Shown here: positions 1 to 64,000 of the stretch, one piece after another
How positions within the stretch are numbered: the stretch's first letter is position 1
Layout: each line of letters starts with the position of its first letter
NCBI RefSeq assembly: GCF_900102425.1
Contig: NZ_FNBT01000011.1
Location: 62,001 to 126,000, forward strand
Source: Blastococcus aurantiacus
Lineage (GTDB): Bacteria > Actinomycetota > Actinomycetes > Mycobacteriales > Geodermatophilaceae
Direction: 5' to 3'
DNA length: 64,000 bases
The notes under the pieces: model-generated
What the model was told of the DNA's origin: nothing
Databases searched by the model: none
Seen by the model: the letters and a program-made list of their open reading frames with translations, nothing else
Position numbers and translations under genes: made by a program

Positions 1-495
1 AAGGACGGGGACGCCTTCCTCAGCACGACCGAAGGTGCCCCCTTCTACGGCGAGATCGGCACCTCGCTGACCCTGACGGGCGACACCAGCCCGGACAGCG
101 GCCTGGCCGTCGACCGCTTCCCGACCGCCGAGGGCGGCTCGTTCACCTACAACCGCACCCTCGAGGTCACCGAGGACGTGCACAAGGCGTTCGAGGCCGG
201 CACCGCCGTGCTCGTGGTGCACGGCTTCGACCAGAACGGCAGCGGGACCTACGACGGCGACGTGAAGAGCGACCTCGACCCGACGCTGCCCCAGGAGGCG
301 ACCGCTCCCGTCGCCTGTGGCGCCCTGAACACCGCGCAGATGGGCACCGCGCCTTCCGGCGGTGCCGAGACCGGTGCAGGTAGCACGGCCGGCATCGAGA
401 ACCAGGGTGCCATCGGCGTCGGCGCCCTGGCTGCCGTCGGTGCGGCTGCCGCCGGTGCCGTGGCCTACCGCCGTCGTCAGGCCGACCAGGCCTGA
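1..495 (+). CDS. CHRD-like surface protein, C-terminal part (5' end outside window)
   Basis: The frame is open from base 1 and ends at 493-495, giving the last 164 residues. The visible part resembles a CHRD domain as found in actinobacterial secreted proteins: a GDAFLSTTEGAPFYGEIG-type strand, then an SDLDPTLPQEAT segment and a lone Cys (VACGAL). It ends in an Ala/Gly linker, one hydrophobic helix (about the last 30 residues) and the basic tail YRRRQADQA, the layout of a membrane- or wall-anchored surface protein. I see no LPXTG motif. A sortase gene follows directly, so the two may be functionally linked. The domain name is from pattern recognition; function is unknown. Confidence 0.6.
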   Translation, partial: KDGDAFLSTTEGAPFYGEIGTSLTLTGDTSPDSGLAVDRFPTAEGGSFTYNRTLEVTEDVHKAFEAGTAVLVVHGFDQNGSGTYDGDVKSDLDPTLPQEATAPVACGALNTAQMGTAPSGGAETGAGSTAGIENQGAIGVGALAAVGAAAAGAVAYRRRQADQA

Positions 496-502
496 TCCGG
501 CT

Positions 503-545
503 GCCCGGTCGCTCGGGAGGCAGCACGCCTCCCGAGCGGCCGGGC
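503..545 (+). terminator. Strong hairpin terminator
   Basis: Arms 503-521 and 527-545 pair over 19 bp with one G-U wobble around the 5-nt loop AGCAC. The hairpin begins 7 nt after the stop codon of the surface protein. No U-tract follows, as is usual in high-GC actinobacteria. Confidence 0.75.
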
Positions 546-587
546 ACACCCCGCTCGATCCCCGGCTCGACCCCTGGAAGGACGCCC

Positions 588-1307
588 GTGACCGAGCCCA
601 GCGCCCGTCGACCGAGTGTGCGCACGTGGATCGCGCTGGCGGTGGCCCTCACCGTCGTGGCAGCGATCGCCGTCGTGGTGGCGGTGACCGGGCAGCAGCA
701 GGCCCCGCAGCCCGCCGCGGCCACCACGGACCCGAGCCGGTCCTCGTCCTCCACCGCCCCGATCCCGAGCTCGCCTGAGCCCCCGGTCCCGGAGGCACCC
801 GGCACCCCGGCCGCCGACGCCCCGGTCGTGGCCGCCCCGGCCGTGGCCGCCCCCGTGTCGGTCGGCATCCCGTCCATCGACGTCGCCAGTGACCTGATGC
901 GGCTGGACCTGAACGACGACGGCACCGTCGAGGTGCCTCCGCTGGAGCCCGACGACAAGGCCGGCTGGTACCAGCGCGGCCCCGCCCCCGGAGCGGTGGG
1001 CCCCGCCGTGATCCTCGGCCACGTGGACTCCGCCGAGCACGGCCCGGGCATCTTCTTCGACCTCGGTGCTCTGCAGCCCGGGGACGAGGTCGAGGTCGCC
1101 CGCGCCGACGGCACGGTCGCCGTCTTTGCCGTCGACCGGGTGGAACGCCACCCCAAGAACCAGTTCCCGACCATCGAGGTCTACGGCAACACCTCCGACG
1201 CCCAGCTGCGGCTGATCACCTGCGGCGGCGACTTCGACTCCGGCGTGCGCAGCTACGAGGACAACGTGATCGCCTTCGCGACCCTGACGGGCACCCGCCC
1301 CGCCTGA
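588..1307 (+). CDS. Class E/F sortase
   Basis: This 239-residue protein is a membrane-anchored cysteine transpeptidase that would attach surface proteins to the envelope. A signal-anchor helix covers about residues 13-35, followed by a Pro/Ala/Ser-rich linker to about residue 85 and then the sortase beta-barrel. The catalytic triad is visible: His145 in ILGHVDS, Cys212 in LITCGG and Arg221 in GVRSYEDN. The GTG start is preceded by GGAAGGA at 576-582. The upstream gene encodes an anchored surface protein, a plausible substrate, though no classic sorting signal is seen. The broad E/F assignment is firm; the exact class is less certain. Confidence 0.9.
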   Translation: MTEPSARRPSVRTWIALAVALTVVAAIAVVVAVTGQQQAPQPAAATTDPSRSSSSTAPIPSSPEPPVPEAPGTPAADAPVVAAPAVAAPVSVGIPSIDVASDLMRLDLNDDGTVEVPPLEPDDKAGWYQRGPAPGAVGPAVILGHVDSAEHGPGIFFDLGALQPGDEVEVARADGTVAVFAVDRVERHPKNQFPTIEVYGNTSDAQLRLITCGGDFDSGVRSYEDNVIAFATLTGTRPA

Positions 1308-1344
1308 GCCCGGTAGGCGCGTCCGGCGCGAGCGGAGCGCTCCC

Positions 1345-1350
1345 TAGACT
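1345..1350 (+). promoter_or_regulatory. -10 box TAGACT, leaderless start of HAD gene
   Basis: TAGACT ends six bases before the GTG at 1357, so transcription should begin at or next to the start codon. There is no room for a ribosome binding site. Confidence 0.6.
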
Positions 1351-1356
1351 CCGCCC

Positions 1357-2097
1357 GTGGCTGGAAGCGGGCGCGAGCCGGGAACCCCTGCGACGGCCGA
1401 GGGCCTTCGGGCGGTGCTGTTCGACATGGACGGCACCCTCGTGGAGACCGAGGAGTACTGGGGCGAGGCGATGTTCGAGCTCGCCGGCCAGCTGGGGGGG
1501 CGGATGTCGGCCGAGGCCCGCGCGGCGACGGTCGGCACCAGCATGCGGGTGGCCATGGACATCCTCTACGCCGACCTGGGCGTCACCCGCACCGAGGAAC
1601 AGACGCGGGCCGACGTCGAGCAGATCATGGACGCGGTCGCCCGCAGGATGAGCGAGCGGCTGATCTGGCTGCCGGGCGCGCAGGAGCTGCTCGCCGCCGT
1701 CCACGAAGCCGGGCTGCGGACCGCCCTGGTGACGACGACGCCGCGGCGGCTGGCCGACCTGGTGATCACGCACATCGAGGCCGCGTTCGCGGACGGCCCG
1801 TTCGACGTGACCGTCTGCGGGGACGAGGTGCCCGCGCGCAAGCCCGACCCGGCGCCCTACCTGCAGGCGATGGCGGCCCTCGGGGTATCGCCCGGGGAGT
1901 CCGTCGTCATCGAGGACTCGCTGGTGGGGGTCACCTCCGGCCTGGCGGCGGGTGCCGCGGTGCTGGGGGTGGCGGGGCTGCAGGCGGTGTCACCGGCATC
2001 CGGGCTGGTGCAGGTCGACTCGCTGGCCGGCATCGGGCTGCCCGAGCTGTCCGACGTGCTCGCCCACCGAAGGCTCGCGGAGTCGGCGGCTCGATGA
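1357..2097 (+). CDS. HAD-superfamily hydrolase (phosphatase/phosphomutase type)
   Basis: This 246-residue HAD subfamily IA protein has the nucleophile motif I DMDGT (Asp23, Asp25), a helical cap, motif II around TTTPRR, and motif III/IV in CGDEVPARKPDPAPYL and VIEDSLVGVTSG. Such enzymes hydrolyse or isomerise small phosphorylated substrates in the cytoplasm. The substrate cannot be read from the sequence, but the E-rich cap after DGTLVETEEYW is typical of the beta-phosphoglucomutase/phosphoglycolate phosphatase group. The GTG start is leaderless. Confidence 0.88.
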   Translation: MAGSGREPGTPATAEGLRAVLFDMDGTLVETEEYWGEAMFELAGQLGGRMSAEARAATVGTSMRVAMDILYADLGVTRTEEQTRADVEQIMDAVARRMSERLIWLPGAQELLAAVHEAGLRTALVTTTPRRLADLVITHIEAAFADGPFDVTVCGDEVPARKPDPAPYLQAMAALGVSPGESVVIEDSLVGVTSGLAAGAAVLGVAGLQAVSPASGLVQVDSLAGIGLPELSDVLAHRRLAESAAR

Positions 2098-2172
2098 CTC
2101 CGGCCGTCGTCGGCCGTCTGATGTGATGACGGCGGACCGACGGTCCGCGACCGGCGACGACGGGACGACCAC

Positions 2173-2388
2173 ATGAGCACGGCAGACGGCGGGACGGTCA
2201 AGGGACCGGCGTCCTACTTCCCCTCCATCGAGAAGAAGTACGGGCGGCCGGTGGGGGAGTGGCTGGACCTCGTCCGGAGTTCACCGCTGGATAAGCACAT
2301 GGACGTCGTGGCCTGGCTGAAGACCGAGCACGGTCTGGGCCACGGGCACGCCAACGCCCTCGTCGCGCACGTCCGCGCGAACGGCTGA
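2173..2388 (+). CDS. DUF4287 domain protein
   Basis: This 71-residue soluble protein matches the small DUF4287 family: SYFPSIEKKYGRPV, a central WLDLV helix and the signature LKTEHGLGHGHANALVAHV. Its function is unknown. Members are often found beside DUF5655 or DinB-type stress proteins, and here a DinB-like gene follows 38 nt downstream. The ATG at 2173 is the only sensible start, weakly preceded by GGGACGAC. Confidence 0.8.
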   Translation: MSTADGGTVKGPASYFPSIEKKYGRPVGEWLDLVRSSPLDKHMDVVAWLKTEHGLGHGHANALVAHVRANG

Positions 2389-2414
2389 GCCCACCGATCG
2401 CGGCGGGGCGCGAC

Positions 2415-2420
2415 TAGCCT
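2415..2420 (+). promoter_or_regulatory. -10 box TAGCCT, leaderless start of DinB-like gene
   Basis: TAGCCT is followed by six bases and then the GTG at 2427. The downstream gene therefore has its own promoter despite the close upstream neighbour. Confidence 0.6.
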
Positions 2421-2426
2421 CCGTCC

Positions 2427-2903
2427 GTGCCCGAGCTGCCCGGGATGCCCGATCCGGCGCCGAACGCCGACGAGCGGGAGCTGCTGCTGGTCTGGCTGGC
2501 CCACCAGCGGGCAGCCGTGGTCCGGAAGGTCGCCGACCTCGACGAGGCGCAGGCCCGGTGGACGCCCGAGGGCGCGCTGCTCCCGCTGCTGGGCATCGTC
2601 AACCACCTCACCCACGTCGAGTGGCGGTGGACCGACGGCGCGATGCTGGGGGAGCCGACCTCACGCAGCGAGGAGGAGTTCCGGCCCGGCGCCGAGCTGA
2701 CCGTGGCGGACGCCATCGCGAACTACCGCGCGCGTGCCCGGGTCACCGAGGCGCTCGTGCGGTCCTCGCCCCTGGACCGGCTCACGGCGGACGGGAGCGG
2801 ACGCGACCTGCGCTGGGTGCTGATCCACCTCATCGAGGAGAGCGCACGGCACGCCGGACATGCCGACGCCACGCGCGAGCTGCTGGACGGCACGACGGGC
2901 TGA
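2427..2903 (+). CDS. DinB/DUF664 family protein
   Basis: This 158-residue four-helix protein belongs to the DinB/YfiT-like superfamily (DUF664 branch), putative metal-dependent enzymes that include thiol transferases such as mycothiol-dependent isomerases. Candidate metal ligands are the His of IVNHLTHVEWRW and the C-terminal HLIEESARHAGHADATRE, which has the closely spaced His residues typical of the family. The substrate is unknown. A second DUF664-like gene lies at 52279-52887. Confidence 0.8.
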   Translation: MPELPGMPDPAPNADERELLLVWLAHQRAAVVRKVADLDEAQARWTPEGALLPLLGIVNHLTHVEWRWTDGAMLGEPTSRSEEEFRPGAELTVADAIANYRARARVTEALVRSSPLDRLTADGSGRDLRWVLIHLIEESARHAGHADATRELLDGTTG

Positions 2904-2923
2904 CCCGGGCGCGGAGGAGACGG

Positions 2924-3868
2924 TCAGTCCGCCTCGACGATGGCGAGAGGAGTTCGCCAGCCGGCCGCCGCGGCGGCCTCGGCCGGGAACGGCGGGGGAG
3001 TGCCGCCGAACGCCGGGCACACGGCCTGGTGGTCGCACCAGCCGCACAGCCGCGTCTTGTTCGGGCGGAAGTCGCCCGTGCTGACCGCCCGCTCGATCGC
3101 CGACCAGATGGCCAGGAGGGTGCGCTCGAACCGGAGCAGTTCCTCCTCGTCCGGCGCGTAGGTCAGCGCGTCGCCGTCGCCGAGGTAGATCAGCTTGAGC
3201 TGGGCGGCCACCACGCCGCGGGTGCGCCACAGCACCAGCGCGTAGAACTTCATCTGGAACAGGGCCTTGCTCTCGAACGCCTCGCGCGGCATCGAGCCGG
3301 TCTTGTAGTCGACGACCCGGAGGGCGCCGTTGCGGGCCACGTCGAGCCGGTCCACGTAGCCGCGCAGCAGCAGCCCGTCGGGCAGGGTGACCTCGACGAG
3401 CTCCTCCCGGCCCTCGGGCTCGATGCGCCGCGGGTCCTCGAGGGTGAAGTACCGCTCGACGAGCTTCCCCGCCGAGGCCAGCCACGCCTCCAGCGACTCG
3501 GGCGCGTTGACGTCGGTCTCCGCCCCCTCGCCCTGGGCGACCTCGAAGAGCTCGGCGACCCCGGGCTCCTCGCGCAGCTCCACCCAGGCGGGCTCCAGCA
3601 GCTCCAGGGCACCCTCGACGGTGCGCTGGGCCGCGGGGAGGTCGTAGAGCCGCTCCAGGACCGAGTGGACCAGCGTGCCGCGCACGGCCGCCAGGCTCTT
3701 GCGCTCGGGGAGCCGGTCGATCGTGCGGAAGCGGTAGAGCAGCGGGCAGGTCTTGAAGTCGGCCGCCCGGCTGGGGGACAGCGAGGGACGGCGCGGCGCC
3801 TGCGCCGGCTCCGCGGCCGGCTCGGGGGCCTGCGCGAGGGTCGCGTTCGTCTCCACCGTCACCGTCAT
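2924..3868 (-). CDS. RecB-family nuclease with Cas4-like Fe-S cluster (Rv2119-like)
   Basis: This 314-residue PD-(D/E)XK nuclease has an early Cys (FKTCPLLYRF), the nuclease core VVDYKTGSMP (QhXXY/DXK strand and following motif) and a C-terminal CGWCDHQAVCPAFGG. Together these supply the four cysteines of an AddB/Cas4-type iron-sulfur cluster. The likely role is DNA end processing or repair. I chose the ATG at 3866-3868 rather than an upstream start because AGGCTA (TAGCCT on this strand, 3876-3881) lies 7 nt before it. It is transcribed divergently from trmI, as Rv2119 is from its neighbours in mycobacteria. Confidence 0.85.
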   Translation of the reverse strand: MTVTVETNATLAQAPEPAAEPAQAPRRPSLSPSRAADFKTCPLLYRFRTIDRLPERKSLAAVRGTLVHSVLERLYDLPAAQRTVEGALELLEPAWVELREEPGVAELFEVAQGEGAETDVNAPESLEAWLASAGKLVERYFTLEDPRRIEPEGREELVEVTLPDGLLLRGYVDRLDVARNGALRVVDYKTGSMPREAFESKALFQMKFYALVLWRTRGVVAAQLKLIYLGDGDALTYAPDEEELLRFERTLLAIWSAIERAVSTGDFRPNKTRLCGWCDHQAVCPAFGGTPPPFPAEAAAAAGWRTPLAIVEAD

Positions 3869-3875
3869 GGGTCCG

Positions 3876-3881
3876 AGGCTA
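3876..3881 (-). promoter_or_regulatory. -10 box TAGCCT for the RecB-like nuclease
   Basis: The minus-strand TAGCCT lies seven bases before the ATG at 3868. This -10 box fixes the start and suggests a leaderless mRNA. Confidence 0.55.
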
Positions 3882-3882
3882 G

Positions 3883-4899
<1,017 letters not shown>

Positions 4900-4970
4900 G
4901 GCCCCGGCCGCCCGGCCTGCGGCGGCCGCGCGACCTCCTGCGAGCCCACGGCGAAGTGTCGTCCCGCGTG

Positions 4971-4978
4971 TATAGATT
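4971..4978 (+). promoter_or_regulatory. -10 region TATAGATT of mpa
   Basis: This AT-rich octamer in GC-rich surroundings lies about 37 nt upstream of the mpa ATG. The leader that follows carries the ribosome binding site GCGGAGG at 5002-5008. I see no clear -35 box. Confidence 0.55.
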
Positions 4979-5014
4979 TGCGTCCTGGCTCCCCCGATCC
5001 TGCGGAGGTGCGCG

Positions 5015-6796
5015 ATGGGCCCAGGTCCGGTCGACGGTCCCGACGAGTTCAAGGCGCGACGCGAACGTGACGTCGCTGCGCTGCTGACCCAGATCTCCTA
5101 CCTCGAGGAGGAGATCGGCCTGCTGCGCCGCAAGGTGGCCGACAGCCCCCGCCAGGCGCGGGCGCTCGAGGAGCGCATCGCCGAGGCGGAGGGCCGCGCG
5201 GCGTTCCTGTCCGAGCGCAACGACAAGCTGTCCTCGACGCTCCGCGACGCCCGCGAGCAGCTGGTGACGCTCAAGGAGGAGGTCGACCGGCTGGGGCAGC
5301 CCCCGTCCGGCTACGGCGTCTTCCTGGCGCGGCACGAGGACGGCTCGGTCGACGTGTTCACCAGCGGCCGCAAGCTGCGGGTGACGCTCTCCCCGAACGT
5401 CGAGGGCCTGGACCTCCGGCCCGGCCAGGAGGTCATGCTCAACGAGGCGATGAACATCGTCGAGGCGCGCGGCTTCGAGCGCGCCGGCGACGTCGTCATG
5501 CTCAAGGAGTTGCTGGAGCCGGTCGACGGCGTGACCCAGCGGGCGCTGGTCATCGGGCACACCGACGAGGAGCGCGTCGTCTACCTCGCCGACTCGCTGA
5601 GCGACCAGCCCCTGCGCGCCGGCGACTCGCTGCTGCTGGAGTCCCGGTCGGGCTACGTCTACGAGCGGATCCCCAAGAGCGAGGTCGAGGAGCTCGTCCT
5701 CGAAGAGGTCCCCGACATCGACTACGCCGACATCGGTGGCCTCTCGCGGCAGATCGAGCAGATCCGCGACGCCGTCGAGCTGCCGTTCCTGCACGCGGAC
5801 CTGTTCCGCGAGTACCAGCTGCGGCCGCCGAAGGGGATCCTGCTGTACGGCCCGCCCGGCTGCGGCAAGACGCTGATCGCCAAGGCGGTGGCGAACTCGC
5901 TGGCCAAGAAGGTGTCGGCGCTCAAGGGCGAGGGGCAGGGCAAGTCCTACTTCCTCAACATCAAGGGCCCCGAGCTGCTGAACAAGTACGTGGGCGAGAC
6001 CGAGCGGCACATCCGCCTGGTCTTCCAGCGGGCGCGCGAGAAGGCCAGCGAGGGCACTCCGGTCATCGTGTTCTTCGACGAGATGGACTCGATCTTCCGC
6101 ACCCGCGGGTCGGGGGTCTCCTCCGACGTCGAGTCGACGATTGTGCCGCAGCTGCTCAGCGAGATCGACGGCGTCGAGGGCCTGGAGAACGTCATCGTCA
6201 TCGGCGCCTCCAACCGCGAGGACATGATCGACCCGGCGATCCTGCGGCCGGGCCGGCTGGACGTGAAGATCAAGATCGAGCGTCCGGACGCCGAGGCGGC
6301 GCGGGACATCTTCAGCAAGTACCTGCTGCCGACGCTGCCGCTGCACCCTGACGATCTGGCCGAGCACGGCGGCAGCCGCGATGCGACGATCGCCGGGATG
6401 ATCCAGCGCACCGTCGAGCGCATGTACACCGAGGTGGAGGAGAACCGGTTCCTCGAGGTCACCTACGCCAACGGTGACAAGGAGGTCCTGTACTTCAAGG
6501 ACTTCAACTCCGGCGCCATGCTGCAGAACATCGTCGACCGCGCCAAGAAGATGGCCATCAAGGAGCGGCTGGAGACCGGCACCGGGGGCCTGCGGGTCGG
6601 CCACCTGATGCAGGCGTGCGTGGACGAGTTCAAGGAGAACGAGGACCTGCCCAACACGACCAACCCCGACGACTGGGCGCGGATCTCGGGCAAGAAGGGC
6701 GAGCGGATCGTCTACATCCGCACGCTCATCAGCGGCAAGGGCAACGAGTCCGGCCGCGCGATCGACACGGCCACGAACACCGGCCAGTACCTGTAG
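5015..6796 (+). CDS. mpa: Proteasome-activating AAA ATPase (Mpa/ARC)
   Basis: This 593-residue hexameric ATPase recognises pupylated proteins, unfolds them and feeds them to the 20S proteasome. An N-terminal coiled coil (about residues 15-90), which binds Pup, is followed by OB domains and one AAA module. Walker A is GPPGCGKT (279-286), Walker B is VFFDEMDS (Asp355/Glu356), and the second region of homology contains [17 protein letters not shown]. The C-terminal GQYL is the motif that docks on the proteasome alpha ring. Length and order match actinobacterial ARC/Mpa. It has its own promoter and ends in a strong terminator, so it is transcribed apart from dop-pup-prcBA. Confidence 0.97.
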
Positions 6797-6808
6797 CAGT
6801 TCGAGCAC

Positions 6809-6852
6809 GCCGGCGGCCCGGTTCCCGCACACGTGGGAGCCGGGCCGTCGGC
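6809..6852 (+). terminator. Hairpin terminator of mpa
   Basis: The 18-bp arms 6809-6826 and 6835-6852, with two G-U wobbles, enclose an 8-nt loop 12 nt after the mpa stop codon. Confidence 0.75.
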
Positions 6853-6880
6853 GTCTGTCCAGCTCCTGTGTCAAACGTTC

Positions 6881-6933
6881 TTGACTCGGAGTCAGCGCCG
6901 CTTTACGTTGCCCATGTCAAAGATGCATGACAT
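6881..6933 (+). promoter_or_regulatory. Consensus housekeeping promoter with two palindromes
   Basis: TTGACT (6881-6886) and TACGTT (6904-6909) are separated by exactly 17 bp, the best -35/-10 pair in the window. A perfect 13-bp palindrome, TGACTCGGAGTCA (6882-6894), overlaps the -35 box. A second inverted repeat, ATGTCA...TGACAT (6914-6933), covers the predicted transcript start. The gene set it drives encodes an XRE repressor, so these may be its operators (inference). A GAGGAG ribosome binding site follows before the ATG at 6945. Confidence 0.75.
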
Positions 6934-6944
6934 GAGGAGCGGGC

Positions 6945-7373
6945 ATGGCGTTCGAGGAGAAGCGGGCCTGGATCATGGCGACGGTCGCGGTGATCGCCTT
7001 CGCGGTCTACGCGGTCCTCGTCGTGGGCGGGGCCGGGGGTGAGCCCCTCGCGGATGCGCCCTACGCGGCCACCCTGTTGTGGAGCGTCGGCGCGTCGATC
7101 GCCGGCACGATCCTGCTCACCATCGCCGCGGATCTCACGGGTTCCCGCGATGACCGGGTCACCGACCAGCGGGACCGGGAGATCCACCGCCTCGGCCAGT
7201 ACGTCGGCCAGTCGTTCCTCGTGCTGGGCGGCGTCGTGGCGCTGCTGCTCGCCCTCGCCGAGCAGGACCACTTCTGGATCGCCAACGCGCTCTTCCTGGC
7301 GTTCGTGCTGTCCGCGGTCCTGGGGTCGGTCGCCCGGATCGCGGCGTACCGGTGGGGCTTCCAGGAATGGTGA
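6945..7373 (+). CDS. Four-helix membrane protein of unknown function
   Basis: This 142-residue protein has four predicted membrane helices (about residues 8-28, 41-62, 85-106 and 112-134) with a polar loop RDDRVTDQRDREIHRLGQYVG between helices 2 and 3. It resembles the small membrane proteins (DUF2178-like) that commonly precede an XRE regulator. The next gene starts within its last codons (ATGGTGA at 7367-7373), so the two are translationally coupled. I do not recognise a specific function. Confidence 0.75.
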   Translation: MAFEEKRAWIMATVAVIAFAVYAVLVVGGAGGEPLADAPYAATLLWSVGASIAGTILLTIAADLTGSRDDRVTDQRDREIHRLGQYVGQSFLVLGGVVALLLALAEQDHFWIANALFLAFVLSAVLGSVARIAAYRWGFQEW

Positions 7374-7600
7374 GGCCCACCCGCGTCACCAACCGCATCC
7401 GCACGCTGCGCTTCGCGCACGGCGAGATGACCCAGGCCGAACTGGCCCAGCGGATCGGCGTCACGCGCCAGACGGTCATCGCCATCGAGCAGGGCCGGTA
7501 CTCGCCGTCCCTGGAGATGGCCTTCCGGATCGCCCACGTCTTCCGCACTCCGCTGGACGACGTGTTCCAGTACCCCACCGCAGACGAGGAGCAGCCGTGA
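7367..7600 (+). CDS. XRE-family transcriptional regulator
   Basis: This 77-residue protein is essentially one helix-turn-helix domain: MTQAELAQRIGVTRQTVIAI is the Cro/CI-type HTH, followed by EQGRYSPSLEMAFRIAHVF and the C-terminal LDDVFQYP of the small YozG-like regulators. ATG 7367 or GTG 7370 could both be the start; each overlaps the stop of the membrane-protein gene. It probably controls its own operon through the palindromes at 6882-6933. Confidence 0.9.
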   Translation: MVRPTRVTNRIRTLRFAHGEMTQAELAQRIGVTRQTVIAIEQGRYSPSLEMAFRIAHVFRTPLDDVFQYPTADEEQP

Positions 7601-8565
7601 AGGCGATCGCGCAGGACAGGTACGGCTCGGCCGACGTGCTCGGGCTCCGCGAGGTCGCCGAGCCGCCGCCCCTGGGCCCGAAGGACGTGCTGGTGGGCGT
7701 CCGTGCGGCGGGCGTCGACCGGGGCGTCTGGCACCTCATGGCCGGCGAGCCGTACGCCGTCCGGCTCGGCACGGGTCTCCGGGCGCCGCGGCAGCCGGTC
7801 CCGGGGATGGACGTCGCCGGCGTGGTCACCGCGGTCGGCGCGGACGTCTCGGGGTTCGCGGCCGGGGACGAGGTCTTCGGCGTGGGCAACGGCACCTTCG
7901 CCGAGGCCGCCGTCGTCCGCGAGGGCAAGCTCGCGCGGAAGCCGGCGACCCTGAGCTTCGCGGAGGCGGCGGCCGTCCCGGTGTCCGGGGTAGCTGCGCT
8001 GCAGGCGGTCCGGGATCAGGCGCGGGTGCGGGCAGGGCAGCGGGTGCTCGTCATCGGCGCAGGCGGGGGAGTGGGCACCTTCGCGGTGCAGATCGCGAAG
8101 GCGTCCGGCGCGCACGTGACCGGCCTGTGCAGCGCGGGGAAGGCGGAGGCGGTCAGTGCCCTGGGGGCCGACGAGGTCCTCGACTACGCGCAGGTCGACA
8201 TCACCGACGGCACGCACCGCTTCGACGTCGTCCTGGACATCGCGGGCAACCGGCCGGTGCGGTCGCTGCGTCGTGCGCTGGAGGCGCGCGGGACCCTGGT
8301 GATCGTCGGCGGGGAGGGCGGCGGCCGGTGGCTGGGCATGAGCCGGCAGCTCGGGGCACTGCTGCTGTCGCCGTTCGTCCGGCAGCGCCTGCGCATGTTC
8401 GTGTCCACGGTTCGGTCGCCGGATCTGCTGGCCCTGACGGAGCTCGTCGACCGGGGCGCGGTGCGACCGCTCATCGACCGCACGTACCCGCTGGCGGAGG
8501 CGCCGGACGCCGTCCGGCAGCTCGTGGCCGGCACGGTGACGGGGAAGGTGGTGGTCACCGTCTGA
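7597..8565 (+). CDS. NAD(P)-dependent zinc-independent alcohol dehydrogenase / quinone oxidoreductase
   Basis: This 322-residue medium-chain dehydrogenase/reductase has a GroES-like N-terminal half (PGMDVAGVVTAVG, GDEVFGVG) and a Rossmann half with the nucleotide motif GAGGGVGTFAVQIAK. It lacks the Cys/His zinc ligands of true alcohol dehydrogenases, so it fits the quinone oxidoreductase branch that reduces quinones or enones with NADPH. The GTG start overlaps the XRE stop codon as GTGA, making it the third gene of a coupled operon. Substrate unknown. Confidence 0.88.
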   Translation: MKAIAQDRYGSADVLGLREVAEPPPLGPKDVLVGVRAAGVDRGVWHLMAGEPYAVRLGTGLRAPRQPVPGMDVAGVVTAVGADVSGFAAGDEVFGVGNGTFAEAAVVREGKLARKPATLSFAEAAAVPVSGVAALQAVRDQARVRAGQRVLVIGAGGGVGTFAVQIAKASGAHVTGLCSAGKAEAVSALGADEVLDYAQVDITDGTHRFDVVLDIAGNRPVRSLRRALEARGTLVIVGGEGGGRWLGMSRQLGALLLSPFVRQRLRMFVSTVRSPDLLALTELVDRGAVRPLIDRTYPLAEAPDAVRQLVAGTVTGKVVVTV

Positions 8566-8611
8566 CGCCCGCTTTGGCCGGTGATCGCCGTCCCCGGCTC
8601 GCGCCGCCGCC

Positions 8612-8617
8612 TAGGGT
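8612..8617 (+). promoter_or_regulatory. -10 box TAGGGT, leaderless start of dop
   Basis: TAGGGT is followed by TGGGGC and then the ATG at 8624, a spacing of six. Confidence 0.65.
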
Positions 8618-8623
8618 TGGGGC

Positions 8624-10129
8624 ATGAGCGTGCGGCGGGTCATGGGCACCGAGGTCGAGTACGGCATCTCGGTGCCGGGGCAGCCGACGGCCAATCCGAC
8701 GACGCTGTCCAGCCAGGTCGTCAACGCCTGGGCGGTGGCCGAGGCGCCGACCCGCCGCCGTCCCCGCTGGGACTTCGAGGAGGAGTCGCCGCTGCGGGAC
8801 GCCCGCGGGTTCGACCTCACCCCGGCGCAGGCGCTGGACCACAACGACCTGGACGAGGACACCGGGATGGCCAACGTCATCCTCACGAACGGCGCCCGCC
8901 TCTACGTGGATCACGCGCACCCGGAGTACTCGACCCCGGAGGTCACCAATCCGCGGGACATCGTGCTGTGGGACAAGGCGGGCGAGCGGGTCATGGCCGA
9001 GGCGACCCGCCGCGCCGCGCGGGTGCCGGGCACCCAGCCGATCCAGCTCTACAAGAACAACACCGACGGCAAGGGCGCCTCCTACGGCGCTCACGAGAAC
9101 TACCTCATGGACCGGCGGACGCCGTTCGTCGACATCATCCGCGGTCTGGTGCCGTTCTTCGTGACGCGGCAGGTGTTCGCCGGCGCCGGGCGGGTGGGCA
9201 TCGGCGCGGAGAGCCGGGGGCACGGCTTCCAGATCTCCTCGCGGGCGGACTTCTTCGAGGTCGAGGTCGGCCTGGAGACGACGCTCAAGCGGCCGATCAT
9301 CAACACCCGGGACGAGCCGCACGCAGACGCCGAGAAGTACCGGCGGCTGCACGTGATCATCGGGGACGCCAACCTGGCCGAGCTGTCGACCTACCTCAAG
9401 GTCGGGACGACGTCGCTCGTGCTGGCCATGATCGAGGCGCGCTTCCTGCCGCACGACCTCTCGCTCGAGGAGCCGGTCGAGGCGCTGCAGGCGATCAGCC
9501 ACGACCCCTCGCTCACGCACACGGTGCGCCTGCGGGACGGGCGCCGGATGACGGCGCTGGAGATGCAGCAGACCTATCTCGAGCACGCGCAGAAGTTCGT
9601 CGCCCAGCGCGGCGAGGGCGACGAGCAGACCGAGGACGTGCTGCGCCGCTGGGCGGAGGTGCTCGACGACCTCGCGATCGACCCGATGCGCTGCGCCGAC
9701 CGGCTCGACTGGCCGGCCAAGCTGCGCCTGCTGGAGGGCTACCGCTCCCGGGACGGCCTGGAGTGGGGCGACTCGCGGCTCAAGCTGGTGGACCTCCAGT
9801 ACTCGGACGTCCGGCCGGACAAGGGGCTGTACAACCGCCTGGTCGCGCGCGGCTCGATGCAGCGGCTGCTCACCGACGAGGAGGTGGAGCACGCGGTGGT
9901 GCACGCACCGACGGACACCCGTGCGTTCTTCCGCGGTGAGTGCCTGCGCCGCTTCCCCGCCTCGGTCGCGGCGGCGTCGTGGGACTCGGTGGTGTTCGAC
10001 CTGGGCCGCGAGAACCTGGTGCGCATCCCGACCATGGAGCCGCTGCGCGGGACCCGCGAGCACGTCGGGGCGCTCTTCGAGGCGTCGGCGACGGCGCAGG
10101 AGCTGGTCGACACCATCACCGGCGGCTGA
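8624..10129 (+). CDS. dop: Depupylase/deamidase of Pup
   Basis: This 501-residue carboxylate-amine ligase-fold enzyme removes Pup from substrates and can deamidate a Pup C-terminal Gln. The N-terminal [10 protein letters not shown] is the ATP-site strand. An insertion of about 40 residues after it (from GQPTANPTT to ARGFDLTP) is the Dop loop, which is absent from PafA at 12972 and separates the two paralogues. [19 protein letters not shown] and [18 protein letters not shown] are the shared core motifs. Because the Pup in this window already ends in Glu, depupylation is the activity it must supply. Confidence 0.95.
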
Positions 10130-10172
10130 GTCCACACCCGTTCGCCGGACGCCGGATGTCACACCTGGCGGG

Positions 10173-10178
10173 TAGCTT
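10173..10178 (+). promoter_or_regulatory. -10 box TAGCTT of pup
   Basis: TAGCTT lies about 40 nt upstream of the pup ATG. The leader carries GGGAGG (10205-10210) as ribosome binding site, so pup, unlike dop and pafA, appears to have a conventional leader, fitting a highly translated small protein. Confidence 0.5.
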
Positions 10179-10218
10179 TCAGTTCCAGCAGCAGTTCCCA
10201 CGACGGGAGGGGCAGGCC

Positions 10219-10428
10219 ATGGCCACCAGGGACACCGGCGGGCAGCAGAAGGCGACGCGCTCGCGCGAGGAGACCGACGAGGTCGAGGCCTCGGTCGACA
10301 CCGAGGCGGCGGAGCGCCGGCAGGAGATGTCGGACGACGTGGACTCGATCCTGGACGAGATCGACGAGGTCCTCGAGTCCAATGCCGAGGACTTCGTTCG
10401 CTCGTACGTACAGAAGGGAGGGGAGTGA
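10219..10428 (+). CDS. pup: Prokaryotic ubiquitin-like protein Pup
   Basis: This 69-residue, mostly disordered acidic protein is ligated by its C-terminal Glu to lysines of proteins bound for the proteasome. The helix that binds Mpa is recognisable (DDVDSILDEIDEVLESNAEDFV), and the C-terminus reads SYVQKGGE. It ends in GGE rather than GGQ, so no deamidation is needed before ligation. The ATG at 10219 follows GGGAGGGGCAGGCC. It is followed not directly by prcB but by an HNH endonuclease gene. Confidence 0.97.
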   Translation: MATRDTGGQQKATRSREETDEVEASVDTEAAERRQEMSDDVDSILDEIDEVLESNAEDFVRSYVQKGGE

Positions 10429-10457
10429 TCACTTTGCGTAGTCAGTGATTGCTCTCA

Positions 10458-11180
10458 GTGAAGAAGTGTCCAGCATGCGGACAGACGAAGGCCGCGGCTG
10501 AGTTCAGCCGCAATCGCACGCTCAAGGACGGGCTCTCCTTCTACTGCCTCGCGTGCAATCGGGAGCGGAACAAGGCCTGGTATCGAGACAATCGTCGGTC
10601 TCTGGGCAAGGAAGTCCGCGATCACTCCTGGATTCCAGACGGTTTTCGCTGGTGCCCCTCCTGTCGGCAGCCAGTCGCCCACGAGGACTACACGCGCAAC
10701 GCCACGAGCGCCTCCGGTTTCGGCAGCACCTGCCGCGGCTGCGCCAATGTGGCCAACAGCGAGTCGTACTTCTACCGCCGGTACAAGCTCACCAAGCAGC
10801 AGGTCGCTGAGATGCGAGCGGCGCAGGGCGACAAGTGCGCCATCTGCGGGGCTCCCGAGCCGCAGCACCTTGATCACGACCACGCCACCGGCGCCACCCG
10901 GGCGCTGCTATGCCAGCGATGCAACCACGGACTCGGCCTCTTCCGCGACAGCCCTGACTTCCTGCACGCGGCGGCGTTCTACGTCGCGCTGCACACCGCC
11001 CGGCATCAGGTGGCAGCCGAGATGGAGGCACTCGGCGCGGGGGCAGGTGCGGCCAGCCGGCCGGGGGAGCCGCCGGTAGGGTCGCAGCGACGACCAGGAG
11101 CCCGCGGCACCAGCTCGCGGAGCACCGGGCGGACCAGTGGTGCACGCCGGCGCGAGCAGGCGGGAGAGGCGGATGCGTGA
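10458..11180 (+). CDS. HNH endonuclease VII-like protein inserted between pup and prcB
   Basis: This 240-residue protein has two N-terminal CxxC...CxxC zinc ribbons (CPACGQTK...[12 protein letters not shown]...CRGC) and then a recombination endonuclease VII domain: [19 protein letters not shown] with [13 protein letters not shown], carrying the Cys ligands and the DHDH active-site motif. A basic low-complexity tail follows. GTG 10458 is preferred over TTG 10449 because KKCPACG follows at once; neither has a ribosome binding site. The stop overlaps the prcB GTG as GTGA. A/T-ending codons (AAT, TAT, CGA, TCT, GAA, ATT, TTT) are frequent, unlike in its neighbours, which suggests later acquisition. 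Any role in the proteasome pathway is unknown. Confidence 0.88.
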
Positions 11181-12034
11181 ACGAGTCATCAGCTGGCCGG
11201 AGCGGGTTCCCGCCCGCCTATCTGGACCGGGTGGGCTCCTCGTTCACCGACTTCCTGTCGACCACGGCGCCTGACCTCCTGCCCGGCCGCCGCCCCGTCC
11301 CGACCATGCCCGTGGGAGACCTCGCGCCACACGGCACGACGATCGTCGCCGTCACCTACGAGGGCGGCGTCCTCATGGGCGGCGACCGGCGCGCCACCAT
11401 GGGCAACCTGATCTCCAGCCGCGACATCGAGAAGGTCTACCCGGCCGACTCCTACAGCGTCATCGGCATCGCGGGCGCGGCCGGCATCGCCATCGAGATG
11501 GTGAAGCTCTACCAGGTCGAGCTCGAGCACTACGAGAAGATCGAGGGGCTCACGATGAGCCTCGACGGCAAGGCGAACCGCCTCGCCCAGATGATCCGCG
11601 GCAACCTCGGCGCCGCCATGCAGGGCCTCGCCGTCGTCCCGCTGTTCGCCGGCTTCGACCTCGACGCCGCCGAGGGCACCGCACCCGGCCGGATCTTCAG
11701 CTACGACGTCACGGGTGGGAACTACGAGGAGCGCGGCTACGCGGCCGTGGGCTCCGGCTCGCTGTTCGCCAAGAACTCGCTGAAGAAGACCTGGCGCACC
11801 GGCCTGCCGGCCGACGCCGCCACGCGCACCGTCGTCGAGGCCCTCTACGACGCCGCCGACGACGACTCGGCCACCGGCGGTCCAGACCCGGTCCGGAAGC
11901 TCTACCCGATCGTCTACCGGGTCGACGCCGAGGGCGCGGTCCGGCTGACCGACGCGGAGGTCGCCGCCGTCGCCGACACGATCGTCACCGAGCGGGCCGA
12001 GGCCGACCGCCAGAACATGGACCGGGGGGCCTGA
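11177..12034 (+). CDS. prcB: 20S proteasome beta subunit
   Basis: This 285-residue Ntn-hydrolase is the catalytic subunit of the 20S core. A propeptide of 53 residues ends at HG before the catalytic Thr54 ([21 protein letters not shown]), and the GDRRAT strand with the active-site Lys region is intact. The GTG start shares bases with the stop codon of the endonuclease gene, so prcB translation is coupled to it. prcA follows 3 nt after the stop. Confidence 0.97.
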
Positions 12035-12037
12035 GCC

Positions 12038-12913
12038 ATGACCATGCCGTACTACGCCTCTCCCGAGCAGCTCATGCGGGACCGCTCGGAGTACGCCCGC
12101 AAGGGCATCTCCCGCGGTCGCAGCGTCGCCGTCCTCACCTATGCCGACGGCGTGCTCTTCATCGCCGAGAACCCCAGCTCCACGCTGCACAAGGTGGGCG
12201 AGCTCTACGACCGCATCGGGTTCGCCGCCGTCGGCCGCTACAGCGAGTTCGAGAGCCTGCGCGTCGCCGGCGTCCGCCTCGCCGACGTGCGCGGCTACTC
12301 CTACAACCGCCGCGACGTGACCGGCCGGGTCATCGCCAACGCCTACGCCCAGACCCTGGGCGAGATCTTCACCCAGCAGACCAAGCCGTTCGAGGTCGAG
12401 CTCTGCGTCGCCGAGGTCGGAGACCGCCCGGAGACGGACCAGCTCTACCGCCTGACCTTCGACGGCTCGATCGTCGACGAGCCCGACTTCGTGGTCATGG
12501 GCGGGCAGGCCGAGGCCGTCACCGGCCACCTGCGCGAGCACTTCCACGGCGACATGGGGCTGTCCGACGCGCTCGAGGTCGGGGTCCGGGCCCTGTCGGC
12601 GGTCAGTCCCGTCACCGCGGGTGCCGGCAACGGCGGGCCCGCGAAGCTCACGGGGGCCCAGCTGGAGGTCGCCGTCCTCGACCGGCGCCGTCCCAAGCGG
12701 GCCTTCCGCCGCATCACCGGCTCCGCCCTTCGCCGGCTGCTCGGTGACGAGGCGACCCCGGACGTCGTCGACGACGCCCCGGCCACCAGCGCGCACGCCC
12801 CGAGCACGCCCGAGCCCGGTACACCCGCCGGCCTCGGCGACCCCGCCAACCCCGACACCGCCGGCGGCGCGGAGTACGAGGGCCGGCACGCGGAGGACGG
12901 TGGCGAAGGCTGA
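12038..12913 (+). CDS. prcA: 20S proteasome alpha subunit
   Basis: This 291-residue subunit forms the outer rings and gate that the Mpa C-terminus opens. The N-terminal [20 protein letters not shown] segment is the gating region, followed by the alpha-subunit Ntn fold ([33 protein letters not shown]). From about residue 245 it carries a long Ala/Pro/acidic tail not required for the fold. It lies in an operon with prcB. ATG 12038 could alternatively be ATG 12044, two codons later. Confidence 0.96.
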
Positions 12914-12959
12914 AGCGGGGCGGTTGCGCGTGAACCCGCCCTCTGTCGCTCCCGGCGCC

Positions 12960-12965
12960 TAGGCT
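12960..12965 (+). promoter_or_regulatory. -10 box TAGGCT, leaderless start of pafA
   Basis: TAGGCT lies six bases before the GTG at 12972. The Pup ligase gene is therefore probably transcribed separately from prcBA, without a 5' leader. Confidence 0.65.
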
Positions 12966-12971
12966 CGGATC

Positions 12972-14330
12972 GTGGAACGACGGATCTTCGGGATCGAGAC
13001 CGAGTACGGCGTCACGTGCACCTTCAAGGGGCAGCGCCGGCTGTCCCCGGACGAGGTCGCCCGCTACCTGTTCCGGCGGGTGGTGTCCTGGGGTCGCAGC
13101 TCCAACGTCTTCCTGCGCAACGGCTCCCGGCTGTACCTGGACGTCGGCAGCCACCCCGAGTACGCCACCGCCGAGTGCGACGACCTCACCGAGCTCGTCG
13201 TCCACGACAAGGCGGGGGAGCGGATCCTCGAGGGCCTGCTCGTCGACGCCGAGCAGCGCCTCGCCGAGGAGGGCGTCACCGGCGACATCTACCTCTTCAA
13301 GAACAACACCGACTCCGCGGGCAACAGCTACGGCTGCCACGAGAACTACCTGGTGGGCCGGCACGGCGAGTTCAGCCGGCTGGCCGACGTCCTCATCCCG
13401 TTCCTGGTGAGCCGGCAGATCGTCGTCGGCGCCGGCAAGGTGCTGCAGACCCCGCGGGGCGCGGTCTACTGCGTCAGCCAGCGGGCCGAGCACATCTGGG
13501 AGGGCGTCTCCAGCGCCACCACCCGTTCGCGGCCGATCATCAACACCCGCGACGAGCCGCACGCCGACGCCGAGAAGTACCGACGGCTGCACGTCATCGT
13601 CGGCGACTCGAACATGAGCGAGACGACGACGCTGCTCAAGGTCGCCATGACCGACCTCGTCCTGCGCATGATCGAGGCCGGGACGCCGATCCGGGACATG
13701 ACGCTGGAGAACCCGATCCGCGCCATCCGCGAGATCAGCCACGACATGACCGGACGGCGCAAGGTGCGGCTCTCCAGCGGCAAGGAGATGTCGGCGCTGG
13801 AGATCCAGTCCGAGTACTACGACCGGGCGCTGGAGTTCGCCGACCGCGAGGGCGTCTCACCGGTGCACCGGCAGATGCTCGAGCTGTGGGGCCGCGTGCT
13901 CAAGGCCGTCGACGGCGAGGACCTCAGCCTCATCGACCGCGAGATCGACTGGGCGATCAAGTACAGCCTCATCGAGCGCTACCGGGCCAAGCGCGACCTG
14001 CCGCTGTCCTCTCCGCGGGTCGCCCAGATGGACCTCGCCTACCACGACATCAGCCGCACCCGAGGCCTGTACTACCTGCTGGAGCGGGCCGGTCAGGTCG
14101 AGCGGGTGGCCCACGAGCCGCGCGTGTTCGAGGCCAAGAACGTGCCGCCGCAGACCACCCGGGCCCGGCTGCGCGGAGAGTTCATCCGCAAGGCCCAGGA
14201 GAAGCGCCGCGACTTCACCGTCGACTGGGTGCACCTCAAGCTCAACGACCAGGCCCAGCGCACCGTGCTGTGCAAGGACCCGTTCAAGTCCGTCGACGAC
14301 CGCGTCGAGAAGCTCATCGCCTCGATGTGA
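12972..14330 (+). CDS. pafA: Pup-protein ligase
   Basis: This 452-residue paralogue of Dop joins the gamma-carboxylate of the Pup C-terminal Glu to substrate lysines using ATP. It starts with [16 protein letters not shown], containing the Mg-binding Glu and the catalytic loop; the Dop-specific insertion is missing. [20 protein letters not shown] and [18 protein letters not shown] match the conserved core. The C-terminal RECO-like Pup-binding domain is present up to VEKLIASM. It is convergent with DUF3866 across a bidirectional terminator. Confidence 0.96.
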
Positions 14331-14331
14331 T

Positions 14332-14379
14332 CCCGCTTTTCCGCGGAAAGGCAGGCTGCTCTTCCGCGGAAAAGCAGGG
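14332..14379. terminator. Bidirectional terminator with twin TTCCGCGGAA palindromes
   Basis: The arms 14332-14348 and 14362-14379 pair along almost their full length with a one-base bulge, and each arm ends in the 10-bp palindrome TTCCGCGGAA. The element fills the gap between the pafA stop (14330) and the DUF3866 stop (14380) exactly, so it must serve both genes. Confidence 0.8.
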
Positions 14380-15501
14380 TCAGGGGGCGGGCTCGGCCGC
14401 GCCGTCGGCGTCGACCGGAACCGCCAGGGCTGCGTAGCGGCCGGCGGCCGCGGCTGCGAGGAAGTACGCGCGCTCCTCCGGCATGCCGCGACCCATCGTC
14501 CGCAGGGGCACGGGGGAGAGGCTGAGCGCGTCCTCCAGGCCGTCGGTGTCCACCCACACCACCGGATTGCGGGCGGGCTGGCCGGCGAGGTCCTCGTCGA
14601 CCTGGGAGCCGAGCTCCGAGCCCAGACCGCGCGGGGCCACCAGCGTCACGCCCCCGAGCGCCACCCGGCCGAACGCGGTCAGCGAGTGGTGCGACACCCC
14701 CCGGTGCCGCGGCCGCGGGTCGGCGTCGGAGATGCGCAGCGCACCGACGGGTACACCGCCCAGCACGGTGACGGCGTTGCAGGCCTCACCGGCGGCGACG
14801 CCCGAGAAGCCCCACGGCGTCCCCGTGCCGAGGTTGCCGGGCCCCTGCGTGACGATCGCCAGGTCCGCCCCGAGCACGTGCCGGGCGGCCAGCAGCCCGG
14901 TGTGCACCGTGACCGCCTCGACGTCCCCACCGAAGGCCTGCCCCACGGTGACGACGCCGGCGAGCGACTTGTGCAGCGCGTCGATCGTGCGGGAGAAGCC
15001 GGCGGCCAGCGCCCCGCCGTCGGTCATGACGTAGGCGACCTTCAGGTCGGGGTCGGTGGCCAGCGCGCCGATCAGCACCGCCGGCAGCGCCGAGTGCAGG
15101 TCGGCGACCACGACGGGCATGCCGTCCAGCGAGTCGGCCTCGGCCATCGTCGCGTGGTGCTCGGTGTCCTGCTCGTCGACGCCCTGCACGGTGACCTGCA
15201 GCGGCGTGTAGCGGGCCTTCACCAGGTGCCCGGGCCCGGTCGGGTCGGCGGGCAGCCGGTCCGGGACGGCGACGACGAGCGCGTAGCCGCCGGTGCCCAG
15301 GTTCTGCGCCCACGCGGTGGTGTTCAGCAGCACGGTGTCGCCCACCTGCGGGACGCCGACCAGGGAGGGGTAGGCCAGCGCGCGGACCTCGCCGTCCTCG
15401 GGCACGGCGACCGTCAGCTCGAGCGAGTCGTGCCCTCCCCGCCCCAGTGCGGTCACCTCGCCGCGCCGCCAGCGGATGCGGGAGGAGGGGGGAGAGCTCA
15501 T
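14380..15501 (-). CDS. DUF3866 family protein
   Basis: This 373-residue soluble protein matches DUF3866: RRGEVTALGRGG, VGDTVLLNTTAW, VVADLHSALPAVLIGA, VTQGPGNLGTGTPWGFSG and HRGVSHHSLTAFGRV are strongly conserved-looking Gly/His blocks that suggest an enzyme. No reaction is known to me for the family. It sits between pafA and pafB but on the opposite strand, so it is unlikely to be co-expressed with them. The start is fixed by TAGCCT six bases upstream. Confidence 0.8.
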   Translation of the reverse strand: MSSPPSSRIRWRRGEVTALGRGGHDSLELTVAVPEDGEVRALAYPSLVGVPQVGDTVLLNTTAWAQNLGTGGYALVVAVPDRLPADPTGPGHLVKARYTPLQVTVQGVDEQDTEHHATMAEADSLDGMPVVVADLHSALPAVLIGALATDPDLKVAYVMTDGGALAAGFSRTIDALHKSLAGVVTVGQAFGGDVEAVTVHTGLLAARHVLGADLAIVTQGPGNLGTGTPWGFSGVAAGEACNAVTVLGGVPVGALRISDADPRPRHRGVSHHSLTAFGRVALGGVTLVAPRGLGSELGSQVDEDLAGQPARNPVVWVDTDGLEDALSLSPVPLRTMGRGMPEERAYFLAAAAAGRYAALAVPVDADGAAEPAP

Positions 15502-15507
15502 GTCCGC

Positions 15508-15513
15508 AGGCTA
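15508..15513 (-). promoter_or_regulatory. -10 box TAGCCT, leaderless start of DUF3866 gene
   Basis: The minus-strand TAGCCT is six bases from the ATG at 15501. The pafB promoter lies about 40 nt away on the other strand. Confidence 0.6.
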
Positions 15514-15552
15514 GCCAGCGTCCCGGAGGACGGCTGGTCGGCCGGACCTGGA

Positions 15553-15558
15553 TAGCCT
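15553..15558 (+). promoter_or_regulatory. -10 box TAGCCT, leaderless start of pafB
   Basis: TAGCCT, then GGGCCC, then the ATG at 15565. Confidence 0.6.
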
Positions 15559-15564
15559 GGGCCC

Positions 15565-16545
15565 ATGGCGGCCAAGCGGGCGGAACGACTGGTGAACCTG
15601 GTCATCGCGCTGCTGAGCACGCGGCAGTACGTGACGGCGGCCCGCATCCGCAGCACGGTGCCCGGGTACGAGCCCGACGACGGCACCGACCGCGCCGACG
15701 AGGCCTTCAAGCGGATGTTCGAGCGCGACAAGGCCGAGCTCCGCGAAATGGGCGTGCCGCTGGAGACCGGCCGCACGAGCGCCTTCGACACCGAGGACGG
15801 CTACCGCATCGCGCGTGCCGACTACGAGCTGCCCGAGATCGAGCTGACGGGCGAGGAAGCCGCGGCGGTGGGCCTGGCGCTGCGGCTGTGGGAGTCCGCC
15901 CAGCTCGCCGCGGCCGCGCAGAGCGCCCTGGTGAAGCTCCGCGCCGCCGGCATCGACGTCGACGCCGGGGGAGGCATCCCGCTGCAGCCGCGCCTGGACG
16001 CCGGTGAGCCCGCCTTCGAGCCCGTCTACGCCGCCGCCCGCGACCGCCGGGCGCTCACCTTCGACTACCAGCGCCCCGACGAGGACGCGCCCAGGCGCCG
16101 GCGCGTCCAGCCCTGGGGCGTCATCGCCTGGCACGGCCGCTGGTACCTGGGCGGCCTGGACCTCGACCGGGAGCAGCCGCGGATGTTCCGGCTCTCCCGG
16201 GTCGTCGGCACCCCGAGGGCCTCCGGCCCCTCCGGGGCCTTCGAGCCGCCCGCCGATCTCGATCTCGGCGCCATGGTGGCCTCCCAGGTCGGCGGCCAGG
16301 AGCAGGTGGTCGTGGTGCGCGCCCGACCCGGCACGGCCGTCGGGCTGCGGCGGTGGGCCACGCCGCTCGGCACGACCGAGGACGGGACGGAGGACCGGCT
16401 GGAGCTGCGCACGAGCGGCGGGTGGGGGCTGGCCGACCAGCTGGCCGCCCACGGTGCCGACGTCGTCGTCGAGTCGCCCGCCGAGATGCGGGACGCCGTG
16501 ATCGCCCGCCTCACCCGGCTGGCCGCGATGGGAGCCCCCGCATGA
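15565..16545 (+). CDS. pafB: WYL-domain DNA-damage regulator PafB
   Basis: This 326-residue protein has an N-terminal winged HTH (AERLVNLVIALLSTRQYVTAARIR) and a central WYL domain (RRRRVQPWGVIAWHGRWYLGGLDLDR) followed by the WCX extension. PafB and PafC together activate the LexA-independent DNA damage response of mycobacteria; despite the name they are not part of pupylation. The next gene overlaps its stop as ATGA, so the partners are made in step. Confidence 0.93.
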   Translation: MAAKRAERLVNLVIALLSTRQYVTAARIRSTVPGYEPDDGTDRADEAFKRMFERDKAELREMGVPLETGRTSAFDTEDGYRIARADYELPEIELTGEEAAAVGLALRLWESAQLAAAAQSALVKLRAAGIDVDAGGGIPLQPRLDAGEPAFEPVYAAARDRRALTFDYQRPDEDAPRRRRVQPWGVIAWHGRWYLGGLDLDREQPRMFRLSRVVGTPRASGPSGAFEPPADLDLGAMVASQVGGQEQVVVVRARPGTAVGLRRWATPLGTTEDGTEDRLELRTSGGWGLADQLAAHGADVVVESPAEMRDAVIARLTRLAAMGAPA

Positions 16546-17528
16546 CGACCACCGGCACCACCGACCGGATGACCCGGCTGCTCGCGCTCATCCCGTACCT
16601 GACCGCCCGGCCCGGCGGCGTCCGCGTGCAGGAGGCGGCGCGCGACTTCGGCGTCACCGAGCGGCAGCTGCGCGGCGACCTGGAGCTGCTGTGGATGTGC
16701 GGGCTGCCCGGCCACGGGCCCGGCGACCTCATCGACCTCTCCTTCGAGGGCGACCGGGTGCACGTCACCTTCACCGCAGGCATGGTGCGGCCCCTGCGGC
16801 TGACCACCGACGAGGCCGTCGCGCTGGTCGTGGCGCTGAAGACCCTGCTCGAGCTGCCCGGCCTGGCCGAGCGCGAGGCGGTCAGCCGCGCCCTGGCGAA
16901 GGTGTCGGCTGCGGCCGGCCACGCCGCCGAGGTCACGCCGGTGGCGGTCAGCGTGGACGCCCGGGAGGAGACGCTCGCCGTCGTCCGGGAAGCGCTGGAG
17001 AGCAAGCGCGCCCTCCACCTGAACTACTACGTGCCCAGCCGCGACGAGCGGACAGAGCGCACCGTGGACCCGATGCGGTTGCTGCTGGTCGACGGCCGCT
17101 GGTACCTGGAGGCCTGGTGCCGCCGGGTCGAGGGCGTGCGGCTGTTCCGCCTGGACCGGGTCGACGACGTCGTCGTCCTCGACGAGCCGGCCGCCCCACC
17201 GCCGGAGGCCCACGGCCGCGACGTCGAGGGCGGGGTTTACCAGCCCGAGCCCGGCTCGCCGGTGGTGCGGCTGCGGCTGGCCCGCGGCGCCCGCTGGGTC
17301 GCCGAGTACTACCCGGTCGACTCCGCCACCCCCGTCGACGACCCGCCCGGCGGGCTGGCCGTCACCGTGCGCACCGCAGACCTGGCGTGGGCCCGCCGGC
17401 TGGTCGCCTCGCTCGGTGGGAACGCCCTCGTCGACGAGCCGGCCGGGCTGGCCGACCGGATCGCCGCGGATGCCCGGGCGGCGCTGGCCCGCTACGGCGT
17501 CGAGGCCCCCGCCGAGAGCGCGGGCTAG
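16542..17528 (+). CDS. pafC: WYL-domain DNA-damage regulator PafC
   Basis: This 328-residue partner of PafB has the same architecture: an HTH of the MTRLLALIPYLTARPGGVRVQEAARDF type, a WYL core (RTVDPMRLLLVDGRWYLEAW) and a WCX tail. The ATG at 16542 overlaps the pafB stop by 4 nt, which sets the start. The WYL domain probably senses single-stranded DNA or a related damage signal (known for the family, not seen here). Confidence 0.93.
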   Translation: MTTTGTTDRMTRLLALIPYLTARPGGVRVQEAARDFGVTERQLRGDLELLWMCGLPGHGPGDLIDLSFEGDRVHVTFTAGMVRPLRLTTDEAVALVVALKTLLELPGLAEREAVSRALAKVSAAAGHAAEVTPVAVSVDAREETLAVVREALESKRALHLNYYVPSRDERTERTVDPMRLLLVDGRWYLEAWCRRVEGVRLFRLDRVDDVVVLDEPAAPPPEAHGRDVEGGVYQPEPGSPVVRLRLARGARWVAEYYPVDSATPVDDPPGGLAVTVRTADLAWARRLVASLGGNALVDEPAGLADRIAADARAALARYGVEAPAESAG

Positions 17529-17531
17529 GGT
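17526..17531 (+). promoter_or_regulatory. -10 box TAGGGT overlapping the pafC stop codon
   Basis: The TAG of this box is the pafC stop itself. The small membrane protein GTG follows after six bases. Confidence 0.5.
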
Positions 17532-17537
17532 CGGCCC

Positions 17538-17729
17538 GTGCTGCTGCTGGTCGTGTGGATCGTCGTCGGGGTGCTGGTCGTCGTCGTGCTGGGGGCGCTC
17601 GCCTACGGCGTGCAGGGCGCCCGCACCCGGCTGGCCCGCGAGGTGACCGCCTTCGAGCGGGAGGTCCGCCCGTTGCTGGACCAGGTCGCCGACACGTCCG
17701 AGCGTGTCGCGCGCACGGACGACCGGTGA
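17538..17729 (+). CDS. Small single-pass membrane protein
   Basis: The 63 residues comprise one very hydrophobic helix (about residues 2-25, rich in Val and Leu) and an amphipathic charged tail [30 protein letters not shown], probably a short coiled coil. It is sited between pafC and tatA, where other actinobacteria also carry a small conserved membrane protein. Function unknown. Confidence 0.65.
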
Positions 17730-17768
17730 ACAGCCGCTGACACGACGGGGGAGCGACCTCCCCGGGCG

Positions 17769-17774
17769 TAGCAT
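17769..17774 (+). promoter_or_regulatory. -10 box TAGCAT of tatA
   Basis: The box lies about 31 nt upstream of the tatA ATG. The leader contains TCTGGAGGA (17791-17799), a good ribosome binding site. Confidence 0.5.
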
Positions 17775-17805
17775 CGCCGGAGAACCGACTTCTGGAGGAC
17801 GTGTC

Positions 17806-18159
17806 ATGGGCTCACTCGGCCCGCTGGAGATCGGCCTGATCATCCTGGCCATCCTGCTGCTGTTCGGCTACAAGAAGCTGCCGGACGCCTCGCGCTCCCT
17901 CGGCCGCTCGCTGCGGATCTTCAAGGGCGAGATGAAGGGGATGAAGGACGACGACTCCGTGGGCGGGGGGCTCCGCGGCAAGGACGCGGCACGCACGACG
18001 CCGGTCCGCGGCGAGATCGTCGCGCCCGCCACCCCGGCGACGTCCGCCGACGGCGACCTCAGCGCCCAGCTGCACGAGGAGGCCCGCGTCGCCGAGGCGC
18101 GCGCGGCCGAGCTGCGCGCCCGTGCGGAGCAGACCCGCGCGGCCGACGGCTCGCGCTGA
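17806..18159 (+). CDS. tatA: Sec-independent protein translocase subunit TatA
   Basis: This 117-residue pore-forming Tat component has a short N-terminal membrane helix ([23 protein letters not shown]) with the canonical FGYKKLP hinge, an amphipathic helix ([15 protein letters not shown]) and a long disordered Ala/Glu-rich tail. It oligomerises to pass folded twin-arginine proteins. The ATG is preceded by TGGAGGA. tatC follows 25 nt later; no tatB is in the window. Confidence 0.95.
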
Positions 18160-18184
18160 GCCACCCGCACCCGGTAGGACGACG

Positions 18185-19135
18185 GTGAGCGGCCCCCGGC
18201 TGCGTCGGCGCCGCGAGCCCCGCGACGCGGCGGCGACCATGTCGCTCGTCGCGCACCTCACCGAGCTGCGCAACCGCATCGCGAAGGCGCTGCTGTTCCT
18301 GCTGATCGCGACCGCCTTCTCCTTCTGGTGGTACGAGCACGGCCTCGGTGACTTCATCCGCGCCCCCTACTGTGGGCTGGACGAAGACCTCCGCTACGGC
18401 GGGGACGACTCCGGCGGCTGCGGCCTGCTCATCACCGACGTCTTCGGCGGGGTGTTCATCCGGCTGAAGGTCGCCTTCCTCGCCGGCACGGTGCTCTCGG
18501 CGCCCTTCTGGCTGTACCAGCTGTGGGCCTTCATCACGCCGGGGCTCAAGCGCAACGAGAAGCGGTACGGCATCTCGTTCGTCGCGGTCTCCACGCTGCT
18601 GTTCGCCCTCGGCGCGCTGCTGGCCTACGTCTCGCTGTCCAAGGGCCTGGAGCTGCTGCTGACCCTCGCCGGGGACGGCGTGGTCGTGGCGCTGACCGCC
18701 CAGGACTACATCGGGTTCGTGCTCTCGCTGCTGGTCGCGTTCGGGGTGAGCTTCGAGGTCCCGCTGATCGCCGTCGCGCTCAACCTGGTGGGCGTGCTGA
18801 GCCACGAGGTGCTGGCCCGCAGCCGGCGGTGGATCTTCTTCCTGACCATCGTCTTCGCCGCCTTCGTGACGCCGACGCAGGACCCGTTCACCATGCTGCT
18901 CATGGCCGGGCCGATGATCGTGCTGTTCGAGCTGGCCATCCAGATCGCGCGCGTCGTCGACAAGCGGCGGGCCAAGCGGGCGGCGGTCGAGCACTTCCAC
19001 GGCCTGGACGACGACGAGGCCTCACCGCTGGACGCCTCTGCCTCACCGCTGGACGCCGGGGCCTCACCGCTGGACGCGGGGCCGTCGTCCCTCGACGAGC
19101 CGCAGGACTCCACGCCGGCGTCCTTCCGCGGCTGA
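18185..19135 (+). CDS. tatC: Sec-independent protein translocase subunit TatC
   Basis: This 316-residue, six-helix receptor binds the twin-arginine signal. Conserved features include MSLVAHLTELRNRIAKAL at the cytoplasmic N-terminus, the periplasmic loop with an LKVAFLAG start, and the TPTQDPFTMLLMAGP loop before helix 5. The GTG at 18185 is supported by GGTAGGAC upstream; ATG 18239 would remove only a basic leader. The C-terminus carries a heptapeptide repeat encoded by the 21-bp repeat at 19021-19083. Confidence 0.95.
   Translation: MSGPRLRRRREPRDAAATMSLVAHLTELRNRIAKALLFLLIATAFSFWWYEHGLGDFIRAPYCGLDEDLRYGGDDSGGCGLLITDVFGGVFIRLKVAFLAGTVLSAPFWLYQLWAFITPGLKRNEKRYGISFVAVSTLLFALGALLAYVSLSKGLELLLTLAGDGVVVALTAQDYIGFVLSLLVAFGVSFEVPLIAVALNLVGVLSHEVLARSRRWIFFLTIVFAAFVTPTQDPFTMLLMAGPMIVLFELAIQIARVVDKRRAKRAAVEHFHGLDDDEASPLDASASPLDAGASPLDAGPSSLDEPQDSTPASFRG
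19021..19083 (+). repeat. 21-bp tandem repeat in the tatC tail (3 copies)
   Basis: Three 21-bp units begin at 19021, 19042 and 19063, each starting CTCACCGCTGGACGC, followed by a degenerate fourth. They encode SPLDA(S/G)A heptapeptides in the cytoplasmic tail and are likely to vary in number between strains. Confidence 0.85.
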
Positions 19136-19149
19136 TCCCCGGCCGACCC

Positions 19150-20055
19150 GTGGACGTCGCCGTCCTCGTCAGCGCCGCCGCCGGGCGCGGCCGGGCCAGG
19201 GCCCTCGGGGACACGGTCCTCCGCGAGCTCCGCTCCGCCGGGCTGACCCCGACGGTGCTCGCGGCCACGACCGGCGCCGAGGCGGAGACGCGGGCGCGTG
19301 CGGCGGTCGCCGGCGGGGCCGCCGCGGTGGTCGCCGTCGGCGGTGACGGGACGGCGCACGCCGCGCTGCAGGCCGTGACGGGCACCGGGACGCCGCTGGG
19401 CCTCGTGGCCGCGGGCACCGGCAACGACCTGGCCCTGGCGCTCGGCGTGCCGGCGGAGCCCACCGCCGCCGTCCGGGCACTGGCCGGCGACCTGCGGGCG
19501 GGGGAGGCCCGCAGCCTGGACGCCGGCCGCGTGGGTGACCGCTGGTGGGCCACGGTGCTGTGCTGCGGCTTCGACTCGGCGGTCACCGACCGGGCCAACC
19601 GGCTGCGCTGGCCGCGGGGCCGGCGCCGGTACGACCTGGCGGTCCTGCTGGAGCTCGCCCGGCTGCGGCCCAACGAGATCACTCTCGTCATGGACGGCGA
19701 GGTGCGCACGGTGCCGGCCACGATGGTCGCCGTCGGCAACACCGCCTGGTACGGCGGCGGCCTGGAGATCTGCCCCGGTGCCGACCCCGCTGACGGGCTG
19801 TTCGACGTCACCGTGGTCGGGCCCCTCACCCGTCTGGAGCTGATCCAGGCCCGCCCCCGGCTGGCCGACGGCACGCACGTGGAGAGCCCGTCGGTCTCGG
19901 TCTTCCGGGCCGCGCGCGTGGAGCTGTCCGGCCCCGGTGTCACCACCTGGGCCGACGGCGAACCGGTGGCTCCGTTGCCCGTCGTCGCGGAGTGCGTCCC
20001 CGGCGCGCTGACCGTCGTCGGGGCGCGGCGAGCCGACGGCGCATCGCGCGCTTAA
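19150..20055 (+). CDS. Diacylglycerol/lipid kinase family protein
   Basis: This 301-residue kinase has the DAGK catalytic fold: the nucleotide loop VAVGGDGTAHAAL, the following LGLVAAGTGNDLALALG, and C-terminal strands with CCGFDSAVTDRANRLRW and GGGLEICPGADPADG. Such enzymes phosphorylate diacylglycerol or related lipids at the membrane. The GTG start at 19150 is 14 nt after tatC with no strong ribosome binding site. It is inserted between tatC and helY relative to M. tuberculosis. Confidence 0.88.
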   Translation: MDVAVLVSAAAGRGRARALGDTVLRELRSAGLTPTVLAATTGAEAETRARAAVAGGAAAVVAVGGDGTAHAALQAVTGTGTPLGLVAAGTGNDLALALGVPAEPTAAVRALAGDLRAGEARSLDAGRVGDRWWATVLCCGFDSAVTDRANRLRWPRGRRRYDLAVLLELARLRPNEITLVMDGEVRTVPATMVAVGNTAWYGGGLEICPGADPADGLFDVTVVGPLTRLELIQARPRLADGTHVESPSVSVFRAARVELSGPGVTTWADGEPVAPLPVVAECVPGALTVVGARRADGASRA

Positions 20056-20064
20056 CGTGGAGGC

Positions 20065-22902
20065 ATGTCCAGCCCCGCTGAGCGGTACGCCGCTTCCCGG
20101 CGCCGGACGGCCCATCCGGACCTCGCCGACTTCACGGCCGAACTCGGCTTCTCCCTCGACCCGTTCCAGGTCGAGGCGTGCGAGGCCCTCGACCGCGGTT
20201 CGGGCGTGCTGGTCTGCGCGCCGACCGGCGCCGGCAAGACGGTCGTCGGCGAGTTCGCCGTCCACAAGGCGCTGTCGGAGGGCCGCAAGGCGTTCTACAC
20301 GACGCCGATCAAGGCGCTGTCCAACCAGAAGTACAACGACCTCGTCGAGCGCTACGGGGCCGAGCGCGTCGGCCTGCTGACCGGCGACAACGCCGTCAAC
20401 GGCGACGCCCCCGTGGTCGTCATGACCACCGAGGTCCTGCGCAACATGCTCTACGCCGAGTCGCCGGCGCTCCTCGGCCTCGGCTACGTGGTGATGGACG
20501 AGGTCCACTACCTCGCCGACCGCTTCCGCGGCGCGGTCTGGGAGGAAGTGATCATCCACCTCCCGCCGTCGGTCACGCTGGTCTCGCTGTCGGCCACGGT
20601 CAGCAACGCCGAGGAGTTCGCCGACTGGCTGGTCACCGTGCGCGGGGACACCGAGGTCGTGGTCAGCGAGGTGCGGCCCATCCCGCTCTGGCAGCACATG
20701 CTGGTGGGCAACCGGGTGTTCGACCTGTTCTCGCTGCGCCCGGCCGCCCACGCCGCCGAGCACGGCGAGAGCCCGCGCCCGATGTCCACCCGGGAGCGCG
20801 GCGCCTCGGTGGTCGATCCCGAGCTGGTCCGGTACGTCCGCGAGCACGAGCGGCGGATCGAGGGCTGGGGCGGCCCGAGCAGGCGCGAGCCGTCGCACAA
20901 GCCCCGGTACCGACCGCCGGCGCGCTCCGACGTCATCGAGCGGCTGGACAAGGCGGGCCTGCTGCCGGCGATCACGTTCGTGTTCAGCCGCAACGGCTGC
21001 GACGCCGCCGTCCACCAGTGCCTGACGAGCGGGCTGCGCCTCACCGACGAGGTCGAGCGGGCCGAGATCGCCGCCATCATCGACGAGCGCACCGGCTCGC
21101 TGCCCGAGGAGGACCTGCACGTCCTGGGCTTCTGGGAGTGGCGAGAGGGGCTGCTGGCCGGGCTCGCCGCCCACCACGCCGGCCTGGTGCCCGCCTTCAA
21201 GGAGACCGTGGAGGAGTGCTTCGTCCGCGGGCTGGTCAAGGCGGTCTTCGCCACCGAGACCCTCGCCCTGGGCATCAACATGCCGGCCCGCACCGTCGTG
21301 CTCGAGCGGCTGGTGAAGTGGAACGGCGAGGCGCACGTCGACGTCACCGCGGGGGAGTACACGCAGCTCACCGGCCGGGCCGGGCGGCGCGGCATCGACG
21401 TCGAGGGGCACGCCGTCGTCATCTGGGCGCCCGGCATGGACCCCTCCGTCGTGGCCGGGCTGGCCAGCACCCGCACCTATCCGCTGCGGTCGAGCTTCCG
21501 GCCGAGCTACAACATGGCGGTCAACCTGGTGAGCTCGTTCGGCCGGGCGCGGGCCCGGGAGCTGCTCGCCTCGTCCTTCGCCCAGTTCCAGGCCGATCGC
21601 TCGGTGGTGGGGCTGGCCCGGGCCGCGGCCCGGCACGAGCGCGAGGCCGAGAAGTTCGCCCACGACATGCACTCCGACCGCGGGGACGTGGGGGAGTACG
21701 CCCAGCTGCGCCGGGACATCTCGGACCGGGAGAAGGACCTCTCCCGTGACTCGCAGGCCAAGCGCCGGATGGAGGCCGCCGACGCGCTGGCCGCCCTGCG
21801 TCCCGGGGACGTCATCCGGGTGCCCTCGGGACGCCGCCAGGGCCTGGCCGTCGTCCTGGACCCCGGCGTCACCGACCTCGCCGATCCCCGTCCGCTGGTG
21901 CTCACCGAGGACAAGTGGGCCGGACGGCTGGCCTCGATCGACTTCCCGACGCCGGTGTCCGCGCTGGCCCGGGTACGGGTGCCCAAGAACTTCAACCACC
22001 GGAGCCCGCACGCCCGCCGGGACCTCGCCGCGACCCTGCGCAACGCCCGTGTCGAGCACGACCTCGGTGCCCGCATGGTGCGCAAGGGCCGGTCGGCCGC
22101 CGCGGACGACCCGGTGCTGGCCGACCTGCGGGCCGCGCTGCGCCGCCACCCGGTGCACTCGCTGCCCGACCGCGAGGAGCGGGTCCGGGTGGCCGAGCGC
22201 TGGCTGCGCGCGGTGCGGGAGGCCGAGGCGCTGCACCGGACCATGGCCGAGCGGACCGGCTCGCTCACCCGGCAGTTCGACGCCACCTGCGACGTCCTGG
22301 AGGAGCTGGGCTACCTGGTACCGGAGCCGGCGCAGCTGGTGCCGGCCGACACCACGGTGATCAGAGCGAGCGACGACGTCCCGGTGGTGACGGCCGACGG
22401 TCGGCGCCTCGCCCGCATCTGGTCGGAGGCCGACCTGCTCGTCGCGGAGTGCCTGCGCGCCGGCGCCTGGCGCGGGCTGAACGCCGCCGAGCTGGCCGCC
22501 GCCGCCTCCACGGTGGTCTTCGAGGCCCGCCGCGACCTGGCGTCCCTCCCCGCCATCCCGGCCGGCAAGGTCACCGCCGCGGTGGCGGAGATGCGGCAGG
22601 TGAAGTCCCGCCTGGAGGACGTCGAGGCCGCGCACGCGGTCCGGGTCACCCGCGACCTCGACCTGGGCTTCGCGTGGGCGGCCTACCGGTGGGCCGACGG
22701 CCAGAGCCTCGACCGCGTGCTGGCCGGAGCCGAGCAAGCGGGAACCGAGCTGTCCGGCGGTGACTTCGTCCGCTGGATGCGCCAGCTGATCGACCTGCTC
22801 GACCAGATCGCCAAGGTGGCCGACGATGCGGTGGCGTCCGTGGCGCGCGCCGCCGTCGGCAAGGTCCGGCGCGGCGTCGTCGCCGTCGCCGTGGGGGGCT
22901 GA
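20065..22902 (+). CDS. helY: Ski2/Mtr4-like DEAD/DEAH-box RNA helicase HelY
   Basis: This 945-residue superfamily 2 helicase carries motif I APTGAGKTVVGEF, motif II MDEVHYLAD, motif III LSATVSNAEEFADWL, motif V ATETLALGINMPARTVV and motif VI QLTGRAGRRGID. They are followed by an arch-type insertion and a C-terminal helical DSHCT domain, the layout of eukaryotic exosome helicases. The likely role is RNA unwinding in decay or processing. A TAACGT box overlapping the upstream stop sits six bases before the ATG; GGAGG directly next to the ATG is too close to act as a normal ribosome binding site. Confidence 0.94.
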   Translation: MSSPAERYAASRRRTAHPDLADFTAELGFSLDPFQVEACEALDRGSGVLVCAPTGAGKTVVGEFAVHKALSEGRKAFYTTPIKALSNQKYNDLVERYGAERVGLLTGDNAVNGDAPVVVMTTEVLRNMLYAESPALLGLGYVVMDEVHYLADRFRGAVWEEVIIHLPPSVTLVSLSATVSNAEEFADWLVTVRGDTEVVVSEVRPIPLWQHMLVGNRVFDLFSLRPAAHAAEHGESPRPMSTRERGASVVDPELVRYVREHERRIEGWGGPSRREPSHKPRYRPPARSDVIERLDKAGLLPAITFVFSRNGCDAAVHQCLTSGLRLTDEVERAEIAAIIDERTGSLPEEDLHVLGFWEWREGLLAGLAAHHAGLVPAFKETVEECFVRGLVKAVFATETLALGINMPARTVVLERLVKWNGEAHVDVTAGEYTQLTGRAGRRGIDVEGHAVVIWAPGMDPSVVAGLASTRTYPLRSSFRPSYNMAVNLVSSFGRARARELLASSFAQFQADRSVVGLARAAARHEREAEKFAHDMHSDRGDVGEYAQLRRDISDREKDLSRDSQAKRRMEAADALAALRPGDVIRVPSGRRQGLAVVLDPGVTDLADPRPLVLTEDKWAGRLASIDFPTPVSALARVRVPKNFNHRSPHARRDLAATLRNARVEHDLGARMVRKGRSAAADDPVLADLRAALRRHPVHSLPDREERVRVAERWLRAVREAEALHRTMAERTGSLTRQFDATCDVLEELGYLVPEPAQLVPADTTVIRASDDVPVVTADGRRLARIWSEADLLVAECLRAGAWRGLNAAELAAAASTVVFEARRDLASLPAIPAGKVTAAVAEMRQVKSRLEDVEAAHAVRVTRDLDLGFAWAAYRWADGQSLDRVLAGAEQAGTELSGGDFVRWMRQLIDLLDQIAKVADDAVASVARAAVGKVRRGVVAVAVGG

Positions 22903-22904
22903 TC

Positions 22905-23297
22905 ATGACCGGTGTCCCGGGAGCACCGGAGGGAGGAGGCGGCGGGATGACCGACCCCGATCTGGCCCACGACCAGTCCGCGCGGCGCCGGTCCCGTGCC
23001 CCGTTCTACGGCGGGATCCTCCTCATCGGGCTGCTCGTCGTGCTGGCCCTGACGCTCAGCCGCTGGCTGGGTCTGGGCCCCACGCTGCTCGACACCGGCG
23101 AGGTGGAGAGGGACGTGGCGACCCAGTTCGAGGAGCGCTTCGACGTCGGCGTCGACGTCGACTGCCCGCAGGGCATGGAGGTCGCCGACGGCCGCGACTA
23201 CGAGTGCGACGCGGAGACCGACGACGGCGAGGACCTGGAGCTCGTCATCACCATCACCGACGAGGAGCCGGCCGCCTATACCTGGGACGTGGACTGA
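22905..23297 (+). CDS. DUF4333 membrane protein (Rv2091c-like)
   Basis: This 130-residue single-pass protein has a helix at about residues 34-55 (GGILLIGLLVVLALTLS) and an outer DUF4333 domain with a conserved Cys pair (VDCPQGMEVADGRDYECDAE) that could form a disulfide outside the cell. It follows helY by 2 nt, as Rv2091c follows Rv2092c. ATG 22947 is an alternative start. Its function is unknown. Confidence 0.8.
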   Translation: MTGVPGAPEGGGGGMTDPDLAHDQSARRRSRAPFYGGILLIGLLVVLALTLSRWLGLGPTLLDTGEVERDVATQFEERFDVGVDVDCPQGMEVADGRDYECDAETDDGEDLELVITITDEEPAAYTWDVD

Positions 23298-23307
23298 CCC
23301 GGGCGGC

Positions 23308-24234
23308 TCAGCCGAGGGCGTCGGCGGGCCAGCCCAGCGCCGCGCCCAGCCGGCCCAGCGAGGACTGCAGGCCGTGCCGCTCGGCCAGTCCGGCCAGCGT
23401 GGCGGGGTCGGCGGGGGAGCGGGGCAGGTCGCCCTCCACCGCCGGCATGTCGATGTCCTTGGCCACGGCGACGACCACCGGCGCCCGGTCGAGGTAGTCC
23501 GCGGCCGCGTGCAGCTTCTTCAGGACGGCCGCGGTGAGCGGAGGCCTGGCGACGACGGTCCGCGCGGCGGCCGCCCGGATGCCGGCCACGTCGCCGAACT
23601 CGTTGATGAGGGCCGCCGCGGTCTTGGCGCCGACCCCGGCCACGCCCGGCAGCCCGTCGCTGGGGTCGCCGCGCAGCACGGCGAAGTCGGCGTAGGCACG
23701 GCCCGGGATGCCGTACTTCGCGGCGACGGCGGCCTCGTCGACCGTCTCCAGGTCGGCGATGCCCCGGTTCGTGTAGAGCACGCGGACGCCGCGGTCGTCG
23801 TCGACGAGCTGGAAGAGGTCCCGGTCGCCGGTGACGATGTCGACCGGTCCGCGCGCACGGGTGGCCAGGGTCCCGATGACGTCGTCGGCCTCGAAACCCG
23901 GGGCGCCGACGCGGTCGATGCCGGCTGCGGCCAGCACGTCGACGAGGATCGGCACCTGGGGACCCAGCTCGTCGGGCACCTCCTCCTCGCCCTCGGTGGC
24001 GACGCGGTGCGCCTTGTACGACGGCAGCGCCTCGACCCGGAAGGCGGGCCGCCAGTCGTCGTCCCAGCAGGCCACCAGCCGGTCCGGGCCGTGCGCGGTG
24101 AGCAGCCGGGCGGTCATGTCGAGGAAGCCGCGCACGGCGTTGATCGGCCGGCCGTCGGGCGTCGTCACGCTGGTGGGCACCCCGTAGAAGGCGCGGAAGT
24201 ACAGCGACGCGGCGTCCAGCAGCATGGTCGTCAC
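23308..24234 (-). CDS. 5'-3' exonuclease / flap nuclease
   Basis: This 308-residue member of the FEN/Pol I N-terminal nuclease family opens with MLLDAASLYFRAFYGVPTSV and PDGRPINAVRGFLDM. It has acidic metal sites in APGFEADDVIGTLA and VTGDRDLFQLV, and a helix-hairpin-helix GVAGVGAKTAAALINEFG. It probably acts on 5' flaps during repair or Okazaki processing alongside Pol I. The GTG at 24234 encodes MTTM; ATG 24225 is a possible alternative. It is convergent with the DUF4333 gene, with only 10 nt between stops. Confidence 0.92.
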   Translation of the reverse strand: MTTMLLDAASLYFRAFYGVPTSVTTPDGRPINAVRGFLDMTARLLTAHGPDRLVACWDDDWRPAFRVEALPSYKAHRVATEGEEEVPDELGPQVPILVDVLAAAGIDRVGAPGFEADDVIGTLATRARGPVDIVTGDRDLFQLVDDDRGVRVLYTNRGIADLETVDEAAVAAKYGIPGRAYADFAVLRGDPSDGLPGVAGVGAKTAAALINEFGDVAGIRAAAARTVVARPPLTAAVLKKLHAAADYLDRAPVVVAVAKDIDMPAVEGDLPRSPADPATLAGLAERHGLQSSLGRLGAALGWPADALG

Positions 24235-24289
24235 GGAGGGGGACGCTAGCGGTCGGGCAGCGCGTGCGGAGGCCGTCGGGGTCCGTGGT

Positions 24290-24295
24290 TAGTCT
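24290..24295 (+). promoter_or_regulatory. -10 box TAGTCT, leaderless start of the M24 peptidase gene
   Basis: TAGTCT is six bases before GTG 24302. The divergent exonuclease gene has TAGCGT on the minus strand at 24243-24248, so the 67-bp gap holds two back-to-back promoters. Confidence 0.6.
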
Positions 24296-24301
24296 GCGCC
24301 G

Positions 24302-25456
24302 GTGGGAAGCGCCTCCGTGCCGTCGCCGACCGGCCCGCTCGTGACGCCTGACCGGGTGCACGCAGCCCGTGCGCTGGCCGCCGAGACGGGCACCGACCTG
24401 CTGGTGCTCACGCCGGGTTCGGACCTGCGCTACCTCACCGGCTACAACGCCCACGCCATGGAGCGGCTGACCGCCCTGGTCGTGCCGCGGGCGGGCGAGG
24501 CGTTCCTCGTCGTCCCGCGGCTCGAGGCACCGATGGTCGACGTGAGCCCGGCGGGGGTGCTGGGTCTCGACGTCCTCGCCTGGGACGAGACGGACGACCC
24601 GTTCGCCCTGCTGGCCGGTGCCGCGAACGCCCGGCTCGGATCGGCGCCGGCCCGCGTGGCCGTGGGCGCCCGCACCTGGGCCGAGCACGCCCTCGGGGTG
24701 CAGCGGGCGCTGCCCGGCTCGACGCTGGAGCTCGCCGGGCCGGTGCTGGACCGCCTGCGCATGGTCAAGTCCGCCGCCGAGATCGAGGAGCTCGCGCTGG
24801 CCGGCGCCGCCATCGACCGGGTCCATGCACGCATGGCCGAGTTCCTCACCGTCGGCCGCACCGAGGCTGCCGTGGGCGCCGACATCGCCGCGGCGATCCT
24901 CGAGGAGGGCCACGTCGGCGTCGACTTCACCATCGTCGGGTCGGGGCCGAACGGCGCCAGCCCGCACCACGAGCTGTCCGACCGCGTGGTGCAGGCCGGC
25001 GACGTCGTCGTCATCGACATCGGCGGGCAGACGGCGACGGGCTACCGCTCGGACTGCACCCGCACCTACGTGGTCGGCGGCAGCGCGCCGGGCGACGTCG
25101 CGGAGTGGTACGCCGTCCTGCACGCCGCGCAACAGGCGTCCGTGGCCGCCGTCCGCCCTGGTGTGACCGCCGAGCAGGTCGACGCCGCTGCCCGGGACGT
25201 GATCACCGCCGCCGGATGGGGCGAGCACTTCATCCACCGCACCGGGCACGGCATCGGGCTGGATTCGCACGAGGCGCCTTACATCGTCGCCGGCAACGAC
25301 CTTCCGCTGGTGTCGGGCATGGCGTTCTCGGTGGAGCCGGGCATCTACCTCGCCGGCCGCTGCGGCGCCCGGATCGAGGACATCGTCGTCTGCACCGACG
25401 ACGGCGTCCGCTCGCTGAACGGCGGTCCGCGTGAGCTCGTCGAACTCCCCGGCTGA
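24302..25456 (+). CDS. pepE: M24 family Xaa-Pro aminopeptidase (PepE-like)
   Basis: This 384-residue cytoplasmic metallopeptidase removes N-terminal residues before proline. A creatinase-like N-terminal domain is followed by the pita-bread domain with metal ligands in IDIGGQTATGYRSDCTRT (two Asp), RTGHGIGLDSHEAP (His), VEPGIYL (Glu) and ARIEDIV (Glu). The position next to the divergent exonuclease matches Rv2089c. Its last 26 nt overlap the start of the Lrp regulator gene. Confidence 0.92.
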   Translation: MGSASVPSPTGPLVTPDRVHAARALAAETGTDLLVLTPGSDLRYLTGYNAHAMERLTALVVPRAGEAFLVVPRLEAPMVDVSPAGVLGLDVLAWDETDDPFALLAGAANARLGSAPARVAVGARTWAEHALGVQRALPGSTLELAGPVLDRLRMVKSAAEIEELALAGAAIDRVHARMAEFLTVGRTEAAVGADIAAAILEEGHVGVDFTIVGSGPNGASPHHELSDRVVQAGDVVVIDIGGQTATGYRSDCTRTYVVGGSAPGDVAEWYAVLHAAQQASVAAVRPGVTAEQVDAAARDVITAAGWGEHFIHRTGHGIGLDSHEAPYIVAGNDLPLVSGMAFSVEPGIYLAGRCGARIEDIVVCTDDGVRSLNGGPRELVELPG

Positions 25457-25904
25457 GCCGGGAGCCGTTCCGGTCGACGTCGACCGGCTGCTGCTCGCGG
25501 CCCTGGCGCGCGACGGGCGGGCCAGCTACACCGAGCTGGCCGAGAAGGTCGGTCTGTCGGTCTCGGCCGTGCACCAGCGCGTCCGGCGACTGGAGCAGCG
25601 CGGCCTGATCACCGGCTACCGGGCCGTGCTGGACCCGAAGCTGCTCGGGCTGCCGCTGACCGCATTCGTCTCCATCACGCCCATCGGGGCGCAGAACGAG
25701 GACCCGCCGGCGTTGCTGTCCCACCTGTCGGCCATCGAGGAGTGCCACTCGGTCGCCGGGCAGGAGAGCTACATCCTCAAGGTGCGGGTTGCCTCGCCGG
25801 ACGCACTGGAGCTCCTGCTCCGCGAGATCCGGGCGTGCGCCAACGTCTCCACGCGGACGACGGTCGTGCTGTCCACCCTCTACGAGGACCGCCCGCCCAT
25901 CTGA
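25431..25904 (+). CDS. Lrp/AsnC-family regulator
   Basis: This 157-residue protein has an N-terminal winged HTH (ASYTELAEKVGLSVSAVHQRVRRLEQRGLITGYRA) and a C-terminal RAM ligand-binding domain (PLTAFVSITPIG, VRVASPDALELLL). Such regulators sense amino acids and usually control nearby metabolic genes. GTG 25431 lies inside pepE; no later start precedes the HTH, so the 26-nt overlap is probably real and couples it to the peptidase. Confidence 0.9.
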   Translation: MSSSNSPAEPGAVPVDVDRLLLAALARDGRASYTELAEKVGLSVSAVHQRVRRLEQRGLITGYRAVLDPKLLGLPLTAFVSITPIGAQNEDPPALLSHLSAIEECHSVAGQESYILKVRVASPDALELLLREIRACANVSTRTTVVLSTLYEDRPPI

Positions 25905-25920
25905 CCGGCTGGACATCGGT

Positions 25921-25936
25921 TCGAACACGTGTTCGT
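25921..25936. promoter_or_regulatory. LexA (SOS) box
   Basis: TCGAAC-ACGT-GTTCGT matches the actinobacterial SOS box TCGAAC-N4-GTTCGA at 11 of the 12 arm positions and contains the perfect palindrome CGAACACGTGTTCG. It ends 10 nt before the ATG of the radical SAM gene, an ideal repressor position. Confidence 0.85.
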
Positions 25937-25945
25937 ATGGTGGTC

Positions 25946-28123
25946 ATGCGGTGGGAAGCGCAGCGGCTGGACCTCGACGAGGCCACGACGCTGCCCGGCA
26001 TGCCCAGCATCCGCGGCCTGCTGCGCAGCGTGCAGGTGCCGGAGTTCCCGGGGCTGACGTTCCACGAGGTACGGTCCCGCTCGGCCCTCAACAAGGTGCC
26101 CGGTGACTCCGCGATGCCCTTCCCGTACACGATCAACCCGTACCGGGGATGCAGTCATTCGTGTGTGTACTGCCTGGCCGGAGACACCCTCGTCCTCATG
26201 GCCGATGGACGGCAGAAGCCGATCTCCGAGCTGCGCGTCGGTGACCGGATGGTCGGGACCGAACGCCGCGGAACCTACCGGCACTACGTCACGACAGACG
26301 TGCTCGCGCACTGGTCCACGGTGAAGCCGGCATACCGGGTCTCTCTGGCGGACGGCACGGAGCTCACGGCGAGCGGTGACCACCGGTTCCTCACGGGCCG
26401 GGGGTGGAAGCACGTCACCGGAGCCATGGCAGGGTGGGATCGCCGCCCACATCTCACGACCAACGACGCCCTGCTCGGCTTCGGACGTGCCACCTCTCCG
26501 GTCGCTCCATGCCGGCAGTATCGGCGCGGCTATCTCACCGGCGTGGTGCGCGGCGACGGGAACCTCGAGGTTTACCGGTACCAGCGGGCCGGTCGCGCTC
26601 ACGGCGATGTCCACAGGTTCCGATTGGCCTTGGCCGACGTGGACGGACTGACCCGCACGCAGGCATATCTGGCCGTGGAGGGGATCCCGACCGATCAGTT
26701 CGAGTTCTCGGCGGCTACTGGGGACCGGCGGGCCATGACGGCGATCCGCACGTCCGCCTCCGCGACCGTGGCGCGCATCGGCGAGCTCGTCGAATGGCCG
26801 ATCGAGCCGACCCGGGCGTGGCAGCGCGGATTCCTCGCCGGCATCTTCGATGCAGAGGGGAGCCGCAGCAAGGGAGTCCTCCGGATCAGCAATTCCGACG
26901 ACGAGATCCTGGCTCGTACGCAAGACGCCCTCGCTGCGTACGGCTTCGACGCGGTTCTCGAGGACCGGGGCCTGGAGAACAGGGTGCGCAACGTGCGCCT
27001 CAAGGGCGGCCTCAGAGAGCACATGCGATTCGTGCACCTCACCGATCCGGCGATCCGCCGGAAGTGCACCGTCGAGGACATCGCGGTCAAGAGCGACGCA
27101 GATCTCCGGGTGGTGGCCGTGGAGGCCCTCGGCCTCGACATGCCGATGTACGACATCACGACCGGCACGGGTGACTTCGTGGCCAACGGCGTCATCAGTC
27201 ACAACTGCTTTGCTCGGAAAACGCACGAATGGCTCGAATTCGATTCCGGTCACGACTTCGACACCCAGGTGGTGGTGAAGACCAACCTCGCCGAGGTGCT
27301 GCGCCGGGAGCTGGCGCGCCCCACCTGGACGCGCGAGCACGTCGCCCTGGGGACGAACACGGATCCGTACCAGCGTGCCGAGGGCCGCTACAAGCTGATG
27401 CCCGGCGTCATCGACGCACTGGCCGGGTCGGGCACGCCCTTCTCCGTCCTCACCAAGGGCACGCTGCTGCGCCGCGACGCCCCGCGGCTCGTCGAGGCCG
27501 CCCGGCAGGTGCCCCTGGGACTCGGCGTCTCCATGGCCATCTGGGACGACGACCTGCACCAGGCGCTAGAGCCGGGCGTGCCCACCCCGCGGGCGCGGCT
27601 GGACCTGGTCCGGGCGCTGGCCGACGCCGGCCTGCCGTGCGGGGTCTTCCTCGCTCCGGTGCTGCCCGGCCTGACCGACGACGAGGGCTCGCTGGACGCC
27701 GCGCTCGGCGCGATCGCGGCGGCCGGCGCCACCGGCGTCACGGTCATCCCGCTGCACCTGCGTCCCGGGGCCCGCGAGTGGTTCATGGCCTGGCTGCGTA
27801 CCGCCCACCCGGAGCTCGTGCCGCGCTACGAGCGGATGTACGCCCGCCGCGCCTACGTCTCGGCCGAGTACCGCACCTGGCTCGCCCAGCGCGTCGCGCC
27901 CCTGCTCGCCCGGCACGGGCTGGACCGGCAGTCCGGGGGAGCGGCCCGGGGAGCGGACGGACCGCTGGTCGCCGGCGTGCCCGGCGACGAGGAGGTCGGG
28001 TTCCCAGCAGGCAGCCTGCCCACCGGGGGGATGCCAGGCGTCCGCCCCAAGGCCGAGCAGGGTCCCGTTCTCCCGGCGGCCGAGGAGGTGCCGGGCCCCG
28101 GCGAGCAGCTCTCCCTGCTGTGA
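25946..28123 (+). CDS. Rv2578c-family radical SAM protein interrupted by an intein
   Basis: The 725-residue precursor comprises extein residues 1-75 and 421-725 and an intein at 76-420. The spliced protein (380 residues) is a radical SAM enzyme of the Rv2578c family, distantly like spore photoproduct lyase. Its Fe-S motif is CxxxCxxC; the first two Cys lie in CSHSCVY and the third is the first residue after the intein (CFARKTHEW). Downstream signatures are VALGTNTDPYQRAEGRY, VLTKGTLLRRD and VTVIPLHLRPGAREWFMAWL. ATG 25946 matches the usual MRW start; ATG 25937 is possible. The LexA box implies DNA-damage induction. The reaction is unknown. Confidence 0.93.
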   Translation: MRWEAQRLDLDEATTLPGMPSIRGLLRSVQVPEFPGLTFHEVRSRSALNKVPGDSAMPFPYTINPYRGCSHSCVYCLAGDTLVLMADGRQKPISELRVGDRMVGTERRGTYRHYVTTDVLAHWSTVKPAYRVSLADGTELTASGDHRFLTGRGWKHVTGAMAGWDRRPHLTTNDALLGFGRATSPVAPCRQYRRGYLTGVVRGDGNLEVYRYQRAGRAHGDVHRFRLALADVDGLTRTQAYLAVEGIPTDQFEFSAATGDRRAMTAIRTSASATVARIGELVEWPIEPTRAWQRGFLAGIFDAEGSRSKGVLRISNSDDEILARTQDALAAYGFDAVLEDRGLENRVRNVRLKGGLREHMRFVHLTDPAIRRKCTVEDIAVKSDADLRVVAVEALGLDMPMYDITTGTGDFVANGVISHNCFARKTHEWLEFDSGHDFDTQVVVKTNLAEVLRRELARPTWTREHVALGTNTDPYQRAEGRYKLMPGVIDALAGSGTPFSVLTKGTLLRRDAPRLVEAARQVPLGLGVSMAIWDDDLHQALEPGVPTPRARLDLVRALADAGLPCGVFLAPVLPGLTDDEGSLDAALGAIAAAGATGVTVIPLHLRPGAREWFMAWLRTAHPELVPRYERMYARRAYVSAEYRTWLAQRVAPLLARHGLDRQSGGAARGADGPLVAGVPGDEEVGFPAGSLPTGGMPGVRPKAEQGPVLPAAEEVPGPGEQLSLL
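26171..27205 (+). mobile_element. 345-residue intein with LAGLIDADG homing endonuclease
   Basis: The intein starts at Cys (CLAGDTLVLMADG, block A), has block B ELTASGDHRFLTGRGW, two endonuclease motifs (YLTGVVRGDG and FLAGIFDAEG, near precursor residues 197 and 296), and ends with block F YDITTGTGDFVANGVISHN followed by Cys+1. All residues for self-splicing are present, although block B has Ser where Thr is usual. Third codon positions are more often A or T (GAT, GGA, GCA, TAT, CAT) than in the flanking exteins, in keeping with a separate origin. Confidence 0.94.
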
Positions 28124-28169
28124 GCAGCACCGAGCCCTGCCGGCGGCCACCTCGACGGCAGGCGCCCCC

Positions 28170-29024
28170 TCAACCGGTGCGCTGAGCCCTCCTCGTCGTC
28201 CGGGCTACGGATCGGGCGGCTCGCACCACGCCGCGCGCGGACACCGGGGGAGCCCCCGCCGCCAGCGCCAGGCGCCGGAAGGAGTCGTAGGACAGGTCCC
28301 GGTACGCCGCCGCCAGCTCCGCCGCAGCGGCCTGGCGCGACGGGGGAGCAGCGGCCCGGAGGTGCTGGGCGGTACGCCCGGCGTGCTTGCCGAACGTCAC
28401 CTGCAGGGCCTGGTTGGACAGCCGCCCACCGATGCGGGAGTCCAGCCCCGGGCCGCGACGCAGCGCCGGCAGCACCCACGGGCTGGCCGCCAGGGCGGGG
28501 TAGCGCTCCCGCACCGTCTCCCACGCGTGCCAGGCGGTGTTCGCGCCGGCGACCGACCACTCGCCGCCGTCGGTGCGCAGGACGAGCCGCCGAGCGCCGG
28601 CGTGCACCTGGTCCCGCCGCAGGGAGCGGAACATGCCGACCGGCGCCGGCCAGGCCAGTGCCAGCGCGCACCAGGCGACCGACCGCACGTGCTCGGGGTC
28701 CGTTCCCCGCAGCTCGGTGAGCGGGCGCAGGTCCAGCTCGAGAGGGTCGGGCTCCGGCGTCGGTGCACGGGGGAGGGAGAGTCCGCCGTAGCGGGCGACC
28801 TTGCTGTACAGCGCCACGGTCGCCGGCTTCCACTCGCGTGCGGCCGCCAGCGGACCCAGCCCGACCCGGGCCAGCTCGTCGGGGCCGAGGTCCAACTCGA
28901 GTGCCGCCTCGGCGAGCCGCCGCCACTGCACTTCGTAGCCGGGCGGTGGCGGCCAGCGGCGCCAGGCGCGCTCCGGCGGAGGCGAGGGCATCTCCGGCAA
29001 CGGCTGCTGCCATGCACGCGACAT
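28170..29024 (-). CDS. Hypothetical protein, possibly a degenerate tyrosine recombinase
   Basis: This 284-residue basic protein has no membrane segment. Segment MFRSLRRDQV after a helical ALALAWPAPVG resembles the first Arg box of tyrosine recombinases, and LSYDSFRRLALAAGAPP near the C-terminus resembles the second (HxLRR...AG). No catalytic Tyr region follows, so an active recombinase is unlikely. The N-terminal ATVALYSKVARYGGL could be a core-binding helix. Recognition is weak; it may simply be a lineage-specific protein. It is convergent with the radical SAM gene, 46 nt apart. Confidence 0.6.
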   Translation of the reverse strand: MSRAWQQPLPEMPSPPPERAWRRWPPPPGYEVQWRRLAEAALELDLGPDELARVGLGPLAAAREWKPATVALYSKVARYGGLSLPRAPTPEPDPLELDLRPLTELRGTDPEHVRSVAWCALALAWPAPVGMFRSLRRDQVHAGARRLVLRTDGGEWSVAGANTAWHAWETVRERYPALAASPWVLPALRRGPGLDSRIGGRLSNQALQVTFGKHAGRTAQHLRAAAPPSRQAAAAELAAAYRDLSYDSFRRLALAAGAPPVSARGVVRAARSVARTTRRAQRTG

Positions 29025-29202
29025 GCCGGGACACTACCGTTATCCCCAACAACAATGCGACTTCTGCTTGTGGTCCTCTGCCGTTGACACAGCGCACCGC
29101 CCTCCGGGCGGTGGAGCAACAACGCCCACGGGTCGCGGGCCTCGAGCGTTCTGCGTCCGTCGCCGGCGAGCGACCGGTCGGGCAGCGCACGCCGGGGTTG
29201 GC

Positions 29203-29208
29203 TAGGGT
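29203..29208 (+). promoter_or_regulatory. -10 box TAGGGT, leaderless start of acyltransferase gene
   Basis: TAGGGT, then CCGCTC, then ATG 29215. The 190-bp gap to the divergent hypothetical gene also holds an unusually AT-rich patch (29038-29075) that probably carries the minus-strand promoter. Confidence 0.6.
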
Positions 29209-29214
29209 CCGCTC

Positions 29215-30075
29215 ATGTACACCGCGAGCTGGCGCGACGTCGTGCGGAGCGATCTGTTCGGCGCCTCGCCGAGCCGGCGCGACCGGCCCTACCGGTTCGT
29301 GATCCGGTTGTGCCTGGTGGTCTTCCACCTGTTCCGCTTCCGGTTCGACGTGCGGGGCTCGCAGCACGTGCCCGCGACCGGCGGCGCGATCATCTGCAGC
29401 AACCACGTCAGCTTCTTCGACTTCACGTTCCTGGGACTGGGCGCCATCTCCCAGCACCGGCTGGTCCGCTTCATGGCGAAGTCGGCGGTCTTCGGCCACT
29501 GGTTCGCCGGCCCGTTCATGCGCGCCATGCGCCACATCCCGGTCGACCGCAAGGCCGGGGCTGCGGCCTTCGACGCCGCCGTCCGCGCGCTGAAGGACGG
29601 CGAGGTGGTCGGCGTCTTCCCGGAGGCGACCATCAGCCGGAGCTTCACGGTCAAGGACCTCAAGGCCGGCGCCGCGCGGATGGCCATGGACGCGGGTGTC
29701 CCGATCATCCCGGCGGCCGTCTGGGGCGGGCACCGCGTCGCCACCAAGGGGCACAAGGTCGAGCTCCGGCGGGGTGTGCCAGTGATGGTCATCCTCGGCG
29801 AGCCGATCGTCCCCGAGCCGGGGGAGAAGGTGCAGCAGCTGCTGCGCCGCACCCGCGCCGCCATGGAGGCGCTGCTGGACGAGGCGCAGCGGGACTACCC
29901 CGAGCAGCCGGCCGGCCCCGACGACCGCTGGTGGCTGCCGGTCCACCTCGGCGGAACCGCCCCGACGTCGGAGGAGGCCCTCGTGGCCGACGCCGCCCGT
30001 GCCGCGGGCCACGGCCCCACCGCGCCGAAGAAGTCCCCGCTGGAGCGGATCACCGGTCTGCTGCGCCGCCGCTGA
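29215..30075 (+). CDS. 1-acyl-sn-glycerol-3-phosphate (lysophospholipid) acyltransferase
   Basis: This 286-residue PlsC-type enzyme acylates lysophosphatidic acid or a related lipid at the membrane face. The HX4D motif appears as NHVSFFD, the second block as RHIPVDRKAGAAAF, and the substrate motif as VFPEATIS, with PIIPAAVWGGHR as the last block. An N-terminal hydrophobic stretch (RFVIRLCLVVFHLF) may dock it to the membrane. A disordered tail ends in RITGLLRRR. It is a monocistronic gene facing the convergent GH26 gene. Confidence 0.92.
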   Translation: MYTASWRDVVRSDLFGASPSRRDRPYRFVIRLCLVVFHLFRFRFDVRGSQHVPATGGAIICSNHVSFFDFTFLGLGAISQHRLVRFMAKSAVFGHWFAGPFMRAMRHIPVDRKAGAAAFDAAVRALKDGEVVGVFPEATISRSFTVKDLKAGAARMAMDAGVPIIPAAVWGGHRVATKGHKVELRRGVPVMVILGEPIVPEPGEKVQQLLRRTRAAMEALLDEAQRDYPEQPAGPDDRWWLPVHLGGTAPTSEEALVADAARAAGHGPTAPKKSPLERITGLLRRR

Positions 30076-30090
30076 GGCAGCGGGCGGCCC

Positions 30091-31212
30091 TCAGTCGAGC
30101 GGTTGCCCGCGGGGGACGCGGGGGCGTGCGTCGAACACCGTGCGCCAGGCGGCGACGGCGTCCGCGTCGTCCTCGATGCGCCAGTCGACGGTCCGGGCCT
30201 CGTCGACGTGGTCGAACCAGATGAGCCCCACGATCTCCGGCCGGGCGGCCAGTTCCGCGGACAGCGCGGCCACCCACTCCGCCTTGCTGCCGCCGCTGTC
30301 GGAACTGCCCGTCTCGCTGATCCAGACGGGACGGGTGGTCAGGCTCCGCAGCTCGGCGAGACTCGGGTCGAACAGCTCGCCGAAGCTCGCCCAGGACGTG
30401 CGGTAGCCGTCCCGGATCTCGTTCCCCCAGTTGTAGTTGCTGACCCCGACGGCATCGACGTAGGCGTCGCCCGGGTAGAGGGGGGCCAGGGGAGCGCTGC
30501 CGGTGTAGACGGCGTTGGGAGCCCAGACCCACTCCACGTTCGTCACGCCGAGGGCGGTGAAGCGGTCGTGCACGTGGCGGTAGGCCGGCACGAAGTCGCC
30601 GGGGCGGTTGCCGTTGACGCCGCTGCCCCAGGGGTACCACTTGCCGTTCATCTCGTGCATGAGGCGCAGGCTCACGGGTCGGCCGTGCTCCTGCACGGAG
30701 CGGGCGAACCGGTCGATGTACCCGTCGTGGTCGCCCGCTGCGATGGACCGCAGCGAGTAGGCCGGCTGACGGGTGTGCGAGCCGCTGGCGTCCCACGGCT
30801 CCCAGGTGATCGACAACCGGGCGCCGCGCACGGCCACCGCCTCGGCGAGCTCCAGGTCGAGCGGACGGTCGTTGCCCCACGCCTCGAACACGTCGTACAC
30901 GTCCGGCTGCGTGCCGGTCGCAGCGGCGAAGCGGTCGAAGGCCGCCAGGTCCGGCGCCGAGATGCCGAGCAGGGGCACCCCGACGGTGGGTGCCGGTGCC
31001 GGCGGGGGAAGCGGGGTGGCGACCGACGGGGCGGCCGGCGCAGGTGCAGGCGCAGCCGCCGACTCCGGAGCACGGCTCGACGCGGTCACGACGTACGTTA
31101 CCAAGATCGCCAGAACGGCCACCGAGCCGCCGAGGATGCGTCCGCGGCGGCGGGAACGGCCTCCGGCGGTGGCGGCAGGGGCGGGGGTGTCCACGGTGCG
31201 TGTTCTCGGCAT
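30091..31212 (-). CDS. Secreted or anchored GH26-type glycoside hydrolase (beta-mannanase-like)
   Basis: This 373-residue protein has a basic N-terminus, a signal-anchor helix (GRILGGSVAVLAILVTYVV, about residues 28-46), a Pro/Ala linker to about residue 85 and a TIM barrel. The acid/base Glu is in LRLMHEMNGKWYPWG and the nucleophile Glu in PVWISETGSS, the arrangement of GH26. LSITWEPW and VWAPNAVYTG are further active-site strands. It should cut a beta-glycan outside the cell. ATG 31212 is chosen because the charged anchor follows directly. It is divergent from a processive glycosyltransferase, so the two probably act on one polymer. Confidence 0.85.
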   Translation of the reverse strand: MPRTRTVDTPAPAATAGGRSRRRGRILGGSVAVLAILVTYVVTASSRAPESAAAPAPAPAAPSVATPLPPPAPAPTVGVPLLGISAPDLAAFDRFAAATGTQPDVYDVFEAWGNDRPLDLELAEAVAVRGARLSITWEPWDASGSHTRQPAYSLRSIAAGDHDGYIDRFARSVQEHGRPVSLRLMHEMNGKWYPWGSGVNGNRPGDFVPAYRHVHDRFTALGVTNVEWVWAPNAVYTGSAPLAPLYPGDAYVDAVGVSNYNWGNEIRDGYRTSWASFGELFDPSLAELRSLTTRPVWISETGSSDSGGSKAEWVAALSAELAARPEIVGLIWFDHVDEARTVDWRIEDDADAVAAWRTVFDARPRVPRGQPLD

Positions 31213-31337
31213 GGAGGGCCCTTGACCTGAGCCGGACGGCCGCATCCGGTCGAGATCGGCGTCATCCACCCCTCGTTCGGGTCAGGGAGGGAGGCGTTCC
31301 CGTGCCCGCGCCCGGGTGGAGGCCGCAGAGTCGAACC

Positions 31338-33290
31338 GTGACCGCAACCGACGCCTCCCCGCCGTTCACCGGCCCGGACCGTCGTGAGGGCGGCCGGCTC
31401 TACGGGCGGACCGCCACGGAGCTCACCGGCCCGCTGGAGCCGACCGCGGACGTGGTCCGCTACCGGGAGGCCATGACCCCGCGCCAGCGCCGCGGCGTCC
31501 TGCTCCTCGGCTGGTCGCACGTCCTCGTCGCCGTCGCGCTCACCGTCGTGGTCCTGCTGCCCGGCCACCTGCCGCTGCTGGGCGGGCACCCGGTGTCCGA
31601 CGCCGTGGCCGTGCTCGGGGTGCTCGTCATGGTCACTCTCCAGCTGACCACCGCGGTGCGGACCTGGACGATCACCTACCACGCGGGCCGGGCCCTCGAC
31701 CCGGTCCCCATGCGCCCCATGCCTGGCCTGCGGGTCGCCGTCCTCACGACGATCGTCCCCGGCAAGGAGCCGGTGGAACTCGTGATGGCCACCCTCCGGG
31801 CCATGCGGCGGATCCGTCACGACGGCGTCCTCGACGTCTGGCTGCTGGACGAGGGCGACGACCCCGAGGTCCGGCGCCGCTGCGAGGAGATCGGCGTGCG
31901 GCATTTCAGCCGCAAGGGCCGCCCGGAGTGGAACCAGCCCAGCGGCCCCTTCCGGGCACGGACGAAGCACGGGAACCACAACTCCTGGCGGGTCGACCAC
32001 GAGCTGGAGTACGACGTCGTCGCGCAGATGGACCCCGACCACGTCCCGTTCCCGAACTTCCTGGAGCGGACCCTCGGGTACTTCGCGGATCCGGACGTGG
32101 CCTTCGTGGTGGCGCCGCAGGTCTACGGCAACCTCACCGAGTCCTTCGTCGCCCGGGGTGCGGCCGAGCTGGCCTACCTCTTCCACGGCGTCATCCAACG
32201 CGGCGGCAACGGTCACGACGCGCCCCTGCTGATCGGCACCAACCACCTGTACCGGCCCGCCGCCTTCCGGCAGATCGGCGGCTACCAGGACAGCATCATC
32301 GAGGACCACCTGACATCCATGGCCCTCTACGCGAGCGTGAACCCCCGCACCGGGCGGACGTGGAAGGGCGTGTACACGCCCGACGTCGTCGCCGTGGGGG
32401 AGGGCCCGGCCACCTACTCCGACTTCTTCAGCCAGCAGAAGCGCTGGGCGTACGGGATCTGGCAGATCGCCCGGGAGCACTCGCCCGTGGTGCTGCCGCG
32501 GATGGCCAGCGCGCAGCAGCGCCGATCCTTCGTCGCCCTGCAGAGCCACTACCCGACGACGGCGCTGACGTGGGTGGGCGGCGTCCTGCTCTCCGCCCTG
32601 TACCTCGTGGGCGGAGTTACAGCGACCCACCTCCCGCTGCAGCTGTGGAGCGTCCTGTTCGCCGCCAACATGGGTCTCGGGCTGGCCTTCTGCTTCGGCA
32701 TGCGGCAGTTCAACCTCGTCGACCACGAGCGCCGGTCCTGGGGACTGGCCGGCCTGGCCCTCGACCTGATCACCGCGCCCGTCTACGTGGCGGCCGCCGC
32801 GGCGCAGCTCGCCGGCCGTCCGCTGGTCTACGTGGTCACCGCCAAGGGCAGTGCCGCCACCCGGGACACCTGGCGCACGTTCCGGCCCCACCTGCTGTGG
32901 GCGGGCGTGGCCCTCGCGGCCATGGCTGCCGGCCTGCTCCTCGGGCACCGGTACCCGGCCCTCTACGTCTGGGCTGCGCTCACCGTGCTGGTCAGCCTGG
33001 CCGCGCTGGTGCACGTCTCCGTCGTGGGGGCGCTGCACAGGCTGCCGATCCGGGCGGAGAGCCGGCGTCCGGTGGTGCCGGCGCGTCGCATCGGCGAGGT
33101 CCTCGTGGCCCGGGGCGTCATCACCGAGGGTCAGCTGCGCCACCTGCTCGACCTGCAGGCGACCCGCGAGGAGGGCTGGCTGCCGCTGGGCGACCTCGCC
33201 ATCGAGGAGGGCCTCGTCACGCCGGCCCAGCTGGGCCGCAGCATGCTCCCGGGGCAGCGGCAGCGCGTGCGGGAGCCGCAGGCCGCCTGA
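31338..33290 (+). CDS. Processive family-2 glycosyltransferase with C-terminal MshEN-like domain
   Basis: This 650-residue inner-membrane synthase has two helices (about residues 55-110), a GT2 domain with DEGDD, the DxD in AQMDPDHVPF, the TNHLYRPAAF acceptor region and the QxxRW signature in SQQKRWAYGIW of cellulose synthase-like enzymes, then four to five more helices. From about residue 580 it carries a cytosolic domain RIGEVLVARGVITEGQLRHLL...LGDLAIEEGLVTPAQLGRSM. This resembles MshEN (GspE N-terminal), a known cyclic di-GMP-binding fold; the layout recalls NfrB. The likely product is an exopolysaccharide, possibly controlled by c-di-GMP (inference). Confidence 0.88.
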   Translation: MTATDASPPFTGPDRREGGRLYGRTATELTGPLEPTADVVRYREAMTPRQRRGVLLLGWSHVLVAVALTVVVLLPGHLPLLGGHPVSDAVAVLGVLVMVTLQLTTAVRTWTITYHAGRALDPVPMRPMPGLRVAVLTTIVPGKEPVELVMATLRAMRRIRHDGVLDVWLLDEGDDPEVRRRCEEIGVRHFSRKGRPEWNQPSGPFRARTKHGNHNSWRVDHELEYDVVAQMDPDHVPFPNFLERTLGYFADPDVAFVVAPQVYGNLTESFVARGAAELAYLFHGVIQRGGNGHDAPLLIGTNHLYRPAAFRQIGGYQDSIIEDHLTSMALYASVNPRTGRTWKGVYTPDVVAVGEGPATYSDFFSQQKRWAYGIWQIAREHSPVVLPRMASAQQRRSFVALQSHYPTTALTWVGGVLLSALYLVGGVTATHLPLQLWSVLFAANMGLGLAFCFGMRQFNLVDHERRSWGLAGLALDLITAPVYVAAAAAQLAGRPLVYVVTAKGSAATRDTWRTFRPHLLWAGVALAAMAAGLLLGHRYPALYVWAALTVLVSLAALVHVSVVGALHRLPIRAESRRPVVPARRIGEVLVARGVITEGQLRHLLDLQATREEGWLPLGDLAIEEGLVTPAQLGRSMLPGQRQRVREPQAA

Positions 33291-33830
33291 GCCCCTCCTG
33301 GTAACGATCCGGTCACAGTGACTCTCAGCTTCACCGTAGGTACCTGATCGGCCGCGGACTGTTCTTACAGTCCCTGCAGTTCCTCACCGGGAGCACCGAG
33401 ACGTGCCTCCCCGGATCGAGCGTGCGGGCCCCCCGGCCGGCACGGACGGCGCGTCCGCGCCGGCCGTGCGATCCAGGGCGTGGGGCCCGGCGTGAGACCC
33501 GGGGGAACGTCCGGCGACACCGGCGGAGCCCCCGAGATCCGCGTCATCAGACAACGGTCGAGCCGCACGCAGCCAGCGCGCGGCCGGCCGGCCCGAAGAC
33601 GCGGAACCGCGGCGGGCGGTCCGCCGGCGCATCTCCGGTCGCGGGACCTCTCCGGCGCCTCGGGGGCCTGCGCGACGTGTGCGGCCCCCGGCTCAGCCGG
33701 GATGGGATGCTGGGTCAGGGCCGCAGCGGCGAGTGCGGCGGTCCCGACCCCCCGTCCGACCGGACCGGGGCGCGAACCGGTGGCGGGGGAGACCCTGCCG
33801 TCCGGGCCGACGGTTCCCGGGAGGACGAGC
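33291..33830. other. 540-bp gap without a recognisable gene
   Basis: No frame here shows a known domain. A small hairpin (arms 33356-33362 and 33367-33373, loop TCTT) could end the glycosyltransferase transcript. The rest is very GC-rich with several short inverted repeats. An open frame continues upstream from lnt to 33480, but its translation is Arg/Gly/Pro low complexity. I see no promoter I trust; the lnt transcript may have a long leader. Confidence 0.5.
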
Positions 33831-35450
33831 GTGGCCACAGCACCGGGCACGCTGCTCCCTCCCGCCCCCGGGACCGAGCAGCCCGCGACCCGCCGTCTCG
33901 CGGACCGCCTGCCGTGGCGCACGCTGCTCGCGGTCGCCGGGGGACTGGCGATGATGCTGGCCTTCCCCGGACCCGCCCTGGTCCCGCTGGCCGTGCTCGG
34001 CCCGGCAGCGCTGGCGCTCGCGGTGCACGGCCGCAGCGCCCGAGGTGGCCTGTGGCTCGGCCTCGTGACGGGCCTGGCCTTCTTCGTCCCGCTGCTGAGC
34101 TGGACCGGCATCTACGTGGGCCCCCTGCCCTGGCTGGCGCTCGCGGTGTTCGAGGCACTGCACCTGGCCCTCCTGGGCGCGGCCACCGCACTGACGTCCC
34201 GCCTGCGGTGGTGGCCCCTCTGGGCGGCCGCGCTGTGGGTGGCGGACGAGGCGCTGCGCGGGCGGCTCATCCTGGGCGGGTTCCCCTGGGGCCGGCTGGG
34301 CTTCAGCCAGACCGACGGCCCGCTCCTGGCCCTCGCGGCCTACGGGGGAGTGCCCCTGGTCAGCTTCGCCGTGGCCCTCCTGGGCACGCTGCTGGCCGCG
34401 GCCGTGCTGGCCCTGCACCGCGTGCTCCGCTCGGAGCGGCCGGCACGACGGGCCGCTGCACGTCCGCTCGTCGGCGCCCTCGCTGGGCTCGTCGCGATCC
34501 CGCTCGTCGGGGCGGTGGCCTGGCTGCCGCTGCCGGGCGCATCGCTCACCGAGGGCGGGCCGACGTCGACCGTCGCGGTCATCCAGGGCGACGTGCCGCG
34601 GGCAGGGCTGGACTTCAACGCCCAGCGCCGGGCGGTCCTGGACAACCACGTGCAGCGCACCCTCGAGCTGGCCGACGCCGTGGCGGCCGGCGACCAGCCG
34701 CGCCCGGACGTCGTCCTCTGGCCCGAGAACAGCTCCGACATCGACCCCTACCTCAACGACGACGCCGCCGGGCAGATCCAGCGTGCCGCCCGGGCCATCG
34801 ACGCGCCCATCCTGGTCGGCGCCGTCGTGCAGGGCCCGGGACGGTTCATCAGCAACACCGCCATCGTCTGGGACCCCGAGGACGGCCCGGGCGACACCTA
34901 CGTGAAGCGGCACCCCGTACCGCTGGGCGAGTACGTCCCGGCGCGGAGCTTCTTCCGCTTCTTCAGCGACCAGGTCGACCGGGTCACCGATCAGCGGGCG
35001 GGGGAGGAGGCAGGCCTGCTCGAGATCGGGGACACCCGCATCGGCGACCTCATCTGCTTCGAGGTGGTCTACGACGGTTTGGTCGGCGACGTCGCCGGGG
35101 CCGGCATGCTCGTCGTCCAGACCAACAACGCCACCTTCGGGTACACCGCCGAGAGCGAGCAGCAGCTGGCGATGAGCCGGCTCCGGGCCGTGGAACACGG
35201 CCGCAGCGTCGCCGTGGCCGCGACGAGCGGGATCTCGGCGATCGTGGCGCCGGACGGCACCGTCGTGCGGTCGTCCCAGCTGTTCACCCCCGACGTCTTC
35301 GTGGAGGAGATCGCGCAGCGCGACTCCCGCAGCCTGGCGAGCCGCGTGGGCGCGGGGCCGGAGTGGGTGCTCACCGCGGTGGGACTCCTGGCGCTGGCAG
35401 CGGCGGTCAGGCAGCGCAGGAACTCCGGGACGGGCCCGGGAGCAAGGTGA
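33831..35450 (+). CDS. lnt: Apolipoprotein N-acyltransferase
   Basis: This 539-residue integral membrane enzyme adds the third acyl chain to lipoproteins. About six to seven N-terminal helices are followed by a nitrilase-type domain with the catalytic triad Glu (VLWPENSSDI), Lys (TYVKRHPVPLGEY) and Cys (GDLICFEVVYDG). A last helix precedes the C-terminus. GTG 33831 is preferred because GGGAGGACG precedes it and the hydrophobic region begins soon after. It is coupled to fxsA by a GTGA overlap. No polyprenol mannosyltransferase domain (as in M. tuberculosis Ppm1) is attached. Confidence 0.93.
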   Translation: MATAPGTLLPPAPGTEQPATRRLADRLPWRTLLAVAGGLAMMLAFPGPALVPLAVLGPAALALAVHGRSARGGLWLGLVTGLAFFVPLLSWTGIYVGPLPWLALAVFEALHLALLGAATALTSRLRWWPLWAAALWVADEALRGRLILGGFPWGRLGFSQTDGPLLALAAYGGVPLVSFAVALLGTLLAAAVLALHRVLRSERPARRAAARPLVGALAGLVAIPLVGAVAWLPLPGASLTEGGPTSTVAVIQGDVPRAGLDFNAQRRAVLDNHVQRTLELADAVAAGDQPRPDVVLWPENSSDIDPYLNDDAAGQIQRAARAIDAPILVGAVVQGPGRFISNTAIVWDPEDGPGDTYVKRHPVPLGEYVPARSFFRFFSDQVDRVTDQRAGEEAGLLEIGDTRIGDLICFEVVYDGLVGDVAGAGMLVVQTNNATFGYTAESEQQLAMSRLRAVEHGRSVAVAATSGISAIVAPDGTVVRSSQLFTPDVFVEEIAQRDSRSLASRVGAGPEWVLTAVGLLALAAAVRQRRNSGTGPGAR

Positions 35451-35974
35451 CCGTCCCGAGCGTTGGAACAACCGTGGGACGTCGCATACGCATCGCCGCC
35501 GGTCTCCTCGCCCTGGCCGAGGTCGTCGTGTTCGTGCTCGTGGCCGGGTGGATCGGCGCCGGGCTCACCGTGCTCCTCGCCCTGGCCACGAGCGTGCTGG
35601 GGTGGGTGCTGCTGGCCCGTCAGGGCACCCGCGCGCTGAGCGAGCTGCGGGAGAGCGCGCGCACCCGTCGCGCGGGCGCGGGTCGCGAACTGGGCGACGC
35701 CGGGCTGGTGGCCGCGGGTGGCGTGCTCATGGTGCTGCCCGGCTTCATCGGCGACGTCCTCGGTCTGCTGTGCCTGCTGCCGGGCACCCGGTCACTGGTG
35801 CGGGCCGCGCTGGGTCGGCTGATCGTCTCGCGGCTGCCGGTCGGACTGCGTCCCCCGGTCCGCGTCGACAGCGTCCGCACCGCGGAGATGCCGCGTCGGG
35901 ACCACGCACCGACGGCGCCCCTGGTCATCGAGGGCGAGGTGCTGCGCGGCCCGGACGGGCGCCCGCTCGTCTGA
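35447..35974 (+). CDS. fxsA: FxsA family membrane protein
   Basis: This 175-residue cytoplasmic-membrane protein of the FxsA family (named for suppression of phage T7 exclusion when overexpressed in E. coli) has hydrophobic segments at about residues 15-55 and 85-108. It contains the family motif GVLMVLPGFIGDVLGLLCLLP and a disordered tail. GTG 35447 overlaps the lnt stop by 4 nt. The same lnt-fxsA-rbpA neighbourhood occurs in other actinobacteria. Confidence 0.9.
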   Translation: MTVPSVGTTVGRRIRIAAGLLALAEVVVFVLVAGWIGAGLTVLLALATSVLGWVLLARQGTRALSELRESARTRRAGAGRELGDAGLVAAGGVLMVLPGFIGDVLGLLCLLPGTRSLVRAALGRLIVSRLPVGLRPPVRVDSVRTAEMPRRDHAPTAPLVIEGEVLRGPDGRPLV

Positions 35975-35984
35975 CCCGCCCCCA

Positions 35985-36031
35985 GCACGCAGAACGGCCC
36001 CGGTGGGATCCACCGGGGCCGTTCTGCGTGC
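35985..36031. terminator. Bidirectional terminator between fxsA and rbpA
   Basis: The perfect 22-bp arms 35985-36006 and 36010-36031 enclose the loop GAT. The hairpin lies midway between the convergent stop codons and is the longest perfect hairpin I found in the window. Confidence 0.9.
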
Positions 36032-36038
36032 GTGGTCG

Positions 36039-36383
36039 TCAGCTGGCGCGGGTCCGCCGGCCGCGCAGCACCTCGAGGCGCTCGGCGAGGACCTCCTCGA
36101 GGTCCTCGACGGAACGACGCTCGAGCAGCATGTCCCAGTGGGTGCGCGGCGGCTTGACCTTCTTGGGAGCCGGCTCGGAGCCGCCCACCAGCTTCGCCGC
36201 GGCGCCGTCGAACTTGCACTCCCACGTGTCGGGGAGCTCGGCGTCATCGGCGAAGGGCACCGTGAACAGGTGGCCCGACGGGCACCGGTACTCGGCGTAC
36301 TGGCGCTCGATGGGCGCGGTGTTCCGTTCGGTCTCGTAGCTGACGCTGCCCAGTCGGCTGCCGCGCAAGGAACGCTCGCCCAT
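36039..36383 (-). CDS. rbpA: RNA polymerase-binding protein RbpA
   Basis: This 114-residue actinobacterial transcription factor stabilises open complexes of the principal sigma factor. The N-terminal tail (MGERSLRGSRLGSVSYETER), the zinc-binding core (YRCPSGHLFTVPFA...DTWECKF) and the C-terminal sigma-interaction helix (THWDMLLERRSVEDLEEVLAERLE) are complete. The core shows two Cys and one His ligand. ATG 36383 has GAGGAC upstream. An exact SigR-type promoter lies about 85 bp upstream. Confidence 0.95.
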   Translation of the reverse strand: MGERSLRGSRLGSVSYETERNTAPIERQYAEYRCPSGHLFTVPFADDAELPDTWECKFDGAAAKLVGGSEPAPKKVKPPRTHWDMLLERRSVEDLEEVLAERLEVLRGRRTRAS

Positions 36384-36469
36384 TGCACACCGTCCTCTCG
36401 TACGTGGTGTCGGTTGGACTCGACGCCGGTGCACGGGACGTACCCACGAACCGAGGAGTCACAGAGATG

Positions 36470-36495
36470 AACGACAGAATTGGCGAAGAGATTCC
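36470..36495 (-). promoter_or_regulatory. SigR-type promoter of rbpA (GGAAT-N18-GTT)
   Basis: On the minus strand GGAAT (36491-36495) and GTT (36470-36472) are separated by exactly 18 nt (36473-36490), the consensus for the thiol-oxidative-stress sigma factor SigR of Streptomyces. From memory, rbpA is a SigR target there too. The transcript would start about 80 nt before the ATG. Confidence 0.8.
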
Positions 36496-36572
36496 GCCGA
36501 ATCGGTTGCCCATCATCGCATGGGGGGAGGTTCGGGCCCTCTGCCACCCCTCGGGAGGGTGAGCCCGGCGGC

Positions 36573-37310
36573 TCAGGGCAGCGCGAGCTGCCCCGGACCG
36601 GCCGCCGTGGGGCCCAGCTGACCCCGCACGTGGTGTCGGCGGCACAGGACCTGGTAGCGCACGGCGGGGGAGGAGCCGGGCTCCTGGCCGGGCAGCTGGG
36701 CCGGCGCGGTGTCGGCCACGACGACGGTCTCGCCCGCGCGCACCATGACGCCGTCGACCACGCGGGCGTTGAGCAGGCCCGGCAGGCCGCACCAGCACAG
36801 CACCTCCACCTGCACCCGCTGGACGTCGTCGGCGACCTCCAGCAGGCGCCGGGTGCCGGGGAACAGCTGGGTGCGGAAGTCGGTGGTCAGGCCGAAGGCG
36901 TAGACGTCGACGTGGAACTCGTCGACGAGCTCGGCGAGCTGGTCGACCTGCCGGTCGGTGAGGAACTGCGCCTCGTCGACGATCACGTAGTCGACGCGGC
37001 CGCCGGCGGCCCAGCGCTCGCGGACGAGCAGCCGGAGGTCGGTTCCCCCGTCGATCTCGATCGCGGCCCGGCACAGCCCCACGCGCGAGCTGATCTGGGG
37101 GGCCGCCGACCGGTCGCCCTGGGTGACCAGCAGCCCGTGCCTGCCCTGCCTGCTCTGGTTGTGGTCGACCTGGAGGGCGAGCGTGGACTTGCCGCAGTCC
37201 ATGGGGCCGTGGAAGAAGCGCAGGTGCGCCGGCGCGGGGTGACGCCGCCGGTCCCCGGACGCGGGGACCGCGGACGGACCGGCCACCGGCAGCGGGTCGA
37301 CGACGCTCAC
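36573..37310 (-). CDS. tdk: Thymidine kinase
   Basis: This 245-residue type II thymidine kinase of the salvage pathway has the P-loop FHGPMDCGKST, Walker B-like VIVDEAQFLTDRQVDQL, the lasso-domain strand VYAFGLTTDFRTQLFPG and a zinc site formed by CWCG and CRRHH. The N-terminal 28 residues before the P-loop strand are Pro/Ala-rich and the GTG start at 37310 is uncertain. The gene is 37 nt downstream of the GDPD gene and probably shares its transcript. Confidence 0.93.
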   Translation of the reverse strand: MSVVDPLPVAGPSAVPASGDRRRHPAPAHLRFFHGPMDCGKSTLALQVDHNQSRQGRHGLLVTQGDRSAAPQISSRVGLCRAAIEIDGGTDLRLLVRERWAAGGRVDYVIVDEAQFLTDRQVDQLAELVDEFHVDVYAFGLTTDFRTQLFPGTRRLLEVADDVQRVQVEVLCWCGLPGLLNARVVDGVMVRAGETVVVADTAPAQLPGQEPGSSPAVRYQVLCRRHHVRGQLGPTAAGPGQLALP

Positions 37311-37347
37311 CGCAGGACGACGGCGGCCGTGCCGGGCAGGAGCGGGG

Positions 37348-38124
37348 TCATCGCGAGGCCCACAGACCGCGCTCCTCCAGGACCTCGCGCAGCATCGCCG
37401 GTCGGTCGGTCATGATGCCGTCGACGCCGAGGTCGAGCATCGCGCGCGCCTCGTCCGGGTCGTCGACGGTCCACACGTGCACCTGCAGGCCGCGGGCGTG
37501 GGCGGCGGCCAGGAAGCGCTCGTCGACCAGGGCCCGGCCGCCGAGCTGGAGCGGCACCTGGGCGCAACCGGCCTGGATGCGCACGAGACCGGCCGCCCGG
37601 GGGGAGTAGGAGGACAACCGCAGCGCCGCCACGCCACGTGGGCCCAGCGAGGTGCACACGGTGGGACCGAACAGCCGGCGGGCCGCGGCGATGCGCGCGT
37701 CGGAGAACGAGCCGAGGCAGATTCGGTCGGCCACGCCCATCCGGTTCACCAGGCGCACCAGGGGTGCCAGGACCCCGGCGGCCTTGATGTCCAGGTTGAA
37801 CCGGACGTCCGGCCAGGCGCCGAGCAGGTCCTCCAGCCGCACGATGGGCTCGCGGCCGCCGATGCGGGCCTGGGACAGCTCCGACCAGTGCATCGCGTCC
37901 ACGCGCCCGGTGCGGTCGGTGACCCGCTCCAACGTGGCGTCGTGGAAGGCCACGAGGGTGCCGTCGGCGGTGATCTGGACGTCGGTCTCGAGGTACCGGT
38001 ACCCCAGGTCAACGCAGGCCTGGAACGCCGGGAGGGTGTTCTCCAGGTGCTCGATCGCACCGCCGCGATGAGCCATGGCGAGAGGCGTCGGCGCGTCGAG
38101 GTAGGCGAACCGCGCGGGGACCAC
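37348..38124 (-). CDS. Glycerophosphodiester phosphodiesterase
   Basis: This 258-residue TIM-barrel enzyme releases glycerol-3-phosphate from deacylated phospholipids. The catalytic block AHRGGAIEHLENTLPAF, the metal motif YLETDVQITADG with FHD after it, and the C-terminal VHVWTVDDPDEARAMLDLGVDGIMTDRP are all standard. No signal peptide is seen, so it acts in the cytoplasm. The GTG start is leaderless, with TAGCGT six bases upstream (minus strand 38131-38136). Confidence 0.92.
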   Translation of the reverse strand: MVPARFAYLDAPTPLAMAHRGGAIEHLENTLPAFQACVDLGYRYLETDVQITADGTLVAFHDATLERVTDRTGRVDAMHWSELSQARIGGREPIVRLEDLLGAWPDVRFNLDIKAAGVLAPLVRLVNRMGVADRICLGSFSDARIAAARRLFGPTVCTSLGPRGVAALRLSSYSPRAAGLVRIQAGCAQVPLQLGGRALVDERFLAAAHARGLQVHVWTVDDPDEARAMLDLGVDGIMTDRPAMLREVLEERGLWASR

Positions 38125-38130
38125 AGCGAC

Positions 38131-38136
38131 ACGCTA
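38131..38136 (-). promoter_or_regulatory. -10 box TAGCGT, leaderless start of GDPD gene
   Basis: The minus-strand TAGCGT is separated by AGCGAC (plus-strand reading) from the GTG at 38124. Confidence 0.55.
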
Positions 38137-38289
38137 GTCAGCCGCCCCGGTCGCCGCTGCGGGCACCCTGTCGCGGCACGCCGTGCCCACCGCCACGTGA
38201 CCGCCGGTCAGGCTCCTTCATCGCGGATCGATCGCGTTCCTGGCGTGTTCCGCAGGTCCTGTCGCCGGTGACGTCTAGCGTGCCGAGAC

Positions 38290-38691
38290 GTGGCACAGCA
38301 CGCGACCGGCACAGTGACGCACGGCCCCATCTCCCCCGCGCCCAACCGGGGGAGCGGCGAGGCCCGCCGGTGCGGGTGGTGCCGCCGCGTCCTGCCCGAG
38401 CAGGGCTCGGTCGGCCGCCCGCGCCTGTACTGCGGCCAGGCGTGCCGGCAGCGCGCCTACGAGCAGCGCTCCGCCACCGCCAAGGCAGGACTGCCGGCCG
38501 ACGTCGTCCTGGTCTCGCGCGCCGAGCTCGACGGGCTGCAGGACCGGCTGTACCAGCTGCGCTGCGCCCTGGAGGACGTGCAGACGCTCCTGACCGAGAA
38601 GCCGACCAAGGCCGAGCTCGAGCGCTCGCTGTCCGACCTCGTCCACTCGACGGGTCGGCTGGACCGGCTCTGGGTCACCGAACGCGGCTGA
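38290..38691 (+). CDS. Zinc-finger hypothetical protein
   Basis: This 133-residue protein has a putative Zn site CGWC...YCGQACRQRAYEQR, in which CxxC is followed about 20 residues later by CxxxC and a basic stretch reminiscent of FCS-type fingers. A predicted coiled coil follows (ELDGLQDRLYQLRCALEDVQTLLTEKPTKAELER). This suggests nucleic-acid binding, but I do not recognise a named family. TAGCGT (38276-38281) lies 8 nt before the GTG. Confidence 0.65.
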   Translation: MAQHATGTVTHGPISPAPNRGSGEARRCGWCRRVLPEQGSVGRPRLYCGQACRQRAYEQRSATAKAGLPADVVLVSRAELDGLQDRLYQLRCALEDVQTLLTEKPTKAELERSLSDLVHSTGRLDRLWVTERG

Positions 38692-38693
38692 CG

Positions 38694-38719
38694 GCCGGCA
38701 CCGGTCGCCCGGTACCGGC
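38694..38719. terminator. Hairpin between convergent genes
   Basis: The 11-bp arms 38694-38704 and 38709-38719 with one mismatch enclose loop TCGC, lying just after the stop of the zinc-finger protein and before the stop of the lipoprotein gene. Confidence 0.55.
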
Positions 38720-38755
38720 CGCCGGGGTCACGCGGGCCCAACGCTCACCCGGCGG

Positions 38756-39001
38756 TCAGTCCGGGTCGGTCGAGTCGTCGTTCTGGTCTTCCTCGTTGCC
38801 CGGGTCCGGGTCGCTGTTGTTCGGCACGTTGTCCTGCTCGTCGCCGCCCGGGTCGTTACCACTGGTGTTCTCGCTGTCGTCGTCCGTCGTGCCCTCGTTC
38901 GGCGTCGTTGGGTCCGAGCCCGAGCACGCGGTCATCGTGGCGCCGCCGCCGAAGAGCGCCAGAGCGGTCAGGAGCGCGGCGAGCGGTCGTCGAAGTTGCA
39001 T
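38756..39001 (-). CDS. Small lipoprotein with Asp/Asn/Glu-rich tail
   Basis: The 81 residues comprise a basic start (MQLRRPL), a hydrophobic stretch, the lipobox-like MTAC with Cys26, and then a low-complexity mature part made almost only of Asp, Asn, Glu, Gly, Pro, Ser and Thr. Such acidic tails may act as spacers or bind cations; no domain is visible. AGCCTA (TAGGCT on this strand) six bases upstream supports the start. Confidence 0.65.
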   Translation of the reverse strand: MQLRRPLAALLTALALFGGGATMTACSGSDPTTPNEGTTDDDSENTSGNDPGGDEQDNVPNNSDPDPGNEEDQNDDSTDPD

Positions 39002-39007
39002 GGCTCG

Positions 39008-39013
39008 AGCCTA
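39008..39013 (-). promoter_or_regulatory. -10 box TAGGCT, leaderless start of lipoprotein gene
   Basis: The minus-strand box is spaced six bases from the ATG at 39001. Confidence 0.5.
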
Positions 39014-39438
39014 CGAAGACCTGGTGCGGACCGCCCGTCGAAGCAGCCGAGTACCCGTCATTTCGTCACTGTTACGCAATGCGGTGGGTGTGGCTGGACG
39101 GGGGAGCCTGGTCACCCGGGGATGACAGGTCGTCACAGGCGGCCACGCGGCGCCCCGGGGTCGGGTCCGGCTCGTAGGAACAAGATCAACTCATGGGGGA
39201 GTCGACGGCCTGTGGAGCGGGTCATGCCGCCGGCGACCGGCGTCCGGACGACGGGTCGGACGCCGACCCGGGACGGGCGGCATCCGACGTGCGTGCACGA
39301 CACCTGGGGACGGACATGCGCGTCGGACGGCGGAACGCCGCGGCGTCGTCGACCTGCATGGAGCCAACGTAGAGCCGGGCGGCGACGTCGGTGTGAGCGC
39401 CTGGAGCGCTGAGCACCCCTCTCGACGCTCCCTGCCAT
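39014..39438. other. 425-bp gene-free stretch before dif
   Basis: I find no protein-like frame, RNA gene or strong hairpin here. Open frames on both strands translate to Arg/Gly-rich low complexity. Two GGGGGAG motifs (near 39100 and 39195) point toward dif. Confidence 0.5.
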
Positions 39439-39466
39439 TGCGCCGATAATGCACATTATGTCAACT
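39439..39466 (+). other. dif: Chromosome dimer resolution site dif
   Basis: A 28-bp XerC/XerD site: left arm TGCGCCGATAA (39439-39449), 6-bp centre TGCACA and right arm TTATGTCAACT (39456-39466). The inner parts form the inverted repeat GATAAT/ATTATG around the centre. Arm lengths, spacer and the TTATGT core equal E. coli dif, and GATAAT...ATTATGTCAA matches the actinobacterial form as I remember it. It lies in a gene-free gap and coincides with the switch of strand-polarised heptamers and of gene orientation, as expected at the replication terminus. Confidence 0.9.
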
Positions 39467-39532
39467 AGCGGAGCGCGACCCCGCCCTGAGCGCCGTCCGC
39501 CCCCTCCCGGACCGCTGGGGAACGATGGCCGC

Positions 39533-40141
39533 ATGGCGCGCACCTGGACCCACGTCGGCCGCTGCTGGAGCAACGGCGAGCCGTTCCTCGCCCTCGACGG
39601 CGACCTGCTGCCCGACTGGTCCGGCGAGACGGGCGGTCACTACGAACAGCTCGTGCCGAACCTCGACTACGAGCTCAGCAGCATCCCGGTGGGCGCCGGC
39701 CGGGCCGCCGTCGTCCTCACCGACGCCGAGGTCGCCGACGAGGGCTGGCTGGAGGTCTTCCGGGCCGACGACGACGCCGTCGCCGTGCTGCAGGTCTCGG
39801 GTGGCGACTACCCCACCGCCGTGGCGGCCGCCCTCGCGCAGCCGGACGACGCCGCGGAGCCGGGCGACCACATCACGGTGCCCAGCGGACGCTTCGCCTT
39901 CGTGAGCGCCGCATTGGACGGCGCCGGTGTGGAGGCCGCCCCGCTCCGCCCCGAGTCGCCCGGTCCGATCCCCGCCTCGGGTGACTACGACGAACGCCGA
40001 GCCGGTGCGGGCGCTCCCCTGCTGCGGGCCACCGCCCACGGCTACCGGATCTGGGTGCAGTGGAGAACCGAGCTCGGCGGGGACGCCGTCTTCGCCCGGT
40101 GGCTGTTCGTCCCGGCGTCGGGCGACATTCCGTCACGGTGA
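39533..40141 (+). CDS. Hypothetical protein, possibly Imm21-like
   Basis: This 202-residue soluble acidic protein has an N-terminal pattern (W..GEPFLALDGDLLPDWSG, then DYELSSIPVGAGRAAVVLTDAEV) similar to the Imm21 family of polymorphic-toxin immunity proteins, but I hold this only weakly and no toxin gene is nearby. ATG 39533 is preferred over an in-frame ATG at 39449, because the extra residues are Pro/Arg-rich and that ATG lies inside dif. It ends at a strong terminator. Confidence 0.5.
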   Translation: MARTWTHVGRCWSNGEPFLALDGDLLPDWSGETGGHYEQLVPNLDYELSSIPVGAGRAAVVLTDAEVADEGWLEVFRADDDAVAVLQVSGGDYPTAVAAALAQPDDAAEPGDHITVPSGRFAFVSAALDGAGVEAAPLRPESPGPIPASGDYDERRAGAGAPLLRATAHGYRIWVQWRTELGGDAVFARWLFVPASGDIPSR

Positions 40142-40164
40142 CGTATCCCCCGTCCCGGAGCGGG

Positions 40165-40197
40165 GCCCGGTCGCTCCCGGACCGGGAGCGACCGGGC
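40165..40197. terminator. Bidirectional terminator
   Basis: The perfect 16-bp complementary arms 40165-40180 and 40182-40197 lie between the stops of the hypothetical gene and the ABC permease gene. Confidence 0.8.
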
Positions 40198-40201
40198 GCC
40201 G

Positions 40202-40993
40202 TCAGCCGATCTCGCTGCGCACGATCCGGATCCAGCCGGCCACCATGGGCGCCAGCCCCCACAGCGCCACCGACGTCGCCACCTGTGCCCAGCCCTGGCC
40301 GTCCAGCGACCCGTCGTACATCGGCCCGGTCGTCGTGGTGAGGTCGAGCCAGTCGCGCATCCAGGTCAGGGAGCCGACGGTGTTCGACACGATGGTCACG
40401 ACCGTCGGCAGGACGAAGTACAGGACGATGGCCAGCGGCGAGCTGAGCAGCAGCATGCCGAAGGCGATCCCGATGAGGATCGTGATCACCTGGACGAGCA
40501 CGGCCTGGCCCACCTGGGCGCCGCTGACCCCCCAGGCCGACGAGTCCTCCGTCAGCACGGGCGTGAGCAGGGCACCCAGGGCCGACGCGACCGCGGCGGC
40601 CGCGACCCCGAGCAGGCCCAGGACGACGCCGGCGAGCACCTTGGCGGTCAGGACCCGGGACCGGGCCGGCACGAGGGCGAAGGTGGTCATCGCCGTGCGC
40701 TGCGACCACTCGCTGGTCACCAGCAGGATCCCCACGACCGGCAGCAGCAGGCCCACGGGCAGCTGCGTCGTCGCGAAGAACATGTCGAAGGTCTTGTCCG
40801 GCTCGTCGGCGAAGAACAGCTGCAGGAGCACGACGGCCAGCGAGGCCAGCGCGACGACCAGCAGCAGCCAGAAGCCGGCGCGGGTGTCGTAGCTCTTCCG
40901 CAGCTCGACGCGCGTGAGCCTCAGCAGGGAGGGCGCGGCGGCCGGCTCCCCCACCCGGGGCGTCGTGGGCTGCTCGATGGTGGCGGTGCTCAT
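40202..40993 (-). CDS. ABC transporter permease (ABC-2 type)
   Basis: This 263-residue membrane subunit has six helices, starting about residue 40 (GFWLLLVVALASLAVVLLQLF). The LLVTSEWSQRTAMTTFALVPAR loop after helix 2 is typical of ABC-2 permeases that carry drugs, peptides or lipids outward. A short soluble N-terminus (STATIEQPTTPRVG) precedes it. Its ATG overlaps the stop of the ATPase gene by 4 nt, so they form one exporter. The adjacent divergent two-component system may regulate it. Confidence 0.88.
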   Translation of the reverse strand: MSTATIEQPTTPRVGEPAAAPSLLRLTRVELRKSYDTRAGFWLLLVVALASLAVVLLQLFFADEPDKTFDMFFATTQLPVGLLLPVVGILLVTSEWSQRTAMTTFALVPARSRVLTAKVLAGVVLGLLGVAAAAVASALGALLTPVLTEDSSAWGVSGAQVGQAVLVQVITILIGIAFGMLLLSSPLAIVLYFVLPTVVTIVSNTVGSLTWMRDWLDLTTTTGPMYDGSLDGQGWAQVATSVALWGLAPMVAGWIRIVRSEIG

Positions 40994-41916
40994 GCCCGGG
41001 TCTCCTGGATCTGGGTGGCGGTGGTGGGTGACGTGCCGGCCGACGGGCCGGTCAGCGAGCGGAACAGCTCCTCCAGCCGGTCTCCCCCCGCCGGGCGGAG
41101 CTCCAGCAGCGCCACCCCGGCGGTGGCGGCGGCGAGGCCCACCGCCTCCGCCGGGGCGTCGGCCACGAGCCCGTCGGCCAGCCCGGGAACGGCGCCGATG
41201 CCTGCGGCGGTCAGCGCGGCGGTGAGGGCGGCGGAGTCGCGGGCCCGCACGAGGCTGCCGGTGCTCGCGAGCAGCTCCGCGCTGCTCCCCTGGGCCACGA
41301 TGCGGCCGCCGGCGATGACCACGAGCTGGTCGGCGACCGCCTCGACCTCGCGGAGAAGGTGCGAGGAGAGCAGCACCGTGCCGCCCCGGTCGGCGAAGCC
41401 GCGCAGCAGCCCGCGCATCCAGAAGATGCCGTCGGGGTCCAGGCCGTTGGCCGGCTCGTCGAGGATCAGCACCTGCGGGTCGCCCAGCAGCGCCATGGCC
41501 AGGCCGAGCCGCTGGCGCATGCCCAGGGAGTACTTGCCCACGCGCTTGCCGGCCGGCTTGCCGGCGAGGCCCACGTGCTCGAGCACCTCGTCCACGCGGG
41601 TCCGGGGAACCCCTTGGACCAGCGCCGCGAGGGTGAGGGCCTCCCGGCCCGTGCGGCCCGAGTGCTGGGCGCCGGCGTCGAGGAGGACACCCACGTGCCG
41701 GCCGGCGTTGGGCAGCTCGCGGTAGGGGCGTCCGCCCACGGTGGCGGTGCCGCTGGTGGGCAGGGTCAGGCCGCACACCGCGCGCAGCGTGGTGGACTTG
41801 CCGGCCCCGTTGGGCCCGAGGAAGCCGGTCACGGTGCCGGGCGCGCAGGAGAAGGACACGTCGGAGACGGCGAGCTGGGCGCCGTACCGCTTGGTCAGGT
41901 GTTCGACGGTGATCAC
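40990..41916 (-). CDS. ABC transporter ATP-binding protein
   Basis: This 308-residue ATPase partner has Walker A GPNGAGKST, signature SLGMRQRLGLAMALLG, Walker B VLILDEPANGLDP and H-loop SSHLLREV. A C-terminal extension of about 90 residues (ALTAALTAAGIGAVPGLADG...) resembles that of drug/lantibiotic exporters. GTG 41916 (MITVEHLTKRYG) has GGGAGGG about 10 nt upstream; an ATG 15 codons earlier is less likely. Confidence 0.92.
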   Translation of the reverse strand: MITVEHLTKRYGAQLAVSDVSFSCAPGTVTGFLGPNGAGKSTTLRAVCGLTLPTSGTATVGGRPYRELPNAGRHVGVLLDAGAQHSGRTGREALTLAALVQGVPRTRVDEVLEHVGLAGKPAGKRVGKYSLGMRQRLGLAMALLGDPQVLILDEPANGLDPDGIFWMRGLLRGFADRGGTVLLSSHLLREVEAVADQLVVIAGGRIVAQGSSAELLASTGSLVRARDSAALTAALTAAGIGAVPGLADGLVADAPAEAVGLAAATAGVALLELRPAGGDRLEELFRSLTGPSAGTSPTTATQIQETRA

Positions 41917-42041
41917 GGGGACACCCTCCCGCGACTCCCTCGCCGTCCGCGTCAGCCGCACGGCGAGACCACTGCGACGAAGGTCGACGGCGCGCGCACC
42001 GTCCTAGACCTTCGTCGGTGTCACCGGGACCTCGCCGTCCG

Positions 42042-42047
42042 TAGCCT
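42042..42047 (+). promoter_or_regulatory. -10 box TAGCCT, leaderless start of the sensor kinase gene
   Basis: TAGCCT, six bases, then GTG 42054. The 137-bp gap to the ABC genes is divergent and also contains CCTTCGTCG-type near-repeats (CGACGAAGGTCGACGG at 41975-41990; GACCTTCGTCGGTG at 42007-42020), a possible operator. Confidence 0.6.
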
Positions 42048-42053
42048 GCTGGG

Positions 42054-43343
42054 GTGAGCACCGTCCTCCAGCCGCCGCCGGGGCCGCATCCGGGCGTGGA
42101 CCACCCCTCGTTGGTCCCCGCGCTGCTGCTGGCCGACTCCCTCTCCCCCGGTGTCGACGGCGACGAGCGGCGGCCGGTGCGCCGGTCGGTCCGCGACTGG
42201 GTCGTGGACGTCTCCTTGTTCCTCACGGCCGTCGGTGTCGGACTCCTCCTCCTGGTCGAGTCGACCAACCGCGTGGACCCGCCGTCGGACGGCACGGTGT
42301 TCGCCGACCTCGTCGTCGGGCTGGTCAGCTGCCTGTTCCTGTGGGGACGTCGACGGTGGCCGGTCGGCGTCGCCGTCGTCCTGGCCCTGGTCAGCGCCTT
42401 CTCGGCCACAGCCGGGATGGCCTGCCTCATCGCCCTGTTCACCGTGGCGGTGCACCGCACGTGGCGCACCGTGCTGCTCGTGGCGGCGGTCAACTTCGTC
42501 GCGTTCACCGTCTACGACCACTTCCGCCCCGATCCCGAGCTGCCCTGGCCGCTGACGCTGGCGCTCGGGGCGGCGCTGACCGCCGCCGTCGTCGCCTGGG
42601 GCATGTTCGTGCGCGCCCGTCGCCAGTTGGTCGTCTCGCTGCGGGACCGGGCCTGCCGCGCCGAGTCGGAGCAGCGGCTGCGCGTGGACCAGGCGCGGCA
42701 GCTCGAGCGGACCCGGATCGCCCGCGAGATGCATGACGTGCTCGCGCACCGGCTCTCGCTGCTGAGCATGCACGCCGGAGCCCTGGAGTACCGGCCGGAC
42801 GCCTCGCCCGCCGAGGTGGCCCGGGCGGCCGGGGTGATCCGCGCGAGCGCCCGCGGCGCGCTGGAGGACCTGCGGGACGTCATCGGGGTGCTGCGGGACA
42901 CCGGCGACGGCACGCTGTCCGACCGGCCCCAGCCCACCCTGGCCGACCTCGCCGCCCTGGTGGAGCAGTCGCGCGGCGCCGGGCTGCGCGTGCGCATGGA
43001 GTACCGGGTGCCCGACGTGGCGGCCGTGCCGGCGGTCACCGGACGCACGGTCTACCGGGTCGTCCAGGAGGCGCTGACGAACGTCCGCAAGCACGCCGGG
43101 GGCACCGTCGCCTGCGTCCGGGTGACGGCCGACCCGGCCAGCGGCATCGAGGTGATGGTGACCAACCCGGCACCGGTCGGCACCGATCCCGCCGCGCCGC
43201 TGCCCGGATCGGGCACGGGTCTGATCGGCCTGGTGGAGCGCGTCGGGCTGGCGGGTGGCTCGCTCGAGCACGGGTGGACCGCCGACGGCGAGTTCCGGCT
43301 GCGCGCCCGGCTGCCCTGGCCGGCCCCGGCGGTGCAGGGGTGA
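42054..43343 (+). CDS. Two-component sensor histidine kinase (HisKA_3 type)
   Basis: This 429-residue kinase has about five membrane helices in residues 50-190 and no large external domain, so it probably senses the membrane. The phospho-acceptor block is REMHDVLAHRLSLLSMHAG, the dimer helix runs to RDVIGVLR, and the HATPase_c domain has VVQEALTNVRKHAGG and GSGTGLIGLVERV. It is followed by its regulator with a GTGA overlap. Similar LiaS/DesK-like kinases control adjacent ABC exporters in response to cell-envelope stress (inference here). Confidence 0.93.
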   Translation: MSTVLQPPPGPHPGVDHPSLVPALLLADSLSPGVDGDERRPVRRSVRDWVVDVSLFLTAVGVGLLLLVESTNRVDPPSDGTVFADLVVGLVSCLFLWGRRRWPVGVAVVLALVSAFSATAGMACLIALFTVAVHRTWRTVLLVAAVNFVAFTVYDHFRPDPELPWPLTLALGAALTAAVVAWGMFVRARRQLVVSLRDRACRAESEQRLRVDQARQLERTRIAREMHDVLAHRLSLLSMHAGALEYRPDASPAEVARAAGVIRASARGALEDLRDVIGVLRDTGDGTLSDRPQPTLADLAALVEQSRGAGLRVRMEYRVPDVAAVPAVTGRTVYRVVQEALTNVRKHAGGTVACVRVTADPASGIEVMVTNPAPVGTDPAAPLPGSGTGLIGLVERVGLAGGSLEHGWTADGEFRLRARLPWPAPAVQG

Positions 43344-44017
43344 GCGAGAGCGCCGTACGCGTCCTGGTCGTGGACGACGACCCGCTGGTCCGGGCGGCCC
43401 TGGCCATGGTGCTCGGCGGGTCCGGTGACTGCGTGCTCGTGGGCGAGGCCGCCGACGGCGAGGAGGTGCCGGCGGCCGTCGCGGCGCACGCGCCCGACGT
43501 CGTCCTCATGGACATCCGCATGCCGCAGGTCGACGGGCTGACCGCCACCGAGCGGCTGCGGGCCCGGCCCGGCGGGCCGGAGGTCATCGTGCTCACCACG
43601 TTCGACGCCGACGCCTCCGTGCTGCGGGCGCTGCGCGCCGGAGCCAGCGGGTTCCTGCTCAAGGACACCCCGCCGGCGGCGATCGTGGACGCCGTGCGCC
43701 GGGTCGCCGCGGGGGAACCGATGCTCTCCCCCACCGTCACCCGCCAGCTGATGGCCCACGTCGCCGAGGTCGAGCAGTCGGTGGGCGGCCCCGACGTCCG
43801 GCGAGCCACGGCGCTGGCGCTGCTCGACCGGCTCAGCGAGCGTGAGCGCGAGGTGGCCCTGGCGGTGGGCCGCGGGCTGTCCAACGCGCAGATTGCCGCC
43901 GAGGCCTACATGAGCGTGGCGACGGTCAAGGCGCACGTCTCCCGCCTGCTCACCAAGCTCGAGGCGGCCAACCGCGTGCAGGTGGCCCTCGTGGTGCACG
44001 ACGCCGGGCTGGCCTGA
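43340..44017 (+). CDS. LuxR-family response regulator
   Basis: This 225-residue regulator has a receiver domain with the acidic pair DDDP, the phospho-Asp in VVLMDIRMPQVDG and the Lys of LLKDTPP. Its C-terminal LuxR HTH is LSEREREVALAVGRGLSNAQIAAEAYMSVATVKAHVSRLL. The start is set by the overlap with the kinase stop codon. The likely targets are the divergent ABC genes. Confidence 0.95.
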   Translation: MSESAVRVLVVDDDPLVRAALAMVLGGSGDCVLVGEAADGEEVPAAVAAHAPDVVLMDIRMPQVDGLTATERLRARPGGPEVIVLTTFDADASVLRALRAGASGFLLKDTPPAAIVDAVRRVAAGEPMLSPTVTRQLMAHVAEVEQSVGGPDVRRATALALLDRLSEREREVALAVGRGLSNAQIAAEAYMSVATVKAHVSRLLTKLEAANRVQVALVVHDAGLA

Positions 44018-44082
44018 GCACCGATGAGTCCGCGCCGCCGGGCAGGTCACCGACCTCGACACCCGAGATGCCTGGAGGCCTG

Positions 44083-44445
44083 ATGCCCGACACCGTGCGC
44101 CCGATCGTCGTGACCGCCGACATCGACGCGATGGAACGCTTCTACACCCGGCTCTTCGCGGCGGAGGTCGCCGAGCGGTACCCGGAGGAGGGCCCGCTCT
44201 TCTACCTGGGTCTGCGCATCGGCGACTCCCCGCTGGGGCTGTCGGCGAGCAGCGATGTGTCCCCCGGCGTGCCGGGCCGCGTCCTGCTCGGCATCGAGGT
44301 GCCCGACGTCGACGCCGCCCTGGCGCAGGTGCCGGCCCTCGGCGGGCAGGCACCGTCCGGGGCGAACGACATGCCGTGGGGCCAGCGCGTCGCGCACGTC
44401 ACCGATCCCGACGGCAACGCGATCAACCTCACCCAGCAGCTTTGA
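44083..44445 (+). CDS. VOC-superfamily (glyoxalase-like) protein
   Basis: This 120-residue vicinal oxygen chelate fold consists of two beta-alpha-beta-beta-beta modules: RPIVVTADIDAMERFYTRLF and VLLGIEVPDVDAALAQVPALGG, ending in VTDPDGNAINLTQ. Activity is unknown; relatives include antibiotic-binding and dioxygenase proteins. ATG 44083 is chosen because TGGAGG precedes it; ATG 44068 is upstream of that site. Confidence 0.85.
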   Translation: MPDTVRPIVVTADIDAMERFYTRLFAAEVAERYPEEGPLFYLGLRIGDSPLGLSASSDVSPGVPGRVLLGIEVPDVDAALAQVPALGGQAPSGANDMPWGQRVAHVTDPDGNAINLTQQL

Positions 44446-44495
44446 CCTCGGCGACGACGGGTAGCCGCACTCCGACGACGAGTGCAGGAGGACCC

Positions 44496-44684
44496 GTGCC
44501 TGATCCACGGCCCGACACCGACGAGCGCGCCGAGCCCGGCGGCTCCCCCACGCACGGCCAGGACGACCTGATCCGCAAGCCGGTGACGCCGGGCACCGAC
44601 GACGGACCCACCGCCGTCCCTGGTGCGTACGAGGCCGACGACGAGGAACGGGAGCGCGGCAAAGCGGTCAAGCCCGGCAACTGA
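44496..44684 (+). CDS. Small hydrophilic protein
   Basis: The 62 residues are charged and without hydrophobic segments, so probably disordered (DERAEPGGSPTHGQDDLIRKPV, YEADDEERERGKAV). A very good ribosome binding site (GCAGGAGGA at 44484-44492) precedes GTG 44496, which makes translation likely. I do not recognise a family. Confidence 0.6.
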   Translation: MPDPRPDTDERAEPGGSPTHGQDDLIRKPVTPGTDDGPTAVPGAYEADDEERERGKAVKPGN

Positions 44685-44731
44685 CCTCGACCTGACGGGC
44701 GTTCCCAGGTCGCTGCGGTTGACTGCCGGGC

Positions 44732-45448
44732 GTGGACGCACTCGGCCGGTTCTGGGACCGGGTCAGCGCTCCAGCTCCCGACCTCTCCCCCACCGTCCTG
44801 CTCGCCACCGCGGCCGTCGCGGCGCTGCTCGTCCTGTACGGCCCGCTGTGGCGGCTCACCCGCCACGCGGTGACGATCGCGCACGAGGGCGCGCACGGCC
44901 TCGTCGCCCTGGCGGTCGGCAGGCGGCTGGCGGGCATCCGGCTGCACTCGGACACCTCCGGGGTCACCGTCTCCTCCGGGCGGCCGACCGGCATCGGCAT
45001 GGTGCTCACCTGCGCCGCGGGCTACACCGGTCCCGGGCTGTTCGGCCTCGGCGCCGCCGCCCTCCTCGCGGCCGGGCACGCGGTGGGTGCCCTGTGGGCG
45101 CTGGTCGGCCTCCTCGGGCTGCTGCTGGTGCAGATCCGCAACTGGTACGGCCTCTGGTCGGTGCTGGTGAGCGGCGGCCTGGTGCTCGCCGCCACCTGGT
45201 TCCTGCCCCAGGAGGCCCAGGCCGCCTTCGCCGCCGTCACCACCTGGTTCCTGCTGCTGGCCGCACCCCGCGCCGTCGTCGAGCTGCAGCGCGCCCGCCG
45301 CCACCGGCAGGCCCCGGAGTCCGACGCCGACCAGCTGGCCCGGCTCACTCGCGTCCCCGGCCTGGTCTGGGTCGGGATCTTCCTCCTCGTGGACGTCGGC
45401 GCGCTGCTGCTCGGCGGCAGCTGGCTGCTGGCCGGGACCTCCGGCTAG
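44732..45448 (+). CDS. M50-like membrane metallopeptidase
   Basis: This 238-residue membrane protein has the zinc motif HEGAH in VTIAHEGAHGLVALAVG at the end of the first helices and about five to six helices overall, fitting the M50B group of intramembrane proteases. The second ligand motif (NxxPxPxLDG) is not obvious, so activity is uncertain. Its TAG stop and the stop of the convergent GH65 gene share the sequence CTAG at 45445-45448. Confidence 0.8.
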   Translation: MDALGRFWDRVSAPAPDLSPTVLLATAAVAALLVLYGPLWRLTRHAVTIAHEGAHGLVALAVGRRLAGIRLHSDTSGVTVSSGRPTGIGMVLTCAAGYTGPGLFGLGAAALLAAGHAVGALWALVGLLGLLLVQIRNWYGLWSVLVSGGLVLAATWFLPQEAQAAFAAVTTWFLLLAAPRAVVELQRARRHRQAPESDADQLARLTRVPGLVWVGIFLLVDVGALLLGGSWLLAGTSG

Positions 45449-47835
45449 TCCAGCGTGCGGTGCTCGAGCGGCGGAGTGCCGGGGCGGGTGCGCCGGCGCG
45501 GTTCGCAGCCCTTGGGCTGGCTGACCGGATCGACCTGCAGGGCCGGCGGGATGTCGAGCACGAGATCCGCATGGTCCACGAGCACGAGGCGGCCGTGGTG
45601 GCGGATCTCCAGCGGCTCACCGGTGTCCAGCCGGTAGGTGGCCTGCGTCGGCGTCACCGACACGACCAGCTTCCGGCCCCGGAAGACCACCCGGAACCGC
45701 AGCTTCGTGAGCCGGCTGGGCAGCCGCGGTGCGAAGGTCAGCTCGCCCTCGTGGTCGCGCAGCCCGCCGAAACCCGCGACGGCGACGGTCCAGCCGCCGG
45801 CCAGCGACGCGATGTGCAGCCCGTGCCCGGAGTTGTGGTGCAGGTTCTGCAGGTCGGTCAGCGCGGCCTCGGCCCAGTAGTCGTACGCCAGGTCGAGGTG
45901 CCCGGTCTCGGCCGCGACGACGCCCTGCTCGCTCGCCGACAGCGAGGAGTCCCGCGTGGTCCGCGCCTCGTAGTAGGCGAAGTTGGCGATCTTCTCCTCG
46001 AGGGTGAAGGCGTCCCCGCGCAGGTGCAGCGCCATGACCAGGTCGGCCTGCTTGACCACCTGCTTCCGGTAGAGCTCGAAGTAGGGGTAGTGCAGCAGCA
46101 GCGGGTAGTGGTCGGCCGGCGTACGCGCGAAGTCCCACTCCTCGTGGTGGGTGAACCCGTCGGACTGCATGTGCACGCCGTGCTGGGTGTCGTAGGGCAC
46201 CGCCATGAGCGCCGCCGCCCGCAGCCAGACCTCGACCTCCTCGTCCGCCAGGCCCAGCCGGCGCGCCACGTCGGGCTGCCGGGCCACCGCCCGCGCGCCC
46301 TCGCGCAGGTTGCGCTGTGCCATGAGGTTGGTGAAGACGTTGTTGTCGACCACCGCGGTGTACTCGTCCGGCCCGGTCACCCCGTCGATCCGGAAGCCGT
46401 GCTCGTCGTCGAAGTGCCCCAGTGACGCCCAGAGCCGGGCGGTCTCGATGAGCAGCTCAGCGCCGAAGTCGCGGTCGAAGTCCTCGTCCATCGTGGCGTT
46501 GTAGTAGCGCACCACGGCGTCGGCGATGTCGGCGTTGATGTGGAAGGCCGCCGTCCCCGCGGGCCAGTAGCCCGAGGTCTCCTCACCGCGGATCGTCCGC
46601 CAGGGGAAGACCGCGCCGCGCAGGCCGAGCACCCGGGCCCGCTCGCGGGCAAGCTCGAGGATCGAGTGCCGCCAGCGGAGGGCGTCCCGCGCGGCCTCCG
46701 GTGCCGTGTAGGTGAGCACCGGCAGGACGTAGGTCTCGGTGTCCCAGAACGTGTGCCCGTCGTAGCCCGGGCCGGTGAGCCCCTTGGCCGGGATGGGTTG
46801 GCGCTCGGCGCGCAGCCCGGCCTGGAGGACGTGGAACATGCCGACCCGCACGGCCTGCTGCAACTCGTCGTCGCCCTCGATCTCGACGTCGGCCTCGTCC
46901 CAGTGCTGGTCGAGCAGTTCACGCTGCTCCCGCAGCAGCCTCTCGAAGCCGGCCAGCTTCGCCGTCGCCAGGGCCGCCTCGACCTGGTCGCGCAGCGCCG
47001 CGCCCGAGCGACGGGAGGACCAGCCGTAGGCCAGGTACTTGACCAGCTTCAGCGAGCCTCCCGGGGGGATCCGGGCGGCGAGGGTGTACCGGGCGAGGTC
47101 GCCGTTGGCGAGGATGTCCTCGGTGCTGGTGTCGGGCACGTCGACGTCGTGGTCCATGCCGGCGGCCATCCGCAGCCGGCTCCGGGCCGTGCGGTGCACC
47201 AGGACGGCACGCCGTCCCCGGCCGACGGAGAACTCGCTCTGCAGCGGGTTGTCCAGGGCCGCGGCCGCGCGCGGGTCGTCGCTGTCGCCGTGGCTCGTCT
47301 CGTTGGCCAGCAGGTCGGACTGCAGCGCCACGTACAGGTCGCCGAGGTCGTCGAGGACCTCCACCTGGTACTCGATGGCGGCGATGGACCGGCGGGCCAG
47401 CGAGACCAGCCGCGTGCTGGTCACGCGCACGCACCGGCCGCCCGGCGAGCGCCACTCGGTGCTCCGCCGCAGCACCCCGGCGCGCAGGTCGAGAGTGCGG
47501 CGGTGGTCGAGGATCTCGCCGTAGTTGAGGTCGAGCGGAGAGTCCTTGACCAGCAGCCGGATCAGCTTGCCGTCGGTGACGTTGACGACCGTCTGGCCCT
47601 GCTCCGGATAGCCGTAGCCGCGCTCGGCGTAGGGCAGCGGCCGCTCCTCGTAGAAGCCGTTGAGATAGGTGCCGGGCACGACCACCGGCTCGCCCTCGTC
47701 GAACGAACCGCGCATGCCGATGTGCCCGTTGGCCAGCGCGAACACCGACTCGTGCACGCCCAGCGTCGAGTGGTCCAGGCCGATCTCGGTCAGCGACCAC
47801 GGCTCGATCGGGAAGGTCGGGCGCCCCTCGGTCAT
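45445..47835 (-). CDS. GH65 disaccharide phosphorylase (maltose/trehalose/kojibiose type)
   Basis: This 796-residue inverting phosphorylase splits an alpha-glucosyl disaccharide with phosphate to beta-glucose-1-phosphate. An N-terminal beta-sandwich (LTEIGLDHSTLGVHESVFALANGHIG) is followed by the (alpha/alpha)6 barrel with GPGYDGHTFWDTETYVLPV and the catalytic Glu in GVTGPDEYTAVVDNNVFTN, then a C-terminal beta-sandwich. The upstream beta-phosphoglucomutase gene overlaps its ATG, so the product can be converted at once to glucose-6-phosphate. The pair matches M. tuberculosis Rv3401/Rv3400 as I recall. Confidence 0.93.
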   Translation of the reverse strand: MTEGRPTFPIEPWSLTEIGLDHSTLGVHESVFALANGHIGMRGSFDEGEPVVVPGTYLNGFYEERPLPYAERGYGYPEQGQTVVNVTDGKLIRLLVKDSPLDLNYGEILDHRRTLDLRAGVLRRSTEWRSPGGRCVRVTSTRLVSLARRSIAAIEYQVEVLDDLGDLYVALQSDLLANETSHGDSDDPRAAAALDNPLQSEFSVGRGRRAVLVHRTARSRLRMAAGMDHDVDVPDTSTEDILANGDLARYTLAARIPPGGSLKLVKYLAYGWSSRRSGAALRDQVEAALATAKLAGFERLLREQRELLDQHWDEADVEIEGDDELQQAVRVGMFHVLQAGLRAERQPIPAKGLTGPGYDGHTFWDTETYVLPVLTYTAPEAARDALRWRHSILELARERARVLGLRGAVFPWRTIRGEETSGYWPAGTAAFHINADIADAVVRYYNATMDEDFDRDFGAELLIETARLWASLGHFDDEHGFRIDGVTGPDEYTAVVDNNVFTNLMAQRNLREGARAVARQPDVARRLGLADEEVEVWLRAAALMAVPYDTQHGVHMQSDGFTHHEEWDFARTPADHYPLLLHYPYFELYRKQVVKQADLVMALHLRGDAFTLEEKIANFAYYEARTTRDSSLSASEQGVVAAETGHLDLAYDYWAEAALTDLQNLHHNSGHGLHIASLAGGWTVAVAGFGGLRDHEGELTFAPRLPSRLTKLRFRVVFRGRKLVVSVTPTQATYRLDTGEPLEIRHHGRLVLVDHADLVLDIPPALQVDPVSQPKGCEPRRRTRPGTPPLEHRTLD

Positions 47836-48575
47836 GCCTGCTCCCCCAGCAGCAGCTCGAGGTCGTCCACGACGATGTCGGCCCCCGCTTCGGCCAGCGC
47901 ATCGGACTGCCTCACCCGGTCCACTCCCACGACGTACCCGAATCCACCGGCCCGGCCGGCGGCCACGCCGGACAGCGCGTCCTCGAAGACCACCGCGGCG
48001 GACGGCTCGACACCGAGCAGCCGGGCCCCGGCCAGGAAGGTGTCCGGCTCGGGCTTGCCCCGCAGGCCGTCGCGGGCGGCGACGACGCCGTCCACGCGCG
48101 CGTCGATGAGGTCGGCGAACCCGCCGGCGGCGATGACCTGCTCCCCGTTGGCCGAGGCGGTCACCACCGCGGTGGGCAGGCCGGCCTCCCTGACCGCGCG
48201 GAGGTACCGCACGGAGCCGGGGTAGACCTCCACGCCGTGCTCCTCGAGCTCGCGGAGCACCAGCTCGTTCTTGCGGGTGGCGATCGCCTGGACGGTCGAC
48301 GCGTCGGGCGGGTCGGCCGGGCCGCCCTCGGGAAGGGTGATGCCGCGGCTGGCGAGGAAGCCGCGCACGCCGTCGGCCCGGTGCTTGCCGTCCACGAAGC
48401 TGTTGTAGTCGGACTGGCTGAACTCCGGCTGCCCGGGGTCGAAGCGGGCGAGGAACTCGTCGAAGGTGCGTTTCCACGCGGCCATGTGCACGGTGGCGGT
48501 GCGGGTGAGCACACCGTCGAGGTCGAAGAGGCACGCGCGGACGGACTCGGGCAGCCCCAGGCCGGATACAGGCAC
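47832..48575 (-). CDS. Beta-phosphoglucomutase-like HAD hydrolase
   Basis: This 247-residue HAD IA enzyme has motif [15 protein letters not shown], a helical cap ([27 protein letters not shown]), motif [10 protein letters not shown], and the motif III Lys and motif [21 protein letters not shown]. The cap and the neighbour GH65 gene identify it as a beta-phosphoglucomutase, which moves phosphate from C1 to C6 of beta-glucose. GTG 48575 has TAGCGT seven bases upstream (minus strand 48583-48588). Confidence 0.92.
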
Positions 48576-48582
48576 GGCAGGG

Positions 48583-48588
48583 ACGCTA
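48583..48588 (-). promoter_or_regulatory. -10 box TAGCGT of the phosphoglucomutase-GH65 operon
   Basis: The minus-strand box is spaced seven bases from the GTG at 48575, so the operon mRNA starts at or within a base of the start codon. Confidence 0.5.
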
Positions 48589-48730
48589 CCGGCGCGGAGG
48601 TTGCCGCACCGTTCCGACGCAGCGACGGTCCTGTGCCGACGCGCGCGACACGCCGCGCCTGCCTAGGGTCGCGACGAGGACGCGCCCGTGGTGGCGACGT
48701 CCGATCCCGCTCCGCGTCGAGAGGACCGAC

Positions 48731-49276
48731 ATGGCCGACCGGCCGCTCCCCCCTAACCCGTACGACTTCCTGCCGCGGGTGCCGTCCTTCACCGTGACCA
48801 GCACCGATGTCACGGACGGGGCCACGCTGCCCATGCCGCACGTCAGCGGGGTGATGGGCGCCGGTGGCGAGGACCGGTCGCCGCAGCTGTCCTGGTCCGG
48901 GTTCCCCGAAGGCACCCAGAGCTTCGCCGTCACCGTGTACGACCCCGACGCCCCGACCGCCAGCGGGTTCTGGCACTGGGCGGTGGCGAACATCCCCGCA
49001 TCGGTCACCGAGCTGCCGGCCGACGCGGGCAGCAGGGACGCCCCGCAGCTGCCGGCGGGTGCGGTGCAGCTGCGCAACGACGGTGGCTTCGCGGGCTACG
49101 TCGGCGCCGCTCCCCCGGCCGGCCACGGCCCGCACCGCTACTTCGTCGTCGTGCACGCCGTGGGCAGCGAGACGCTGGACGTGGACGGCGACACCACCCC
49201 GGCCGTGCTGGGCTTCAACCTGTTCTTCCACACGCTGGCGCGGGCGACGATGGTCGTCACCTACGAGCAGGGCTGA
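48731..49276 (+). CDS. YbhB/YbcL (PEBP, Raf kinase inhibitor-like) protein
   Basis: This 181-residue phosphatidylethanolamine-binding-protein fold has ATLPMPHV, the conserved SPQLSWSG-like segment ([13 protein letters not shown]), [23 protein letters not shown] and [13 protein letters not shown]. No signal peptide is present, so it is cytoplasmic. Bacterial function is not established. A TAGGGT box at 48663-48668 and GAGGACC before the ATG suggest a short leader. Confidence 0.92.
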
Positions 49277-49277
49277 G

Positions 49278-50084
49278 TCAGCGCGGGCCGGCGACGCCGA
49301 TGCGCGCGAGCCAGGCGAAGCCGATGCGCTCGTAGACGCGGGCCACGTCGTCGTCGCCGGCCGCGAGGAACACCAGGTCGGCCGTCTCGCGGGCGTGGGC
49401 CACCAGGGCCGAGGCGATGCCTGCGCCCAGCCCGCGGCCGCGCAGCCGCGGGGCGGTCGCCAGACCCACGATCTCGCTGACCACCGTGCCGTCGATGTCC
49501 ACCGGCTGGTGCAGCCCCACGGCCACCGGTGCGCCGCGCTCGATGGCGACCATCATCACGGTGCGGCCGGTCGCGATCCGCTCGCGCAGTGCGGCGGTCC
49601 CCGCGGCGTCCCGCTGCCGCGGGTCCGGGCGGGTGGCCTGCACGTCCGCCGGGCCTCCCGGGTGGGCGAAGGCGACCGCGGAGACCTCCTGGTAGTGCGG
49701 CAGCTCCGGGTCCTCGGCGCCCACGACGTAGAGCCGCACCCCCGCCGGGAACAACAGCTCGACCGGTTCGTCGGCCACCAGGAGCGGGAGCTCGTCCACC
49801 GCCAGCCCCGCCGCGCGGGCGGCGGCGGCCACCTCGGGCGTGCACTCGGGGATCCACTCCAGCGCGACGGGGAGGTCGGCCTTCTGCTGGAGGTCCACCG
49901 CCGCGCGCACGTCGGCCACGGTCACCTTCGACTCCGTGCCGCGGGTGGGACGCGCCGGGTACGGCCAGGCGGGATCGCCGAGCGGGACGTCGAGGGCGCC
50001 GGCGCGCTCGATCCGCGCGTCCGCGAGGGGCGCGGCGGCGTGGTAGCGCTCGATGCACTCGAGCAGTCCCGGGCGGGCTGGCAC
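49278..50084 (-). CDS. GNAT-family N-acetyltransferase
   Basis: This 268-residue protein has a C-terminal GNAT domain with the acetyl-CoA motif [18 protein letters not shown] and the following [21 protein letters not shown]. The N-terminal half ([24 protein letters not shown]) may be a degenerate second GNAT lobe. Substrate unknown. GTG 50084 is supported by TAGGGT seven bases upstream on the minus strand (50092-50097). It ends 1 nt after the stop of the convergent PEBP-like gene. Confidence 0.88.
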
Positions 50085-50207
50085 AGGGCGAACCCTAGAC
50101 CGGCCCCGTCGCGGGGCACCGTCGGCGGAGGCTGCCGAGGGCGCTTCCCCACCCGCACGGGTGACCCGCGCGCAGGGGGCAGGGGTGCCGGACGGCACGA
50201 TGGGGGC

Positions 50208-51161
50208 GTGACGGCAGGGACACGCGGCTCCATCTCGCCCTATGCGGTGTTCGACCGCGCCTCGTGGCGGGCGCTGGCCGCCGGGTCGCAGCTCCCCCTC
50301 GACGAGGCGGACCTGTCCGCGCTCGCCTCGCTGGGTGACCGCATCGACCTCGACGAGGTGGCCACGGTCTACCTGCCGCTGGCCCGGCTGTTGAACCTGC
50401 ACGTCACCGCCAGCCGCAGCCTCTGGGCCGCGCAGAGCGAGTTCCTCGGTGACTCGACGGCGAAGGTTCCCTTCGTCATCGCGGTCGCGGGGAGCGTCGC
50501 CGTCGGCAAGAGCACCACCGCGCGGCTGCTGCAGACGCTCCTGGCCGCCGGCCCCGGCTCACCGCGCGTCGACCTGGTCACCACCGACGGCTTCCTGATG
50601 CCCAACGCCGTGCTGGAGGCCCGTGGCCTCATGGGGCGCAAGGGCTTCCCCGAGAGCTACGACCGCCGGGCGCTGCTGCGCTTCCTCGCCGACGTGAAGA
50701 GCGGCCGCGAGGAGGTCTTCGCGCCGGTGTACGACCACCAGTCCTACGACATCGTGCCCGGCAAGCAGCAGGCGGTCGACCGGCCCGACATCCTGGTCGT
50801 CGAGGGGCTGAACGTGCTCCAGGCGGGACGCCGCTCCGACGGGACGGCGCCGGAGGTGTTCGCCTCGGACTTCTTCGACTTCTCCGTCTACGTCGACGCC
50901 TCCGAGAGCGACATCCAGACCTGGTACGTGGAGCGGTTCCTGGCCCTGCGCCGGACCGCGTTCGCCGACGCGACCGCCTTCTTCCACCGCTTCGCCGTCC
51001 TGACCGACGAGGAGGCCCGGGACACCGCCCTGGGCATCTGGTCGGCGGTCAACGCCCCGAACCTGCGGTCGAACATCGCCCCGACCAGGTCACGGGCCCG
51101 GCTTGTCCTGCAGAAGGCGGCCGACCACTCGGTGCGACGGATCCTGCTGCGCAAGCTCTGA
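50208..51161 (+). CDS. coaA: Type I pantothenate kinase
   Basis: This 317-residue bacterial PanK phosphorylates pantothenate, the first and regulated step of coenzyme A synthesis. It has the P-loop [30 protein letters not shown] with the catalytic Asp, [15 protein letters not shown], and [13 protein letters not shown], where CoA and pantothenate bind. The C-terminus ends in the usual [11 protein letters not shown] 50208 gives the usual N-terminal length ([14 protein letters not shown]). Confidence 0.96.
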
Positions 51162-51334
51162 CCCGCAGGTCGGCGCCGCCCGGGCTCTTGGCAACTTCGC
51201 ACCACTCGGCGGGATGACGTCGTGACCTGGGTCACTCCCCTGCGCCCCGATCAGGCGCACACTGGTCAGCGTTCGGTGATCGATCGCTCACCCACAGCCA
51301 TCTGAGCCCACGAGGCTCGAACGGACGGACCACC

Positions 51335-51538
51335 ATGTGCCCTCACGTCACCCCGTGCCCCGACGCAACGAGCGAGGCGCGTGACCTCGCCGCCATCGTC
51401 CGCAGCCACCCCGAGCAGGGCTGGAACCTCCTGTGCAACGGCGTCGTCCTCTTCGACGACGACGGCGAGCTGCTCCCCGACGGCCGCGCCGTCACCCACC
51501 CGCACACCTGGCTGGCCCCGGAGCTGGTCGGCGCCTGA
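51335..51538 (+). CDS. DUF5999 family protein
   Basis: This 67-residue protein starts MCPHVTPCPDA and contains HPEQGWNLLCNGVVLFDDDGELLPDG, the DUF5999 pattern widespread in actinobacteria. The Cys/His cluster at the start (CPHVTPC) could bind a metal. Function unknown. The 173-bp upstream gap contains a perfect palindrome GTGACCTGGGTCAC (51222-51235) and a TGCGCC/GGCGCA inverted repeat (51241-51259), either of which may be an operator or the coaA terminator. Confidence 0.85.
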   Translation: MCPHVTPCPDATSEARDLAAIVRSHPEQGWNLLCNGVVLFDDDGELLPDGRAVTHPHTWLAPELVGA

Positions 51539-51553
51539 CCTCACCGCTCCGGT

Positions 51554-52282
51554 TCAGCCCGGCCGGCGGGCGAGGACCACGTACTCCGCCCCGGGCCGGT
51601 CGGGCGCGTCCCGGACGTCGTCGACCACGAGACCCGCCGACCGCACCGCGTCGGAGAGCTCCTCGAGGCTGCGGAACCGGAGCGTCGAGTCCGAGGTCAG
51701 CACCGCACCGTCGACCTCGAAGAGGAAGCTCCAGCGGAACGAGACCACGTCCTCCCGCACGTCGGTGACCTCCACCCAGGTCCGGACGGGCCCGGCGCCC
51801 GGGACGACGGCGCGGGTGAGCGACCGCTCGCGGTCCCAGGCCAGCCAGGCCTGCCGCTCGGGCCGGCGGCTTCCGAAGACGAGCCGGCCACCCGGCCGCA
51901 ACGCCGCCCGGGTCGCGCCCAGCGTGGCGGCCCACGCGCCGTCGTCGAGGAACACCTGCGCCACGTTGGCGGTCATGGTGACGAGGTCCACCTGCACCGG
52001 CGGCAGCGACGAGGCCTCGCCGTGCACCCACCGCACCCGCTCGGAGCCAGGCTTGCGCCGGGCGACGTCGAGCGAGGCCGCGGCCGGATCCACGCCGATG
52101 ACCTCGATCCCCCGGGCGGCCAGCAGGCAGGCGAAGGTCCCGGTGCCGCAGCCGATGTCGAGGACCGACCGCACACCGGGTTCCTCGGCGAGCGCGAGGT
52201 AGGGCTGGAGATCGTCGCGGGGGCCGTCGAAGGCGTCGTAGATTGCCGCCAACCGCGGCTCGGCGAAGATCGCGTCGGTCAC
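51554..52282 (-). CDS. Class I SAM-dependent methyltransferase
   Basis: The 242-residue protein has motif I SVLDIGCGTGTFACLLAARG, an acidic end to strand 2 (VIGVDPAAASL), and motif IV VDLVTMTANVAQVF. A C-terminal beta extension follows (VEVTDVREDVVSFRWSF). The substrate is unknown, probably a small molecule. GTG 52282 overlaps the stop of the DinB gene (52279-52282), so both are translated from one transcript. Confidence 0.9.
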   Translation of the reverse strand: MTDAIFAEPRLAAIYDAFDGPRDDLQPYLALAEEPGVRSVLDIGCGTGTFACLLAARGIEVIGVDPAAASLDVARRKPGSERVRWVHGEASSLPPVQVDLVTMTANVAQVFLDDGAWAATLGATRAALRPGGRLVFGSRRPERQAWLAWDRERSLTRAVVPGAGPVRTWVEVTDVREDVVSFRWSFLFEVDGAVLTSDSTLRFRSLEELSDAVRSAGLVVDDVRDAPDRPGAEYVVLARRPG

Positions 52283-52887
52283 CGGCCCTGCGTGCGGCCC
52301 CCGGCAGCCTCCGCCACGCGCTGGAGCCTCTCCCGGTAGTCCGCCCACCAGACCGCGTCGCGCTCGGGCAGGTTGTCGCCGACGCCCTGGTTGCCCACCG
52401 ACCCGTCGATCAGCTCGCGGACGATGTCGGCGTGCCCGGCGTGCCGGTGGGTCTCTCCGATGACGTGCACGAGCACCCGGTGCAGGGTCACCTCCGGGCG
52501 CGACCACCAGGGCACCCGGCCCTGCGCGTCGAGGGGCAGCTCCTCGACCGTGGCGTCCGTCAGCGCCCACGCGCGGCGGTAGAGGCCGACGACGTCGTCC
52601 CGGGTCTCCTCCGCCGTCGCCCACATGTCGGAGTTCGGCTCCCCCTCCTCGGCCATCCAGGCCTCGACCTCGGGCACGCGGCGGCCGAAGACCGGGCCGA
52701 AGTAGCCCATCTCCACGAACGACAGGTGCTTGAGCAGCCCCAGGAGATTGGTCCCGGTCGGCGTGAGGGGGCGGCGGAGGTCGTACTCCGAGAGGCCGTC
52801 GAGCTTGAACATCAGGACGTCCCGGCCCTCCTGCAGGTACGTGCGCAGGTCGGCCTTGGCGTCGTCGTCAGCGGTCACGGCCGACAC
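52279..52887 (-). CDS. DinB/DUF664 family protein
   Basis: This 202-residue four-helix DinB-like protein has LLGLLKHLSFVEMGYFG with the first His, and HRVLVHVIGETHRHAGHADIVRELIDG with the His cluster expected to hold a divalent metal. It is more complete than its paralogue at 2427-2903. The group includes mycothiol-dependent transferases; its substrate is unknown here. Confidence 0.87.
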   Translation of the reverse strand: MSAVTADDDAKADLRTYLQEGRDVLMFKLDGLSEYDLRRPLTPTGTNLLGLLKHLSFVEMGYFGPVFGRRVPEVEAWMAEEGEPNSDMWATAEETRDDVVGLYRRAWALTDATVEELPLDAQGRVPWWSRPEVTLHRVLVHVIGETHRHAGHADIVRELIDGSVGNQGVGDNLPERDAVWWADYRERLQRVAEAAGGRTQGR

Positions 52888-52941
52888 CGTCGCACGCGGG
52901 TGCGACGGCGTCGACCGGGTTGTCCCGGCGGCGTCGGCGGC

Positions 52942-55986
<3,045 letters not shown>

Positions 55987-56322
55987 TGCAAGAACGCTAC
56001 CAGCGGGCGCCGAGCCGCCCGGCGGCTGCAACAGGCGTCACAGTGGCCCCGACGACCGTCCCCGGGGCCTACCGCTGAACCCAGGCAACCCACGACCACG
56101 GCCCGCCTGGGTCACCGAGGTTCACCGGTCCCGACGAGCGGGGGCCCGGAGGGTCCCCCGAGGAGCGGACAGGCCGGCAGCCGAAGACGCCGGGACGTGA
56201 GCCGCCCCGCGAGGCCGGTCCGACGAGGCGGGCCCGGAGGGTCCCCGAGGAGGAGCCGGGGATGGGCTCAACGCAGACGGGGCACGGCACGTGGCCGCGG
56301 TGCGGTCCGGAGGACCGCGAAA
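55987..56322. other. 336-bp gap between gcvP and the MerR gene
   Basis: It holds the gcvP -10 box (minus-strand TAGCGT, 55994-55999) and a 40-bp imperfect direct repeat (56125-56165 and 56215-56252). I looked for a glycine riboswitch upstream of gcvP and did not find its conserved core. Confidence 0.6.
56125..56252. repeat. Imperfect 40-bp direct repeat
   Basis: Copy 1 (56125-56165, 41 bp) and copy 2 (56215-56252, 38 bp) share the core GGCCCGGAGGGTCCC region and the ends CCGGTCC and CCGAGGAG, differing by about four single-base gaps. The copies are 90 bp apart, start to start, and lie outside genes. Confidence 0.75.
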
Positions 56323-56892
56323 TCACATGGCGCGGCGGCGGCGGCGCAGGGAGAGCTCGTCGTCCGCGGTGGCCATCGGGGCACCGTCGAGACGCTCGGC
56401 CGGCAGCTCGGCGAGCTCGCCGGACAGCTCGCGCAGGGCGCCGGAGACGGCGATGCCGAAGACGCCCTGGCCGCCGGCGAGCAGGTCGACGACCTCCTCG
56501 GCGGAGGTGCACTCGTAGACCGTGGCGCCGTCGGAGAAGAGCGTGACGTTGGCGAGGTCCTTGATGCCGCGGTTGCGCAGGTGGTCGACGGCCTTGCGGA
56601 TGTTCTGCAGGGAGACGCCGGTGTCCAGGAGCCGCTTGACGACCTTGAGGACGAGGATGTCGCGGAAGGAGTACAGGCGCTGGGTCCCCGAGCCGGTGGC
56701 GCTGCGCACCGAGGGGGCGACGAGCCCGGTGCGGGCCCAGTAGTCGAGCTGCCGGTAGGTGATGCCCGCAGCGGCGCAGGCGGTCGGGCCGCGGTAGCCG
56801 ACCAGGTCGGTGTCGACCTCGTCGTACGCGGGAGCCCCGACTGCGGCGTCGCTGAAGAGCTGACCCTGGGAGCCCTTGTCCTGGTCGCTCAC
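56323..56892 (-). CDS. MerR-family regulator (Rv1830/McdR-like)
   Basis: This 189-residue DNA-binding protein has a winged HTH GYRGPTACAAAGITYRQLDYWARTGLVAP with the linked RLYSFRDILVLKVVKRLLDTGVSL, and a C-terminal half (ATVYECTSAEEVVDLLAGGQGVFGIAVSGAL) that is not a classic metal site. Its place between gcvP and the bifunctional nuclease gene identifies it with Rv1830, a cell-division regulator in mycobacteria. GTG 56892 follows GAGGAGGACG. Its promoter is at 57012-57040. Confidence 0.88.
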   Translation of the reverse strand: MSDQDKGSQGQLFSDAAVGAPAYDEVDTDLVGYRGPTACAAAGITYRQLDYWARTGLVAPSVRSATGSGTQRLYSFRDILVLKVVKRLLDTGVSLQNIRKAVDHLRNRGIKDLANVTLFSDGATVYECTSAEEVVDLLAGGQGVFGIAVSGALRELSGELAELPAERLDGAPMATADDELSLRRRRRAM

Positions 56893-57011
56893 GTCGGCGT
56901 CCTCCTCTGTCCCGTCCCGCTCGCACGGTCCGGGTCGACGGCTGGTCACCCCGGCCGCCGACTCTGGACTGCAGCCACCGACCTCAGATGTCACACCGTT
57001 GTTGTTCGCCG

Positions 57012-57040
57012 ACCGTAAGCCGGGCCCGGGGGCCGGTCAA
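57012..57040 (-). promoter_or_regulatory. Promoter TTGACC-N17-TACGGT of the MerR gene
   Basis: On the minus strand the -35 TTGACC (57035-57040) and -10 TACGGT (57012-57017) are separated by exactly 17 bp. The leader of about 110 nt contains TGTGACATCTGAGGTCGG, a candidate binding site for regulation of this gene. Confidence 0.7.
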
Positions 57041-57158
57041 CTGAGCGGGGCGGCGTGTCGCACCGGTCATCATTTCGAGTGGAGGACACCTGGGGTGCTG
57101 CCGATCATCAACACTTGCCGAGGATGTGGCGGCTGGGTCGGGTGGTGCGTCCTGTGAT

Positions 57159-57659
57159 CTAGGCGGGACCACCGGAGCCGCCGCCCGAACCCGAGCCCGC
57201 GCCGAAGTCCTCCGGCGAGATCTGGTCGAGGAACTCGCGGAACTTCTCGACCTCGTCCTCCTGCTCGTCGGGGATCTCGATCCCGACCTCGTCGAGCAGG
57301 TCGTCGGCACCGAAGATCGGCGCGCCGGTCCGCACCGCGAGGGCGACCGCGTCCGACGGTCGCGCGCTGACCACCCGCTCCTCGCCGAGGAGCAGCTCGG
57401 CGATGTAGATGCCGTCGCGCATCTCGGTGATGTGCACCGCCTCGAGCTCGGCGCCCAGGGCGGTGATCACCTCGCGGAGCAGGTCGTGGGTCATGGGCCG
57501 CGCCGGGCGCACACCCTGCTGCTCGAACGCGATGGCCGCGGCCTCGACCGCACCGATCCAGATCGGCAGGTAGCGCTCCCCCTGCGTCTCCTTGAGCAGC
57601 AGGATCGGCTGGTTCCCGGGCAGCTCCACCCGGACGCCGACGACTCGAAGCTCCTGCAC
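57159..57659 (-). CDS. Bifunctional nuclease domain protein (DUF151, Rv1829-like)
   Basis: This 166-residue BFN-family protein has LRVVGVRVELPGNQPILLLKE, LPIWIGAVEAAAIAFEQQG, the ITEMRDGIYIAELLL strand and ARPSDAVALAVRTGAPIF, which are the family hallmarks. Plant and cyanobacterial-type members have nuclease activity or bind RNA polymerase complexes; the role in actinobacteria is not established. It ends in a Gly/Ser tail. It is conserved between the two MerR genes. Confidence 0.9.
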   Translation of the reverse strand: MQELRVVGVRVELPGNQPILLLKETQGERYLPIWIGAVEAAAIAFEQQGVRPARPMTHDLLREVITALGAELEAVHITEMRDGIYIAELLLGEERVVSARPSDAVALAVRTGAPIFGADDLLDEVGIEIPDEQEDEVEKFREFLDQISPEDFGAGSGSGGGSGGPA

Positions 57660-57742
57660 GGTACGGCTCCCTCGGCTGCGGGCGGATCAGGGCGGATCAG
57701 GGCGGCGGCGGGACGACGACCCCGCGTCAACGGTACGCCCGG

Positions 57743-58477
57743 TCAGGGACGCAGGAGATCCCGGAGCCGCGCTTCCAGCAGCGCGGTGTGCAGCTGCGCG
57801 GAGAGGCCCGCCAGCTCGCGCAGCTTCTCCGTGGCCCGGGCACGGGCCTCCTCCGAGCGCGCCCGCAGGACCGGCGCGACGAGCTGCTCCACGAGGCCGG
57901 CCTCGCGCTCCACGCCGCTGCGGTAGACGCGCAGGTGGCGCGGTTCGATGCCGTGCCGGGCCAGGCCGGCCGCGGCGCGGGCGACGGCGAGGTCGGCCAC
58001 CGGGTGCCGGCCGTCGGCGTCGGTCGCGAGCAGGCCGAACTGCACGCAGTCGGCGAGCTGCTCCGGTTCCAGCCCGGCGGCGCGGGCGAACTGGTCCGGC
58101 GTGAGGGGCGCCGCCTCGCCGTCCTCGTTGCCGGGTGCGGGCGGGGGCGTGGTCGCCGGCGCCGACGTGCCCGGGATCGGCTCGCCCCGGTCGAGCGCCT
58201 CGAGGTGGTCCTTGATGACCCGCAGGGGCAGGTAGTGATCGCGCTGGGCCGTCAGGACGTAGCGCAGCCGGCTGACGTCGGCCCGGGAGAACTTCCGGTA
58301 GCCCGACGGGGTGCGCTGCGGGTGCACCAGGTCCTCGGACTCGAGGTAGCGGATCTTGCTGATCGTCACGTCGGGGAAGTCGTCGCGAAGAACAGCCAGC
58401 ACCTCGCCGATGGTGAGGCGGGGCGTGTGCTGATCGGCGGCGTCCCCGAGCGCGCTCTCGCGCTCGGGCACGCCCAC
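57743..58477 (-). CDS. MerR-family regulator (Rv1828-like)
   Basis: This 244-residue regulator has the HTH LTIGEVLAVLRDDFPDVTISKIRYLESEDLVHPQRTPSGYRKFSRADVSRLRYVL, followed by a linker with Pro/Thr repeats and a C-terminal helical domain (FARAAGLEPEQLADCVQFGLL) unlike metal-sensing MerR proteins. GTG 58477 shares one base with the stop codon of garA, so the two genes are translated together. Confidence 0.92.
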   Translation of the reverse strand: MGVPERESALGDAADQHTPRLTIGEVLAVLRDDFPDVTISKIRYLESEDLVHPQRTPSGYRKFSRADVSRLRYVLTAQRDHYLPLRVIKDHLEALDRGEPIPGTSAPATTPPPAPGNEDGEAAPLTPDQFARAAGLEPEQLADCVQFGLLATDADGRHPVADLAVARAAAGLARHGIEPRHLRVYRSGVEREAGLVEQLVAPVLRARSEEARARATEKLRELAGLSAQLHTALLEARLRDLLRP

Positions 58478-58998
58478 TAGCGAGCGGCCGGCTCGCCGGT
58501 CCGCGGACCGGTCAGGTACACGAGGCGGAACTTGCCGATCTGCACCTCGTCGCCCCCGGCCAGGGTGGCGACGTCGACCGGCTCGCGGTTCACGTAGGTG
58601 CCGTTGAGGCTGCCGACGTCGTGCACCGAGAAGCCCCCGCCCTCGCGGTGGAACTCCACGTGCCGGCGGCTGACCGTGACGTCATCGAGGAAGATGTCGC
58701 TGTCGGGGTGGCGCCCGGCGGTCGTGACGTCCTGGTCGAGCAGGAAGCGGCTGCCCGCGTTCGGGCCGCGCTTGACCACGAGCAGGGCCGACCCGGCGGG
58801 GAGGGACTCGACGGCACCGGCGTGGGCATCGGCAGCGGATTCCGGCGTCGCCTCCGGCTGCTCGCCGGAGTCCTCGCCGCCGACCTTCGGGATCACGCTG
58901 GTCGACTCGCCGATGCGCTCCGGGGAGAGCGCCGAGCCGCACTGCGCGCAGAAGCGACTGCCCTCGGGGTTCTCGTGTCCACATCGAGTGCAGTGCAC
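58477..58998 (-). CDS. garA: FHA-domain metabolic regulator GarA with N-terminal zinc ribbon
   Basis: This 173-residue protein has an FHA domain (about residues 75-165: HPDSDIFLDDVTVSRRHVEF and GSLNGTYVNREPV) that is almost identical to mycobacterial GarA, which inhibits or activates TCA-cycle and glutamate enzymes depending on phosphorylation by Ser/Thr kinases. The N-terminal phospho-motif reads GESTSVIPK rather than ETTSVF. Before it lies a zinc ribbon, CTRCGHENPEGSRFCAQCGS, absent from the M. tuberculosis protein as I recall it. GTG 58998 has GGAGGAGACG upstream. Confidence 0.94.
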   Translation of the reverse strand: MHCTRCGHENPEGSRFCAQCGSALSPERIGESTSVIPKVGGEDSGEQPEATPESAADAHAGAVESLPAGSALLVVKRGPNAGSRFLLDQDVTTAGRHPDSDIFLDDVTVSRRHVEFHREGGGFSVHDVGSLNGTYVNREPVDVATLAGGDEVQIGKFRLVYLTGPRTGEPAAR

Positions 58999-59239
58999 GT
59001 TGCGTCTCCTCCGGTACGAGGGGCGTCGCCGCGGGCCTGGACGGGCCGCGGGCGGCCGGCGGTCGAGGGGCCGGTCGGCCCGTCGTGTGTCGGCCACCGC
59101 GGGTGCGGCGGGCCGTGGTCATGGAACCAGCGGTCGACCCGAGGGTCAACCGCACGTGCAGGGTCGGGGTTCGGCGCTGCGCGGCTGGTCACCGGCGACT
59201 CCGTGCCCCGTCGCGATCATAGTGAGCGGCATGCGGTCC

Positions 59240-59257
59240 GGCCCCGCAGGCGGGGCC
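59240..59257 (-). terminator. Hairpin after gcvH
   Basis: The 8-bp perfect GC-rich arms GGCCCCGC and GCGGGGCC enclose a 2-nt loop directly after the gcvH stop on the minus strand. The remaining gap to garA (59000-59239) holds an AT-rich TATGAT on the minus strand (59217-59222 region) that may be the garA -10 box. Confidence 0.55.
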
Positions 59258-59258
59258 G

Positions 59259-59681
59259 TCAGGAGCCGTCGACCAGCGCCTGGTAGGCCGCGGCGTCCAG
59301 CAGCGCACCGATCGGGTCGCCGCCCTCGCCGGGCACGCTGATCTCGACGAGCCAGCCGGCTCCGTAGGGATCGGCGTTGATCATCTCGGGTGTGTCGGCC
59401 AGGGCGTCGTTGACCGCGGCCACGACGCCGGCGACGGGGGCGTAGACGTCGGACACCGACTTGGTGGACTCCACCTCGCCCATCGGCGTCCCCGGACCCA
59501 CCTCGTCGCCCACGGAGGGCAGCTGCACGAAGACGATGTCCCCCAGGGCGTCCTGGGCGTGGTCGGTGATGCCGACGCGGACGATGGTCCCTGCTTCCGC
59601 AGTGGTCCCCGTGCCGTCGGTGCCCTGCACCAGCGCCCACTCGTGCTGGTCGGTGTAACGGCGGTCGTCAGGCGTGCTCAT
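59259..59681 (-). CDS. gcvH: Glycine cleavage system H protein
   Basis: This 140-residue lipoyl-carrier protein shuttles the aminomethyl group between P, T and L proteins. It has [12 protein letters not shown] at the start, the lipoylation Lys in [19 protein letters not shown], and [27 protein letters not shown] at the end. About ten residues longer than usual because of the insert [12 protein letters not shown]. The ATG at 59681 lacks a clear ribosome binding site. Confidence 0.96.
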
Positions 59682-59722
59682 GCAGCAGTCTCCATCGGGG
59701 TGGGGGGCACCGGGGTCCTTCT

Positions 59723-60601
59723 TCAGTCGTCGGTGTCGGGCGCAGCGTATTGAGCGTCCGGGAGCGGCCGCAACGCGTCGACGACGAGGTCGTACTCCTG
59801 CGTGATCTCGACCGAGCCCCCGCGGCCGCCCACCGCCTGCACCACTCCCCCGGGGATGTTGAGCGCCGTCTCCATGTCCTGCGGGGAGCCGAGGACGAGC
59901 ACCTCGTACGGGGCGGTGATGGGCCGGCCGTCGATGAGCAGCGCCCCGGGGACGCCGGTCACCGCGGTGCTCAGGCCGACGCGGACGCCGTCGAACTGCA
60001 TGGTCTCCGCCCCGGCTCCGCGCAGCTCCTGGATCACGTCGAGCAGGTCGGTGACCCGCAGCTCGTCGTCCGGGTCGCGGATCGTCAGGCGCAGCCCGGG
60101 TCCCACGGCGGGGGCGGTGCCGTTGAGGACGGCGAGGGACGCCTCCCGGGTCCGCGCCTCCTCCAGCGCCGAGGCGGTCTCGCTGTCGGAGCTGGTGAGC
60201 TGGCGCAGGGCGCTGCGCTGGTCGGCGATGAGCTCACGCAGCCGGACACCGCGGGAGCTGACCTCGTCGACGATGCGGACGAGGTCCTCCTCCCGCGCCC
60301 CGGCGAGCACCTGCTCGTCGTCGGAGTTGCGCACCTGCACGGTGAAGGCGAAGCCCAGCAGCAGGGTGAGGACGCCGATCAGCACGGCAGCCGGCAGGTC
60401 CCGGCGGCGTCCGGGAGCCACCCCTCCCCCGGTCGAGTCCTCGGTGGCCGACTTCTCGGTGGCCGGGCCATCGACGACCGCGTCGTCGGCGGCCGTGTCC
60501 TCGGTGGCCGGGCCATCGACGACCGCGTCGTCGGCGGCAGGCTCCCCGGTGACGGGGTCGTCCCCCGCCGCGGGCGGGTCGACCGGCGGGTCGGTGGTCA
60601 T
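59723..60601 (-). CDS. DUF881 membrane protein (Rv1825-like)
   Basis: This 292-residue protein has an acidic disordered N-terminus (about residues 1-65) containing two copies of a 15-residue repeat, one membrane helix ([22 protein letters not shown]), a coiled coil ([22 protein letters not shown]) and an outer DUF881 domain ([40 protein letters not shown]). The family is linked to division and envelope genes but has no known activity. ATG 60601 overlaps the stop of the small basic protein gene. Confidence 0.88.
60456..60538 (-). repeat. 45-bp tandem duplication in the DUF881 gene
   Basis: Two identical 38-bp blocks (60456-60493 and 60501-60538) have a period of 45 bp and encode [12 protein letters not shown] twice in the cytosolic tail. 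The reading frame is kept. Confidence 0.85.
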
Positions 60602-60930
60602 GCCCGGAAGACGTGGCGCCGGATGGCTGCGGCGTTGCCGAAGATGCGGATGCCGAGGACGACGACGACGGCGGTCGACAGCTGCGCGCCCACCCCGAGC
60701 TGGTCGCCGAGGAAGACGATGAGCGCGGCGACGACGACGTTGGAGACGAACGAGATGACGAAGACCTTGGCGTCGAAGATCCCGTCCAGCCGGGCGCGGA
60801 AGCCGCCGAACACCGCGTCGAGCGCCGCGACCACCGCGATGGGCAGGTAGGGCTGCAGCCACAGCGGGACGGTGGGGTCGAGCAGCAGGCCGAGCAGGAC
60901 GCCGGCCACCAGGCCGAGGATCGGGATCAC
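60598..60930 (-). CDS. sbp: Small basic protein (DUF1290, Rv1824-like)
   Basis: This 110-residue membrane protein has three to four helices and the family motifs IPILGLVAGVLLGLLLDPTVPLWLQPYLPIAVVAALDAVFGGFRARLDGIFDAKVFVISFVSN and FLGDQLGVGAQLSTAVVVVLGIRIF, summarised here in two spans. It always lies between two DUF881 genes. Its function is unknown; it may form a complex with them. Confidence 0.9.
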   Translation of the reverse strand: MIPILGLVAGVLLGLLLDPTVPLWLQPYLPIAVVAALDAVFGGFRARLDGIFDAKVFVISFVSNVVVAALIVFLGDQLGVGAQLSTAVVVVLGIRIFGNAAAIRRHVFRA

Positions 60931-60933
60931 GGG

Positions 60934-61845
60934 TCAGTCTCCGGTCGCGGGGTCGGTCGGCGGAACGGCGGGCTCGTCGGGCACCGGCTGGGCCGCGCGC
61001 AGCTCGGGGGTGCTGGCTGCGGGCAGGCTCAGGTCGTCCTCGCGCGAGAAGTCGAAGCGCAGCCCGTAGGTCTCCTCGATGAGGGCGAGCGAGGCCACCT
61101 CGGGACTGGAGAGGAAGCCGCTGGACAGGGTCTCCGGGTCGCCGATGGCGCTGACCTCGTAGGGGTTGGTCACCGGGCGGAAGTCGACCAGCACGGCCTC
61201 GCCGGCGAACCGGATCGCGCTGGTGGGGCCCAGGCGCTGGCCGTTGATGCTGATCGCCTCGGCACCGGCTGCCCACAGCGCGTTGACGACCAGCTGCAGG
61301 TCGCCGTCGCGGACCCGTCCGCGGACGTCGCCCTCGTCGCCCCCGCCGACCGGGTCGTCGTCCGCGTCGGACCCGGCGTTGGCCAGGGTGACGAGCAGGC
61401 CGGGGCCCTCGACCGGCAGCGCGGCCGCACCCGCCTCCGCGCGGGCCAGCGCATCGAGCGCCCGCTGCCCGGTCGTGGAGGACGCGAGCAGCTCGTCCCG
61501 GGCGCGGGTGACCTCCGCCCGCAGCTCCTCCAGCTCGGCGGCCAGCTCGTCGCTGGCGTCGGACTCGGTCCGGATGTCGGCGACGAGGGCGGCGCGGATC
61601 TCCTGCCGGCCCTGCACGCGCGCGGCGGCCTGGTCGTAGGTGACCGCGGCGAGCACCCCGGCCACGACCAGCGTCAGCGCCACCAGCACGGCTCCGCGCC
61701 GGCGACGCCCCCCTGCCGCCGGACCCCGTGCGGCCCGCGCCTCCGCGGCCTGCGCGTACGCCGGATCGAGGGTCTCGGCCAGCACGTCGTCGAGCAGCGA
61801 GGCGCCGAGGGAGCGCGGGCCTCCCCCGGGAGGTCGAGCGGTCAC
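60934..61845 (-). CDS. DUF881 membrane protein (Rv1823-like)
   Basis: The 303-residue protein has a soluble N-terminus (LLDDVLAETLDPAYAQAAEA), one helix (GAVLVALTLVVAGVLAAVTY), a long coiled coil (ESDASDELAAELEELRAEV) and an outer DUF881 domain with LWAAGAEAISINGQRLGPTSAIRFAG. GTG 61845 overlaps the pgsA stop by 4 nt. It is a paralogue of the gene at 59723. Confidence 0.89.
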   Translation of the reverse strand: MTARPPGGGPRSLGASLLDDVLAETLDPAYAQAAEARAARGPAAGGRRRRGAVLVALTLVVAGVLAAVTYDQAAARVQGRQEIRAALVADIRTESDASDELAAELEELRAEVTRARDELLASSTTGQRALDALARAEAGAAALPVEGPGLLVTLANAGSDADDDPVGGGDEGDVRGRVRDGDLQLVVNALWAAGAEAISINGQRLGPTSAIRFAGEAVLVDFRPVTNPYEVSAIGDPETLSSGFLSSPEVASLALIEETYGLRFDFSREDDLSLPAASTPELRAAQPVPDEPAVPPTDPATGD

Positions 61846-62498
61846 GGCACCGCGGCCGCGGCAGCGGCCCGTTCGGCCCGGACGATGCCGACGACCTGGA
61901 CGACGTAGAAGGCGCCGGCCAGGAGGTAGAGGGCCGTCCCCCAGATGGTGAAGGCCCACGCGAAGGGCTCGATGGCCGTGGCGAACCAGCCGGTGCCGTC
62001 GGCGAGCATCAGCCCCGGGAAGGCGTACAGGAGCAGGAAGGTCGCCGCCTTGCCGAGGTAGTGCACCTGCAGCGGCGGGTAGCCGTACCGGCGCAGGACG
62101 AGCAGCCCGATGCCCAGGACGAGCTCGCGGCCCAGGAGCAGCGCGACCATCCAGACCGGCGCGATGTCGCGCAGCGCCAGCGCGACGAGCGTGCAGACGA
62201 TGTAGAGCCGGTCGGCCGCCGGGTCCAGCAGCGCGCCCAGGCGGCTGCTCTGGTCCAGCCAGCGGGCGAGCTTGCCGTCGGCCCAGTCGGTGATGCCGGA
62301 GATCATCAGGACGATCACGGCCCAGCCGTCGGCCTCCGGCCCCAGCAGCAGCCAGAGGAACAGCGGCACGCCCAGCAGACGCAGCACCGACAGCGCGTTG
62401 GGCAGCGTCCAGACCCGGTCCGGGAGCTCGTCCCGTCCCACGGGACCGGCGCCGTGCGCCGCCGTCGTCTCGGCCGACGGCCCGTTCGACGACGTCAC
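61842..62498 (-). CDS. pgsA: CDP-alcohol phosphatidyltransferase (PgsA-like)
   Basis: This 218-residue membrane enzyme has the CDP-alcohol phosphotransferase motif D-x2-DG-x2-AR-x8-G-x3-D-x3-D, seen as DWADGKLAR, LGALLDPAADR. About five helices follow. It probably makes phosphatidylglycerol phosphate or cardiolipin from CDP-diacylglycerol; the M. tuberculosis counterpart here is PgsA2. The start codon has GGAGGG upstream and TAGCCT (minus strand, about 62530-62535) as a likely -10 box. Confidence 0.92.
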   Translation of the reverse strand: MTSSNGPSAETTAAHGAGPVGRDELPDRVWTLPNALSVLRLLGVPLFLWLLLGPEADGWAVIVLMISGITDWADGKLARWLDQSSRLGALLDPAADRLYIVCTLVALALRDIAPVWMVALLLGRELVLGIGLLVLRRYGYPPLQVHYLGKAATFLLLYAFPGLMLADGTGWFATAIEPFAWAFTIWGTALYLLAGAFYVVQVVGIVRAERAAAAAAVP

Positions 62499-62588
62499 GA
62501 TCCCTCCAGCCCGCTGTTCACCCTGCCCAGAGGCTAGCGGCCCGTCGGCACCTGCCGGTCGCCGACGCTCGGGGCGGTGGCGGCACCA

Positions 62589-64000
62589 TCAGGCAGGGAC
62601 CGACAGCGAGGCGGGAGCCGGCTCGTGCCCCAGCGGCCGGCGATCGAAGGAGCCCGTGCCGTGGGTGATGGACCGGAGCGCACCGGGGTAGCCGAGCAGC
62701 TCCATCTCGGGCACCTCGGCACGCACCGTGGCGCGGTTCCGCGCCGGATCGGTGTCGCTGCCGGTGACCCGTGCCCGGCGCGAGGACAGGTCGCTCATCA
62801 CGGCGCCGACGTACTCCCCGGGCACCTGGACCGCCACCTCGCACCACGGCTCCAGCAGGCGGGTGCCCGCCGCTGCGGCGAGCTCGCGCAGGGCCAGGGC
62901 GCCGGCGGACTGGAAGGCGGCGTCGGAGGAGTCCACCGAGTGCGCCTTGCCGTCGACCAGGGTGACCCGGACGTCGACGACGGCACGGTCGCCACCCACA
63001 CCGCGCTCGGCCTGTGCCCGGATGCCCTTCTCCACGCTGCCGTGGAACTGGGCGGGCACCGTGCCGCCGACGATCCGCTGCTCGAAGACGATCCCGCTGC
63101 CAGGCGGCCCGGGCTCCCCCTCGACGACGACGACGGCGTACTGCCCGTGGCCGCCGGACTGCTTCACGTGCCGCGCCGTGACCCGCGCCGGCCCGGCCAG
63201 CGTCTCCACCAGCGGCACCCGGACCGGGACGGTGGCGACGGAGACCCCGTGCCGGCTGCGCAGCCGCTCGAGCAGCACCTCGGCGTGCGCCTCGCCGACG
63301 CACCAGAGCAGCAGCTGCCCGGTGTCGGAGCGGCGCTCGAGCCGGACCGTGGGGTCCTCGGCGACCAGCCTCCCCAGCGCGGTCGCCAGCCGGTCCTCGT
63401 CCCCGTGCGACGCGGCCTCCACGGCCACCGGCAGCTGCGGCGTGGGCAGGTCCCACGGCGGCACCAGCAGAGGGTCGTCCGGCGAGGACAGCGTGTCGCC
63501 GGTCTCGGCGCTGGTGAGCCGGGCGATCGCGCAGACGTCGCCGGCCGGGCACGCCGGGACCAGCCGCAGCAGCGATCCCAGGGGCGAGCTCACCGCGCCG
63601 ATCCGCTCGTCGACGTCGTGGTCGGGGTGCCCGCGCTCGGCCAGGCCGTGCCCCGAGACGTGGACGGCGGCGTCCGGGCGGAGGGTGCCGGAGAAGACGC
63701 GCACCAGGGACACCCGTCCCACGTACGGGTCGGTCGTCGTCTTCACCACCTCGGCGACGAGCGGGCCGTCCGGATCGCAGGACAGCGCCGGCGCCGGCGC
63801 ACCGTCCGGGCGCGTCACGGGCGGGCAGCCGTGCTCCCTCGGGCACGGGAACCCGGCGACGACGAGTTCCAGCAGGGCGTCGATCCCCAGGCCGGCAGGC
63901 GGCGCGGCGCACAGGACCGGGTGGAAGTGACCGCGGGCGACGGCGGTCTCGAGGTCGGCGATGAGATCGGCCTGCACCAATTGGTCGCCGGCGAGGTAGC
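62589..64000 (-). CDS. fusA2: Elongation factor G-like protein EF-G2, C-terminal part (5' end outside window)
   Basis: The frame stays open to the right edge, so the N-terminal GTPase domain is largely missing; 470 residues remain. Visible are domain II (VAEVVKTTTDPYVGRVSLVRVFSG), domain III (RLATALGRLVAEDPTVRLERR), domain IV (FHGSVEKGIRAQAERG, RVTLVDGKAHSVDSSDAAFQSAGALALRE) and domain V (VMSDLSSRRARVTGSD). Sequence divergence from canonical EF-G, e.g. CDPDGPLVAEVVKTTTDPYVG, fits the actinobacterial EF-G2 paralogue (Rv0120c), a ribosome-stimulated GTPase without translocation activity in mycobacteria. Confidence 0.88.
   Translation of the reverse strand, partial: YLAGDQLVQADLIADLETAVARGHFHPVLCAAPPAGLGIDALLELVVAGFPCPREHGCPPVTRPDGAPAPALSCDPDGPLVAEVVKTTTDPYVGRVSLVRVFSGTLRPDAAVHVSGHGLAERGHPDHDVDERIGAVSSPLGSLLRLVPACPAGDVCAIARLTSAETGDTLSSPDDPLLVPPWDLPTPQLPVAVEAASHGDEDRLATALGRLVAEDPTVRLERRSDTGQLLLWCVGEAHAEVLLERLRSRHGVSVATVPVRVPLVETLAGPARVTARHVKQSGGHGQYAVVVVEGEPGPPGSGIVFEQRIVGGTVPAQFHGSVEKGIRAQAERGVGGDRAVVDVRVTLVDGKAHSVDSSDAAFQSAGALALRELAAAAGTRLLEPWCEVAVQVPGEYVGAVMSDLSSRRARVTGSDTDPARNRATVRAEVPEMELLGYPGALRSITHGTGSFDRRPLGHEPAPASLSVPA

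Follow-up and report, generated by a model that had tools for sequence, protein, structure and literature searches.

A predicted chromosomal XerCD dif site in a draft Blastococcus genome and the heptamer GGGGGAG as a candidate actinobacterial KOPS

The stretch of DNA analysed here (the window, 64,000 nucleotides) corresponds to bases 62001-126000 of contig C7 of a draft Blastococcus assembly (G000). On its + strand, at 39439-39466 (contig bases 101439-101466), it holds a 28-mer with the layout 11-6-11, TGCGCCGATAA-TGCACA-TTATGTCAACT, which a sequence-only reading of the window had picked out as a dif site with this architecture; the letters reported there are exact. By analogy with the dif site of Escherichia coli, the left arm, TGCGCCGATAA, is presumably the XerC half and the right arm, TTATGTCAACT, presumably the XerD half, with TGCACA as the putative place of strand exchange. 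The features of the locus are as follows, G017 being a congener:

2253..39201, + strand: left arm of the window, with 29 copies of GGGGGAG on + (towards dif) and 2 on - (4989, 38331)
38314..38691, + strand: predicted gene on the other side of dif, 125 aa; homologue of 90.8% identity in the corresponding position of G017
39439..39449, + strand: left 11-bp arm of the predicted dif, TGCGCCGATAA, read from the sequence; its CGATAA portion is kept in relatives
39450..39455, + strand: central 6 bp, TGCACA, read from the sequence; congeners vary here (e.g. TCGACG, TCAACG)
39456..39466, + strand: right 11-bp arm of the predicted dif, TTATGTCAACT, read from the sequence; its TTATGTCAA portion is kept in relatives
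39533..40141, + strand: predicted gene beside dif, 202 aa; homologue of 61.5% identity beside dif in G017
39195..40946, no strand: interval holding the switch in GGGGGAG polarity (contig positions 101195 and 102946 minus 62000)
40946..63120, - strand: right arm of the window, with 18 copies of GGGGGAG on - (towards dif) and 0 on +

Following a simple gene call, the site indeed lies in a gene-free gap, as had been claimed: the nearest gene on the right starts at 39533, 66 bases downstream of dif, and the nearest on the left is the gene whose end is at 38691, unless a doubtful 59-aa ORF that stops at 38935 is counted. The mechanical list of ORFs includes a 285-aa ORF that reaches 39125 and another that could begin within dif, at 39449. 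Neither the 202-aa nor the 125-aa gene matched any Pfam family at E 0.001 or any NCBIfam family at 1e-10. Between about -65 kb and about +74 kb (the contig end) around the site, C7 has the gene order of G017, inverted and interrupted in places, with matching genes on both sides of dif; left of about -65 kb the synteny is lost. The third to fifth genes to the right of dif (window 40990-44017) encode an ABC transporter ATPase, a histidine kinase and a response regulator; G017 lacks partners for them in this position, and relatives of them are present in the dif locus of Blastococcus TF02A-30 (L080).

When up to three mismatches were allowed, the 28-mer matched a single place in the window and none in 100 shuffles, and it likewise occurred just once in the whole assembly (a draft of 4,163,046 bases in 18 contigs, 97.19% complete), the copy number that the sequence-only reading had predicted. 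A core pattern with the outer bases left free also found one place in the assembly at up to three mismatches. Symmetry of the arms was rejected as evidence for dif: only five of 11 positions are complementary, and since about 22% of the 28-base positions along C7 reach that value, which is at chance level, palindromy alone would not single out the site.

Conservation of the site was examined across a set of 60 genomes that includes our own. The full 28-mer was found at up to three mismatches in 17 of them, once each, and the core pattern, at the same looseness, in 58, with no match in G046 and G056. Exactly one core copy is present in 53 of these 58 genomes; the remaining five (G028, G037, G043, G045 and G055) have more than one, in each case one copy within a single mismatch and the rest at three mismatches. 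A reversed control pattern, at the three-mismatch looseness, matched once in G055 and once in G058. Every one of the 23 genomes in the genus, ours among them, carries exactly one core copy. Within the genus (G000-G022), the central six bases end in ACA in eight genomes and in ACG in 15, and the arm bases included in the core pattern differ only in G003 and G021.

Scanning a larger collection with the core pattern yielded at least 120 loci. The 120 among the matches listed carry the core by construction, and their fixed columns are therefore no evidence of conservation. By record label, 118 of these 120 are actinobacterial, the remaining two being labelled as a Bacillus sp. (unverified) and a proteobacterial MAG, and the best flank matches among those listed come from Blastococcus and Geodermatophilus. 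The free columns of the same 120 loci favour C at position 5 (103/120) and T at position 28 (106/120). An accessory sequence was sought in the 40 bases on each side of dif in the 120 listed loci; of these, only the first two on the right are conspicuous, with A at 68% and 52%.

The genome encodes proteins expected to act at such a site. In a search with the XerD model the best match (325.4 bits) was C7:149427-150335, which lies 48 kb right of dif; a second strong match, of 263.8 bits, is on contig C12, and three weak integrase-like matches (53-67 bits) are located 66 kb away or on another contig. The best match falls about 4 bits below the NCBI curated XerD cut-off of 329.6, so that no match in our genome passes it; all of the 14 control genomes gave matches to the same model, and only four passed. 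The ORFs behind both strong matches are open throughout and read as tyrosine recombinases. Judged by eye, their neighbours resemble parA and an alanine dehydrogenase gene on C7, and dprA and a sigma factor gene on C12, which are typical settings of xerD and xerC, respectively; the pair is assigned to XerD and XerC by score and by these neighbourhoods. The FtsK gamma domain has one match in the genome, at 86.9 bits and above its cut-off. XerC, XerD (its match being under the cut-off) and FtsK gamma are thus all present. One of the weak matches, which scores 66.9 bits with the XerD model and is an integrase-like tyrosine recombinase, lies at C7:34778-35695 (L141), about 26 kb left of the window start and 66 kb left of dif.

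Relatives with more contiguous assemblies allow the site to be placed with respect to the origin. G017 has its 3,701,696 bases in one contig; dnaA is at base 34 and dif at 1833691-1833718, 49.5% of the way round. In three other one-contig relatives (G021, G008 and G047) it is found at 46.4, 51.7 and 52.5% from dnaA. The corresponding values are about 48 and about 52% in G051 and G036 (genome sizes rounded to 4.2 Mb), and in G042 (6.2 Mb, three contigs) the distance from dnaA is 3.21 Mb. These seven genomes were picked from among those with dif on contig 1. In our own draft assembly DnaA is on C17 and dif on C7; the site is here predicted to lie opposite oriC by synteny with G017 only, because it is syntenic with the G017 site at 49.5%. 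A fixed polarity of dif relative to dnaA was considered and rejected, the two being on the same strand in two of the seven genomes and on different strands in five.

The switch in strand-biased heptamers that had been reported at the site is real and sharp. Along the 176 kb of C7, GGGGGAG occurs in 54 forward and three reverse copies to the left of dif and in one forward and 38 reverse copies to the right; the best switch falls between contig bases 101195 and 102946, hence within 1.75 kb, and its change-point score was reached by none of 500 permutations. With the contig split at dif, GGGGGAG ranks first among the heptamers present in at least 10 copies. The same holds for G017, where the counts within 200 kb of dif are 70/8 and 5/78 and the best switch lies between -877 and +240 bases of dif. 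In 35 samples of 20 kb taken from G017 outside the terminus, GGGGGAG has the highest strand-bias score of all heptamers, with 200 copies on the leading and 31 on the lagging strand. On the leading strand of G017 its density is 3.7 copies per 10 kb up to 200 kb from dif, 2.9-4.0 out to 1.2 Mb and 1.0-2.5 farther away, a loose fall towards the origin. Close to dnaA in this genome (C1 3650001-3690000 and 1-20000; L221, L239, L222), the heptamer is mixed or reversed, with six leading and 12 lagging copies over 60 kb, and the sample at 3600001 still agrees with its arm (13 to 2). This pattern would fit an origin-side switch near 3.62-3.65 Mb or a small inversion.

Pooling the 120 loci among the matches listed (at most 8 kb each) gives 478 copies of GGGGGAG pointing towards dif and four pointing away. 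Locus by locus, 109 of the 120 have only pointing copies, four are mixed, none has only opposed copies and seven lack the heptamer, which ranks first among the 12,847 heptamers that occur at least 20 times in these loci. Distances from dif to the nearest copy are scattered in the same set, with just three pointing copies within 200 bases of dif, and the idea of a fixed spacing was rejected. The KOPS of E. coli is GGGNAGGG, and this motif was rejected as the one at work here for want of clear polarity: on C7 it counts 14/10 to the left and 11/15 to the right, a split equalled by 88 of 500 permutations, and in G017 29/26 and 28/36, again with no clear polarity. The bias of GGGGGAG towards dif on both arms makes it a clear candidate for an actinobacterial KOPS, given the near-perfect pooled polarity around the actinobacterial dif sites examined. 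We further lean, with reservation, towards regarding it as a phylum-wide actinobacterial FtsK-orienting sequence, which under strict selection would point to dif within a few kb in about 99% of cases (478 of 482 in the 120 loci among the matches listed) and would constitute a class of KOPS distinct from the E. coli motif.

Two other proposed anchors proved less useful. The orientation of genes had been said to switch at dif and is loosely supportive, 29 of 38 genes being on + to the left and 15 of 25 on - to the right (simple gene call, window), but the best single change-point falls at 51553 (log-likelihood gain 14.0, compared with 4.2 at 39532). The support is loose because this switch lies some 12 kb to the right of dif and not at it, and gene orientation was rejected as an anchor. 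A GC-skew extreme at the site had been proposed as a check, and none was found there in the window alone; over the whole of C7 the maximum of the cumulative skew lies 22 kb right of dif, and in the 400-kb stretch read in G017 the extreme is 62 kb from dif. In the 20-kb samples from G017, G exceeds C in 13 of 17 before dif and C exceeds G in 11 of 18 after it, so the skew, while weak, is not contrary to the two arms and loosely follows them in this genome; being weak and offset, it too was rejected as an anchor.

A dif-like site need not be chromosomal, as phages, ICEs and IMEX elements copy dif sites, and the 28-mer could in principle be the attachment site of such an integrated element relying on the host XerCD. 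A third, weaker tyrosine recombinase is encoded 66 kb to the left on the same contig (C7:34778-35695), and the genes from about +1.5 to +4.6 kb are without a partner at that place in G017. However, integration of an element at dif normally results in two copies and the assembly has one, the gene order near the site agrees with that of G017 on both sides, and the three weaker matches to the Xer model are 66 kb distant or on another contig; we consider this explanation very improbable. That the 28-mer is a functionless chance sequence in an intergenic region near a transcription start, in keeping with its position 66 bases upstream of a predicted gene and with the mere five of 11 complementary arm positions, has a negligible probability against the matching place in G017, the core in 58 of 60 genomes, the lack of any match in 100 shuffles and the coincidence of the GGGGGAG switch with the site.

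The interpretation as chromosome dif is thus upheld, and we regard the 28-mer at 39439-39466 as almost certainly the chromosomal XerCD dif, because it is present in a single copy, is conserved, is accompanied in the genome by Xer and FtsK-gamma genes, has near-antipodal counterparts in relatives (46.4-52.5% in the four with one contig) and coincides with the GGGGGAG switch. The further claim that the replication terminus lies in the window is acceptable in the sense of a terminus region: PMC3025954 argues that replication ends close to dif, though not exactly at the site.

Observed directly in the genomes were the 28-mer as a conserved single copy, the recombinase and FtsK genes, where the site lies in relatives and the way the motif points; for the binding, the pairing of FtsK with GGGGGAG and the recombination we extrapolate from E. 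coli and other models. XerC and XerD, as tyrosine recombinases, would bind the two 11-bp arms. Once a crossover has fused the sister chromosomes into a dimer, FtsK, the translocase at the septum, would take its direction from G-rich polar motifs (most likely GGGGGAG) and pump the DNA until both copies of dif come together there. FtsK would then activate XerD, and strand exchange across TGCACA would turn the dimer into two monomers.

For practical purposes, dif anchors both replichores of the draft genome and orients contig C7, and the pooled polarity of GGGGGAG can serve to locate or verify dif rapidly in draft genomes of Actinobacteria. As a site it is textbook, an ordinary actinobacterial dif that would separate linked sister chromosomes before division. 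Some wider interest attaches to GGGGGAG, whose polarity is nearly perfect around the actinobacterial sites examined. A literature search found no paper dealing with both Blastococcus and a dif site and, in partial texts, nothing further on GGGGGAG as a KOPS, which is no proof of absence.

Compared with the known actinobacterial XerCD dif, which has been predicted in 66 of 66 single-chromosome Actinobacteria (PMC3025954, in part), the site described here shows no difference of note: it has the same 28 bp in the 11-6-11 layout and the same single copy, and it occupies the same place, opposite oriC (in the one-contig relatives) and at the switch of strand-biased octamers, with outer bases and the central six varying by species. 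The core it has in common with other Actinobacteria comes from our genome comparison and not from published consensus letters; PMC3164646 credits an actinobacterial consensus to Hendrickson and Lawrence 2007. In Corynebacterium, dif was located with the octamers G(A/T/C)GGGGGA and (T/C)GGGGGAG (PMC2830990 and PMC3164646); PMC3164646 describes both as actinobacterial, with reference to Hendrickson and Lawrence 2006 and 2007. GGGGGAG forms part of these AIMS octamers, and here it is the most polarised heptamer, lies on the leading strand and switches at dif; the octamers are described for Corynebacterium in those two papers, and the present data concern a Blastococcus genome and the congener G017. 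FtsK gamma and KOPS are described, by way of introduction, in work on mycobacterial FtsK (PMC13277299, in part). GGGGGAG and the E. coli KOPS are both G-rich and polar; the E. coli motif points FtsK to dif, and GGGGGAG would do so too.
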